A stretch of DNA of 64,000 nucleotides, taken from NCBI GenBank assembly GCA_018389105.1, contig JACATO010001097.1, forward strand, positions 124,001 through 188,000. The letters are read 5' to 3'. Below the pieces are notes generated by a model. It was given only the letters and a program-made list of their open reading frames with translations, was not told the origin of the DNA and searched no databases. Made by a program: the position numbers and the translations under genes. This DNA is from Nautilus pompilius. Its lineage: Eukaryota > Mollusca > Cephalopoda > Nautilida > Nautilidae. This document shows, one piece after another, positions 1 to 64,000 of this stretch (positions are counted from its first letter, which is position 1; each line of letters begins with the position of its first letter).

Positions 1-570
1 TTTTCAGACTTTTACCTGAGCTCCAGCCAACCTTGGAACAACCCAGCTAATAATTGCCATGCGTCAGACAGGATCTCTTGGTGAGCTGCGACAGCCAGCC
101 TCCTCCTACCTTTTATGCCTTACGTCATCTCGCTTATGAAAGCAGTTCTTCACCAAAGCGTGGAGCGGTATACGCCTGGCTGTAGATCACAATCAAGCGA
201 GGCATGACCGACTTTCTTTTGATGTAGCGTAGTAAGTTATCTTCAGTGGTCTGCCCAGTTGGTTTCAGATTTATGGGTGGACTGACAGCTAACAGCGCAT
301 CTCCCTCAAAACCCTAGCTGCTCATTGAGACTAAAACCTCATATTTGGTGGATAATGAACGTTAGAGGAAGCTTATTGACCAGTGGAACATTAATTTCTC
401 TCATCGTGTCATTTAACAGCATATACCTTCATTTAAATGTTCCATGCTAACCATTTATTAACGAAGACATTCTCCAGAGCCTTTAAAAAAAAAAAGCGGC
501 CTAATTTACTTCAAAACCAAGACTCTTATTTATGATAGTAGGGTTTTACATCACTCTTGGCTATAAATTT
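1..570. other. Non-coding, nothing recognised
   Basis: AT-rich sequence with stop codons in all frames and no motif or repeat that I recognise. It could be intergenic, or part of a long 5' intron of the GLIS2-like gene whose first coding exon was not found. Confidence 0.4.
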
Positions 571-1200
571 ATGTATCATGTGAAGGTCTTATCACCTATT
601 GATTTTGCAACAAAATGTTATACCGTGATGGTTTTCTTTCCGCTCAGTTGCTTACCTTTTAGTAATTTGACAAAATATCCCCAATAAGCATTTTACGTTG
701 TTCTAAGTTACAAATAAAAGTCAATTTCCTATCCTCTGGCCATCACTAATCTATAAATATGCTATTTGTCTGGTAATGTACTTATGGGTCAATGTCTCGG
801 AAAATTACATTGCATCTAGCCGTGTATCAGGTGACAGCATCACTATGGCATCATTCCTAATCAGTTGCATTTACAAAGATCTAAACTTCGATTAAGAGAG
901 TGAATTTTTCCAGTTTTTGGAAAAAAAAAGAATTGGAAGAACCGACATCATTTCAAAAAAAAAGTCTCAGACGAGAAATAAAAGCTTTCGGGTGTGGACT
1001 GTCATCGGAATCTCCCTAGCCTTTCCAAGGTGAACCTTAGCAGCGCAGTGAAGCACAGGGTTCGTTTGCCAAACAGAGTGGTTAGTATTCCAAAATCAGG
1101 GTCGGTCAACTTTCAGCAATCAGCGCTGGTCCAGCATCGGGAATTGGACGATATCAGATCACCTGTTCACCGTCATTTCGGCAGTCCCCGTCCCCCCCCT
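571..1200 (+). repeat. Diverged ~600-bp repeat, copy 1
   Basis: This stretch aligns by eye along its whole length, in the same orientation, with 16387-16995. Shared landmarks in the same order include TAATTTGACAAAATAT (near 664 and 16494), CACTAATCTATAAATA (near 745 and 16578), GAACCGACATCAT (near 939 and 16770), CTTTTCCAAG-like (near 1020 and 16815) and CACTTGTTCA/CACCTGTTCAC (near 1161 and 16960). By rough estimate the copies agree at about two thirds of positions with many small indels. A short open frame at 994-1299 is not shared with the other copy and is probably chance. It may be an old dispersed repeat or a local duplication. Confidence 0.75.
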
Positions 1201-4200
1201 GGTGGTGGTTTGTGTGTGTGTGGGGGGGGGATTTGTCGCCTTTTTTCTTTCCTTAAATTAAAAAAAGACTCAAAGAAGACTGAAAAGACCGATGTATAGT
1301 AAACTCTTCTGCACACTAACACTGTTGGTGGCAGTTTCCGTTAACACTTGACTGAAGATGACCAAAGTCAAAATTTCCAAATTGTTTTTACAGGTTCCTG
1401 TTACCTGTCAGGTACGACGTGTTACCGAGTTTTTAGAAATCGGCAGCACTAGTGCCTTGGTGTTGGGACTTCTCTTTTCTGGTTTTAGATGGTGTTTCAA
1501 ACCAATTTTACTGTAAGAGACGCGTAGTCTTCTTCATTTACCTTTTTGTTATGAATCACAGGTGCGAGAACTCTATTTTTTTTCAATCCACACCAAACTT
1601 TTCATGACACAAGTCATGGTAACAACGCACCGCCGCCTTATACCTTTCGCTCTCTTTCAAGAAGGCATGGAAGCCCACTGGATATCAGAAGCGTGCGTAG
1701 TTACGTTATTGAAGAAATGCCAAGTTTTAGCTTTTTTTCCTACCTGTCAGACTTTTTGTTTGCTGACTCCATAAATTTTTGACAGGAAGAGAGCACAAAC
1801 AGGTGTGTGTGTGTGGAAAAGTTAAAGGATAAATTTAAACATTTCCCATCGCCTCAGTGGTAGTCATCCCCAGCTGCCACCATTAGGTTTTAGACCCCAA
1901 ACTCTGATGATGGCGATAACAAATGGTCTGAAGTGTGATGTTGGTCCCAAATGCCCCTATTTTCCATAAATAACACCTCACCACTAAGTTTCCAGTTTCA
2001 ACTTTGTGCGTCATATTTACACAGTATGGCAGGTGGGCTGCAGTAGTTCTGACATCTTTACCTTTTGTTTGATTTCAGAAAAATTTAAATAGCAGATTAT
2101 CAACATGAGAATATTTAATTATGCGTTTTTGATAAGTTGTGATTATTAGCTTTTGATTCAGTTTAAAAACAAAAATTAGTAACTGCACAGATGTGAATGA
2201 GCCTTTAAGAAACTGGTGTGTGTATTAGATACACTTTTCATCACTCACAGTAATTTTAATGTATATGTATTCCTTGAATTAGGTTGTAGCTCTAGTGGTT
2301 GTGAACATTTTCCATTTTAAAAACTTTGTTAAAAATGAAAAGAATGAGAGAGGAAAAGCAAACAGACTTTCTAAGATCCCAAGAACTCAGTGTGATTTGA
2401 AGTGCCCGCTTTGAAGAATAAGTTATGCTAAGATGTGGTTGGTTAATTATATTTCATGGGGTAGACATTAATATATGTTTCAAAGACTCTGCCTTAGAAA
2501 CATCTCTCAGATCCTTGGACTCATCTCTAACCCAAGGATGCGAGTGGTATGTGATTCTGCCACCTGAACAGAAACCTTATTGCTGACTGGCTCTTTGTGA
2601 TATAGGAAGTGCGGTTTCTGTCTTTTGGACTTCTGTGTAACCCAACATAACAGGCAGTAGAAACTAAGCTGATAATCTCAGCTTAGTCTGGAAGCATGCA
2701 CCGGAATTCCTATAAAGGGACAGCTGCTCACCTTTGGTCTTTCAGTTTTTTTTTTTTTTTTTTTGTGTTTATAATTTCAAAAATTTATCTCTGCTCTACT
2801 CATTCACAAAACGAGTATCAGCAGGATGCACATACAAGGGTTGGTAGCCATTTCATTGGCATGGCCAACAAAATCTGCGCAATGACAGAAGCACCATATC
2901 ACCTTGGCTATCAGTGATAGGCTAAGTGGATGAAAGGGAATCAAATTCTCATTGCATCACTCGGTGGGAAATTGTAGCAGCTGTCGTCGTGTATAGAAAT
3001 TTCTTTTCTTTCTGGTATTCATGCTGCAGGTAGCTACTTTCCCATGGAAAGGGAAAGTCGTCTTTTTTTCCTATCCATATTTTCTAGCAAAATAAGTCTT
3101 TTGTCATGTCTTACCTTAAGCAAGGCTATTTTTGTTCTTTCAAAGGGATGCTTCGTGGGCTATGTTAAGATGGTGGACAGATCACTTTGTCTGCCCTGTA
3201 TAAACATTTGGACATTGTAAATAGAAAACCAAATTTTAAAATTAGTTTTTACAGTCAGTGACCGATCTCATTAACCAAAGGTTCTTCCCACGGTGGATAT
3301 TGCCAGATACACACTGAAAGTCTTTTATTTGCTTAACCTTATAAAATCTGGCAAGGCTGCTGCTTTTCCCCTTCAGTCTGTTTTAGCAGGGGATGTAACC
3401 AAAAATGACTACTATCTTCATGTAAGCTCTACCATGCTCTATTGTAATTACAGGGGATTAAGACCACACATCCTTGTAGGAGGTTGAGGAAATTGAGCTA
3501 CCTTGCCAGGTGTATGGGGATGGCATGTGGCTATCTGACTGACAATAAATGTCTCAGAAAGGGCTATTGATTTCTTATTCTCTGTGGGAGTTCACATTTG
3601 CTCATAGTGAATATGGCCCATTACTGAGCCTGTGAACTCCATTAGCTTGTATGTGAACTGATTACATAATGAAGATCAGTGCAGAATGCTGAAGAAAATT
3701 TTCCTTTTTTTAAAAAAAATCAGTTTTGCTTATTAATGTTGTCATCTGATAGCAAACTTTTATAAGCTTTTTTTTGATGAAGCTCTCCCGTTTAAATCTC
3801 AGGTTGAGCTACAGGGGCTGAGACACGGGTATTTTTCTCATTAGTATAACCCTTTGTAATAAGAAATTTGCATATTGCTCTAATCTCATACTTAGGTAAA
3901 AACTAACATGGTAAATGTAGAGTTAGAACAACAACAACAAATTTATTTAAAGAAGATACTGTCAGAAAGGAAGAATATTTCCCAGTCATCTTTTCTGTAA
4001 AAAAGATTCTTTTCCACGTTTGTAGGCAGTTTATCTTATCTCTGTTTATTGGAGATATATTTAAAAGGTTGTTATGGCTTGTAAAAGCTTATTATGACTT
4101 TTGCTATGAGTCATCTTATGGAAGAATTTGTTTATTGTCCAAAATGATCGTAATCTTTGTCAAGTAAATTTTGTTCAGTCTCTAAATGTGATTCAAGAAA

Positions 4201-7200
4201 CCAGCAGTCAAAATTGATAACAAAGGTGGTTTATCAAACAAACAAAAAAACCTTATCTCTCAGGTACAAGATCTGTAATTTTTGTCTCTCATAAGTTTTA
4301 AAAATTAAATGCTAGCATCTTTCACTTAGCTGTTATCCATAGTTTTTGAGCAGTTATTGCAGTCACTTTACAGCCACAAGACATTAATGTAGATCGTTTT
4401 ATGCATAGAATAGGATGTGCTGTAATTATTAGAACCCTGAAAATGTGGTTAGTTCTGTCAGTGTTCAAATGTTTTAAAGTTGTCAATTGTCTATATCTGA
4501 TGGACAATCAAATTTTAATTAGTACCAGCTAGTGTTTGTAGCGATACAGATTCCTGCTGTAAATAATTTGAACACCACAATTTTTGCACATGTACTCTAA
4601 TTCTTTAATATGCACAAAATAACTTATTATAAAAGCTGTCCACAATCAGAAAAAATCTGGCCATAGCCACTTTACTGTCTTAATTATCTTACCTAGCCTA
4701 ATTTGGTTTCCAGTTTTTGTTGGTTAGAGATCTAATATGCTAGAAGGAGGAAGTAACCTATTATGGCTTATGCAAGAACTACAGGGAGAAAATGAAGTGT
4801 CCACAAGTTTGAATTTTAAAGTGGTGTACACCAGCACTGTGGACAACTACTGCTTCTAGTTTATTTCATTTATTTACATTTCTGTTGCTAAAAAGAAAAC
4901 AAAATTTTTTTCTCTCCTGTGTCAGCCTGTGCTGACACTTTAGTCAGTTATTAATTTTTTTACCTCTAGTATGTTGGGTTCCAAAACTTAAGCTATAAAC
5001 AAAAAAAAAAAAAAAAAAAATTTTTCCAAAAGGGTTAAAATGTTATTCCCCAAATATTCAACAATTAGCTTTGTTATAAAGAAAAAGGACTGGCTTGTGT
5101 CCGTATCAATTTTGGCTCTAAGGATATTTGTCTTGAAGGCTGCTCGGCTATGGAGATTTTTAAGTGCTTGTGAGATATTGTCTCGACACTAGTTCGTGGT
5201 TGACCAGAAATTGCAATTTCAGCAGATGGTTAGCCTGTGTCCGTTTGGCTCAGTGAAGTAGAACTTCTACACTGACCCAACTTCTGTTCTCTCTGGGACC
5301 ACAAGGGGAGTCTTAGCCATACACAAGAAGCTGCAGGAAAGAACTGGTGCTGTGAAGAATTTGCTTGGACGCCATACAACTGGAGCCATGTTCTCTTTAC
5401 TGTTGATAAGTCAGGGTTTAGCCTTCAGTGACACAGTGATGTGGTGGCTTAGGTAGGAATTTTATCAGGTGGCCATACGTACCCGCATATGTTTCAAGAG
5501 TTACCCTGACTGCAATGGGAGGTATATGGTTGAGATTCTGGATCCCTGTGTCAGACCATATACAGGTTCAATTGGAGATAACTTCATTTCAATGGATGTA
5601 ACACTCACCTACATAGGCCATGTATAATCATCTAATATCTTAAATTTAAACCATTTAATGTTGGCCAGTACATTCTCCTGAACTAAATCCCATTCAGAAT
5701 GTTTAGGGTGCTTTATAAAGATATGACTTTATCACTCACAGCAGGGAGCAATGGAGTTATAAGCGGCATGCAAGGTGCTAAGTGTCGTAAACTGCTGTGA
5801 GAAGGGAACACATCCTCCATTTACCTCGAGTTCAGTTTTGTTTACATTCTTTGTTAGAATTTCTTGTTTCCAGGTCTGGTCCTGCTTGTTTCCCTTTGAA
5901 CCCCTAGAAATTATTTGTAATGTACATATTTCTTTGATAAAAGTTATTACTTGATGAAATTGTGTTGATCATTTGGGGAATATGAATCAATCATTTGGAA
6001 ATTTTTTTGTTTGTTTGTTTTTTTATGCTTAAATTTTGGAACCCAGTGTATTTCAAAATGTAGATTGCCAAAAGAATTACTGACTACATACTCAGAACCC
6101 TTAATTATTAAGAAAACCCCATATCTGAGAAAGTAAACTTGATTTTGTCTGTCTTTCTTGCTTCAGTGCCGTGGAAACACTATAATGCGGAGTTAGAGAG
6201 ATGCATTTAATTAGTCCTTACACACACACACGTGACAGAGAGAGACTATAACCACATTGTGATCCTGAACTACTTTTGCATCTGATTCCAATCCCATTCA
6301 GGTACATTCCACTCCTGTAACAATCTGTGCACCTATGAGATCTCAACTTGTTGAATCAGACACCTGAACTTTACGCCCCACACACACACACACCACACAC
6401 ACACACACACAACATGCTTTGTTCAATCTCTAATCATAACAGCATAACCTTAAAATCCATTTTGATGTGATCTTTGCATGACATTTGCTGTCTTTAAGTT
6501 CAAATCTTGGTTGGGACAAGCTTATTTTGATTTTGGTGCACTTTCCCAGCTTGGTGTCTTTTCGTTCGTTTTCACCAGTTGGCTGTGTAAAGTAATAAGT
6601 TACTTGCTTTCCTTGGATATTCCTTTGCACCAGGTTACACTACCTAAGAGAGGTGGTTGCTATGCGGGAACAATGAACAAATTAATGCACCAAGGTGTTC
6701 ATTAGCATGTATTTGTTAATGGCCCATCTCCAGTTATGAGGGGGGACCCATTATTATTATGACTCTCTTGGTCTTTAGGTTCTCTATGGCAATCAAGGCG
6801 ACCCTTTGTTTCCGTGTTATTGCTGGACAGAAGATGAAAGAACATCAAGAAAAAAATACAGTGGAAATACTTGTGGAGAGACCAGCCATTCCCTTAATAA
6901 AAACAAAACCAGGGCAGAGCAAAGATCATGGGTCGGTATAATATTTCGGGTGAGTGAGGTTAGAACTACAAGAGTTGAAAACTGCTGTTGAGGAAGTTGT
7001 TGTGGAAAGATGTTAAAGAGGATGTGCTGTAATTAGGTTAGTTTGTAGCATAAATGCTGTCTGAAGAAAAGAAGGCAAGCATCTGGCATCGATTTCAACC
7101 AACCAGCTTCACAGGGAAAGTACTAAAGCATTCTCATGAACCTACAAAATGTTGGGCGAAAAAGCTGCTTAGAGGGTATTAGCCATCATTCCAAACAGTC

Positions 7201-7297
7201 AAAAGATCATCTTCATCTTATTGATGGATTGTCGTCTGTTTTTGAGCTTTCATCACCATCTCTTTTGTTATAAAAAATATATATATATACATATACA
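1201..7297. other. Non-coding stretch with simple repeats only
   Basis: About 6 kb of AT-rich DNA without a convincing exon, RNA gene or mobile element. A CA tract lies near 6378-6411 and a TA tract near 7275-7296 next to the Tc1-like element. Open frames here are short and lack codon bias or family motifs. Confidence 0.4.
6378..6411. repeat. (CA)n microsatellite
   Basis: Interrupted CA dinucleotide tract. Confidence 0.9.
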
Positions 7298-7510
7298 CAG
7301 GTGCATCTCAAAAAATTAGAATATCGTGGAAGAGTTCATTTTTTCCCGTAATTTAATTCAAACAGTGAAACTTCCATATATTCTAGATTCATTACACAAA
7401 GTGAAATATTTCAAGCCTTTTTTTGTTTTAATTTTGATGATTACAGCTGACAGCTCATGAAAATAAAAAGTCCACTATCTCAGAATATTAGAATATTTCA
7501 TAAGATCAAT
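7298..7510 (+). repeat. Left terminal inverted repeat of the Tc1-like element
   Basis: Matches the reverse complement of 8637-8849 by eye, with outer and inner TTAGAATAT boxes. Confidence 0.8.
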
Positions 7511-7573
7511 TAAAAAAAAAGGATTTATAATATAGAAATGTCAAACTTCTGAAAAGTATGTTCATTTATGCAC

Positions 7574-8568
7574 TCAATACTTGGTCGGGGCTCCTTTTGC
7601 ACGAATCACTGCATCAATGCGGTGTGGCATGGAGGCGATCAGCCTGTGGCACTGCTGAGGTGTTATGGAAGCCAAGGTTGCTTTGATAGCGGCCTTCAAC
7701 TCATCTATATTGTTGGGTCTGGTGTGTCTCATCTTCCTCTTGACAATACCCCATAGAGAATCTATGGGGTTCAGGTCAGGTGAGTTGGCTGGCCAATCAA
7801 GCACAGTGATATCATGGTCAGCAAACCAGTTACTAGTAGTTTTGGCACTGTGGGCAGGTGCCAAGTCCTGCTGGAAAAGGAAATCAGCATCTCCATAAAG
7901 CTTGTCAGCAGACGGAAGCATGAAGTGCTCTAAAATCTCCTGGTAGATGGCTGCATTGACTTTGGACTTGATAAAACACAGTAGACCAACACCAGCAGAT
8001 GACATGGCACCCCAAATCATCACTGACTGTGGAAACTTCATACTGGACTTCAAGCAACTTGGATTCTGTGCCTCTCCACTCTTCCTCCAGACTGTGGGAC
8101 CTTGATTTCCAAATGAAATGCAAAATTTACTTTCATCTGAAAAGATGACTTTGGACAACTGAGCAATGGTCCAGTTCTTTTTCTCCTTAGCCCAGGTAAG
8201 ACGCTTCTGACGTTGAGGAGAGACCTGACACCAGGAATGCGACACTTGTAGCCCATTTTCTGGACATGTCTGTGCATGGTGGCTCTTGATGCACTGACTC
8301 CAGCCTCAGTCCACTCCTTGTGAAGCTCCCCCAAGATCTTGAATCGGCTTTGCTTGACAATCCTCTCAAAGCTGCAGTCATCCCTCTTGTTTGTGCACCT
8401 TTGCCTACTGCACTTTTCCCTTCCAGTCAACTTTCCATGAAGATGCTTTGATACAGCACTCTGCGAACAGCCAGCCCTTTCAGCAATGACCTTCTGTGGC
8501 TTACTCTCCTTGTGGAGGGTGTCAATGAGCGTCTTCTGGATACCTGTCAAGTCAGCAGTCTTCCCCAT
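7574..8568 (-). pseudogene. Tc1-like transposase, frameshifted, third catalytic acid changed
   Basis: Reads from an ATG at 8568 (MGKTADLTGIQ) through a paired-type helix-turn-helix (AERAGCSQSAVSKHL) to YKCRIPGV. The frame then breaks near 8205-8216 and continues in another frame with RQKRLTWAKEKKNW to the stop at 7574. The catalytic part has IFSDESKF (first Asp) and FQQDLAPAHSA (second Asp). The third position reads NSPDLNPIDSLW, so Asp stands where Tc1 transposases of the DD34E type have Glu. Together the two open segments cover nearly the full usual length of about 330-340 residues. The frameshift, and probably the Glu-to-Asp change, make this copy inactive. Confidence 0.93.
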
Positions 8569-8636
8569 GATTGTGGTTGTGTATACTGAACCAGACTGAG
8601 AGATTCATGGTATTTATACTGCATAAATAGTGATTT

Positions 8637-8849
8637 ACTCAAAATGGAATATTCTAATATTTTGAGATATGATTTTTCTATTTTTTTTTAACTGTAGGCC
8701 GTAATTATCAAAATTAAAATTAAAAAATGCTTGAAACATTTTAGTTTACATGTAATGAGTCTAGAATATATACAATTTTCACTTTCTGAAATAACTGACA
8801 AAAAATATTGAACTTTTCCCCGATATTCTAATTTTTTGAGATGCACCTG
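8637..8849 (-). repeat. Right terminal inverted repeat of the Tc1-like element
   Basis: Reverse-complement partner of 7298-7510. It ends GATGCACCTG next to TA. Confidence 0.8.
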
Positions 8850-11800
8850 TATATATTGACATTTCAGTGAACTTTTCCTGTTGCCATCTTCAGGATAGCC
8901 CTGATAAAACTTTTTGGCTTTGTGAGTGACAACTTCCATGGACCTTTTATCCTGCTTCCTGGCACAGACAAGTTGAAACGATTTCATCGTAACTCATGGA
9001 CTTATCATTCCATCTTGTATATTTTCTGTGGATTAAAATTTTCAGTAGCAGCATCACCTGCCTTAAGGATTTAAAGAACAGAGCCCATCCTCCTCGTAGG
9101 GGACCAACATGGTTTTCAAAACCTGCCTAGTGCGCTTTTGTTGTTTTTTTTAACCAACCAATAGAAATGGTTTCCTCCCACATCTGAAGAATGAAAAGTT
9201 ATAGCAGGGGACAGGGATTAAACATGGAAGGAGCCTTCGTTATTTTTAAAAAAAGATTTCTGACAACTCACCAGTAGGGTGAGCGTGTTTTTAGTTCCTC
9301 GAAGACGTGGCCTTGTCAGAAGTATCCAGACCTGTGTGGCGTGTGCATTACCTTCCACCCGTCTGGAGCACAACAATGGCTCCCAGTAATTCACACTAAA
9401 CCATGCGGTCTCAAGAAACTGGTTTGCGGCTTGAAATGTTAAGAGGAAGAAAGAAAAGAAACAAAAATACAATTCCCATTCTACGCCCTTTGTGTTCTCG
9501 TGTTGAATAACGTATGCAAATGTTACCTGTTGTCTTTCATTGACTGATCTCTGTTAATGTTTTGTCACATCGCTTTATGGCAGGTGACTGTTGAAATGTC
9601 CACTTGATCTGTTTTTGTTTTGTGACAATAGCTCTCCACAGAGAATGCCAACCTTTTGTGATGCTAATTTAAAATAAAGAAATAAATGACTGTTTGTCTG
9701 TCTGTCTCTTTGTTGTTTGTTTTTTTTTCCTTCCTTTCTCTTCTCCCCCTCCCACCCTGTGGCCTGAGCATAGCCAAAATATGCAGCTTATGAATTTCTC
9801 ATTTGTTAACAGATCCAGTGTGGCCAGATGGGGGGTAATGATGGAGTAACCATAGCAACTGTGAAAGGCTTTCATGGTAGGGGGTAGTTGGCATCATCTA
9901 TATTCGGGTGGCAGACAGGTCCCAGCAGAGACCCCCTACTGGCCTTAGTTTGCTTATGCATAATGGTTTATGCTTGTCAGGGTCAAATCAGCTCACCTAC
10001 CTACAACGCAGATCTATCGTATAAGTAATTCAGCAGAGTATTTTATTGTGGCCTGGTGGCTTACAAAAGGCTAATTGTCCTCTGCTGGCATGGGTACAGA
10101 TCTCAAGTATGGTCTGAGGGGGCATGATGCCCCATTCCACATGCTTGCTCGGAGACAATTCCCACCCCTCCCCCTTTGTATACGAAAGGTCATTGAGCTT
10201 TCCTTTCTGTCTACTGCCTTGCATTTTGACTAATAACCCTCTCCCCCCTGCTTAGTCACCTGGAGAGTAGCTGGCACTCTATAAGACGAAGCGCACACGC
10301 AGCTTGTGATCTATAGCAAGTTGTTTAAGTGCTTTTGAATATTTACTGTGAGATTACAATGAACAGACGGCCAATTTGTTTAGTTGCCACCAATGTAGAG
10401 AAATAGAAATAGTTGATCAGCTCACTATGAAGTCTAAGGTACTGTACCCTTGTTTTTTTTTTCTGGTTTTAGGGCCTAATAGCTTTGTATTGTCGCAATC
10501 GTTAGAGGAACTGGCTGTACCAGGATGTGACCAGCATTTATAACCCTGAGCACAAACTATGTATGCACAGTTGCAGACTAAGCTGTAAAAGATATCTTTG
10601 TTGCAGAAACAGCTGAGGCTAATATGCTTTTTTTTTTAACAGTCTCTTTTGATGTGCTTGCATTCATTACCTGCAGTGTGTCAGGTCCTACCATTTTTCC
10701 TCCGAGAATCATGCTGCCAGTAATGCACTGAAAATCTGTTGCTGTTTTTTATCATACTCTGGTCGAGCTAAATGCTTCTTAACGTTTTATTTAGTTTTTT
10801 CTCTGGGGAATTTGATTGATGAAACGTCTCTGAAAGTGTTCCTATGTAGTGTAAATAGCCTAAGGTAAAGCTTTGTTCACCCAGCTTTGCTGATGGTTGG
10901 TTGGTAGAGAAGGCAATGAACTTTGTGCATTAAAGGCTTATTTTATAGTTGAGACTTCCTAACCTTTAAAGATGAAAACTAATACAAGAAACTGGATAAT
11001 GCAGTTTAAAACTGACCGTGAACAAAGAGTAACAAACAAACAAAAAAAAACACGCGCACAATAGTTTCCATTGTCAGTAAATCTGGGAAATTTCCTGCAA
11101 CAAACAAACCAGCAGTTTAGTGGCTGAGAGGATTCTGAAATCCTTGCGAAGACGGGATGATTAGTAGAAAATGAGGACTGTGCTAGCATCCTCATTTGTG
11201 GCATGGCAGAAAGGAACAGTTATGCAGTGAGAAAGGAAAAAAATGCATATTGCATGCAGCTAATGTGGTCCGATCAGGTCCAGTGACCTCGGATAGTTTG
11301 ATCTTTTGCTCTATCTGCTGAGCTAATTCTTCAAGATTGTTTTTTTTTTCCTTCTTTTCTCTCATGTTATCAGTGTTTAAAATGCTAAAAGTGCCAAAGC
11401 GGAAGTTTCGGCGGTTAATGGGCAGTATTTTTTTTTTTTTAAGTTTCTGATTGAAGTAGTTGATTTTAGAGATGCTTCAAATGCAGCATCTGAAACAGGT
11501 CAGGTCCTAAGCAAAAGAACGCCCTTTTGAACCTGAGAGCCAGAATGTTTTTTGACACACTCTCAATCTCTTTAATAGCTGTCAGATCGCTGAGGCCTGT
11601 CTAGATGTTGTTGGCTACCCGTTTCCTCTATAGTGATTCCATCTGGCTGTTTGTGCCCAGTAAGAGCCGTCCATTTATAGAGAGTTGGAGAATGCCTGTA
11701 TTCTGCTGGATTATCATCAACACTTGAAAAACATCTTTTTTTTTAACCCTTGCCACAAGTCACAGCAACCACAGAATGCCTTGTCGTTACCCTTTGCCGG

Positions 11801-14800
11801 CTCTTGGCTTGAAGATGGGCAACCTTCCAAGATGGCAAATTAACGAAAATGTTATCATTTCTACTTGGTTCTCTCCTTTTAATAATTTTAATTAACTTTG
11901 ATTTTATTGTTATATATTCACCAAATTGTGTTAAATCTCTGTGGTGAATGCTGAGTATGGCAACTTCGAGCAAAAACAAACTTTAATGTGTTTACTCGTT
12001 TAAAAAGAAAAACAAAAATGGGTGCATATTTGACTTAATTCGCCATCTTTACTTTTCCTTACCTCCATTTTCTATATTTTGGCCAATGGTGTAGAATCGG
12101 ATAATTTTATAAAGATGCTGAATCACAATAAATGTTGCTTGTGATACACAATGCAAACACTGCAGTCATCTTAACCTTTTTTTTTGACATCACCAAATAA
12201 GGTCAATTAACTGCAATGGTAAATAAACCATTACTATTTAATTAAACTCTATAGCATTGATGATAATTTTTAAAATTCAGGTTTGTTTTTTTTAATAAAA
12301 GTTGAGTTTATCTATTAACTTGTTTGACCCTATTTTGATAACAGACCCTGCGCTCTGCAGCACAGTGAGGACAATGAACAAAAGATCCTTTGTTCAATTG
12401 GCTGAAATTGTTTTGTTCAGGTAATCAGGATTTTGTTATAAAATTAAGGGGAATTTACTTGCATTTATTACGTTTCCGAAAGCTGAGCTGACAGAATGCT
12501 GGTTTTACCTAAGACAAATTCCGAGCATGAGTTTAAACTGTCACCTCTTGTGTGATGGACAGGCAGCTTTATGCATACAAGTGAAAGATTCAAGCCCAGC
12601 CCATACAAATAGGGTCTTAAAAACTGATATAACCTAGAAATAGAAGGCTGAAGTATATCTAAAGTTGTTGTCATTCAAAGTTTGTGAATATTGGGGCTAT
12701 ACTTCTGGTACTAGGTATTATTCATATTCCGGGAGCAAGCTAGGCAGGTTGCACAATCATCCTTTTTTTTAAAAGATAGGAAGATAGATGACGCTGTTCA
12801 ACATCGAGAGGGCAGATAATCAGGATTCGATTCTACTGTTTTAGTTTGATTTATTCGGGGTTAGCACAATCGCAGACCACACACTTAGAAATAATGCACC
12901 TGAGTCACCCACATTTGGGGCGATAGCAAGGGTCAACCAATCCAAAGTGCAATGGAAAAGTCTCCCTGGAGTTGTCTGATTTGGACAAGAATATCCAGAA
13001 GCCAGAGGCAAAACTCATTGTTTAGCTGACTACAGTGTGTGCAGTAATGAACTTGACTCTGGCCACAAGTTGAGGTGGGAGACTTTCATTAGTCATTTTA
13101 TCCACTTTTGACAAGATATTTCATAGTTTCACGGAGGACATGCCAACCCCACAAACTCATACCAGCCATTTTGAAAATTCAATGTACTTTGTATTTATCT
13201 GAGTTTTTGCATCGATATCTGAACATGGAAGATTTTTATCATGTGGAATTTTGTGCACTATCTGCATGTGAAAATTATTTTAGTACATAATGACTGATTG
13301 TTTTAATCTCTTGGCCTTTTTAGTTAATCTAGTTTATGCAAATCAGTTAGAAAGCATAATTTCATTTTTATATCTTTAATAATATTTAAGTTCTATTTGT
13401 TTTTGTTTTTGAATTGTATAGATTGTTGGATTGCAAATTCTGTTTCAATTTCCAAAAAAGCACACGGTGGACATCTGAATATTTAAAAGAGTCCTGATTA
13501 AGTGTCTTTTGTTCTGAGATGAATAATTCTAAATTAATGTAGAGTCAGGTATCTTGTGTTTGTGGCGAAAATCTGACAACAGCAATAACTCAAAAGATGA
13601 TCAATTAGCCGATTTTTAAATATATATAGGAGAGAATCAGAAACTTAGTAGCCTGGTTAGAACCTACAGCTGTGGTTGAAAGTTTTGCATTGCTCAAAAA
13701 TTGTTCAGTTTTGCTCAGTGAAGTCAAATTAAACCACCTGATTTTGCATAATAATGTTATGTTAATGTATTAAAATGCACTACGCTTTGTCGTTTTCCAC
13801 ACATGACCAAAATTTACAAATTTCAACAATTTGAAATCTTCCAAGAGAATACATGATTACTGAAAAGACCTTGTGAATCATGATGGCAAGTGGGACTCAA
13901 TTAGACATTATAGGTCTTATGAATGTAGGTTTGAAGACTGATTTTGTTATTGCAGATCTAGAGAGATGTAAAACTTGTGGCTGTACAGTTGTTCTTAACT
14001 ATATAGTGTTTATATACTGACAACAATAAGATATAAATAAAGTTATGGTTTCTTAGTTTTGATAACCAAAATAACTAATGAACTTGAGTATTGATATACT
14101 GATTTCCATCATGGCTTTTATCTTACTGCACTGCCAACATTAAAAAAATTCCTAACCAACAGAGAAAAGATTTGTTCAAGCCACATGGACATTTCTAAAT
14201 GAATGATGGCAGCAGGGAAAGGGAGTTGAAGAACAGGTTTGTTAGCTAGTTCTAGTAGTGTAATGGGAAAAGAACCAAGGTAATGTTCAGGTCCATGGCA
14301 CAACCCCAGGATCACGAGCCAACAGTATGAGTGGCGAGAGAACAAATGTCAGCAGTGTTTATTGTCTTTGACAGGAGTGAATGCAGAATCACATAGCTAT
14401 CATCTCTACAGCTGGGCTTTTTGGATAATTGTCTTCCTACTGTGGAACCACTAACCTTCATAGCTAGGTTCTGTCTGTACTGACCTGTCTGGTCTGTGTA
14501 CATGTATCCATCTCACTATCTATGGACTGTTGGTCTGAAAATAGCGCTTCACTTACGCTTGTTTTTTCCGTTTAAACTTCAGTATCTATTATTGAGGGTG
14601 ATGGGAATGAACAAGACAGCAAGTATCCTAGTAACGGATGAAGGATACTGCACAGCTGTAGTTATTTACAAAGGGAGCATGAAGTCTTTAAATCATCTTG
14701 TAATATTTAATATTCAAGGCTGTGAAGTTTAATTTAATTTTTTTTTTGCCAAGCACTTAGATTCATTGCTTCCAGATTTGGGAGAAACTCCTTTCAGATT

Positions 14801-16386
14801 GTCAGCATTCCTAACAAGATGACCACACCAAGTCTGGACAGCATGCCATAAAGAGTAACCTTGCATAAGATTTGCAAGGTTTTCAGTGCGTCAGTGAGCC
14901 CGGAAGTACGACGAGAGCGCAAAGACAGTAAATAGGTACATCACATCAGCAGGAGAGGAGCTTTGTTGTTATGGTGAGCACTGAAACTTCATAATGAGGT
15001 ACTGCATCAATTTTCTTCCTCTCATTTTTTTTTAAAGCACGATGACAGCTATTAAACATGTGTGAATATTTAAAGGGACAAGCGTGGAAAATGTTTGAGA
15101 AAGAGATCTCTCTGTGTTATGAATTAACAGAAAAACGGGACCATGTTATGACAGATTTTTTGGGTCAGATGCATTTAATGCATAGTTATTTAGAGTTTGG
15201 GAACAAACTGATTAAAGATAAGAACAAATGGAAGATAATATAATTAAAGCTACCAGTAAATAACATATGATAAAGCATCGAAATAGCTTCTTTTTTTTTT
15301 TTTTTGTTTTCCCCGATGCATTATTACAATGAATCAGGTATTGATACAGAGAGAAACAAGTGAGATAATTGCTGGAAAGTGATGAAATAAAAAAAATTAA
15401 ACGGGTAGTGGTAGGGGAGGCTAACAAGTATACTGTAATAGCGAAACATTTATGGTTCCCCTTCATTTGTTCACAAGATCTACCAATGTGGTCTCTGGCT
15501 AATTGAGTTTGTTCTTCATGCATGTAAACACATCAGTCTTGTGCGCTTTTCCTGTCTGCTGCACAAAAACACTCATAATTGAAAAGGCTTCTCTTTAATG
15601 TAGTAGAAGGAAAGCAAAAGTACATGTAACTTGCATAAGATGAAGACTGATCAACTGTGGCCTAGCAGGTGGTTGGCTGTCTTAATGTTTATCTGGCTGC
15701 TAAACTACAATCTGCTTTCCTTTGCATCTCAGTTTTGATTCTCTCCCCTTTTCGTTTTTACCTTTTTTTCTGTGTAACTGCTTTAATATATATAATTATG
15801 TTATGAACAACAGTAATTATCTGCCATAAAGTGGTTCTACTCGGCAAAGGTCTGTCTTTAAATTCTCCCTACTCACCCTTTTAAAGACTGGTCTTTGATC
15901 TCTGTTTTCCACCGATATGCAAACTGTGTTAAGCATTTGAATACACTGAATGATAAAAAAAAATATTACACCTACCAACTTCAGGTATTTAGGAGAAGGC
16001 CTAATGTAGGTTTAAAAAGGAAATTAGTGGTTTTAAGTGTGTGGACAAGGTACAAATGTCTTTTTGGCTATCTAAGGTTACTGATAGTGAGAATTCCTAT
16101 TATAGATTTGCTAAGAATCAGTCATGATTAAAATGAGTGGAAAAAAATTACTGCCATCTGTTATGATATCAGAGAAGAAGAGAGCTTTCACAAGAAAATA
16201 CTGCATTGTAAAGATGCACAAAATGCTTTGGTCTTCTGTGGTGGAAGATCAGACCTGAAGATAACACAAACTGAAAACAAAACGCTTATGTATTTCTAGT
16301 ACATAGCTGCTTCAATTCCAGTAATATGGTAGTGTTATACATCAGGTAAAAATGGGGTATTTCATGTATTGCTATTGAAAATTGTG
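8850..16386. other. Non-coding stretch upstream of the GLIS2-like exons
   Basis: About 7.5 kb of AT-rich DNA. The only item I can point to is a tRNA-like SINE fragment near 11265-11335. I see no exon with matching splice sites and no DNA-transposon termini. It may be 5' flank or a long first intron of the GLIS2-like gene. Confidence 0.35.
11265..11335 (-). repeat. Possible tRNA-derived SINE fragment
   Basis: On the minus strand TAGCTCAGCAGATAGAGC reads as a good tRNA A box and D arm (GCTC...GAGC). It is followed about 35 bases later by a weak B-box-like GGACCTGATCGG. The anticodon and T arms do not pair well, so this is a decayed SINE head or tRNA pseudogene rather than a working tRNA. Confidence 0.35.
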
Positions 16387-16995
16387 TATCATGTCTCCAA
16401 TTAAGAGGTGCTCATATCACATTGATTTTGCAATGGAATGGTAAATATGGTAAGAAAATTTTTTTTTCCCACTCATTTGCTTATCTTCCAGTAATTTGAC
16501 AAAATATGCCTGATAAGGATTTTATGTTGTTCTATGTTGTAATAAAAGTTAATTTCCAATCCTTTGGCCTTGTATCACTAATCTATAAATAATCGAGCTG
16601 TTTGTCCAATCATATACTCACAATGAACATCTAGGAAAGTTGCGTTACATTTGGCAGCATGCTAGGTTGCAGCATCAATATGGCGTCAATGTTATTTATT
16701 ATACGTCTTAAGAAGATCTAATCCCGATTGAGAAAGTGCAGCTTCTTCCAGTCCTGGGAAAGAATCAAAAGAACCGACATCATCCTAATAGATGGTTGTC
16801 ATAAGTTTCCTGGCTTTTCCAAGATGAATCTAGTGGTACAACAATATGCAGGGCTTGATGCAAATGAAATGGTTGCCATACAAATTTTGCCAAGTTTGGG
16901 TCATCCAAATTCCAGCAGTTAGCCCCTGGTTCGGCTCAAGGAATCTAGAAGGATCATTTCACTTGTTCAAAACCACTGGAAGTCCAGAAAAAACA
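16387..16995 (+). repeat. Diverged ~600-bp repeat, copy 2
   Basis: Direct-orientation homologue of 571-1200, about 15.8 kb away. It has the shared landmarks described for copy 1. No terminal inverted repeat, poly-A tail or target duplication is apparent at either copy, so its class is unknown. Confidence 0.75.
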
Positions 16996-19900
16996 TCGTA
17001 GCCATTTCAGACAAGGAAAATGAGAGGGCAGTGACTGAAATTCTTTTGATATAGTAGAATTCTGCAGTAAATAGGAGCTGGCTTATGCAAGGTTCCTTTT
17101 GTGCAGAGCTTGGTAAATATAATTAGCTGAAAAAAATGTGCTTATTCGTATGTAGTTGAAGATCATGCCAAACTAAAAATGGAATGGTCATGAATGTCGT
17201 ACCATTTTAAGTCCTCTGCTCCAATTTGAAAAGAGTATGAAAACTCTTGGATATCAGAAGGGGGGTTAGGTGCTGGCATCATAAGCGTTAGCTGTCTAGA
17301 CAGGAAATTGAGGAATTTACTTGGATTAGTTTATAGCAACTTATAAATCCCTAGCTGGAAGGCACTGTTGTAAGTACTCTTGAAAGCAGCTGGCAGTTTT
17401 CATTTGAAAAGAGTCGGTCTTTTTTATGATGATAAATGGAGCCAATCCATGTTTCTTTGATACATTGGCCATAACAACTGTGGGCTGCTTGCTTTATTAA
17501 ATAGCCATGATGGAACAGTTCTGAAAGGATGGTCAGACTTGGCGATCAGTAAATCGAAGACATCAAAATGAACTCTTTTTATTTAATTTTATCTACTGGT
17601 ATACTACAAAACAAGGAACTGGACATTTCCATTATGTAAACTAAACCAACTAATGAAGCCATGTTTTTTTTATTTTTATTTCCCTGTCCACATTCACACG
17701 ATGCACTTCTTTTTCTTTGTTATCATAACAAAGTGGATAATTTATGAAAAGCAGATAAAAGATAATTCTGAAACAAACCATAATGGAAATTTGTGTATGT
17801 TGGAATCAGAACTTCAAAATGTCTAAGACAGTGCATAATAGACTATGTAAGAAGCAGATGAAAGTAGTATATGTAGTTACAATGAATGAACTCACACCTA
17901 ACTACAAATGCAGATAGCAAGAACAAGATCAGTTATAATGATGATGCTACCTTTTTTGTTTTATTATGTGCGATATTTGGATGGAAATATCCAAACTCCA
18001 GGTAGACAGCAGTTTGTTACTGCTTCATTCTTACGATCTTTAGATTTCGGTTGCTAAATGTAGCCAATCATTTACATTTCTCATGATTCCATATTCCGAA
18101 GACGGTGGGTTTCTGAGGAGCTTCATTTACTATAGCATCACAGCTTGTACTTAGTCCCATCCACCATTTGCTAGTCGATACTAACTCCGTAACCAGAATC
18201 GTTGATCTCTACTTTCATTTACTTCTGTTTTCAGCACAATCAAAAATGGTTAAACACATTAAGAAATAAAGTGGTGATGCAGCTTTCCATCTGTGTTTCT
18301 TGTTGATTGACATTACATAGATAAATGGACACCTGGTTTTAAATATTACAAGTCAATTCCTGTTCTTTTCACTGCTGTTAGTCCGATTAGAAAGAAGACT
18401 TATTGGTTTATTAAATATTTAAAACATTTTTCATCTGATCTTGCCATGGAATTAATGGATAATGCAGATCAGTTTATTCACCTGCATATTCATTTTTAAA
18501 ATGTTAGATTATTTTCAGAAATGGTTGCTCTTTTCACACCCAGACACCTGTTGTTGACTAATCCCTTGTGGTACCCTCAGCTGTAACATAGCAATTGAAA
18601 GCAACAGGGAATTTTTCTTCTTCTTCTTTTCACCACCATCTTTGCCCCGTAATGTGACCAGAGTGCAAATGTCTCTGATTTCCGATTGATTCTGAAAATA
18701 GAAAGTGTACTGCATGCACAAGTAGGACACTATTTGAATTCATTTGGGTGGATGTCTGATTACAATCGTCTCACCTGGAAATATTCTAGTAAATCCCAGC
18801 TGAACCCTCTGGGTTAATTATCGGTATTCTTTCTTAAATAAGTACCCTCTCTCCCACGCACATGCAAAATGCATTCAGGGTGTGGTTGGCTGAGATCAGA
18901 TAATTGTGCATTTTTTTTTTTTTAACAGGAGCATTAGACGCCATTTTCTGCTGAAGTACCACTACAGCATCACTTGCCACATGGCACGTGATGCTCATTT
19001 ATGATGACAGTGACTTGCGCGTGGGCAAAGACAAGACAACAAAACAGGGAGTCCCCCCCCTGTATTTCTGATGGAAAACACTTACTTGAGGTCATCAAGA
19101 TTTGTGGAGACTGGCATTTGCACATTTTCTCTGTAGAGTGTCTTGTTATTTTAACAGCAAGTGTATTAAGCATTTGGAAATAAGGTTTTGTAGCCAGCAG
19201 AGGGGATCATGCAAAATTTTGCCAGATACATTTGTTAGAAACCAAAGGGGCCCCCTCCATTTTTTTTTTTTGAAGTATACATGTATAAACTGTAAAATCT
19301 TTCAGCTCTTTAACTTGCATGTTGACCCTAAACATGTGGCTTAAATAAGACTGGGTAAGCCTGGAACGGGTTGACGTTTAGAACATACATATGAAGTTGC
19401 ACTTGCCTTGAATGATTAGGGACTGTAAAATACATTTTGCCCTTGACCCCTTGCTTTTGAGTTATTGATAGTAGAACAATGGCTGCATACTGCTATGGAC
19501 TCACTATTACTCTGCCTTTTTGTTGACCAGTTTTATGAGCTGACCTGTTAGCCTGAAATCACTGCCTTATCGTTGTCGCATCAATTAGTCATACCCAGCA
19601 TTTTATAGTCATTCATTCATTTTGTTTGTTTGTTTGTTCTGTTCTGACTTTGAAAGGTTAGCTGATCTTCAAATAATAGCCCCCTCAGCTTTCACCAACC
19701 CAAACCAACCCCACCCCACCTTTTCCCCTTATTTACAGGGTGGAACAAAAGCATTTTTTATCATTTTATATTGCACTAGAGACCTGCACCATCCCACCCT
19801 TGATTTCATCTGAATGCCCCCAGTATTACTCATTTACATTATTTTTCTTTTTAATACCAGCACTGGGAGCCATTCTATTTGCAAATGTTGGTTTCATTTT

Positions 19901-21658
19901 GGGTCATTGTCTTCAGCACCCGTCACGTTTCATTGTGAAGTTCTCAAAGAAGTGGTAGTAGCACGGCTCTTTGGCCTGCCCAACTCTAAGATGCAAAGGG
20001 AGGCAATTCATTGAAAAATTTCAGCTGTGACTGCAGTAGGTGGTGTGGGTGGCGGAATTAAAGCCCTCTTGTCTCTGAATGTAACAAAAATTAATCTAGT
20101 AATAACATAGCACCGAACTCTGCCGTTTCATCCAGTGATATTTGTGCTGTGCACATGATGGAAATTATTCGGTATTAGTTGTCTATCCAAATGTTTTCCC
20201 ATCTTGCTTTCTTTTGTCACGTTTTCAGTTTAAATCAACACAATTTTAAATTCAAAAGTTTACTAGTAATTAACAGCAACCCCCCTTCCATGTCTCAAAT
20301 TAAGTTTACCTGGTAATGCATTCTCTTCGATCTGAGCTCACTCGTGGGGACACGGAAGTCCCAATAATGGTGAAAAATTATAGTGAAACTCGTTTGTTTA
20401 TACTCAGCACGTCTGTGTTTGAGATGTGCGGCAAGGGGGTGATGTTGCCCAGTTACTTTCACCATGAAAACAGCGCAGCATGGCTGGGGTGGAGAACATT
20501 TTGTTGGTGACCTAGACATTTGACCATCAGGGGCATCGCTGCTCCAGGCCACATGGGCGGGTGTTTGTATACTGTACAAAACAAAGAGCTTTTTTATATT
20601 TATTCTCTAGCCATAAGTTCTCACCAAAAAAAAAAAAAACATCCTTTTGTCTTTTTACCATCTTGTCTTGCTACATCTTCCTTTTACGTACTACCAGAGG
20701 CTATGAGACGTCTGAAAGGTTTCTCTGAGGAGTGGATTTATTATTTTGGCCTGGAGTGAAGTTTGAAATGAGGAATTCCCAAAGCTGAAGAGAGTATGAC
20801 TGTTGCAAGTGTACATAGGATACGAATTCTTGATAACAACTCATCAAAGCAACAGGAACAACAAATTTCTTTAATAATAATGCTGTTATGTTTTCAAATA
20901 TAAATGTGCACTCTTATATTAAAGTTTACAGGGAGTTATTGTAACTTTTTATAAAGCTCTGTAGTTTCAAAACACTTATCTACTGCAGTTTTAAAAAGAA
21001 TCCACTTCCTCTGTGATGAAAATTCAAAATGATACTCACCTTCTTGCTGTTAAGAATCTCAGGAAAAGTTAATGAGGTCATTTAGTAACTTACGATACAT
21101 AATGTTGGCCAGCTCATTTAAAGTACATAGGACAAGGAATTTCGCAGTATATCTTTAAACAGCTAAACATTTCTTTTTCTTAAATCTGTTATTTTGTGCA
21201 CTCAAGCAAAAGATTGCCTCTGCTGAGGTTGTGGGTGTGTGGAACTGTGACAAGTTTCTGTGTTGAGAAGCAAGCAGTCATTCCCACAATGCAACACTGT
21301 GGACATGTAATGCTGTTCTTTCTGGCAGAGCTCTGTGAAAAGTTTACCACAGAAACACATGCTAGAGTTGCTGGTGCATGCTGGTCCTGAATGCCAGCCA
21401 TGTAATAATGTTTGCAGTCAGAAAATTAGAAAGGTTTGTGCTGCCCACAGTTAATTAGTTATTTTAGGTTTTGTTTGTTTGTTTTGTGTGTGTGTCTGGC
21501 AGAATGTTTTTTTTTTATAGCACTGCATTTTGGGAATATTTGCTTAATCATCAGTAGAGATAATCTTGCTTCAGAATTCACACAGCTCTGCATTAATGTT
21601 ATCTCTGAGATATATTCCTGCTGCATGTGATTACGATGACTTCTTTACTTTCTCTCAG
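16996..21658. other. Non-coding stretch before the first GLIS2-like exon
   Basis: AT-rich DNA without a supported exon. I looked for an upstream exon encoding the acidic PLDL-type N terminus expected of GLIS2 and ending in phase 0, and did not find one. Confidence 0.35.
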
Positions 21659-21764
21659 GTCCTGTTGAACGCCTTGAGGAAGAGTGAGAGAGAAGGAAGC
21701 ATGGAAGGTGATGATGATGAAGAGTTAAAACAGAACATCACCTGTGCCAGCTCTGATGGAGAAG
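21659..21764 (+). CDS. GLIS2: GLIS2-like exon A (N-terminal region, acidic)
   Basis: Acceptor TTTCTCTCAG|GTCCTG, donor GAAG|GTATTA; enters in phase 0 and leaves in phase 1. It encodes [16 protein letters not shown] followed by an acidic run DDDEEL. The LRKSERE part resembles the Leu/Arg-rich N terminus of GLIS2. It joins the next exon to give DGEG-VPLNGH. Confidence 0.8.
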
Positions 21765-24700
21765 GTATTACTATCTTCCCACCTTACATCCCTGGTTTTT
21801 TGCTGCGAAAGTAACTTTTATTTACTGTTAGACCAGTAAAATAAAAATGAAATATATAAATAAATATTATTTGTGAGAAATCTTTTAAATTAATTTTCCT
21901 TTTTCTTTGCAATTAGAATTGAATTGTATTTATCACAATCATAATCCAACTCTCTAGGGTTGCAGATCTTTGAAGCGGTTTCTACTGGTGATTTCAAGTG
22001 ATACTTACAGGTGGCGCTGGGCCCAAGAGATTTTTTTTGCTTTTCTGTACCTTAGCAATAACAGATCATTCTTACCAATTTTACAGAAGGGTTTTCCCCA
22101 TGTTGTCAAAGCATGAATGAGTGTTCCTCCCTGTCTGATTTTAGGTTTGCATAGATTTATGTTTCAATAAAGAGTCAGGTAGTGCCTAGAAACCTTAACT
22201 AACGCTTTGTGGAGGTGAGTAGGGGGAATGAGTTCATAAAATATTTATTTCAAAATATGTCTCTCTGTTCTGAGGGCACACAACACAGCGATGGAATTAT
22301 TTTAGAAACTTTACGTAAGAACACGGCCCGCTACAGATACCTCCAAATAGATAGATCTGTCGGAGCAGCACCATTCCTAGCATTGCAGAGGTGCTTTAAA
22401 TAAAAAAAAATGCCAAGCCAAACGATGCAGCTTCTAAGGCTGAAGAGTCATTCCATTAGACATTTGGAGGGGACAGCACATGCCCACACGCAGACGGACA
22501 GCCATAGTTGTGGACCTGCCAATGAAGTATCCCACGTAACAACCAATTTACCGGTGCATCTGTATAAGCGAAGATATTAGCCGTTTTCTGAACACCGCCA
22601 AATACACGTCCGCGGTTGCCTTTTAAAACAGTCCTTAATATTTCCCTACTAATTTTTTTTTTCTTTTTTTGTCTTAAGTCTGTTTTTGTGACAACAATAT
22701 TAATGAAACACACCTTTTTTGGGGGGGGGGATAAGCGTGAATTCGTTCCATAAGGCATCCCAGGTCTGAGCAGTTCTAAGAAGTCTACCCGGGGACTGTA
22801 CATCTTTTATTAGAAAAGTCTCCCCCCCCCCATTTTTTCCCCCTCCCACTCTTAACAAAAATCCATAAACACACTGCAGAAAGTTTACTGAACACCGTCC
22901 TTTATCAAAAGTCTACACATGGTTTGTGTTTGTGACATAGCTACTACAAGTTCAAAGTCGGGACATGCTCGGATTTCAGCCAATACAAAGGTTTAAGGAT
23001 CTTGATCTATAATTAATACTCTTAAATCTTGTTTTGTCAACTGCTGCCGTGTGTGTGTGATTAATACTTTATCCTGTTGATTATGCATCTAATGGGTATT
23101 GATTATGGATGTTCTCCACCCCGTTCTAAATTGAGTGACTAACAGGAAGGGTAGATAATGGATCTAATGGATTTTTTCCCTTGCACAAAACATTTCTTGC
23201 CCATCTGACTATCTAGTTTCCACAAACATAAACATTGTACTTACTGACATAATCAGCTTTATCTCTCATCTTGTTGAGGTGCAAGCCATAACTGCTAAAG
23301 CGGTATCACTGTCCTATGGACTTAGCCAGAACACCCAAACATATTCCACGCATTTTACATAAAGACTGAACTTGTTTCCTTTTCTGGATGAAGAAAGAAT
23401 GCCATGTACTGAAACAGTGAATCTTGGATGAGACTGTTGCTTAACTAGTATTTCTTCTATGTAACTGCTCAGCGTTGTTCACTCTCACATGGACCATGGT
23501 TATGAACTTCACTCGATGTTATGAGCTCTCTTGGAAGTATTATCAGTCATCATGCAGGGGGCAACGTAGAATATGCTCACATTTGCTGGCTCTCACTTAA
23601 CCACACACACAGCTTTCCATGCAAGATACTTTCTTCTATCTTATCATATACAGCCCATTTATACTCAGATACCTTCACCTGCCAACCTATCCAAAACTGT
23701 TTCTTACGTAGATAAGTATTGGCTATGTGTTTATTACAAAAGTTGGTAGGTTAGTTTAAGCTAAAGCTCATTAGTACTGGCTAATCGAACAAATGACTTT
23801 ACATTTCAGCTGTCTTTCCTATCTATCACCGCTATCAGGGTTCGGTCCTGAGATGCTTCCATTTTTGTAGAGTTCAAGTGATTCGAACTGACCTCTAACC
23901 CATGACTTGTTAGTCACTAAGTTTTTGGACCTCATAAATTACCAGCATCCAATCACTTAACCACATGTGATGTGTGCCACTAATATCAAAGAACTTTCCA
24001 GTTTTTATTTATTCCTTTCTGAAAAAAAGGTTTTATAACTTTAATTATGCCACTGTGAAAATAATAGACCAAAGTATGTAGTTTTTCTCCATTATTATGG
24101 TCAGGTGTGTTACTGATTGTATCAGTGAATCTTTCTAAAACCCTTATTTTCTGTAGGCTCCACACACCATTGACTTAAATTTTAACTGTTGGTAGTAGAA
24201 CTGTATCATACCTATCCTATCATGTTTTTAAGGTGTTATCTGTTGTACGTTGTTGCCTACATGGGAGACAACCTTTCTGGAGGAAGTGTAGTGCCGTGGC
24301 CGTCTGCTAGGTGCTGTTGCCAATCTTGCACACTGTAGGACTTGGCACTTTGGTGGAGACATTGTTGTTAAATGATTGGATTCACTAGATTTGTCGATTT
24401 TTAGGGGGCTTGAATAATGCCACTAACCATCAACTACATAGCATCAAGTACTTTCCACAACCAGGTGAGATCATTTACCTGGCTAGATGGCAAAATGTTT
24501 CCACTGAAGCATCGGCTGAGAGACGGTATCTGCCCTGCTCTCCTCCTAGGGGCAGCTTTGCTCAGTGTCATTTACTTACAAAGTAATTTGTTTCTAAAAT
24601 CCCTCAACAGCAAGTGGAAATTAGGCAATGCACTTCCACCGCCCCACTAGGTGTGATATTTTGATGACCTCCACTGGATTTCGAAGCTGGCTTAATCCCT

Positions 24701-27700
24701 ACTGTCATTGCCTAATCAGGTCTCCCACACCACTGCTTAATCCACAGCTCCAAAGGATTTGAAGGGAGGTTGGAGGAAGACGTAAACCCATCCTCCTTTC
24801 CTCATGGATGAAAGCAGTTCTAAGTGGATTAAGTTTATGCTTGACAAATTGACAGGATGTCTTTTTTTATTTATTTATTTGTAGCCCCTTTCATGGAAAT
24901 TCTTTCCCCTCAACCAATAGAAATAAATGTCCCTTTATGCAGGTCAGACTTGTTTTTGGATTGTGCTTTCCTGGGGTTATTAGGTATCAAGAGAATAGAA
25001 GCAACTCCAAGGTAGTCCTAACATTTCAAGTGCATGCAGTGTTACCTGGATTCTGCTTATTGCCATTTTGTTTTATTATTGTTTTTATTATTAAAGGAAA
25101 ATTGGATGTGGCTGGTTATTTGAGTAACAAAGAAAAAGCTAATCAATCTAGAGGTATACGTAGTGCAGTCTCGGAAAAGCTGGCTGAGCGCAGGGATTTC
25201 TCTTAAAAGGTGATTCGGTGATAAAACCAAGTAAAACTGAGTGCAGCTGATTTGTGTCTGTTCATGTGTTTCCTTATTCCCATCAAGACACAACATTTCC
25301 AGGACTGTTTACTTTTCAGATCATGCTTTGTGATTAGTTTATCTCTCCCCCCCACCTCACTGACAAACCAGCTGGGGTCCCACAGCGTTGCTCCATCAAC
25401 TGTTGCTAGTCATAGGAAGATTTGGATTCTGACCCCCTCCCGACCCTTTCCCACTAATCGTCCGCCCCCTCCGACAATTTTTGAATTTAATGAATTCCAG
25501 TAACAAACAGCCAGGTAGAAATTATTATCAGAGTATTATTTATGCCTCAGGTGAGCAGTTTTTGTTTCTTAAGAGCTCTCAGCAACTCGTTGGATAGACC
25601 AGCTCCAGGTACCATCAGGAGGCCTCGTATGTCAAAAAAAAAAAAAAAGATGCAGAAACGAGTTTCTGAAGAATATAAATAGTAAAATTTCTTTATCGTT
25701 TCAAAAGGAAAATCTAAAGCCTGCTTTTGGTTTGTTGGGGAAGTAGTCATGATATAGACTGGTGAAGGGTTAAAATGAATTTCTTAAATTTGAAAATAAA
25801 AGTGCCCCCCTTTTTTTTGTATGTAAATTATATTAGTCTAAGTTCATTTATTAAACAGGGAATCTGATAGCGCTTTTGTGGAGATGATTACCGAAATAGT
25901 AGAAATATGCATAACAGTGGCTCCCTCCTTTGTGTATGGTATTAACTGCAGGCATTGGGGTACAGAGTGGTTGGAGATTAAGTGTTAGTCCTTTATGTTC
26001 ACCTGTTTCGAATTTATTTGATGAAACTGTAGATATAATGGTTTATTTACACTCTATGTAGAGGTGTGGGAAGGGAGGGAAATCATTTGTTTCTCTTCCG
26101 TTATCTCCCAGTACAGACCCGTTTCATTCTGATGGAGTCATGCACGGTAATGCACTTTTGCGTTTGTCACGTACCAGTGCTACAGTGTTGAATCTCTGTC
26201 GTTATCTCCCCTTACAGGTGTGCCACTGAACGGCCATGCTGGTGATCTGAAACATGATATTGCTGTTTCGGAGAGCAGTTCTCTGCCAAATGAGCTGATT
26301 CCATCAAAAGATAGCATTCGCCCTGCTGTTACTGGTGCTACCACCACCCAGTGTTGCACTTCAGCGATATCTAGTCTTCCAGAATCATTCATGCCAACGG
26401 CAGGATTCAATTCCCCTGCTGCCATTTTTTTGCACAGCAATGGCGAAAACATGGATGAACCAATCCTTCAGGTGAGTCTCACTTCCCCTCCCTTTTATTC
26501 CACTCTTTTCTGCGTAAATCACCTTGCTCGAGGTTTCTCGGAGCTTTAGATGTGAACACGCCACAGATCCCTAAATAATAATAATAATTAAAGGACACTT
26601 CTAGTGCCCAATCTGCCCGTGGCTGCAGTAGTCAGCAAGGAAACCGATGAACAGCTGGATTTGAATTTGAAGTTTACGTCAAGTCAGTAATAAGGGAGAT
26701 GTCAGCTGATAGTTGTCCTTGCTTCTCAGGTATTCTCACTCTCCAGTCACCAGAAATCAGTCCCTGTCATTCAGAACCCAAGCCCCAAAATGGCCGTTCA
26801 ATTTTCAAAAATAAGTTTCTACTGAAATCGATGCGTGACTGAAACAGGGAATGGTAGAAGAGTGGGAGTTACCAATGCCATTTTATTGAAAAAAAATATA
26901 TTGTATCAACATTTTTGTGTGCAACCGATGAGAGTGAAAGACAAGAATGCGGAGCCTACCGCTGGTCTCAAGATCGGCCATCATCTGCACTTGGTTCATG
27001 GTGCATTGGTATTTCCAGATATCCCTTAACTGGGGATTCACAGGGTTCTGTCCATCGCTGTGCGGCCCTGGAGAGAAACTGTGTTCTCAAGCAAACCAAC
27101 ATATCTGTAAGCTTACAAGTAGGGCCGATATCACAAAGCATGCTGTGTGGTGCCCCCATGACCCCTTGTGTGTGTGTGTGTGCGCGCGCACGCACTTCCA
27201 TTTACATGCATTATGGTTTTGGAGTTATAAGCATCTGGCTACAGGAAGTAGATTTCTGGCCATTCAGGCAGTCCAAGACGTGCTGAGTTTCCAACAGCAG
27301 TAAATGCACAAGTTTGAACATCACTGTGCATATCGATCGCGGGATTAAATTGCATGGAATTTCTTAGCTTGATCGCAGCCCGCGAAAGATGACATGTTTA
27401 AGAGATACCGTGTTCTGACGCACACTTTTATTACAGTACACCCCCCACACACACACACACACAGACAGACTGCGTATGCACAGCAAGACTAAGATGTGTA
27501 AGATTTTCGAAGACTTGTGCTAGGTGGTCGATATTCCTTTCTTTGTTTTTCCATCCATCGGTCTGAAGTACGGAGATGACTTAACGATTAAGGTTGCAAA
27601 TAGTGCCAAGGACAAACCCCATGGTAAAACAAGTGACATTCAAGAAAACATCCAGGAACCAACCTTTCGCCAGCGGTGAGCGATATCTGGCTGCTGGAAA

Positions 27701-30700
27701 ATGGACCGTCAAGCAGCTGGCAGTTGACAGATCAGTAACCAAATTGGAGATGACAAATCTGTCCCTAGTTGAACCAAGTCCTTACAACAGACACACTTAT
27801 AGTGATTATTCATGTTTTTTTAACGCAAACAATAATTTATGTTAAAGTTTGGGCAATTTGATTGTACACAAAAAAAAAAAAAAGTTTTAGATTTTTTTAG
27901 GTTTACATCGTAGTAGAGTGTAGCAGGGATTTTGTGCATCGAGAGAAACTGAATTATTCATCTATTTGTGAAATTATAGATGGGTAAGTTAAAGGTTCTT
28001 ATTCCTTGTGGGTGGGGTGAGATTTCATGGCTTCTCTCCACTGCTGCCGATTTGAAATAACATATTCAGAATCTGTTGTTGTTTACTACTTGTAAATTGG
28101 CCAAACTCTGACACTCAGGACAAGGGTTCCTTTGTTTAGTACAGGGCGATGGGAAAGCAGCTATGAAGTGGAGTACAGTCGACCCCCGCATAATCGCGGT
28201 TTGGCATTCGCGGCCCCGGTTATTTGCAGAATTTTCTTAGAACCTAACTAATAATTATTTGTGTAATCGCAAATATCTTCCGCGATTTTTTATGGCTTTT
28301 TTCGTGGCAATATATATTTTTTCACACTTTTTATTGCTAAATTATTAATAACAATATAATTTGCTAATTTTGTAATATAAATACTAATGTAAATTCAGCA
28401 AAATATCAATATAAAATAAATGCTATTGGCTGGAGGTTTGAAAGTAGCCAATCCGAGAGTGTCACCCATTTCTCCTCGCTGCTGCCCACGAGGCGCTGTC
28501 TCAGGCAGATGCAGCCTCGCATCATCCCAGTTTACCGCGTGTAGCTATCTCGAGTGTTCCTCTGAGTGTTGTATTTTTATTAAGTTATTATTATATATTT
28601 ACTTATATTTTTTATTGTATTTTGACGTTTATAGGCATTTTTATGGACCACGTCCAATATTCGCGGTTTTTCACTCTTCGCGGGTGCTCAAGGGACGTAA
28701 CCCCCGCGAATACCGGGGGATAACTGTATGTGTAGTCATTTTTGATTCCGTTCCTTGTGCTTTGTTGTTTTGTAGCGTAGTTCCCAAAACGACCAACGGA
28801 TGGCAGTTCTGTAGTTCCCAAAATGACCAACAGGTGTTGGCAGTAAATTTGCAAAAGTGAAACGTAATTTTTGTGTAATGGTTCTTTCAAACACCAAACG
28901 AATCTTTCTCATCAAGAAAGTGTACATGAATAATGGCAAATACACCACAAGATGAATGCTGTGAGGGCATTGATTAGCAGATTTGTAGATACTGGTTCCG
29001 TTGAGGATTATCAGTGATCATGTCGGTCAAAAGTGCTGGAGGAGAAGCTGTCAAAATATTTCAGATGCAGGGCTTCAGAGCCCTTCAAAACCGCTGTTTC
29101 GACTTTCTCAACAAACGAATGTTTCATATGGGAGGGAACGCGCATACCGCTTTAAAAGAGTTAAATTTTTACCCGTATAAAGTGAACGTTGTGCATGAAT
29201 TGAAAGCTGTAGACCTCAGTAAGTGAGTGGAATATTGCAACTGGTTTAAGAATTCTATTGATGTAATCGGCGACAACATATTGGGTTCTTGATGAATGCT
29301 GGATTCATCACTCTGGATATGTTAATAGCCAGAATACCAGAATTTGGTCCACTTCTAACCCTCATGAACTGTTTGAGAAGCTGCTTCATGATGAAAAGAT
29401 TGGTTTATGGGTGGCTATATCGGGCCTATATTTCTTGAAAAAACCATCATTTCAGAGCGTTATCGTAACGACATACTGTATGCTTTTATTGGTGAGTTAG
29501 ACGAAGAAGAAATCGAAGATGCCTACTTCCAGCAGGAGGAGCCACCGCTCACACATCTGCTCAATCGATGAAACTCTGTAATACTTTATTTGTAAGAGTT
29601 GATGTATTGAAATATTTAAATAAAAACATAATAAATTTTCTATTGCATAGTTACTTTTTTATCACCCTGTAGCATTATGGCTAGGGTTTTTGTGTGGCTC
29701 CGGCATCACATCTCTGCATTGTTGGTGTGGTTCATTCACCATAGCCAGTGTGGTTCTTGTAAGTGGTGGTGAGGGGTAATCGGTGCCTTAACAATGGAAC
29801 AGAACCACCTTTTTGTGTGTGTGTGTGAGTGTGAGGGGGGGGGGAGAGCTGGTAAACAGATCGCAGTCGAATCTGCTTCGCTTACTCTTCAGCTGACACA
29901 CTGGCACCACAAACCTGTTCGTTATTCTTAAATGAGTGGCAGACACTTCAGTTACTTTTATTGCAGAGATGCGGAAAGTTAACCCAGTGACGTTTGAGAA
30001 CTAGTCTATTGGCTATAATTAACTGAAAAGGTTTAGTCTGCATTCATTGTGTCTTTTTCTCACCAAGAGTGAATCTGCTTATGTATAGAACCATCGCCGA
30101 TGCTGTAGAGTTAGGCACACAGCGTCATTTTTCTAGAAAGTGCAGTGTTGGAAGCACATGCTGGCCAGCCAGTAAGTCTGTGTCGCTCTTGATTTTTTTC
30201 TTCCCCTGCTGTTGATCGGCTTTGTGCATCAGAAAAACTGATCTGTGTGGGGAGGAAGGTGTGACCACTTTCCTGGATGTACACACAACATTACTGACTG
30301 TGAAGTCTGCAATGACTACTACTGCTTTCAGCTGGTGCAGTATCAAACTTCCTAAGCTGAGGTGCTGCAACAGTATCTGCATCAACTTCGGGTTCACCAG
30401 AGGTGGGGGGAAGCTGTTGGTGGCTGACGTGAATAAGGGCTAACCGCTTCCTTGATGCAGTATTCCTAATGGTGGCTTTTGATTTTCAGAGATGAGCCGC
30501 CTCTGGGTGTGTGAAAGCTTGGAGAAAGATCGCCACTGACTCAACCTGTACGAACACCTGATAAGAACGGGCAGATTTGTGTCAGTGGTGTGGGTGAGCG
30601 TTTGGCAAGGGTTAAAGAGATCTTGCCTTTACTAACTCCTCTCTAAATTTGCAGTACACTGAGCCATCTTTGGGAATACCCTCTTGACTGTATTCGATCA

Positions 30701-33700
30701 TAATTGCCACATCCTGTGGAAAAGAAAAACGAAGCAAGATGAAATACCTCCAGAACTGTTATGCGGGCTTTGGATCTTGGCTTATTATGTTTAGCTGAAT
30801 CACCATCATCTGAATAAGATGTAATCTTACTCCTTTGGTGTCTGCCCTTTGTTTGGAATCTGTCTTTTGTTTTCGTTTCCCTGACATCCTTATGTCATAA
30901 CTGAGCTGCTGAATTCCTGTCAGATCGGAGACTGTTAGAGATGGGCTAACACGGAGAATAACAGCATCCAGATAAACATAGACTAAAAGGAATGATGGGA
31001 CCCAAAGATATGTTCGACAACTCTGAATTATAAAGAAATTGGCGCTGGGGTTAATGAATTAAAACATTTTTAAAATTTGATCACTGCCGATGTTTGAGAG
31101 GAGTCAAGAGGAAGCCCGTTTCGTTGTATAACTGCTGTACATGGACTGCCATTGTTCGCATTCCTGGTGATGGGTTCCATTCTGTGAAAGGCAGGCTGTC
31201 ATCCATGATTGGTCACTATGCCATGTTGTTTCTCTCTCTCCTGCCAGGATAACATGGGACAGACAATGGGTAGATTACTGCTGATATGGAAACTTTATTT
31301 TTTAGTGTCCAAAGAACTCAAGCACAATTTTAATAAGCTAAAGACTTATTTTTCTATTTCTTTTAAAATGAGGAGAGTTGAGGCTTAATGTTGGAGCTTA
31401 TCTTGCAGCTCAGTCTTTTAGAGCGCCAGTCTGCTTTTAGCATTTCTCTCATTGTAGCCATTAGATTAGCAGAGAACGTTGCAAGCTTTAGAGATGATGA
31501 GTGTGTTTCCATATCCGTGCACAATAATGGCAAGCTTTGTTTGACAGGCATATGTTATGGTACCCGTTTGTTTTTTTTTCTTTTCCACCAGTTTGGTTGC
31601 TGGGCTGCCAAGGACAAACATGAATCACAAGCATTGCAGGTGTGACAAGGTGAAGACGTTGACAAGAGCTTTGTTCCCATTCGCAACCTTGCAGCAGAGT
31701 TGTGCATTGCCCCTTGCTTGACACTCTGAACGTGCTGCACCTGATACCTCAGAATAAATACCTGTGCAGGTAGAATAACAGCTCCCAGGGCTATGCATGT
31801 CATTGACAACAAAAGAACTGAGGAAATTTAGGTGGGAACTACTGCAGTGAAATTGTTGGAGCTCATATGTGCATTTGTGGTGGTGGTGGGAGAGTTCTCT
31901 TTCACAGTGGTTGCAGTTCTTCACTCTGATGCATATGTTCACATGCGTTGGTTGACCCGAGAACTTGCAGCCTAACACGGCAAGCTCAACAACTCGACCT
32001 TACGTTCTGCTCTCACAAAGAAAAGAACCGGCTTTGTTGAAGCATTTCGTTTTGCTGAAGTGTGGTTGTCGGGTCGCGTGGCTATATGGGAACACACCAC
32101 TGACAACTGGGATCAACAGACACGGGCACAGATTTCTCCAGTCTAAGAGCTGCTATCCCGAGCGCAGACTGCTGCATGACCTCAGCGATGCAAGCAGAGT
32201 TTGCAGGAATAAGTTGGTTCCTTGACAAATTCTAACATTGGGCAGGCTGACGTGACACAGAAATGTGATGGCCGTTTTTCAGTAACGTCCAGCGGCTTGC
32301 ACCACACCTCCACACTTCCCTTTGTCACGGAGAGGTGGATTATCAGATGGAGCTGTCATCTCTTTGTTTTACCACATGCAGACAATGAAGACCCGTGAAG
32401 ATGAACATGGCATTTTTATTTTACATTCTATAGTTAATTGCATGATGGTCAGTCATGTGATATGAATAAGCATCCTTATAGCTATGTAAGTTTACTGGAA
32501 AGCGCCACTCAAGAATAGACGGTTAAGAACTCATTTTTCATATTAAACTTTTTCTGCAGTTTTTATTTAAACACTCTTACTTGTTATTTTAATCTGAAAT
32601 GTAAAGGTTTTATACGCATTGAGCCTTCAGCTTGTTTACAGTGGGTGAAAGATAATTCTTTCATTTACTCCATCAGTTAGTTTCATTCTTCTCACACCTG
32701 CTTCCTGCCTTTTCTCAGCTGGTAACATTATGTATTGTTCTTCAGAGCCCTGTTCCCCTGTCTGCGAGTAGCCTCGGCCCAACCTCTGGCGCCCTGCAGG
32801 CATCTTTCCTGAAGATCTACTACCCAGACTCCAGGGATCTTTCCGTGGCTGTTGGCGAGGTTTTCAGCTGTCGATGGATGAACTGTGACAGGAAGTTTGT
32901 GTACCTGGACGACCTGGTCAACCATGTGAATGACCAGCATGTGAGGGTGGAGCGTCCAGAAGTAGAATATCAGTGCAAGTGGGAAGGTTGTCCAAGAAAA
33001 GGAAAAGGCTTCAATGCAAGGTAATTCCATGTTATCGCAGGTATTTGTGGCCTGCACACTCAGAACTGAGCTGAATATCTGAGAGCTTGGTTTCAATACT
33101 CTTTCATTTTTTCCATTTTGCAGGTACAAGATGCTTATCCACATCCGGACCCATACCAACGAGAAGCCACACAAATGTCCGCTGTGTGGCAAGTGCTTTT
33201 CTCGACTAGAAAACCTCAAGATACACAATAGGTCACACACAGGTACATATGTCTGTCAGTACACTGTCATGCTGCTTAATTAGCTCGACAATTTCTAAAG
33301 GATTTATAGTTTTCAGATAACGTTAGTATTAGGCGGACACAATATCAAGGGAGATAACTCAAATACCACTATTATTTGGTTTAATGTTCTCGTGCAAACA
33401 TATTATCCATATTATCCGCTGGTTGTGCACCTGCTGACACCAGGGAGAGAATGGAGCAATGTGGAGTCACTTAGCCTGCTTGCTTTTCTCTGTTATTACT
33501 GGAGGAAATACAGGCTAATTATTTACTCTCTACAGATCGCTTGTCCACTTTTTAAAATTAGTAAATTAAGTTACATTTTGGAAATTATCATTTTTATTTT
33601 TTTGTCATTAGCTCTTATTTACAACAAATAGTTGGCTTTTATTTTAACTCGCTTGGATGTTTGCACAGTTCTAGGAACTGTCTAATAAAAAGAGCAGCTT

Positions 33701-34612
33701 ATTTTGAATTCTGTAATTTAATTAGCTACTGGGGCCCTTGTCTTTGTGCTTAAACAAAATCCGGGCTGAGAAATGTGGTGTTAGAACAAATGATCAACTA
33801 GATATGTAAGATCTGTGGCAGAGAGAGAACTAGGAAGGAGAGATGGGATGAAGAGAAAGTGTGTTGGTAAGGTGAGTTTCCATGCAAGAAAATGGTTAGG
33901 TACCACAAAGGATTTTAATTTTTTTTATTCATCTCCTGTACAGTTAATGACTTGTCCCCCCCCTTTTTTTTACCGTTTTCTTTTTTAACTAGGAGAGAAG
34001 CCCTATGTTTGCCCAGTGGAGGGCTGTAATAAAGCTTACTCAAACTCCAGCGATCGGTTCAAGCATGTCCGCACGCACCAAGAAGAAAAACCCTACATCT
34101 GCAAAATGCCAGGATGTAATAAACGGTACACGGATCCCAGTTCCTTGCGGAAGCACATTCGGACACATGGTCACTACTTCCGCAAGGAGCAGAACTCTCA
34201 AGGAAAATCCAAACCCTGCCTGCCGCCCGCTCTCTCTTCGCTGCCAATCCAGAACCGGACTTTCTCGTTGCCGCCATCCTGCTTGATGAATCCTTCACTG
34301 AACACATCAATTATTTCTGTTCAGGGTGGCGTGGTGCCCCTGACAGGCCTCACGTCCAACCCCCTGCTTTCATCAACGATGCTCAACGCGCCGATCAGCA
34401 CACAGAGCACATCCACCCAGACAGAGGCACTGGCGGTGCTGCCTGCATCGCCACAGAAAAGTGATGTTGGCAGCGACTCGCTGGAAGCTGACGTGAAATG
34501 TCAGGACAGTCCGCTGGACCTGTCCACAAGCCCGCTGTCTGCTCACACCAGTGTGGAAGACTCGCCTGTCGACTGCAGTAGCCACTCGGCGAAGTGGGAT
34601 CTTCTCCACTAA
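21659..34612 (+). CDS. GLIS2: GLIS2-like Krueppel zinc-finger transcription factor (5' incomplete; five exons)
   Basis: A nuclear DNA-binding regulator of the GLI-similar family. Exons: 21659-21764, 26218-26471, 32746-33020, 33124-33242 and 33993-34612, giving 457 residues (human GLIS2 is about 524). All introns are GT-AG and phases agree across every junction. Numbering from the first residue in the window, finger 1 is C162-x4-C167-x12-H180-x4-H185 and is followed by four more C2H2 fingers. Finger 2 keeps the [20 protein letters not shown] signature and finger 3 [19 protein letters not shown], both typical of GLIS2 rather than GLIS1/3. Finger 5 has [18 protein letters not shown]. The C-terminal region is Ser/Pro-rich and contains PLDLS, the consensus CtBP-binding motif. 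A first exon with the start codon is missing from what I could find. A possible poly(A) signal is AATAAA at 35364-35369. Confidence 0.93.
23860..23950 (-). repeat. Possible tRNA-derived SINE fragment
   Basis: On the minus strand a tRNA-like order appears: TGACT-AACA-AGTCA resembling a shortened anticodon stem, then GGTCAGTTCGAATC, a close B box. The A box is weak. No tail or target duplication could be defined. Confidence 0.4.
26202..26217 (+). promoter_or_regulatory. Splice acceptor built from the GTTATCTCCC motif
   Basis: The polypyrimidine tract and AG of GLIS2-like exon B read GTTATCTCCCCTTACAG. The TTATCTCCC part (26202-26210) is one of six exact copies of this 9-mer, counting both strands, in the window. 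Confidence 0.6.
26218..26471 (+). CDS. GLIS2: GLIS2-like exon B (Ser/Thr/Ala-rich linker)
   Basis: Acceptor CCTTACAG|GTGTG, donor CTTCAG|GTGAGT; 254 bases, phase 1 to phase 0. It encodes a low-complexity Ser/Thr/Ala/Pro region between the N terminus and the fingers, with no recognisable domain, as in vertebrate GLIS2. Confidence 0.85.
27167..27193. repeat. (GT)n(GC)n microsatellite
   Basis: GT repeat passing directly into a GCGCGC run, a potential Z-DNA-forming tract in the GLIS2-like intron. Confidence 0.85.
28176..28726 (+). mobile_element. 551-bp TA-flanked MITE, copy 1
   Basis: Starts CAGTCGACCCCCGC after TA (28174-28175) and ends GGGGGATAACTG before TA (28727-28728). Ends rich in CGCGG/CCGCGA resemble pogo/Tigger-type termini. 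There is no coding capacity. It is the reverse complement of 38088-38638 along its whole length, with modest divergence, and both copies are 551 bp. It includes an ATTGG...CCAAT inverted pair near 28424-28453. Confidence 0.9.
28800..29671 (+). mobile_element. Mariner/IS630-type transposon relic
   Basis: A decayed transposase (28878-29571) is flanked on the left by GTAGTTCCCAAAATGACC and on the right by AGTTACTTTTTTATCACCCTGTAG, which look like worn termini but no longer pair well. The left side contains an imperfect tandem duplication of about 35 bp (near 28773 and 28811). It sits directly beside MITE copy 1. Confidence 0.6.
28878..29571 (+). pseudogene. Decayed mariner-type (DUF4817/DDE) transposase
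   Basis: Fragments in shifting frames follow the order of this transposase family. They are an N-terminal helix-turn-helix ([19 protein letters not shown], then [14 protein letters not shown]), a second HTH ending [16 protein letters not shown], then VEYCNWF. A DDE-region piece follows, [20 protein letters not shown] with WVAISG. Last comes [12 protein letters not shown], where the usual FQQDGAxxHT has decayed to [10 protein letters not shown]. Several stops and frameshifts make it non-functional. Confidence 0.75.
32746..33020 (+). CDS. GLIS2: GLIS2-like exon C (zinc finger 1 and first half of finger 2)
   Basis: Acceptor TGTTCTTCAG|AGCCC, donor GCAAG|GTAATT; phase 0 to phase 2. It encodes finger 1 (CRWMNC...HVNDQH) and the first half of finger 2 ([16 protein letters not shown]). 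The intron splits finger 2 inside FNA-R-YKML. Confidence 0.95.
33124..33242 (+). CDS. GLIS2: GLIS2-like exon D (rest of finger 2, finger 3)
   Basis: Acceptor CCATTTTGCAG|GTAC, donor CACACAG|GTACAT; 119 bases. It encodes [18 protein letters not shown] and the third finger [21 protein letters not shown], a CX2C finger as in GLIS2. Confidence 0.96.
33349..33357 (+). repeat. GGGAGATAA motif
   Basis: One of six exact copies in the window; context CAAGGGAGATAACTC. The others are 26101-26109 (-), 26202-26210 (-), 36077-36085 (-), 56915-56923 (+) and 63768-63776 (+). Confidence 0.7.
33993..34612 (+). CDS. GLIS2: GLIS2-like exon E (fingers 4 and 5, C-terminal tail, stop)
   Basis: Acceptor TTTTTAACTAG|GAGAG; ends at TAA 34610-34612. 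Finger 4 is [20 protein letters not shown] and finger 5 [20 protein letters not shown]. The tail is about 150 residues, Ser/Pro/Leu-rich, with [10 protein letters not shown] about 40 residues before the end. Confidence 0.97.
34509..34523 (+). other. PLDLS motif (predicted CtBP docking site) in GLIS2-like tail
   Basis: Codons for P-L-D-L-S in the context [12 protein letters not shown]. PxDLS is the established CtBP-binding consensus, and vertebrate GLIS2 is reported to bind CtBP1. That this site works here is inference. Confidence 0.6.
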
Positions 34613-36375
34613 ATGGCGCCACTGCCACCACAGCAACTTTCATTTGTTTTGTCACTGTTACCAAAGAAAGAGAACTATATCAGAAGTTACTGACGTTTTT
34701 ATCTCCATGTTATCTGTATATAGATTGCTTGTAAATATGACTTGACTTACTAACTACACATTCACTGTAGCAATGTTGCTGATTTGCCTTTGGAATGCTG
34801 TTAAATGCAATAGACTATTTATTATTATTATTATTATTAACATTCTTTTACTTTAGTTATAACGCTGATGCAGAACTGACCTTGTAAAAATCTTGTCCAC
34901 ATGATGGCATTCAACTGTTTAACCATGATAACATCTTGGCAGACATCACCATAACAACCAAGAACAAACACTACATAGTATTGGTCAACATACATAATTT
35001 AAAAAACAGGAGTGTTTTTCTTTCTTGGAACTTGAAATAATTACTTACATTACTTAGGAATGGGTCTAGTTTCAGAATTTATATATATATAGATGTTAAC
35101 CTTTTCCACATCGCATCCATGACTTCTGATATCCATTGTCTCCGTTCTGTACCTGATGGGTTGAGAATCAAGGGGTCTGGTGTCAATACAAAAGACTAAA
35201 ATGAACAAATCAACATTGGAGCCGACTGTCACATCCCATAAAAATATGATTAAACTGAAATTGGACACAACCCTCTCGATTCTCTTCTCAGCTGATGATA
35301 TTGTGTATATGATCTGAGCATCCTCGTTCACTGGTTTTTCTTCTCATGAGACAACATCCAGTTAATAAAATTTTCATTTTTTTTACAGACAGGACCTCAG
35401 CAACAAAAAAAAAAAATTGCGTAAGGGGAGATTATCCGTCTAGTATACCTTGTATTTATCACACTGTAACTCTGCTAAATGCACTGGGCATATGAAAAAA
35501 AAAAATTCTTTTTCTCAATTTAAATAGGTAACTGAATACAAACACAAACTGCTTGTGCAGTATCCAATATTGAGGAGGATAAATAAACCTGTCACAGGCC
35601 CTAAACATAATACTTGAGTGTTGACCCCATGGTACCACATTTAGCAGCTATATTCAGTACTATTATAAAAATTGACTGGAATATTTAAATACATTTATGT
35701 TATGAAAAGCTGAAAATTATTTTTTAATAAAAGTTCTCTAAAGTATTAGATATCAGTTGAATTCTCCTGACAGTTAAGAATTCCTGTCATTATTACATGA
35801 GCTAATTTATTTATGTAGGAAAATCTCTTGTGTCAGTTGGATTCTGATAACAAATCCATAGGTAGTGTTCAGAAAGCTTCTGCAAGATTTCTAGAGGCAT
35901 CTAGAACAAAGAGGAAGCTGGCATTTAAGAGACTATTTGTAATGGGGGACTCTGCAGTAGCGCCCAGTCAGTCTCCCTCTGCTGCTGAAGCCAGCCAAAC
36001 AATTATTGGTCAAAATGGATGGACTCGTTACAGTTTGTTTTTTCAAAGCACACGTACATTTAGGCAAATCTTTGAGTTATCTCCCTTAGGCCACAAGTAA
36101 CAGGTCTCAGGTGGTAAGCGGAAACAGCTAGCAGCCCGTCGTTGCGTTGCAAAGAAAAAGAGTTGAACAATTTTCTCAAACGGTATCTGGACAATGACTA
36201 TTATTTCAGACCGAGTCCACCTGCCACCACCCTCAAGTTTTGTCTTAGTACAAACAGATCATTCTGTTCTTAAAAGTTCCAGGATGGTAACCATAATGCA
36301 GTTCAGAAGTTCTTTTTGAAACTTTGTTACATAAAAGTGGCAAGCAATAACATTTCAGTAGCCTTTTAAATTACT

Positions 36376-36381
36376 TTTATT
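36376..36381 (-). terminator. Candidate PAM16 poly(A) signal AATAAA
   Basis: First AATAAA on the minus strand after the PAM16 stop, about 225 bases downstream. Confidence 0.45.
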
Positions 36382-36435
36382 ATCCAAACAACTATGATAA
36401 TTTTATCACTTTTTTGTGTCTGTACAAACGATATT

Positions 36436-36455
36436 TACACACACACACACACACA
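36436..36455. repeat. (CA)n microsatellite
   Basis: Short CA tract in the PAM16 3' region. Confidence 0.85.
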
Positions 36456-36604
36456 GGTAGGCCAGCTGTCTCATCATGATGCATTATTATCTTTCCAGCT
36501 TCATTCCCAAGCAGAGCCCATAAACAACTGCGACAATCATGGGGATATCTACGCAGCATAACATTATTATAACAGTCTTCTTGCCACCTAGAGTATTTCC
36601 ATTA

Positions 36605-36685
36605 TCAAGACTCTGGCGAGCTGTTCTTCTGTTTTTGATCTTGGTTTATCAATTCTATGTCCAATCTCTCTTTAGCTCTGTACAC
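36605..36685 (-). CDS. PAM16: PAM16 exon 4 (C terminus and stop)
   Basis: Acceptor TTACCAG|GTGTAC; encodes [12 protein letters not shown] and a polar tail, ending with TGA at 36607-36605. Confidence 0.95.
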   Translation of the reverse strand: MYRAKERLDIELINQDQKQKNSSPES

Positions 36686-39600
36686 CTGGTAACAACGAGA
36701 GATAATCTTGCAATTAGATTAGAAACCAAGCTGGAACAGTTAGATGGGATTGACTACTTCTGGAGAAAGAAAAATTGTAGAAAATAGCAGACATGTTTCA
36801 GGTGCTCTTCTGAGGGCTTATTCCACAGAATGCATAAATATTAAATTTTTTGTTATAAATGTAATTGTGCTGTTAATTTTATGAATTCTGGAAAAACTGT
36901 TACATGGTGTATAGAAGGACAAGGTATAATTCATCTCCCAAAGACTGGAAACAGTACTTCAGCCACATAGGTGGCGAAAAATCAGGTACCTGTGATGAGA
37001 ATTGTCTTTATGCCACAAGTTCATTTTTTGACAATACTACCTGTGATAGGAAGAGACTTTCAAGAACTGATATACTAAAATCAAATTTAAAAAGAAAATA
37101 ATCAAACATGCTGTATGTTATGTACTCTCACAAGTTGTTTGACTCATTAACTCACATTTAAAACAAGCCATGGATTCTGTAATAACTTACCTTTGACTGT
37201 ATATACAATGAACCTCCCTTGGACTTCTCATTGGTCTCAAAAAGATGCTGGAAATTTTTCTGAATGGTCTCGGCATCATTAACATCACTAACATTTAAAA
37301 TCTGCTTGGCTTCCTGTGAAATAAGACAACAATTTTCATTCAGTTTCACAAACTATATTCCTTGTGTACATATCAGCTACAAACCAAGAGGTAACGTGTC
37401 CATTTTTGAGATAACTGATTTAATATAAACATGTAATCATCTTGTGGGACACATGGCTTTGAAGTGAGTACTTATCCCTGTTAAAGGTAGACTTACAGAT
37501 GTTTAATTTAGTAAACCTTTAATAATATCAGTGGCGTAATTTTGTGTGTACAGCACACACACTACTAATGTTGCAACGTAGCATAATGTGATTACCCTCT
37601 GTGTCTGATGTCTTACAATGTTCTCCAATAAGAGGAAAAGGAAAGGAGACATTGATTTTAAAAACTAATCACCATCAACTAGTATTCATTAATATTCATT
37701 TCTCCAAGCTACAAGAACACATTTTTATTAGATGCCTATAACTCTTTTCAAACCTGAATAACAGGAACTACAAGTGACTGGGAGAGTAAATGAGGAGACA
37801 GAGGATAGACATCTTTGATCAAGGTAATGATGGATTTGCAGACACCTAACAAAAATGTTTACCCAAATAAATCAAAATATTGGACAACTGCATATTTTAG
37901 AATATTTAACACTTGGTTTTGTTTATGCTTACAAGGACTTATTTTTGTGTTTTCAATATCATTTTTCCACACTGCATTTTGCATCTGGAAGTGAAGAGGT
38001 CATACAGGTCATAGAATAAAGTAAATTGGTGCATATCATCAGGTAAAAATGTCAAAATAGTTTTAAGTACTTTTTAAAACAAATATACAGTTGTCTCCCG
38101 GCATTCGAGGGGGTTACGTTCCTAGAGCACCCGCGAATATTGGACGTGGTCCATATAAATGCCTATAAATGTCAAAATATAATAAAAAACATGTAAGTAA
38201 ATACATGATAATAATTTAATAAAAAAATAACACTCAGCGAAACACTAGAGATAGCTACACGTGGTAAACTGGGATGATGCTGGGCTGCATCTGCCTGAGA
38301 CAGCACCTCGTGGGCAGCAGCCAATCAGCAGCGAGGAGAAATGAATGACGCTCTCGGATTGGCTACTTTCAAACCTCCAGCCAATAGCGTTTATTTTATA
38401 CTGATATTTTGCTGAATTTACATTAGTATTTATATTACAAAATTAGCAAATTATATTGTTATTAATAATTTAGCGTTAAAAGCGTGAAAAAATATATATT
38501 GCCACAAAAAAGCCATTAAAAAATCGCGGAAGATATTTGCGATTCCACGAATATGCGGGGGTTTCCACGAACAGTTATTAGTCGGGTTCTAAGGAAAATT
38601 CTGTAAATGCTGAACCGCGATTACGCGGGGGTCGACTGTATTGCCTGGCAAAGAATTTGCTTTATAGATATGATGGCCTTTAATTGTTACGTTTACAGAT
38701 ACTAACAAAAACCAGCCATTTGGTTTCAGTTGGCTGCTGCCTATTTCAAAGTCTTTCACATCAATCAGTGCTGGTACTTCCCTACCTGCATATTTACCCT
38801 TTGTCCCTGTAGGATTATAGGATACTGTTGTTTCGTAATACTTTAAAAAGCACTCCTGGTTTGGACAAGTGAGTGCCATATCACTGATCATGTGATGCCT
38901 GGTGTGCATGGTAATTATGCCCCATTGTGCACTCTTACCATATCGACACTCTACTATGCCAATTCTTTCTACATCTTCACTCATTTAAAATTCCCGTACT
39001 AAGTATCAAGTCTGTACATGAGTTAGAATCAAGAGCTGAAATGTCAAAGACAGAAAGCTATACACTGCAAACTAAGCAAATTCTACAAGAATTAATGAGG
39101 CAGCAAGGAAATTTGGCATCAACAGGAATGGAATTCAAGAGTAAATGCAATACAGTGATAAGGGGAAAAATAATTATGAACTTGACGAAGATGAGGAAGT
39201 GGCTACTTGTGGGTGGTCAAAAAATAAGATGATGATGAAAGAGACTAATGAATTTTTTTATTGGTTTTCCAAATGGCTTTGCAAATGGACGAAGCACCAC
39301 ACATTTCTAAGAGATAGAAAGCAAATGTCCCCGAGACCAGGAGGAGGAAGTAAAAGCACTCCTTCATTACATCAATGTCTTTATCAGAAACATGGCTGAG
39401 ATAGCTGTTTGTTCTGACATGCTGGGCAGTGTAACTCTGTGCTACTCTGGTAAGAAAACTATGGGCTTGGGGCAATGGCTGATGGGTAAAAACTATTGTC
39501 CTTAATGTTTTGAAAGGGAAACAATAATGGGAAGCACATGTGGATAGTGTGGAGGGCAGAACCAACAGGTAAAAAACGTGTAGAATTTCTTGCTTCCTAA

Positions 39601-41105
39601 TGTGATCAGGAAGTGTTTAAAAAAAGACAGGCACATATCCAGAGTGATGACACGTGGAATGCAGATTCAGATTCAAGTGATGAGAGACTGCAGTGTCAGG
39701 CGTAGTGCAAGTGATTAATAACGTTGAGGCTGAATGGTGCCGCAATGAAAGAGTAGGAAAGTTTTTCATTTCCAAAATACTTAATTTCTGATAAGTCGAT
39801 CGTGTTTTCTGTTACGTTAATATAAATCGTGCCTGGCTTAGAAGAAGAATCATAATACATAACTGTTGCTGTACAAAGTCTTCAGAAGTGAGTTAGATCT
39901 GCTGTCGGGTGAGCACAGCAGAAAACAGGTACAGAGGCTAGCATACCTGCTGCTGTACAAAAAGAAAACAAAACAAAAAAAAAAGCTGTTGTTTACCTGT
40001 ATGGACATTCCTGTCAGAGAGTCAGCTGCTGCTCGTCTTGCACCTTGACGGCCCCCTCCTGCCTGTCGACTGGCATTGACCTCCTGCTGCACAGCCCGAG
40101 CGAATGCTCTAGCTACTACCTGCACGCCTCCAAGTATAATCTGAGCCAGATACTTTGCCTGGTACAGAAAGAGAAGACAATGCAAACAAAATCAGTATCT
40201 TTAGCATCAACTTGCATTTCACGCGGCCTCCATGAAGCGCTACACTGGGGTGGGGTGGGATCTGTGGTGGGTAACTGACGAGTGGCTATCGCAACAGCGG
40301 CCTAAAGGATGCTTCTTTTAGCGGGTTTCAATGATCGGATGAGATGTCACCATTACGAATTTAAACCGAAGAATGCCTGATTACACACAGAACCTGGCAG
40401 CATCTCCAGTTCCTGATTCAGATAGAGGGCAAAGTTTTTACTTCACTTTTCGCACCATTAACAAGAGGCCCTTGGGTTCCGATCGATATCCCACCCCCCC
40501 CGCCAAAATCCCTCCTCCAAGAAAGGCCCCATCCACTTATAGTTACCTTCTGATGCAGATCTCAGGAGAAGCTGGGAGCTAGCGAAGCTCAAGCCGCCGG
40601 ATGTAATACCGAACGCAAGAGGTGCAGATAAGAAGATGAGGACGACTTCCGATCCGATTGCATCAGTTTATCCCCTACAAACAAAAGGCCCCGCCGTCGG
40701 TCGGCGAAGAAGAAAGGAATACAACTTTGGGACCCGGGGGGTGGGGTGGGGTGGGGTGGGGTTAGGTGGGGACAGGACGGAGCTGGTTAAGTTTGTTACC
40801 GAGATACAGTAACTAAACCCGTCGATGCTGATACTTTACCTTTACAGGTAGGGAGGGGGTGGGTGGGGAAGGGGCGGTTGATCCGGCTGTTCGTCATTAT
40901 GGCATTTACCTGTATCCAACCATTCCTGGCACCGCAGCCATTTAAACGACGACCGTGGATACGTAGAGGAGGAGGCAGACATTTAAACTGTCTGCTGGCC
41001 GTCCCCCGATTCCTCGTATGAATCCTAAACGAGGACCCAAAAATGCTGCCCTCCGTCAAAGGATCATCGCAATTAACCCCCCAACCGGGGACATTTCCTT
41101 ACCAT
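36605..41105 (-). CDS. PAM16: PAM16 / Magmas, mitochondrial import motor subunit TIM16
   Basis: A J-like subunit of the TIM23 presequence translocase-associated motor at the matrix side of the inner membrane. It binds PAM18 and limits its stimulation of mtHsp70. Coding exons on the minus strand: 41105-41103 (ATG only), 40158-39997, 37313-37191 and 36685-36605, giving 122 residues (human 125). Residues 2-21 are the hydrophobic [20 protein letters not shown] segment, very close to metazoan PAM16. Residues 56-122 carry the J-like fold starting [25 protein letters not shown] lies where true J proteins have HPD, the hallmark loss in PAM16. The C terminus is [15 protein letters not shown] and a short tail. 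All junctions are phase 0. Confidence 0.97.
37191..37313 (-). CDS. PAM16: PAM16 exon 3 (J-like domain)
   Basis: 123 bases, 41 codons, acceptor TTTCACAG|GAAGCC, donor TCAAAG|GTAAGT. It encodes [11 protein letters not shown] to GGSLYIQSK. Confidence 0.97.
38088..38638 (-). mobile_element. 551-bp TA-flanked MITE, copy 2 (inverted relative to copy 1)
   Basis: Flanked by TA at 38086-38087 and 38639-38640. Its right end reads GGGGGTCGACTG, the complement of copy 1's left end. Full-length match to 28176-28726 in opposite orientation. It carries CCAAT-type pentamers near 38321, 38350 and 38382. Confidence 0.9.
38639..38984 (-). CDS. Unrecognised open frame inside PAM16 intron, running into a MITE
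   Basis: Opens at an ATG with an in-frame TAA immediately upstream ([20 protein letters not shown]). It has a protein-like composition: [21 protein letters not shown], then [21 protein letters not shown] and [19 protein letters not shown]. After about 115 codons it crosses the boundary of MITE copy 2, and the last 16 codons (to the stop at 38589) come from the MITE. I do not recognise the family. It could be a fragment of a transposon or a retrocopied gene whose end was cut off by the MITE, or a chance open frame. It is on the same strand as PAM16. Confidence 0.35.
39997..40158 (-). CDS. PAM16: PAM16 exon 2
   Basis: 162 bases, 54 codons, acceptor TGTACCAG|GCAAAG, donor ATACAG|GTAAAC. It encodes [11 protein letters not shown] through a Gly/Ala/Arg-rich linker to SLTGMSIQ. 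Confidence 0.97.
40159..41102 (-). other. PAM16 intron 1 with G-rich tract
   Basis: CpG-rich intron next to the divergent promoter. It contains the GGGGTGGGGT tract at 40734-40771. Open frames here are artefacts of GC content. Confidence 0.7.
40734..40771 (+). repeat. (GGGGT)n tract, potential G-quadruplex
   Basis: At least six G4 runs separated by single T or TTA on the plus strand, which is the template strand for PAM16, about 350 bp inside PAM16 intron 1. Confidence 0.8.
41103..41105 (-). CDS. PAM16: PAM16 exon 1 (start codon only)
   Basis: AGAA-ATG|GTAAGG on the minus strand. The codon before exon 2 must be Met and the frame agrees, so the first coding exon is just ATG with a strong donor directly after it. 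Confidence 0.85.
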
Positions 41106-41284
41106 TTCTGTCGGGTCCTCGCCACCAGGGGTTTTCCACCACCACCCTGCTTCACATGGCTCAGCCTTCTTACTTCCGGCGACGTGAACTCTGGGAAAAT
41201 GTGCTTCCGGCGTGCATGTGTTCGCGACATCATCTGTCCTGAGTTCTCACCTGGAGTTTCGTCCGCCGGCCCCTCCGCCTGACC
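41106..41284. promoter_or_regulatory. Divergent PAM16/LRRC59 promoter with two ETS sites
   Basis: Only 179 bp separate the two start codons. The interval is CpG-rich, has no TATA box and contains ACTTCCGG (41172-41179) and GCTTCCGG (41203-41210) in the same orientation, 31 bp apart. CTTCCGG is the core of ETS/GABPA sites, common in TATA-less bidirectional promoters and in genes for mitochondrial proteins. GACGTGA (41181-41187) resembles a CRE half-site. Function is inferred. Confidence 0.75.
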
Positions 41285-41374
41285 ATGCCGAGGGAGAACC
41301 TGAAGGACAAGCTGGACGGGAATGAGCTGGACCTGAGCATGGACGGACTGGCCAGTGTCCCCGTCAAGGACTTG
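41285..41374 (+). CDS. LRRC59: LRRC59 exon 1
   Basis: ATG to GACTTG|GTGAGG, 30 codons, phase 0. It encodes [18 protein letters not shown] and VPVKDL. Confidence 0.96.
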
Positions 41375-41556
41375 GTGAGGGCCGGCTTCGGTTTTTAAAT
41401 GTCCCCTCTCACCAGCTGACGTGTCCTTGTGAGTTAGGGTTAGTGGGGGAGAGTCCCCCACCCCCCCCCCAACACACCCCCACCCCCCCCGCCTTCTAGC
41501 GGGACCGGTAAACAGATTTATCCTACTGCGCAACTTTCCAGTATCAATCTGCAGTC

Positions 41557-41593
<37 letters not shown>

Positions 41594-44500
41594 GCCCTTT
41601 AAATGCTAATCTAGTCCATGTCCACGAATGTTGACGGTGGTCGCTCCAACTTCCTTGGGAGACGATATCTGGTGTGACAGCACCCGAGTCTCTCTCGTCT
41701 TCCCCACCCCCAGAGGGAGAGGTGGCTTATGTCGGGCATCCGGGGCCCTCGGGAGGCTGCTTTTCCATTCGCGCTTGTTTTGGGTCGAGACTGGCCAGCC
41801 GGCGGGTGGGACGGGGTTAGTTGGGGGGGGGGGGCTCCCGGGTGAGCTGAGCAGAATTAGCGGGACGACTCGCGTTGACCGGGATCGCCACACTGCTACA
41901 TGCAAAGAATTCGGGTGTGAGGTTCCGTGCTCCCGCCCTCGACCCTAAGCATTCGTCTACACCAGTGGTTCTCAACCCTTTTTTGGGCCATGTCCCACCT
42001 AATCACCTCTAAAATCCTGATGCCCCCCCCCCCATGTGGTGATATATAATTCTTAACTCCGTTTCAGCTGAAGAAGCCTAAAACGCCAATACCTTGGTCT
42101 AAACAGCCTCAAAAGAACATGGCATCCATGAAATAAACAAAAGACAGTTAAAGTTTTGAGCAAGAAATTACTGAAAATATTGTAAGAAAAAATATTAAGT
42201 GGTATTAGATTTTAATAATGATACATATGATAATAAGAGAGAATTCACAGGTAATAAAGAGAGAGAAAATTTCTATATTTATGAAAATATTTGTGGATTG
42301 TCTCACAAAAACAGCAAATAAAAATTCAAAACATGTAATGGAAAACTGAAATGTACTATGAACACAAACTAATTTGAATGGGAGCTTATTTGATCATTTT
42401 AATTACTGTACAATAAAGTATAGGTTCCTATCAAATGCAAAATGCCATTTGAGCACACCTCAAGAAAAGCGGAATAAAGTTAGTGAGACCCTTGTGCTTC
42501 ATGCCTGCTGCAAAGAGATTTTATATTAGGCACTAATTTAGTCAGCTTTAGTCTCAAATCTCCTCGTTTACTGATATCCAGTGAATTTCTTTTCTTCTAG
42601 TAACAAATCATTTACAACGCTAAAGCCACATTCAGCTAAATATGAAGATGGAAACGGTAACAACAGTTTCCTTGCAAAGCTAGTTGAATTTGGGTATTTA
42701 GTTTCTGTCTCATCACAAAGCCATGCCATCGCTCCTTTCATGTTGAATAAAGTTTTAACTGACTCATCATTTTTTATTTCCGAGAGTTCTTCTTGGTACT
42801 GCACTGAAACATCAGATAAATCCATAAGCACTGGCTGCATCACCCACGATGAAAAATTAATCTGTTTTAAATCAGAAAATCTTTCTTTAAAATCAGAGGC
42901 CAATATTTTCAGATGATCCACAATGACAAGCACAGCAGCCTCAGTCGGCTCACATTTTTTTAGCCAATGAAATTGGTCAAAATGTTTGTCAGAAATATTT
43001 TTTTGGCATAACTCTATAAATGAGATAAAGCCAAATATCTTCGCCTTTGCATCAACAAGTGTTTTATTTGTTCCTTGAAGTTGTTTATTCAGCACATTCA
43101 GTTTTTCGAAAATATCTGCTAAATAACTCAAAAACGCTTTTCCATCAACGGTTAGCAGGTGCTTCATTTCAGACTTGTCACTTAGAAAGCCACTAAGTTC
43201 ATCAAACAGTTCCACGAATCTTTTCAAACAATTCCCTTTCGAAAGCCACCGTACCTCAGTGTGAAGTAAAAGACTCACATAGTCTGAATTGTTATCTTCA
43301 CAAAATTTCTCGAAAAGACGCTCACATTTGGCATTAGTTTTGATAGCATTGATAAATTTTATAACTGATTTCAGTACCTCATTAAGTACAGGAGAAATAT
43401 TTTTCGACACTAAGTTCTCTCTATGAATAACTCAGTGCACAAGAAGCATCTCCGGATTCTCATCTTTCATCAATTTTAAGCAGCTATTTTTCTTGCCCAT
43501 AATAACAGGAGCACCATCAGCTGCACAAGATGTTATGTTTTCCATTGGTATATTATTGATATCTAAGTAGTATTTTAGTTTATTATATATATCAGCGGCG
43601 GTAGTGGTGGTATCTAAAGATTTGCAGAATAACATTTCTTCAACAAATTCACCTTTATCAATATATCTTACATAAGTTAGCAATAAGGCCTCACTGCCAC
43701 TCACAGTTGATTCATCCATTTGTACTGAGAATTTTCTTGATTTCAGCTTTTCAACAAGTTGTGTTTCAATATCTTCACTCATTTCATCTATTCTTCTCCT
43801 AACAGTGTCGTTACTGAGTGGCATGGCTTTAACATCTTTGTCATCTTTTTCCAGAACTGTTTTAAGAAATGCAGATATTGATGGTTTAATTAAATCCTCC
43901 CCTATAGTGTGATTTTTTCCAGATTTAGCAATGAGTAAAGAAATTTCATAACTTGCCTCAAGAGTACGACTGATAGTAACAGTTTGTGCAGTGAACAGAG
44001 ACTTTATTGTTGATCTTTTTTCAAACTTATTCTTTAAAGATTTGAAGTAATTCAAATCTGAATTTACATACGCACTATGTTTCGCCTTCAAATGCGCCTC
44101 AAGACGACCTCGTTTCATTGATTCGTTGGTCAAGCATTGTTGGCATAAGAGACAGAAAGGTGACCTTTCATCATGAGCAGCGGGAAATTCCTCTGAATAC
44201 TGACGAACTTTCTTTTTGCTTGCACTACTCATTTTATGCATAGGGGCTGTGACTGAAATAAATGAGTAATCTTAAGAAGTGAAATGCACTTTCAGAATTT
44301 AAGACGTTTAAGTTAACACAAAAATGAAATAAAATAATTAGAACGTTCAAGTAAACACACAAATGAAATGAAGTTAACACATAATTAATAAAACAATGCC
44401 GATTCGTTTTATACAGCATATAAGGACAGACAGTGCGGTACACCAGATTTTTACGAATGTGTGAGAAATTTGTATCACGTATTGACGATAATCGTCTGAC

Positions 44501-47500
44501 AAAAATATGCACACACATACACAATGAATTTGGCAAGACTGTTGTATTATATTAGCATTTGGACTATTAAGTTTTCATCTCTGACACTTTATGTATCTTC
44601 TGGTATCATCATAATACTAAACAATCAAATATATTCACGAGCAACCAAAGAAATATGTATCAATTACCTTGCGTGAAAACACCAAAACAACTTCTTTGTT
44701 TACGAGCTCTGAATTTTCAGAAAATGGAAATGCTCTCCTTTGAGAGAAAACGGAGGAAACAGTTATTATAATGGTAACTTAGCAAAAGCCCTTTGAATCG
44801 CATTTCTAAATCAAATTCAATAAATAAGGTTCTTCCATGACCTCGTGCACTTTGTGTGACGTGCATGAAGAGCGATGGCACAGTGATTATGTAATAACTA
44901 TACAATAAAGACCTTTTTCACTAAAAAAAAAATATTTACTCAAAATAGCATCTGAAACACAAACTTTACCTGATGGAAAATCCAAAAAATAAAAATCGAA
45001 AATTTGGACCCAGACCTCTTCATTCGTACTCAATTGCCCCCTTAAAAATCGAATTGCCCACCTGTGGGGCATACACCCCACGTTGAGAACCACTGGTCTA
45101 GATCGTGGAGCGAGCGAGGTGCTCCCTGGCCATCCCCGGACGTGCATCGTCCTGAATGTCCGGGAGATGGAATTGTCGGAAAAGTGAGACAAATGATGCC
45201 ACACAATGGATGGCAATACCCCGGCACATCTTCAAAGTTGGTAACACCAGTCTGTTTTAAAAGAAAAGAAAAAAGAAAATCCTTGGATGCCTAGACATTG
45301 CAAGGCAGTTACAAAAACAAAAGGTGGTTAACTACCACTTCCATATGAATATAAATATATTGAATATGTTTATTTTTTGCTATTTCAACTAATAATTATA
45401 CTACACCATGTGCATAATTTACAGTAATCTGTTGTTTTATTTTTCCAAATATGTTGGCTTCCAAACTTCTGGCTGTTAGTGTATCCATCTAAATATTGTA
45501 ATACCAGTTTTTCTTAGAAACTGAAGATTGGGGGGGGGGTATTAAAGAAAACTATCATATTACATCTTTTAAAAAGCCATAACTAATCCCACCTATTAGT
45601 TTCAGGTCAGAACTCTCAGGAACCGTTATTTGTATAAATTTATAAAATTTGAAGAAGAAAAAGTTTTTATTTCGTTTCTGAACATTTTTGTAATTGTAGC
45701 AGAAAAATTAATGAAAACTTCTTTAAAAAAACAAAACAAAAAAAAAGTTTTACTACAAAGGTAACTAACTGTTTTGGTACAAATCCCACTGTATCATTGA
45801 TCTAGAGAAGACTTGAGCATTATATCTGACACCTGGTAGCAGTGTACTAGGTCACATGAGATAGATATAGCACCTCTGGACAGGATTCTCTGCAACTAAC
45901 TCACTTTTCTTTTGCTTTCCAGGCAGCTCTTCCAAAGGCAACATGCGTGGATCTCTCTTGCAACTTGCTGACATCACTGCCTGTAAGTATGAGGTACGCG
46001 AGGTGATCTGTATGACCAGCACAGTGGATGGTAGGTTTAATGCATGTATGCTGATCTTGAATAACTGACACTCACAGTTGGTTAGCTACAAAATCCAATG
46101 CTGCTTTTAGAGAGAGAGAGAAAAAAGAACTGGGCAGGTGGAGTGGGGTGAGAAACTTCTGCAGAATTATTTTTTTTTTTTTTGAAAAGCTGTATACCAT
46201 GCTTAAATTCATTCCTGTTCGGCGAGGTTCGCGTCCAGCGGTTTTCCAAGCCATAGCAGTGCTATCTCTTATTCAACTAAGCCCCACTGTCTTCCATAAA
46301 AATGCCGCCCCTTCCTTTGGTCGGTCGGTTGACCACTGGCAATGCACCCCTCACTATGACTCAGCTAGCCAGCCAGCCATGTTTTGTTGGGGCTTGTGGA
46401 TGGCTCATTGAAAATTCCCGTGCTGGATGGTGCGGCACCTAACTCTGGCCGGTTCAAGAACTGTGAAAGCATGGAGTCAAAAGAAGGCTGCTTCAAAATG
46501 CAGGACAGCTCAGCAGCGTCTGCGTTGTCCCCATTGTAGTCGATGACTGATATTGCATTTATGAAGTGATTTACATTCTTTCATTGTAATCTCTGCTGTG
46601 GAGATATAACAGCTTGTTTTTTTTTTTTGGTGGAGAGAAATCTGCACAAGTTGCCACATTTGCAGCCATTTGTCAGGGTTTGGCTTCCATGGTTATTTTT
46701 GCAGCACAGATTGCCCATTCTGTTGGCTTTGGGTGTTCAGGATGTGCATGAACAGTTGTCTCGTGGATTTTTTGTAACTGGAGAATCAACCTGTTAACAG
46801 TTACAAGCTGATTATTACCAACCTACAGATTTCCTATCCAATAGCTCATTGTACAACTACCCTTTTAGGGTCCATCAGTTTCCAAGAACCACTGCAGACT
46901 GAAGCTTCTTGAAATCATGGAGCTGTAGTGACATATTTTGAGTCTCAAGTTGGTTATTTATGTATATATTTAAAATACAAAATAATGAAGATAGACTTTA
47001 AATATCTAAAAACTTTAAATGGTTTCAAAGTCTCTCAGAAGTTATCCAAACTGAGAATATCTGTAACAGGTTATATTTATTGGTCGAAGACTCATTAATA
47101 TAAAATTTTTTTTTTTTCCTACCAGTTTGATGTACCCTTTTATTTTGGTGTCTGGAATCAAAATATATAACAGATAGGGGCTTGATTCCAGTTAATACAA
47201 GAAGTGGATACATCGCACTGGCAGATCCAGATAAATAAAGATGAAACTGTAGTGAGTTCACCTGTTTTTACTTGTATAACATCTCAAGCATCTTTTAATT
47301 AAACTACTCGGTGGTACATTTTCCCCTTTTCTTAAAACTGATCTCTTGTACCTTTCAGGATGCATTTGGCTTCTTGTCTCACCTGGTCAGATTGGATCTC
47401 AGCCGAAACAGCTTGCAGAAACTTCCAGACAACTTTGGACAGCTGATCAACTTGCAGCATCTTGACCTATTAGAGAACAAGTTGCAGATCTTACCACTTT

Positions 47501-50500
47501 CCTTCTGGCAGCTGAAGAAGCTCAAGTGGCTTGACCTGAAGGACAATCCACTAGAAGTTGGACTGAAACATGCAGCTGGAGACTGTCTGGACGAGAGTCA
47601 GTGTCGCAAATGTGCACAGCAGGTATGGAACCTGGCTTTTGTCTGCACATGTATTCAATTAGTCAGAAGAGTGATATAACTGAAATCTGGTGCTCTCTGA
47701 CTCTTAGACCAATTCCAATACTTATGAGCAGGTGAATAAAGAACCTCTAAAAATATTTAAAGATAAAGGATGGGCTCCAGAACCCAGTTTATATGGTAAC
47801 CTAAAGTTCACAGTACCACCAAGACCTATTGCCATTAGTATTGGCCCATCTTCATCCTAACTTGTGTAAAATTTGGTTTTCAGTATTTTGCCTCCAAAAA
47901 CTAAAAAAAAATATTTAGTTCAATTCCCATGACAGTCTTGTAAGTTTTGCTGTTGGTTCACTAACACTGAAGAATCTTACCAGGTTCTCTTCAGTAAGCT
48001 AAAATTAGAGATTTAGTTCTTTTTCATACTTTTTCTACTTGTTTACAGAAAGATGTGCAGCTATGTGCTCACCTCTGCCTTTATTGTTAAACAATCAGAG
48101 GAGCAGGAAGTTTATAAAACAAAGTTAACATGTGCATGTAGTATTTTCAAATCCAGCCTGGGATACTTCAAATTAACCCGGACTTTGGCTTTGTAATGAT
48201 TATCTACAGTTGTTTCTATCTCTCGTTAACTGTCAGTTCTTCATGCAATTCACCAGAGAACTTGTTGTTTACTTCATCCTTTCCTTTGTGTTAAAAAATT
48301 TAGTTAATAATAATAAAAAATAGATACTTTCATCAATACATGCAGATTTTCATGGTTACTAGCAAACTGTCCTATTTCAGTGAACTTTCAAACCTGTAAG
48401 TAACTCAGAAAAATTCATTAATAAAATTAAATGTATCCTGGGGATACAATGGTTCTAGGATAAGCAAAACATTGGTGCATACTTCTGTTCAAAGATGCAA
48501 GAGTTTGAGAACTTTGTACACATCAAAGACCCCGTAGATAATGAAGGTATTCACACCAGGGGTTTATTCCATTCCATGCAGTAGCTAACAAATCTGCATT
48601 GGTCAACCATTTTATCTACCAGATTGATTACCTCTGATCTACCAGGTAGTAATTTATTGAAGCTATTCTTGTAACAGATTTTCCTGTTTTCTTCAGGTGT
48701 TAACTTATATGAAATCTGTACATTCCAATATAGAAAAAGAGAGAGAGCAAGTGTTACAGAAAAAGAAAGGTATGTTTAATATTTCATTTATTGCTGTTCC
48801 ACTTAGATCTCTGGACTTTGCTTGTGCCACAGTAAGGGTTAACCATACAGGTGCAGACTTATTGGAAACCTGGTGTCAGGCGACATTAAATAAGAGATCC
48901 GTGTGTCAAAATCCATTTCTGAAAATTTCCAGATGTTGGCAATAACACAACACACAACTGTTTCAGCAAACTGTCTGTAAAGATGAGAGAATCATCGATG
49001 AAATAACTAAAGAGCAATTTGAACTGCTAGTTTATCAAACAAGCTAACTACTGTACTGCCATGAACCATGCTGCCAACATTGTGCAGATTTCTTGACAGG
49101 TACCAGAAGATACTGGCAAGAGGATCTAACACCTGACGGTTTCAGTGAGCTGCACCCAATCCTGTAGATGCAAACGAGGCCAGGAAAATCTTAGCTAAAG
49201 TAACGGCAACGAGGATCTTCAAGAATGAATCAGTTATCACCATAGGAAGTAAAGTCTTGCAATGTAGCCACAACTCAAAATAATGGTACTTGCAAGAGTA
49301 CATGCCTATGTAAAATACCTGTTCGGTTAATGAGGAGGAGGAAATGTTGTGAGAGAGTCACATGTAGAGAAGCAAAGATCATCAGTTATATCCTTCTACA
49401 ACTAAGAAATGGTAAAAACAGAAATCTAAAAAGCAAAAAGTTTTGAAATACTCCCAGAGTCGCATCACAATTCAGTATTGGAGAATTGTTTCCTGGCATT
49501 TGCAGATAAGATATTTTGAGAGAGAGAGAGAGTGCGTGCGTGTGATTCACAACACCTAAGACCATTTAAAAAATCTGTTTCAGATTCAAAGTAAATGCCG
49601 ATTTATTTGTTTGCTGTTGTGGTTTGACACTTATTATTTCACATTTTTTGTATATGGATACTAATTATTTGTTATTGACATGTAGATCTCCCCAAGACAT
49701 TTTTTACTTTACTTGTTGTAGAGAAGGATGCAACCAGCAAAGCAGAAGAACTGCAGCGAAGAAAAACGGAGAAGCTGGCCGAGAAGGAGCGGCGACGAAA
49801 AGAATACAAAGAAAAGATGGCAAAGGTTGTGGAGAAGGAGACTAAAAAGACACCAGTAAAGTCCACGGGAAAGAATCTAGTGATTGAAGAGAACAGTGAG
49901 TAATAGGGGCTGGATTGGTTTGTGTAAATACAACTAGCATAAAATTTTTTTAAGGAAAATTAGTCCTTGCAACAAAAAACACCTGTTAAAATCCAATTGA
50001 TCAATTTCTTCTCTCTCTCTCTCTCTCGTGCAGAGATGGAGGTGGACTGACCATGAATCACGTTTTTTAGGCTCTGGAAAAATAGGGGTGGAGTTGTCAG
50101 ATCCCTATCTTACCGCTGCTTGTCTCTAGTTCCAGTAATGAAAACAGTCAATACACACAGCCTGTGTTTTTATTACTGATAGTAAGCAATAAGTAGACAG
50201 ACGTTCCCTTAGAGTTAATTCACAGGTGCATAATGTGCATAGGCAGAAGCGAGGAAGGGATTTTTAAACCCGACTGCTAAATGTTATGGACTAGTTTTTC
50301 CTCTGGACCGTGCTCTTCTATGATCAGAACTGCAGGCATCAAGCTGGGTGTAAAGAATTGGTATGAATGTCTGTCCAGTGTGCGCATGAGTGAAAAGAAC
50401 TCCAAGCTGAAATGAGACATCTACATCTGTGGCCAAATGTTTTGCCACCACCCTAGAAATTTAGATCTTCAGATCCTGCTCACTCAGCCTGACATTGCAC

Positions 50501-51659
50501 CTGACCATAATTTATAGGACCTTTTTTGTAAATCATGTATTTGCTTGTTAATTTTTCCATTAAGCACATGGAAATAAAAACTACGAAGCGGTATGTACCT
50601 TAGTATGTCAACGCAACCTTATTACGTGAGATCTAGTTTAATTTGACTATCAAGTGAAAAACCAGCAACTTTTATGGTGATGCAAAATCCTTTGGTCTCA
50701 GCTGTGGAACACAACACTATATGCATCTGACTAATTCACCTAGTTGCCTCTTAAATGTGTGAAATAAGTGATTCTGTAGTTGCAGTTAGCATCTTTAATT
50801 GTTCGTGCAGTAAACAAAAATGGCAGTGGGAACTTTCATCTTAGCTGTTTTGATTTACTGTCTGATTCCTAAATTATTTTTTTGTGTATACTGACCGACC
50901 AGACTTGGAGTGGCTTGAGGTTACAAAGTAACATTGCCAGTTTGGACACGGAAATCAACAGTTGCTTATCACAAGCATTGTAGTATGGAATGTATGTTGG
51001 GGAACATGAGATTTTTTTTGTTTTTACAATGGCACCTTGGTGATACTACCACGGCCTCTAAGTAAAAATTATCCCTTTCCATCACCACCATCAGTGCTAT
51101 TTCTCCATTATTTACTCTGTCATGGTCTGTTCGACAATAGAACGGATTCACATTACTGATCAGGTTGCTTTTCCATAAGATAAAACCCGACACTTGCTGG
51201 CCATCTTTGGATGTCTGTGTGTCTTTCATAGGTACTGCATAGAAAAAGAATATGACATGCTACCTGTGATTTCTTTCTTTGTTGCAGGTAAACCCAAAAA
51301 GAAACGCCATTCCACACACATCCCACCAAAGTCTGGTAAGCACTACTCTAAAACAGACAAACCTGCTGAAAAGCGTACATACAACATTTCACTTTTACCC
51401 ATTTCTCCAACATAATAACCTTAGATCTATTAGGCTAATGTCTTTTTTTTTTTTTTGGTTTTTTCCCTTTCTTCTTGCAGAAAAGACTGGAGTTGGCTGG
51501 TGTGGATTAGCTGTGGCCTGTTGCTTTGTGCTGATTGCAGTCTGTCTTGGCATGTTCGTGTACTGTGACACCAATCACAATGTGACCACATGCCGCATTG
51601 TCGGTGAACACATCAGGAAGTTCTCTCTGCAGTTTAAGCAGCTAAGATGGCAGGTTTGA
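41285..51659 (+). CDS. LRRC59: LRRC59, ER tail-anchored leucine-rich-repeat protein
   Basis: A ribosome- and SRP-associated ER membrane protein also known as p34. Exons: 41285-41374, 45923-45982, 47359-47622, 48697-48769, 49722-49895, 51288-51335 and 51481-51659, giving 295 residues (human 307), all GT-AG with matching phases. Residues 1-30 include [13 protein letters not shown], nearly as in human. Leucine-rich repeats span about 9-122 ([42 protein letters not shown]), followed by [14 protein letters not shown]. Residues 140-235 are highly charged and probably coiled coil. One transmembrane segment, about 243-264, lies near the C terminus with a short lumenal tail. The start has GACC before ATG. 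ATTAAA at 51786 is a candidate poly(A) signal. Confidence 0.97.
41455..41489 (-). repeat. C-rich tract downstream of LRRC59 exon 1
   Basis: Runs of C on the plus strand (G-rich on the minus strand, the LRRC59 template) within 120 bp of the exon 1 donor. Confidence 0.75.
41557..41593. repeat. (TAA)n microsatellite
   Basis: About 12 units of TAA in LRRC59 intron 1. Confidence 0.9.
41963..45095 (-). mobile_element. hAT-superfamily transposon in LRRC59 intron 1
   Basis: A 3133-bp element with terminal inverted repeats CAGTGGTTCTCAAC at the left and its complement GTTGAGAACCACTG at the right. The 8-bp flanks GTCTACAC (41955-41962) and GTCTAGAT (45096-45103) match at six positions, as expected for an aged hAT target duplication. 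The transposase is antisense to LRRC59. The noncoding parts are AT-rich. Confidence 0.95.
42480..44241 (-). pseudogene. hAT transposase (SCAND3/ZBED-like) with one TGA and one late frameshift
   Basis: The frame opens at 44241; the Met at 44232 ([16 protein letters not shown]) is the likelier start. A BED-type C2H2 finger follows (CLLCQQC...HLKAKH), then [20 protein letters not shown] and [16 protein letters not shown]. At 43434-43432 a TGA interrupts the same frame just before [20 protein letters not shown]. In relatives this is usually CVIHR, so TGA replaces a Cys codon. The frame runs on to the C-terminal dimerisation region ([13 protein letters not shown]). Near 42587-42602 a one-base shift moves the end ([17 protein letters not shown], then EAQGSH and TAA at 42482-42480) out of frame. 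This is a nearly intact, recently disabled copy. Confidence 0.92.
45104..45922 (+). other. LRRC59 intron 1, 3' part
   Basis: Downstream of the hAT element the intron is AT-rich with no further recognised feature. Confidence 0.6.
45923..45982 (+). CDS. LRRC59: LRRC59 exon 2
   Basis: 20 codons, acceptor GCTTTCCAG|GCAGCT, donor CTGCCT|GTAAGT. It encodes [20 protein letters not shown], one leucine-rich repeat. Confidence 0.96.
45983..47358 (+). other. LRRC59 intron 2
   Basis: 1.4 kb, with a possible SINE fragment near 46190-46275 on the minus strand. Nothing else recognised. Confidence 0.6.
46190..46275 (-). repeat. Possible tRNA-derived SINE fragment
   Basis: On the minus strand GGGGCTTAGTTGAATAAG, a weak A box, is followed about 40 bases later by CTGGACGCGAACCTCGCC, a B-box-like motif with the CGAACCTCGC end typical of tRNA-related SINE heads. 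Confidence 0.35.
47359..47622 (+). CDS. LRRC59: LRRC59 exon 3 (leucine-rich repeats)
   Basis: 88 codons, acceptor CCTTTCAG|GATGC, donor CAGCAG|GTATGG. It encodes the remaining repeats and the Cys-containing cap. Confidence 0.97.
47623..48696 (+). other. LRRC59 intron 3
   Basis: 1.1 kb AT-rich intron; nothing recognised. Confidence 0.6.
48697..48769 (+). CDS. LRRC59: LRRC59 exon 4
   Basis: 73 bases, acceptor TTCTTCAG|GTGTTA, donor AAGAAAG|GTATGT, ends in phase 1. It encodes [20 protein letters not shown], the start of the charged region. Confidence 0.93.
48770..49721 (+). other. LRRC59 intron 4
   Basis: 0.95 kb intron with a short GA/GTGC tract near 49518-49543; nothing else recognised. Confidence 0.6.
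49722..49895 (+). CDS. LRRC59: LRRC59 exon 5 (charged coiled-coil region)
   Basis: 174 bases, acceptor ACTTGTTGTAG|AGAAGG, donor GAACA|GTGAGT, phase 1 to phase 1. Rich in Lys, Arg and Glu, with [20 protein letters not shown]. Confidence 0.94.
49896..51287 (+). other. LRRC59 intron 5
   Basis: 1.4 kb intron that holds the candidate alternative terminal exon at 50034-50050 and an AATAAA at 50573-50578. Confidence 0.6.
50034..50050 (+). CDS. LRRC59: Possible alternative terminal exon of LRRC59 (soluble isoform)
   Basis: A very strong acceptor, a long CTCTCTCT tract then CGTGCAG at 50031-50033, lies 138 bases after exon 5. Joining exon 5 in its phase gives K-M-E-V-D then TGA at 50048-50050. AATAAA follows at 50573-50578. 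This product would lack the transmembrane anchor in exon 7. The tract could also be an ordinary CT microsatellite; there is no transcript evidence. Confidence 0.33.
51288..51335 (+). CDS. LRRC59: LRRC59 exon 6 (basic, Pro-rich linker)
   Basis: 48 bases, acceptor TTTGTTGCAG|GTAAAC, donor GTCTG|GTAAGC. It encodes [15 protein letters not shown], comparable with the basic Pro-rich stretch just before the anchor in human LRRC59. Confidence 0.92.
51481..51659 (+). CDS. LRRC59: LRRC59 exon 7 (transmembrane anchor, C terminus)
   Basis: Acceptor TTCTTCTTGCAG|AAAAG; encodes [20 protein letters not shown] as the membrane segment, then about 31 residues to TGA. Confidence 0.95.
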
Positions 51660-52531
51660 TGCTACAGATGGTGAAAGAGACATGCACCAGCCACTAAACT
51701 GTCTCAAGATTTTTTTTAATTTTTTTTTTAACCAAGTCTGTACTGAGAAATAACTAACTAAATCTCCTCTCTTTTTTGTACATTAATTAAAATAACTGGC
51801 ACAGAACTGCTGGCAACTGTAGCAAGTGTTCTTATCATAGTGGAATGAGATTTAAAAGTTGGTTAAGATGCCAACTTGTTTTTGTCTGGTTCAACTCCAG
51901 TTTAAAAAAAAAAATGGCTAGATAAATTGCTGTTTACATTATTAATAGTGTTTTATTAATATTATATTACTGACAACGCAGATGGCCAGTAACTTTTAAG
52001 GAACCAGATTAGTGTTTGTTTGTTTTTTTTTTACATTTTCCTGAAAGGATGGGGAGGCATATGCCAACTCCTCCTAGTCCTCGATACAGGTGTGACCACA
52101 CATTTAACAAGGCTGTGTACAGTGGTGTTGGATAGTTGTAGAGGTGAATCCATCTTCAAAGCAATTTGGGCTAGAAAGAGTTAAAGGGTAACTCCTCAGG
52201 ATTTAGGCTAACAGTTTTTGAAAAGTCTCACCCTACCTGTGACTTTATCACCTTTTCAGCTGTTATCCTCCCTCCAGAGATAAAGGAAATACTTTCCTTG
52301 TTTTACTCGGGTCTAAGACCTATTATGCAGTGGTTGATTTTTGAGATTAGAAAGGTGATTATTTATATAAAATCATCCCTGCACTTAGTATATTTTAAAA
52401 AGAATGTAATATTAGTCTGTCTGTGGAACATTAAACACAACTGAACCAACTAAAACAAATCTATACCGTAACATCTCATTTCATTATAGAAGTGTTCGCA
52501 CACTGGATACTGCTGTATTCTTGCTTCCAGA
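51660..52531. other. LRRC59/TMEM272-like convergent intergenic region
   Basis: 872 bp between stop codons. Candidate poly(A) signals are ATTAAA at 51786-51791 for LRRC59 and AATAAA on the minus strand (51957-51952) for the TMEM272-like gene, so the two 3' ends may lie within about 200 bp or overlap. Confidence 0.6.
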
Positions 52532-52746
52532 CTACACGTTGATTGCTCCTGAGATGGAACCTCTGTCTGAACACACACAAGCAATGAAGGATCCCAGAGC
52601 TGCACACAGCATCACTAAGCCGATAATGCAGTAGAATGAAGTGGTACTCCAAAATGCAAACTTATACAATATTGGGTGACAGTAGGTGTTCAGCTGTGGT
52701 TCGCTGCTCTGGACATGACGAAATGCCCTGTAGATCCACACACTCC
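52532..52746 (-). CDS. TMEM272-like exon 6 (TM4 and stop)
   Basis: Acceptor CTTTCCAG|GGAGTG; encodes SVWIYRAFRHVQ, YCHPILYKFAFW and the last membrane segment, ending with TAG at 52534-52532. Confidence 0.94.
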
Positions 52747-55700
52747 CTGGAAAGTAAAAGGCAGTCGTTAGCGCCGGCAGACAAGTTGTCGCTGCTTGTT
52801 TAGTTATCTAAAATGCAGAGATGGATGCAATAAAGATGTAAACGTTTCTGTTGTTATAAATACACCACAGTTAAGAACTTGAGCGATTATCATTAGTTCT
52901 GCCAGTAGGAACGCTTCATTTTGGCTCACAGGTGTCAGCAACATAATCTAATACATTACTTCAAATACAGGGTAATGGTGTATGAACAGCATTCCTCCAG
53001 AAAATTTTAGTACATTAGTGGTGACACTGTAGCTTTCTCACTGAGAAAACCACAACCTCGTTCATCATGGCTGCAAATGGAATTTGGTTGGGTCCTGCCA
53101 ATGTTTCTGTAATCTTGCACCAATAAAGCTCCCCCCAAACTCAACACCCAAACCAAAGAATTGATATGAAAATAACTCTCTTATTTTTGCATTTTAGCCC
53201 TTCACACACAGTTTAAACATTTATTGCTACTGTGTGGACTTTATAGAGTTTTTCAACCTCACATAGGCACTAAAAAAAAATGGGATATTTATTCGTGACT
53301 TTCTGAACCGAGTGAAATCAGGATTACAGATGTACTCTTTCCTTTCTCTCTCTAATGTTTGTGGAATAAGAACTTTGTGGGATGTTTAAATTTCCAATTT
53401 CGTTAACACATTGCACATGCATTTAACCCTTAATTGCGGTATAAGTTCACAAATTGCATCACTGCGCATGCACAAAAAAATTTTTTTTTTACCTTTATGA
53501 AATGATAATTTTGCATGCAAATCTAAGATAAAATGTACAAAAGCATCATGTAACAGCCTTTGTTTTGGTCTGGTGGAGTGCAGAATGATCTGGAGCGATG
53601 ATTCCAATGCTGGACACACCCTTATGGTCACCCCTCTCTCGCTACTCATCACCAGATGATGCATCTTGATGGCGAGTATTCCTCACCATGGATCATCCAC
53701 AATCGTACACTTCACACCTTGAGAGGTCAAGGTACTAAGGTCCAGAAAATTTTCCTGTACCTAGAAGGCAATGGCAATGACTTCCATAGGTAGGCTTCTG
53801 GGATTTAAACAGGGGTCGGAAAAGTTAGATTGCCTTGTCACAATATTTGCTGTTTAAGGATTAAAATTGAATGGAGTTACATGAACTGCTTAGAGAGAAT
53901 TTGTAAGGTTCCAGTGTGCTGTTCAAACAATTGATGCACACACACGCACACAATGAAGGAGAATGATGAACTAACTTGTGCTTACCAGTAATAAACCAGG
54001 CTAAAAAAAAAAGAGCAATCAGATTCTGTATGGGATTGAGCCAGTGCTTCCACTCTTCATACTCGGAAAGCATCTTCCCCGTACCGAAAGTTCGGTAAAT
54101 GGCTGTAAAGATGATGAGATAGAAGAAAACACCCATCACAATCAAGTAGATGGGAATATAGTTCTGTGCAGGACAGCCTTTCAGGAAAAGTGTACCTGAA
54201 AGTAAAATTTAGTATTGTGAACTAGCTCATGGTAAGTAATGCGGTCATTAATCAGTGAATCAATTTCACAAGTTGATGTCACATCCTTGTTTACTTTTAT
54301 TACACACACACAGGTAAGATGGCAAAGAATTATAGCCTAAAAGAGGAGAGAAAATGAGAGATTTTACCTTACCTATAACAATCAAGGCTGCTGGCAGCAA
54401 ATAAGTGGTAACATGTATCATAATGCTCAGAACTGCAAGTAAAAGAGAGAGATGGTAGATTTTTTGTGTAGAATCAGAGGTCTAAAGCACATCTCTTCAT
54501 ATATTGGCAAGGCATTCTCGTGTAAATTCTCAGCTATAGCAAGAGACAATCAACTATCTAGGAGGGATAATCGCTCTTTCATCTCCCTTAGAACAATAAA
54601 AAAGTTTTAGACAAGCTTTGACTGTTCCTTGAAAAGTTATTTCCCTTACAACTTCAAAAAAAAATAATAGTTGTTTACAATTGTTATTTTAGATAATATA
54701 TTATGCGCATTGCTGAAACCTTGGAAATTAATATTAAATGTATTAATTAAAATGATACGCGCAGGTAAAAAAGAAATAATCATAAACATTAGATGATGGA
54801 AAATTTTCTAAAAAGTGAAAACAACTGAATTAATATTTTGAGCTCTACCTTAGTTCGTTGTCAGTGTAAGAAAACCAGCTCAAGCATACAAACAATGATT
54901 GAGCCTCTATATTAGAACTTGAAATAGAAAAGGAAAATAAGCAGAATTAAGGAAAGAGGCATGGAACTTGATCAGCAAAATGTGCTGCTTCAGTCGTCTG
55001 ATAACGACAGGTACCCTGAAAATCTCCAACCATCTTGGGTATAAAGCAAAACTATTCAATTTTTTAAATATATATATATATATTATATATATATATAAAG
55101 TTGATTTTAATGATTTAAAAAGATGCTTAGAACATAATTCTGTAAGACAGAAAGAGGGTAGCACCTATGCCACCTTACCTTTTCCACACATTCCACCAAA
55201 ACAAGTAGTAGAGAAGACTGAGTTGTCCAATGGCAGCTGCCAGACCTTGAACTTGGCCACTGATGTTCTCTTGGCTGCTTCAGCTACGGAACAAAATCAC
55301 AACAACCTGATGAAAAGATTTGTAGCTTTTAAAATTTTATACAAAAAAAACAACAAACAGTTACCTACATCCTTCAACTATTGCATTTAACGGGATATTG
55401 ATGTGAACTGGCAGAATGTGAATGTTTGTAAGAATACTGCTGCCACTGTCAGTTCACAGATGGAGACACTGGTCCCTATATGAAGCAAAACAGAAACCAA
55501 CCTTTAAAAAAAAAAAGGACAGGTGAGGTCAGGCATACAAGAAAATAATGGAGTTTCTGCCTGCATAAAAAAAATTTTTTTTTTTTTTAAATGAGTGTGC
55601 ATGTAGTTTGGTAAAATGAGAGTTTCCTTCTCAAAACCCACAGTTTGTACACAGAAAATTTTCCCATTCTTTGTTACTCTAAAGATTTAACACAGACTGA

Positions 55701-58700
55701 GCCTTACAGTGGTCCGGAGCCACTAGTATACTACTCATTGTGTTTTCCCTACTCTGGAAAGAAAGTCATCTGTATTTCATCTTTAATGACTGACAGAAAG
55801 ATCATACTATGTGACATTTACACAATTACTATCTTTTGTATGTAATGTACATGGTCTTTGGTTCTTTATGCCAATCAATACAGGTGAAGTAAATGTTTTT
55901 TTTTTTTGTCCAGTGCTAGATACAAATGCATACGATGGACCAAACTACGTACAATGGACCAGCTAATCCTCACATGGCAGTTGTCTCTTCCAGCATCTAA
56001 TGTTACTCCGGAACATCAACCGCTGTCTTAACCGCATTGTAGCACAATCTACTTCAAAATAGACAAGCCCCATATGGGAACACAAAAATTTCAGGGTTGT
56101 ATGGGAAATAAAAGGATTTAAAAATCCCCACTTACCTGCAAACCATAAACTGAAGCTTGGTGGAGCATTGTCTAATTCTCCATACAGGTTATTAACAATG
56201 GATGCCTGAGAGACAGAAACAACACACCTGTCTAAGTAGCATTACAATGAGTCAAAATTTTTTTTTTTTTTTAAATGAAGAAGAAAAAATAGTAGCTAAA
56301 ACTTCAAATTAAGGAAAAGAACGTCAGGTGTTACTTATTTTAACAAAGCTAAAAATTCATTCTGTACAGGGTGGAGTCACAGATGTAAAATACAATTAAG
56401 ACATTAAGTGTTTTTTTTGTTTGCTATTTCAAGTACAAAAATCACAATTTATCCAAAATATTTTAAAAATGATCAGAAAGATTTCACAGAGTTGGTTAAG
56501 TCAAACTTAAGACTGAACGTGTGGAATTTTTCCAACTATACACTACCCATCTAAGTGTCTGGGAGGATGCAGCCTACTGAGATACATCTAGAAAGGAGGC
56601 AGAGCTCATCAGAATTTTTGTAGGAAATATTCACCTTCCAGAATGAATTGTTAGTAATAAAAAATAAATAAACTCACATTTTTCTTTGTTTTGTAAGATG
56701 CTTACAACTTTAGCAAATCTCAAGAACAGTACGCACTCCATATATAGCAGTTCAGCTTGTTTTAACATGACCAGAGTAGAACAATTTGAACAAATACAAA
56801 TGAACTGTCTCGGGTACTGCTAATATTACAAACTACTCAAGGTTTACCTTACTTTTAGAGTACTCATTACAACGCACACAAAATTCTAAAAGGCATAGTT
56901 GTTGCAATGAGAAGGGGAGATAACTGAAATGCATCCTCCACTAGGAGTTTTAATTATCTGCCTTTTCCAAACACACCGCAAATTACACTAAAAGGCTAGT
57001 GAATCCAAAATTTAAACAAAACATGGAGTTTTAAAACAGACCTCCAACTATCGCAAAGGAGATAAATGATGTCAAGAGAAACATTAAAATTAGTTAGAAG
57101 ACAACAAAAGCCACTTGTACCAATATTAGAGCTAATTCATGTCTGATCTGGCTACTACTTTTAAGGTTAGCTGAGTGTATTCAAACCTTATATAATAGGT
57201 GCCCAAGAGAAACAGCAGGTGTGGCTTTTACAGACAGTGGCATATTTAATCTGCATTAATACCTGTGCATGTATGCAGTATTAAAGGTGTACAGTAATAC
57301 ATTTTTGATTTCCTACAATCTGGGTCTATCTCACTATCATATTATTTCATGTTTGTGAGTATTTTTGCATTAATTTGTGAATGGGGGGGATCTGGTTTCA
57401 GTTTTAAACCCTTTTAAAATAATCTAGCATCACTTAACTGCTATCCTGTTTTGTGTTCGGCCACACCACACTGTCTGGACCTTCTCCTCCAAGTGCATGC
57501 AACTTTCCAGTAGTATGAACTCCTTCATCTGATGCAAAACTGTAGCAACATTGTGGATGGATATGAACCTCTCTGGAACTTCCTTCTCATCCTCTTCCCC
57601 ATCATCAGTTTTTTCCCCACCAGGGTCATTCTCCTCATCCAGTCTGGAATGCAGATCTGTGATGTCTGATGATGCGCCACTGCCAGTAGTAGCGAGAGCC
57701 CATGGCTACAAATTCTGCTAAGGAGATTTTGATGTGCACTGTAGCACTCAGTTGCTGTATCTTTATTTTCATCTTGTTCAAGAAGTTGTGCACCATCACC
57801 CCCTTTGAGTTAATCTCCAATGCCATGGTTTCTGAAGCACTTTTAGATATGCCTGCATCAAAATTCCTTCCGAAATGATGCAGCCAGTTGATGGCCTCCA
57901 GCAAGGTAGTCTAAGCATATCTGGACCAGTCAGGTCCTTTTTTCAGTTTATACAATACAGTAATCTAATGCTCTTCAGCTGTAGATAAAGATAGCGAAGA
58001 GCAATGTCAAACAAGAATTTTTCATCACCGGCAGCCTATCTTGATGTCAAACTTTATCAAGTGCAGTTCAAAGATATTGAATGTCTTCCAGGTTTTCTTG
58101 TCTGCATGATATTCTACTGGCAGATCTTTGCAGTCAATTGTGGAAGCATGAGGCTTCATGGAGTCCCCGACGAGAGGAATCTCTTTCTCCTAAAGTGCAC
58201 TGGCATAACATTATAGTTATCCTCTACTTTTGATCACTAACCACCTGTGCAGTCAGCCCCTTTAAAGTGCAGTGTAGTGTCTACAGATTTTGAATAAAAG
58301 CCCTGTTTTTTCTAAGTTGCAAATGTCCCAAGGGGCACGACCAGCACACAGTTCTGGAAGTTTAACTTCCAGTCCACCACTTTCACCTGTTTTACTAAAA
58401 ATAAAGGATGTTATGCCTTTGGCTGAAAGACCCAAGCTTTGAAACTGTGTACCTTCAGCCGCTAAGAAATCATCCTGGTAATCATGTCTTTGAACCATTT
58501 ATAAAGAATGGTGATGATTGCGTCATTCCTCATCTCCCCAAATCAATCAAAGAGGTTTGTTGGTCTCAAACTCATCACATCGGTTCTGCTTGTGGCTTGG
58601 GAATGTTTTGGATTTTTAGTCTTCCCATAGCAATGCCCCTATTAGACTTAGCTCCTCAGTGATGGTACACAAGCTGAAACCTCGCGCGCTCTTGCATTCT

Positions 58701-58774
58701 TATCCCCTTCAGACCCTTTCTCAAGAGACGGCCGGAGTCGAGCGCGTTTGCTGGAATTCCCATTTACAGAAACG

Positions 58775-58816
<42 letters not shown>

Positions 58817-59613
58817 GTCCATGCAATAGTAAAACAGAAAACAATTGTGAATTGTGTACGTGATGTCAACGAAGACCGTCCCCCAAACACCGAAATTCTT
58901 CTTTCTGCTATTTACCTATTGATATGGAAACTCCTCCCCTCCCAAAATTGTGCAGGGTTTCGACTGCTCAAGGTGTCATTCTGGTGATTGGTTTCATACT
59001 TTAGGAAAACAACCCCCCCCCCCAACCCCAACCCCACCCCAACCCCACCCCAACCCCACCCCACATCCCAATCTGCCCCGGGTGCTGTTTAAAGGATGTT
59101 GGGGGTTTCGGTGCAGCCGCTGTCAGCAGGTGGTCGTGTGGCGGTCGCCCCGACAGGTTTGGATGTACATATTCTAAGAGTCTGGTATTAAGACAACAAC
59201 AACAACAACACCTGGGTTCGATTTCGGCTTCAAAGGTTATATGATACCTTTATTAGAAATACGTTGTCCCCCCCCCCCCCCGCGGCAGTAATTCTGGGAG
59301 TTCGTAAACCGGAAACAGGGGAGACACGACGGCGGCCTAAGGGTTAATGGGTGTGTCCGGGTTTCCCTCCGTCTGGCGGGTATTTCTGTTACCCGTACAG
59401 GAGAGAAGGTGGTGGTGTGGGGGGGGGCTCTGGAATCTAATCACCTGTAACGTAAGGTACAAATAGAAATCGATAACCACCTGGCCTATCACCGATCGAG
59501 TTTAACATGTCGCTACACACCTGACCAGCCAGCCGGCTTACCTCGGCAGACTGGGATCCGCCCGACTTCCTCAGAACCACCGCCGGTTCCTCCTCCTCCT
59601 CCTCCGAGTCCAT
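52532..59613 (-). CDS. TMEM272-like four-pass membrane protein (six exons)
   Basis: Exons on the minus strand: 59613-59542, 56205-56136, 55283-55179, 54432-54373, 54195-53986 and 52746-52532. They give 243 residues with consistent phases (0,1,1,1,1) and GT-AG introns. The N terminus is acidic (MDSEEEEEE). LYGELDNAPPSFSLWFAEAA resembles the cytosolic N-terminal segment of TMEM272-type proteins. Membrane segments fall at about 83-103, 116-136, 158-176 and 205-230. The family-like motif CPAQNYIPIYLIVMG precedes and forms TM2, and YCHPILYKFAFW leads into TM4. The function of the family is unknown to me. The acceptor of exon 3 has three in-frame AGs. It is divergent from the PPxY gene and convergent with LRRC59. 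Confidence 0.85.
52747..53985 (-). other. TMEM272-like intron 5
   Basis: 1.2 kb intron; nothing recognised. Confidence 0.6.
53986..54195 (-). CDS. TMEM272-like exon 5 (TM2 and TM3)
   Basis: 210 bases, acceptor TACTTTCAG|GTACAC, donor ATTACTG|GTAAGC; encodes TLFLKGCPAQNYIPIYLIV to NLIALFFLAWFIT. Confidence 0.95.
54373..54432 (-). CDS. TMEM272-like exon 4 (TM1)
   Basis: 60 bases, acceptor TTACTTGCAG|TTCTG, donor GTTATAG|GTAAGG; encodes VLSIMIHVTTYLLPAALIV. Confidence 0.93.
54433..55178 (-). other. TMEM272-like intron 3
   Basis: 0.75 kb AT-rich intron with a TA tract near 55067-55098 and a variant GTTATTTCCC motif near 54636. Confidence 0.6.
55179..55283 (-). CDS. TMEM272-like exon 3
   Basis: Donor GGAAAAG|GTAAGG. 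The acceptor is TTCCGTAG|CTGAAGCAGCC; AGs 6 and 9 bases further in would also keep frame. It encodes EAAKRTSVAKFKVWQ to GGMCGK. Confidence 0.8.
55284..56135 (-). other. TMEM272-like intron 2
   Basis: 0.85 kb AT-rich intron; nothing recognised. Confidence 0.6.
56136..56205 (-). CDS. TMEM272-like exon 2
   Basis: Acceptor CTGTCTCTCAG|GCATCC, donor TTTGCAG|GTAAGT; 70 bases ending in phase 1; encodes ASIVNNLYGELDNAPPSF. Confidence 0.9.
57440..58530 (-). pseudogene. Decayed pogo/Tigger-type transposase
   Basis: Minus-strand fragments in changing frames follow the order of pogo-like DDE transposases. ELCAGRAPWDICNLEKTGLLF stands where family members have a P-x-D-I-x-N-x-D-E-T-G-L-F block, and FKICRHYTALKG follows. 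Next are ITIMLC-like and DLPVEYHADKKTWKTFNIFE pieces, then LEAINWLHH and KCFRNHGI in another frame, and an acidic C-terminal tail. The first catalytic Asp is lost (NLEKTG). Termini were not found. Confidence 0.75.
58775..58816. repeat. (CAT)n microsatellite
   Basis: About 13 units; it generates poly-Ile and poly-Met open frames that are not genes. Confidence 0.92.
59012..59063 (-). repeat. (GGGGTTGGGGTG)n tract, potential G-quadruplex
   Basis: Read on the minus strand, GGGGT and GGGGTT units alternate over about 50 bases. It lies about 480 bases inside TMEM272-like intron 1, so the nascent RNA would be G-rich. Confidence 0.82.
59542..59613 (-). CDS. TMEM272-like exon 1
   Basis: ATG to GCCGAG|GTAAGC, 24 codons, phase 0; six Glu residues, then PAVVLRKSGGSQSAE. 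Confidence 0.85.
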
Positions 59614-60487
59614 GATCCTCGTCCCCTATTATTATTCCAACGCCCCTCTGCCGCTTCTCGTTACTATTCGCAACAGCTATACGAAGTTTCCCCAACTTTT
59701 TCCGTTCGGCGGATCCCCTCCCATCGTCACCCGTCCGTCGAGGGCGCCCCCCCCCAGGGGTTCGGGTTTCTCCGGGTTTCTCCGGGTCTCTCGCTCGGCT
59801 GACGGACAGACGGCGCAGCGATCGATCGCCGCTCGGCATCTTCCGGTCATTTCCGCGCCGGCGCCGGTCTCGGGAGACCTTCGCGCGCGATCCCTTCATC
59901 CGACTGCGATGTGGGGACAATGGATCCGATTTCCGCAGATCGATCCCCTGTTCGGCCGACGGCGGCGGTCTTCGTTGTCCTTAGGATCCCGGGAAACGAA
60001 CATACGGGGCGAGACGGAGGGGAGGCGTCTCCCACTCAGACCCCTGCCTGACCCCCTTATCAAACAGCCCGGGCCCCTCCAACCCTTTCTCCACCCCTAG
60101 GACGACAATGAAAAATGTACGAACTGTAACTTGTTGTTGTTGTTGTTGTTTTCTCCGAAAACCTAACGGGGGAAGGGGATCATTCCCTTCATGGCCCCTC
60201 CCCTCCAGTTCTCTTTCACCGATGCGAGACGCCCATTAACCCCCCCACCCCCACACGATTCTAATTACTCCCCCTCCCCGTCTCGGACCCAGAGGGTTAA
60301 TGGAGGGGGGTGGGGGTGTGTTTCGGGTTATTCTTATCTGTGCGGGTTCCTAAAAGGGAACCGAACAATGAGGGAGGGGGAGAGTAAATAAACTTAAACA
60401 AAGGGGCTACCTGCTCCACCGCATAACTTATCGACCGACCGACCGAGCAGCTGTTACCCACCCACCTGCGGGTGTTCGACAAACAAC
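59614..60487. promoter_or_regulatory. CpG-rich divergent promoter of TMEM272-like and PPxY genes
   Basis: 874 bp between the two start codons with frequent CpG against an AT-rich background. It includes CTTCCGG at 59840-59846 (ETS core) and a CCGACCGACCGAC run near 60431. Long open frames on both strands here reflect base composition. The exact start sites are unknown. Confidence 0.6.
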
Positions 60488-60508
60488 ATGGCGAGCGACG
60501 ACAACAAG
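60488..60508 (+). CDS. PPxY gene exon 1
   Basis: Seven codons, MASDDNK, phase 0. The donor lies at the first unit of a GTAG microsatellite. Confidence 0.7.
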
Positions 60509-63500
60509 GTAGGTAGGTAGGTAGGTAGGTGCTGCTCGCTCCTTCCTGTGGGCCCCGACCGGGACCAGCCCCGGGATGGTGGAGTAGGCCTGAAGCCGAG
60601 CGGGTCTCCCCCCCCCACCCCCTCGACCTCTCACGAGCAGACTTCCATCCCACCTAGGTCAACCAGGAAGTCTCTTTTTTTTGGCGGGGTGGTTACTAAA
60701 TTTTCCTTTCAGGTACACAAGTAACGTTGAAGGTGCTTGTGCGGGGACAAGTCTACCTGTCAGGTGCTTGATCGTGGTTCACCGGGTGTGTAATGGATCC
60801 GGGGATCATTCCAAAGAGAGGTGGAGGGGACATTTGGGAAGCGCGAAGCTAAATAAATCGATATATACTCTCTTGTATAAGCACTGACATAGCGATGTTT
60901 ACAGTATGTTAAACAAAAATAGGGGACAGATTTAGGGATGCCTGCAAATCGAACATCAGTGGACCCTTAAACAGTCCAGCCCGCCACCGGGGAGGAGGAG
61001 GGAGATATCTGAAGTCCTATAACTGCTGGTTAGGTGTTGCAGCGAGTCCCAGGTAACTGCTGACTTCTCACCGTATTGATTTTCTGAAAGGAATTCAGAG
61101 TGGCAGCTTATCAGTCAAATGAATTATTAATTAAGGAAACCCCCCCTTCCTCCCACCCCCCCCAGAAAACAATGTTCTCTGTTTCCCTAAACTACTGTTG
61201 GGCAATCTGTGTCCTCATCACAGTAAGTCCGTGTCTGCCATTACCAACTCTTAGTGCATTAGCCCTCGCAGATGCTTGTTGCTGAGCAGTACTTCAGTTT
61301 ACATAGCATCGCACTGTGGGAACCAAACCATGATATAAATTCCTTCTATATTCCACATGAGCTCCGCTTGGACACAAATATGAATTTGAATTAAAAGGAT
61401 GCTCTCTATATCTTCCAGGAACAATTTAATATGTAATGGTGCTCTCCTTTTATAAGAGAAAGCAACCAGGATGTGTGGTATGAATTTGTCTTCCACATAC
61501 ATGTAGATTTGTTCTTTTAAAGCATCATCACATCTATGAATTCATCCATGCGAAACATCTATGATGGTAATAACAATATCATATTTTAGATGAACGGTAA
61601 GGTTATTGCAGACGCACCCAAATGGAAGCTGTGCCAATTTTGGACTAAATATGATATAATTATGCAAGTATTCCTTTCTTTTTGTAATTTGGCCTTTTGT
61701 TGGTTGACTTACTCGGAAATAAAACTCATCACAAGTCTATTTTAATGTTGAAATGGACAAATGGTGTTTTATTAAACAAATAGTTGGTATAATTTGATGA
61801 GTTGAGGATTAAAGTACCCCTGCTGCTGAGTTACAGAGATGGTTGCTAACGGTAACAGAAGATCTTATGGCAAGCTCAATAAAGATAGGAAAAGACAATA
61901 ATAAAAAAAGGCTGTTTATGAACCCCCTGCAGGCGGCTGTTTTCTAGTAGATTCTAAATTATGTTTGAGGATCTCTCTCTCAATATTAAACCTGCCTGCG
62001 AATCAAAGGTGCTGGAAGAAATAACATCGAGGTTCACACTATATTTATATATATATATGGAGATTGACTATTCTGTAAAAAAAAAAAATTACAGAAGTTA
62101 AAAATTGAAATTTTTCTCCCTTTTCCAGAATAGTTTGTGTTATAAGGGATATTTAAATTAAACCTGACTGAAAGCAGGATTGCCATAATTGTATCCAGCT
62201 TGCTTTCATTTGAATGCCCTTATTATTAGAAAATCCAAAAGAACTTTTATTAATATTAGTATTAGATGTTAAAAAAAAACCTAAACAAATGTATAAAAAA
62301 TCAAGGAATAAATAGTTATTGAATTTAGGTTTGTCTTGCTTTACTAAGTATATTTTGTCTCTAAGACAGCTTTTATCAAGGAGTAGATGGCGTTTTCTCA
62401 ATATTTGCCCGAATCCACAAATAAACTGCATTGAATCTCTGTAGACGAAGTAGATTAAAGATAGATACATGGTTGTCTGGATAGCTAACTATAAAGCCAT
62501 AATGTCATCATCTTAGATTTCTATGATACTCAAGACAAAAGGGGAGGCATTTGGATGGTGAAGTGTGGTTCATACCCTAGTTGGGACCAGCTCGACTTGG
62601 TGTACATTTTTAATATGTTTTCTCTTGCTCTGTATCAGTTGGTTATGTGGCTTGTGGGTGCTCCAATTTTCTACCACATTTTGGAAAAAAAGAACTCTAG
62701 TAGAGACTTTTATTAGGTTACCTTCATGCTGGCTATGGTTTTCTGTGTCATATGCCTTCCTCTTCTCCATCTGGCTAGTATTCCAGATAGGCAACATGAC
62801 AACCAGCCAACTAAAGAATACGTTTTTTTAACGGTCCATAGAAGACTAAATGTATGGAAAATACATCAGCAACTGCAATAAGCATATTAGTTAAAATATA
62901 TCTACTGAATGCTTTAGAAATGCTATAGATAACTATTTTGAGACACAAAAAAAAAAAAAAGTCTTAAAATCTTCCATCCCTTAATTGGATGTCAATATCT
63001 GCTTGTTCAGATACTTCTGTGAAAGCCAATCCATATACTTAATTTACCTTTTTGTAGTGCTGTGCATCCTCGCAGAAATGAATTTCCCAGTCAGTCTAGT
63101 TCCTGCCCTATATGGAAGCCAACCTTTTTATTTGCGGTGCCACTGTCAGTTGTCTTTCCTTATCTGCTATAATATAGGAAATTGCTGTCTATATTAAATC
63201 CATGGTATCAAATTTGAATTCTGTTACCATTTCCTCTCTTTCCTGGTTCCTTTGTCTGCTAATTTATTATAATGTGTACTGCTCAAGGACCTTAATAATC
63301 ATTTATAAGGGCATTTCATCTCTTTAAAAATAGTTTTCATTTTTTTTTTTGTGTGTCAATGTAGAATATCTTTTAGAATAGCATGCAGGTCAGCTACTTC
63401 ATCATCTTTCTGTAATTTCTTTTCTTATAAAATGTCATTGTTTTGGAAACAGCAAATTTCTGCTTCATTGTTAATGTTTTACTGTGAAGATCCTGGAGAT

Positions 63501-63729
63501 ATATCGATGTTCCTACTTCTGTCAGTACTAGAAATATTACCAACATGGGTTTTCTATTTTTATTTTAAATAAAAGAATACATGTTTAAACAGCTTTTTTT
63601 ATTGCATTTTCTGCCTTCCCTTTATCCAGGATTCTTTTGATTCACCTCCGCCACCATATCAACCCTATGACTATGGAGCAATGCAATCTCCACCGCCTCC
63701 ATACAATGAAGTCATCAATGATCCAACAG
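60488..63729 (+). CDS. PPxY-motif protein, 5' part (two exons; continues beyond window)
   Basis: Exon 1 (60488-60508) encodes MASDDNK with context CAACATGG and donor AAG|GTAGGT. Exon 2 (63630-63729) encodes DSFDSPPPPYQPYDYGAMQS followed by a second PPPPY and NEVINDPTG, ending in phase 1 before GTAAGC. The two PPxY motifs predict binding to WW domains, for example of NEDD4-family ubiquitin ligases. The intron phases (0 then 1) match those of the divergent TMEM272-like gene, so it may be a paralogue. LITAF/CDIP-type or other PPxY membrane proteins are also possible. The rest of the gene is outside the window. Confidence 0.7.
60509..60530 (+). repeat. (GTAG)n microsatellite overlapping a splice donor
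   Basis: Five and a half units of GTAG start exactly at the exon 1 donor and offer six overlapping GT donors spaced 4 bases apart. Confidence 0.9.
60531..63629 (+). other. PPxY gene intron 1
   Basis: 3.1 kb. It is GC-rich near exon 1, then AT-rich. No exon, transposon or RNA gene recognised. Confidence 0.55.
63630..63729 (+). CDS. PPxY gene exon 2
   Basis: 100 bases, acceptor CCCTTTATCCAG|GATTC, donor CCAACAG|GTAAGC; two PPPPY motifs. Confidence 0.88.
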
Positions 63730-64000
63730 GTAAGCCGAGTAAATGGATTGTCATCAAGTTTAGCCAGGGGAGATAATTTAAAGTTTACCCTGAAATAATT
63801 AAATCTTGAGTTTCAAAGATTTTACTACTGCCAGTAGCTTAAGTAATGTTATCATTCCTCTCCCCTCCAACAGTTTTCTAGTTTTCTACACTCAGAGATA
63901 ATTCCATAAGGCAATGTAAAGGTTATTGTTCTAGAACAGTAAACAGGTATATCGTACCATCCACTTTAGTGCAGAGCAAGATGGAAATCAATAACACTAG
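63730..64000 (+). other. PPxY gene intron 2 (start)
   Basis: Intron begins GTAAGC. It contains one GGGAGATAA motif (63768-63776). Confidence 0.6.

Follow-up and report, generated by a model that had tools for sequence, protein, structure and literature searches.

The transcription-factor genes TFAP4 and GLIS2 were reportedly recognised as a metazoan microsynteny by Irimia et al. 2012. Gaiti et al. 2017 (PMC5429095) describe this TFAP4-Glis2 microsynteny as deeply conserved and reaching a sponge, where intron 2 of Glis2 contains enhancer-like elements. The main text of that paper does not mention PAM16. Genomic regulatory blocks with bystanders (Kikuta 2007; Engstrom 2007; both cited in PMC8851819) pair a developmental regulator with a neighbouring housekeeping gene that is unrelated to it, and involve enhancers and conserved non-coding elements.

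In mammals, a cattle SNP is annotated 'PAM16/GLIS2, downstream variant' (PMC4804490), and CORO7 and PAM16 form a tandem with read-through, a junction that has been dated to early vertebrates (PMC10605842). In published excerpts, a cattle gene list comprises TFAP4, GLIS2, CORO7 and VASN, with PAM16 absent; a goat gene list comprises ADCY9, SRL, TFAP4, GLIS2 and VASN, with PAM16 and CORO7 absent; and a human SNP at 16p13.3 is labelled GLIS2-TFAP4. The CORO7-PAM16 tandem and the cattle gene list together indicated that PAM16 points towards GLIS2 in mammals. The convergent GLIS2-PAM16 arrangement that the initial annotation had given for human was supported for mammals by the cattle SNP in combination with the CORO7-PAM16 tandem. 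On human 16p13.3, order and strands are presumably TFAP4(-) GLIS2(+) PAM16(-), the same as in the animal studied here. Among the titles, abstract openings and passages of the literature covered, none was recognised that treats the GLIS2-PAM16 adjacency as conserved.

In the window (the whole 64,000-nucleotide stretch of Nautilus pompilius DNA that was analysed), GLIS2 was located on the plus strand at positions 21659-34612. Its coding exons A (21659-21764), B (26218-26471), C (32746-33020), D (33124-33242) and E (33993-34612) are all bounded by AG/GT junctions. Exon A, the first exon recognised, has an open frame, and the phase of exon B fits both exons A and C. Exon C encodes zinc finger 1 and the greater part of finger 2, exon D the remainder of finger 2 together with finger 3, and the last coding exon, E, fingers 4-5 and the C-terminus, followed by the stop codon (TAA, 34610-34612). 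Splicing of exons A-E yielded a single open frame of 457 residues. Since exon A begins with a splice acceptor, a further exon is expected upstream; a motif search upstream of 21659 found none. A codon-score scan that recovered these exons had been trained on the same exons and is, by itself, no evidence for them.

Exons C-E encode five tandem GLI-type C2H2 fingers. Residues 41-189 of a 198-residue query aligned to residues 3-152 of the five-finger GLI entry 2gli_A (155 aa; E 5.6e-57); a lower E-value (3.2e-79) was obtained with the artificial zinc-finger array 2i13 (Aart), through repeated short matches. As pairwise identities, independent of any tree, the fingers matched human GLIS2 at 113 of 148 aligned residues, human GLIS3 at 89 of 148 and GLI1 at 88 of 146. 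Finger 3, which is of the C-x2-C form, shows a two-residue gap relative to both GLI1 and GLIS3. Judged by these alignments, the gene initially described as GLIS2-like can be named GLIS2, to which it appears nearer than to GLI or GLIS3. Among the matches listed in a genome search with the full set of fingers, the best match outside the window reached 96.1 bits, against 208.2 bits for the best window exon; generic zinc fingers swamped this paralogue search, with at least 220 matches at E <= 1e-10 and 150 of 704 candidates scored.

PAM16 occupies positions 41105-36605 on the minus strand, with an intact 122-codon frame whose spliced exons encode 122 residues. The ATG start codon (41105-41103) forms the last three bases of exon 1 and is directly followed by a GTAAGG donor. 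Exon 2 (40158-39997) and exon 3 (37313-37191), the latter encoding the J-like domain, each matched the Pfam family PF03656 (2.0e-6 and 3.5e-12, respectively), and exon 4 (36685-36605) ends in the stop codon TGA. The Pam16 family PF03656 covered the whole length of the spliced product (1.2e-39; 135.7 bits, cut-off 30.3; positions 2-120 of 127). A match to the solved TIM16 structure 2guz_B (1e-11) showed the J-like domain to be related to that of TIM16, and 74 of 120 residues were identical to human PAM16.

The tail-to-tail arrangement of GLIS2 (+) and PAM16 (-) described in the initial annotation was borne out, with a convergent spacer of 1992 bases (34613-36604) from stop codon to stop codon, and no recognisable gene was detected between them with Pfam, Rfam or ARAGORN. 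The spacer fully contains three ORFs of 70 aa or more; as candidates for a hidden gene they were rejected, as none exceeded the Pfam curated cut-off (best E 0.13). In the window, no Rfam family reached its gathering score and no tRNA was detected by ARAGORN.

A motif scan alone placed the GLIS2-side poly(A) signals on the plus strand at 35249 (ATTAAA) and at 35364, 35582 and 35726 (AATAAA), spanning 35249-35731, and the proximal PAM16-side AATAAA on the minus strand at 36381-36376, 224 bases past the stop codon. The last GLIS2 signal (35726-35731) and the proximal PAM16 signal are separated by 644 bases. Because the poly(A) signals of the two genes are thus separate, 0.64 kb apart, shared 3' sequence, which had been suggested as a constraint on the pair, was disfavoured. 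More distal minus-strand signals at 35811, 35728 and 34823, found by the same type of scan, would permit overlapping convergent 3' ends, with GLIS2 and PAM16 transcripts that regulate each other or use a common terminator, if the proximal PAM16 signal were skipped. In view of the 644-base gap, we consider such an overlap very unlikely.

TFAP4 was found on the same contig, on the minus strand and divergent from GLIS2; its bHLH exon lies upstream of GLIS2, at a distance of 98.5 kb. This exon (C1052:47140-46982; PF00010, 1.2e-11) is followed on the same strand by a leucine-zipper exon (C1052:44693; AAILQQTAEYI...) and a C-terminal ORF (C1052:42551-43000), a combination that we take to be a hallmark of TFAP4. 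Neither the zipper exon nor the C-terminal ORF had a Pfam match, and a PDB search gave just two other bHLH proteins. Out of at least 45 bHLH matches genome-wide, the one on this contig is the TFAP4 exon. The gene is labelled TFAP4 on the strength of these hallmarks, and gene order and strands on the contig accordingly read TFAP4(-) GLIS2(+) PAM16(-). Of the 46 ORFs of 95 aa or more in the TFAP4-GLIS2 interval, 10 were tested; Pfam matches at 0.01 were obtained for five of the 10, all of transposon type and three above the curated cut-off. This account of the gene content of the interval rests on 10 of the 46 ORFs, and the remaining 36 may include a gene.

The two transcription-factor genes that are neighbours in the metazoan TFAP4-Glis2 microsynteny are also neighbours here, and the contig adds PAM16 as a third, convergent member. 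Relative to the mammalian 16p13.3-type locus (SRL-TFAP4-GLIS2-PAM16-CORO7-VASN), order and strands of TFAP4, GLIS2 and PAM16 are alike, with human strands as given above and cattle strands as deduced. The mammalian locus differs in having CORO7 beside PAM16: none of three genome matches to the coronin domain DUF1899 fell on the 487-kb contig, so that CORO7 was rejected as part of the block here, and a CORO7-PAM16 read-through unit, with CORO7 in tandem upstream of PAM16, was not encountered on the contig. As the CORO7-PAM16 junction is of early-vertebrate date and no coronin match was found on the contig, the part common to mammals is the TFAP4-GLIS2-PAM16 side. The neighbourhood was found conserved between this genome and mammals, the latter as represented by published gene lists and SNP labels; outside mammals, this one invertebrate constitutes the evidence for the GLIS2-PAM16 junction.

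With one invertebrate examined, and chance matches to be expected when many windows are read genome-wide, GLIS2 and PAM16 might have been brought together independently in two lineages. A rough estimate, made with no computed control, gives ~1/1000 for a named pair even if both genes belong to a single ancestral linkage group (about 2/700 x 1/4). Coincidence becomes far less likely still with TFAP4 also in place; we regard it as very improbable. Retention from a common ancestor was favoured because GLIS2 has a third gene, TFAP4, upstream of it in divergent orientation, and because the TFAP4-Glis2 pair has been published as a microsynteny of metazoans. The proposal of retention from a bilaterian ancestor under structural constraint found partial support: retention is favoured, whereas a shared-3' cause is disfavoured and a shared enhancer would be hypothetical. 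In this animal the identities, order and strands of the genes are clear, and inheritance of the same arrangement as in mammals, rather than coincidence, would best account for them: TFAP4(-) GLIS2(+) PAM16(-) is, with high probability, one block of common ancestry. The fly orthologues crp, sug and blp, which are presumably scattered on different chromosome arms, indicate that the block is breakable and argue against an absolute constraint.

Retention could reflect a strict gene regulatory block, in which PAM16 introns or flanks, or the spacer, hold enhancers of GLIS2 (or TFAP4) and PAM16 is functionally locked. Pairs of this kind have an established explanation in the bystander model (PMC8851819, PMC5429095); GLIS2 as a developmental regulator and PAM16 as a housekeeping gene form the usual pairing, and the spacer is single-copy at E 1e-8 in the 287 kb of contig searched. 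However, enhancers and conserved non-coding elements at the present locus would be hypothetical; an interspersed repeat with four further copies in the same 287 kb lies in PAM16 intron 2, and a CTCF-like consensus motif, core or loose, had 0 matches in the spacer. A strict block at this locus is doubtful. Its extension to a bilaterian-wide, perhaps animal-wide, TFAP4-GLIS2-PAM16 regulatory block, with PAM16, an essential gene of mitochondrial import, locked beside the developmental repressor GLIS2 since before the protostome-deuterostome split and GLIS2 or TFAP4 enhancers in or beyond PAM16, seems more doubtful still.

Purely passive retention, through a slowly rearranging lineage and a short spacer with no selection, would fit the 2.0-kb spacer. 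One study leaves room for low recombination as another cause of conserved microsynteny (PMC8851819), and hundreds of such blocks persist, 275 of them in one squid (PMC9023564). Persistence of the TFAP4-GLIS2 side across 98.5 kb with transposon insertions is less well explained in this way, and we give passive retention a real, but less than even, chance. The explanation that we prefer, and consider fairly probable as a whole, is a retained ancestral three-gene block with a regulatory TFAP4-GLIS2 side and PAM16 as bystander. In such a block, regulatory DNA in the long TFAP4-GLIS2 interval and in the GLIS2 introns would serve one or both transcription-factor genes, and breaks in either would be selected against owing to that DNA. 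PAM16 would be a housekeeping bystander kept by its short spacer to GLIS2, which is probably taken up largely by two 3' UTRs and would allow few breaks without harm to a transcript; regulation common to PAM16 and GLIS2 would not be required. This division of causes has about an even chance of being correct.

The GLIS2-PAM16 neighbourhood is ordinary in kind, and its modest interest lies in extending a block that was already known: TFAP4-GLIS2 had been described as an animal-wide microsynteny, to which this contig adds a convergent third member. Should the junction prove to be conserved in further phyla, PAM16 would become a member of the known TFAP4-GLIS2 block. The locus would then offer a test of gene-order persistence, in which a long TFAP4-GLIS2 interval is set against a short GLIS2-PAM16 spacer, with vertebrate-only CORO7 as a contrast. 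A conserved junction would also matter for the interpretation of association signals that fall between these two genes in cattle and human, because GLIS2 may be the target of a variant located downstream of PAM16.

The genome searched (727.6 Mb, 2558 contigs) includes contig C1052, of which the window covers 124001-188000. GLIS2 was recognised on the plus strand of the window as five coding exons with AG/GT at their junctions, which, when spliced, formed a single open frame of 457 residues ending with a stop at window 34612. Its five GLI-type fingers aligned to GLI 2gli_A with an E-value of 5.6e-57; an artificial finger array reached a lower E through repeated short matches. Pairwise identity was 113/148 to human GLIS2 and 89/148 to human GLIS3, and 88/146 to GLI1 (from the structure alignment). 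Finger 3 had C-x2-C spacing, in contrast to C-x4-C in GLI1 and GLIS3.

PAM16, on the minus strand, was assembled from an ATG at window 41105-41103 and exons at 40158-39997, 37313-37191, and 36685-36605. The spliced 122-residue protein matched PF03656 (1.2e-39) and a solved TIM16 (1e-11), and both matches to this family in the whole genome were exons of this gene. Re-derivation of exons and frames confirmed, with exact coordinates, the tail-to-tail GLIS2 (+)/PAM16 (-) pair of the initial annotation. A GC-rich stretch at C1052 164.5-166 kb, above 52% GC in 500-base windows, fits a candidate PAM16 promoter. Just upstream of PAM16, adjoining long ORFs (window 42568-44271, minus strand; 287 and 279 aa) resembled an hAT-type transposase by eye, without a Pfam match at 0.001. 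Downstream, two ORFs at C1052:196225-196650 (+) and 203988-204455 (-) looked alike by eye, with hydrophobic stretches as in a small membrane-protein family and no Pfam match at 0.01. At window 59000-61000, a promoter-like GC-rich stretch had no recognised gene alongside, and the one long ORF tested there lacked a Pfam match.

The 1992-base spacer between the two genes (window 34613-36604) contained no tRNA or Rfam matches, only short repeats, and no second copy within 287 kb of contig; none of its three ORFs matched Pfam above cut-off. Poly(A) signals were located at window 35249, 35364, 35582, and 35726 on the plus strand and, on the minus strand, proximally at 36381 and more distally at 35811, 35728, and 34823. 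GLIS2 and PAM16 transcripts need not overlap if PAM16 uses its proximal signal.

Among the reported matches of a genome-wide bHLH domain search (at least 45), one lay on the GLIS2 contig (C1052:46979-47089, minus strand; RPRPLSPKAQLEQEKRIRREIANSNERRRMQSINSGFQSLKTLLPHHGEKLSK). This exon, the following zipper exon at C1052:44693 (-; AAILQQTAEYINNLEREKTKLMAQNAQLRSLLEEQP), and an ORF at 42551-43000 (-) containing SRRNLETIVEAIRHLEG together carry hallmarks of TFAP4, which we take this gene to be. A PDB search returned two bHLH proteins other than TFAP4, and neither the zipper exon nor the C-terminal ORF matched Pfam. The bHLH exon lies 98,519 bases from the first recognised GLIS2 exon (C1052:145659). 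With a threshold of 52% GC in 500-base windows, a stretch at about C1052 49.5-53.75 kb fits a candidate TFAP4 promoter, and none exceeded the threshold from 53.75 to 158 kb.

Between TFAP4 and GLIS2 (C1052 53-145.6 kb), 46 ORFs reach 95 aa or more; ten of them were run against Pfam, a screen that a short-exon gene could escape. Five matched at 0.01, all transposon-type, and five did not. Matches comprised DDE_1 (pogo-like), a BED-like finger and DUF4371 (hAT-like; DUF4371 below its cut-off), as well as DDE_3 and a helix-turn-helix (Tc1/mariner-like; the latter domain below its cut-off). Tc1/mariner-type transposase fragments occurred upstream of GLIS2 at window 7577-8604 (-; DDE_3, 1.9e-16). 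Five copies of a repeat about 450-600 bp long, with 81-88% identity in the alignments obtained, are interspersed in 287 kb of contig (window 38082-38640 and 28174-28729; C1052:9231-9828, 44999-45445, and 231189-231767); introns of PAM16, GLIS2, and TFAP4 each harbour one.

Comparison with mammals drew on published SNP labels and gene lists. Cattle SNP rs110749311 is labelled 'PAM16/GLIS2, downstream variant' (PMC4804490), a cattle list gives TFAP4, GLIS2, CORO7, and VASN (PMC7947242), a goat list ADCY9, SRL, TFAP4, GLIS2, and VASN (PMC9902602), and a human 16p13.3 SNP is labelled GLIS2-TFAP4 (PMC5290311); read-through from CORO7 into PAM16 is described in human (PMC4006740; PMC10605842). Absence of PAM16 from the cattle list, and of PAM16 and CORO7 from the goat list, was taken as an annotation matter. 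Together, these reports suggest a position of mammalian PAM16 between GLIS2 and CORO7, with transcription probably running towards GLIS2, so that the two genes would be convergent, in line with the human locus. Drosophila sugarbabe is not known to adjoin blp (PAM16) or crp (TFAP4); sugarbabe is the named Glis2 orthologue in that species.

That orthology is stated in PMC8530363. CORO7-PAM16 adjacency is reported for all vertebrates analysed, with Saccoglossus and Ciona lacking it (PMC10605842). In agreement with that report, none of the three coronin-type matches in this genome lay on the GLIS2-PAM16 contig. The GLIS2 side of PAM16 is therefore common to Nautilus and mammals, and the CORO7 side is not.

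An ancestral origin of the GLIS2-PAM16 arrangement, as the initial annotation had considered, is likely, since TFAP4 extends the pair into a published block. Two accounts of why gene order is conserved are current in the literature: regulatory constraint, with bystanders, or a simple lack of rearrangement (PMC8851819). One squid keeps 275 metazoan microsynteny blocks (PMC9023564), so one further block is unsurprising in itself; pure passivity seems to us somewhat doubtful. Deep conservation is described for Tfap4-Glis2, among gene pairs derived from Irimia et al. (2012), with enhancer-like elements within the second intron of sponge Glis2; the main text of that paper does not mention PAM16 (PMC5429095). 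A strict bystander role for PAM16 is rather unlikely in our judgement. Both readings overlap with the favoured mixture, in which regulatory DNA would hold TFAP4 and GLIS2 together and PAM16, separated from GLIS2 by a short spacer, would stay next to them; the confidence given to all three is a judgement and not an exclusive share. Tfap4-Glis2 microsynteny and the vertebrate CORO7-PAM16 adjacency are already known. What the analysis usefully adds is TFAP4, through which the GLIS2-PAM16 pair extends a block known from the literature.
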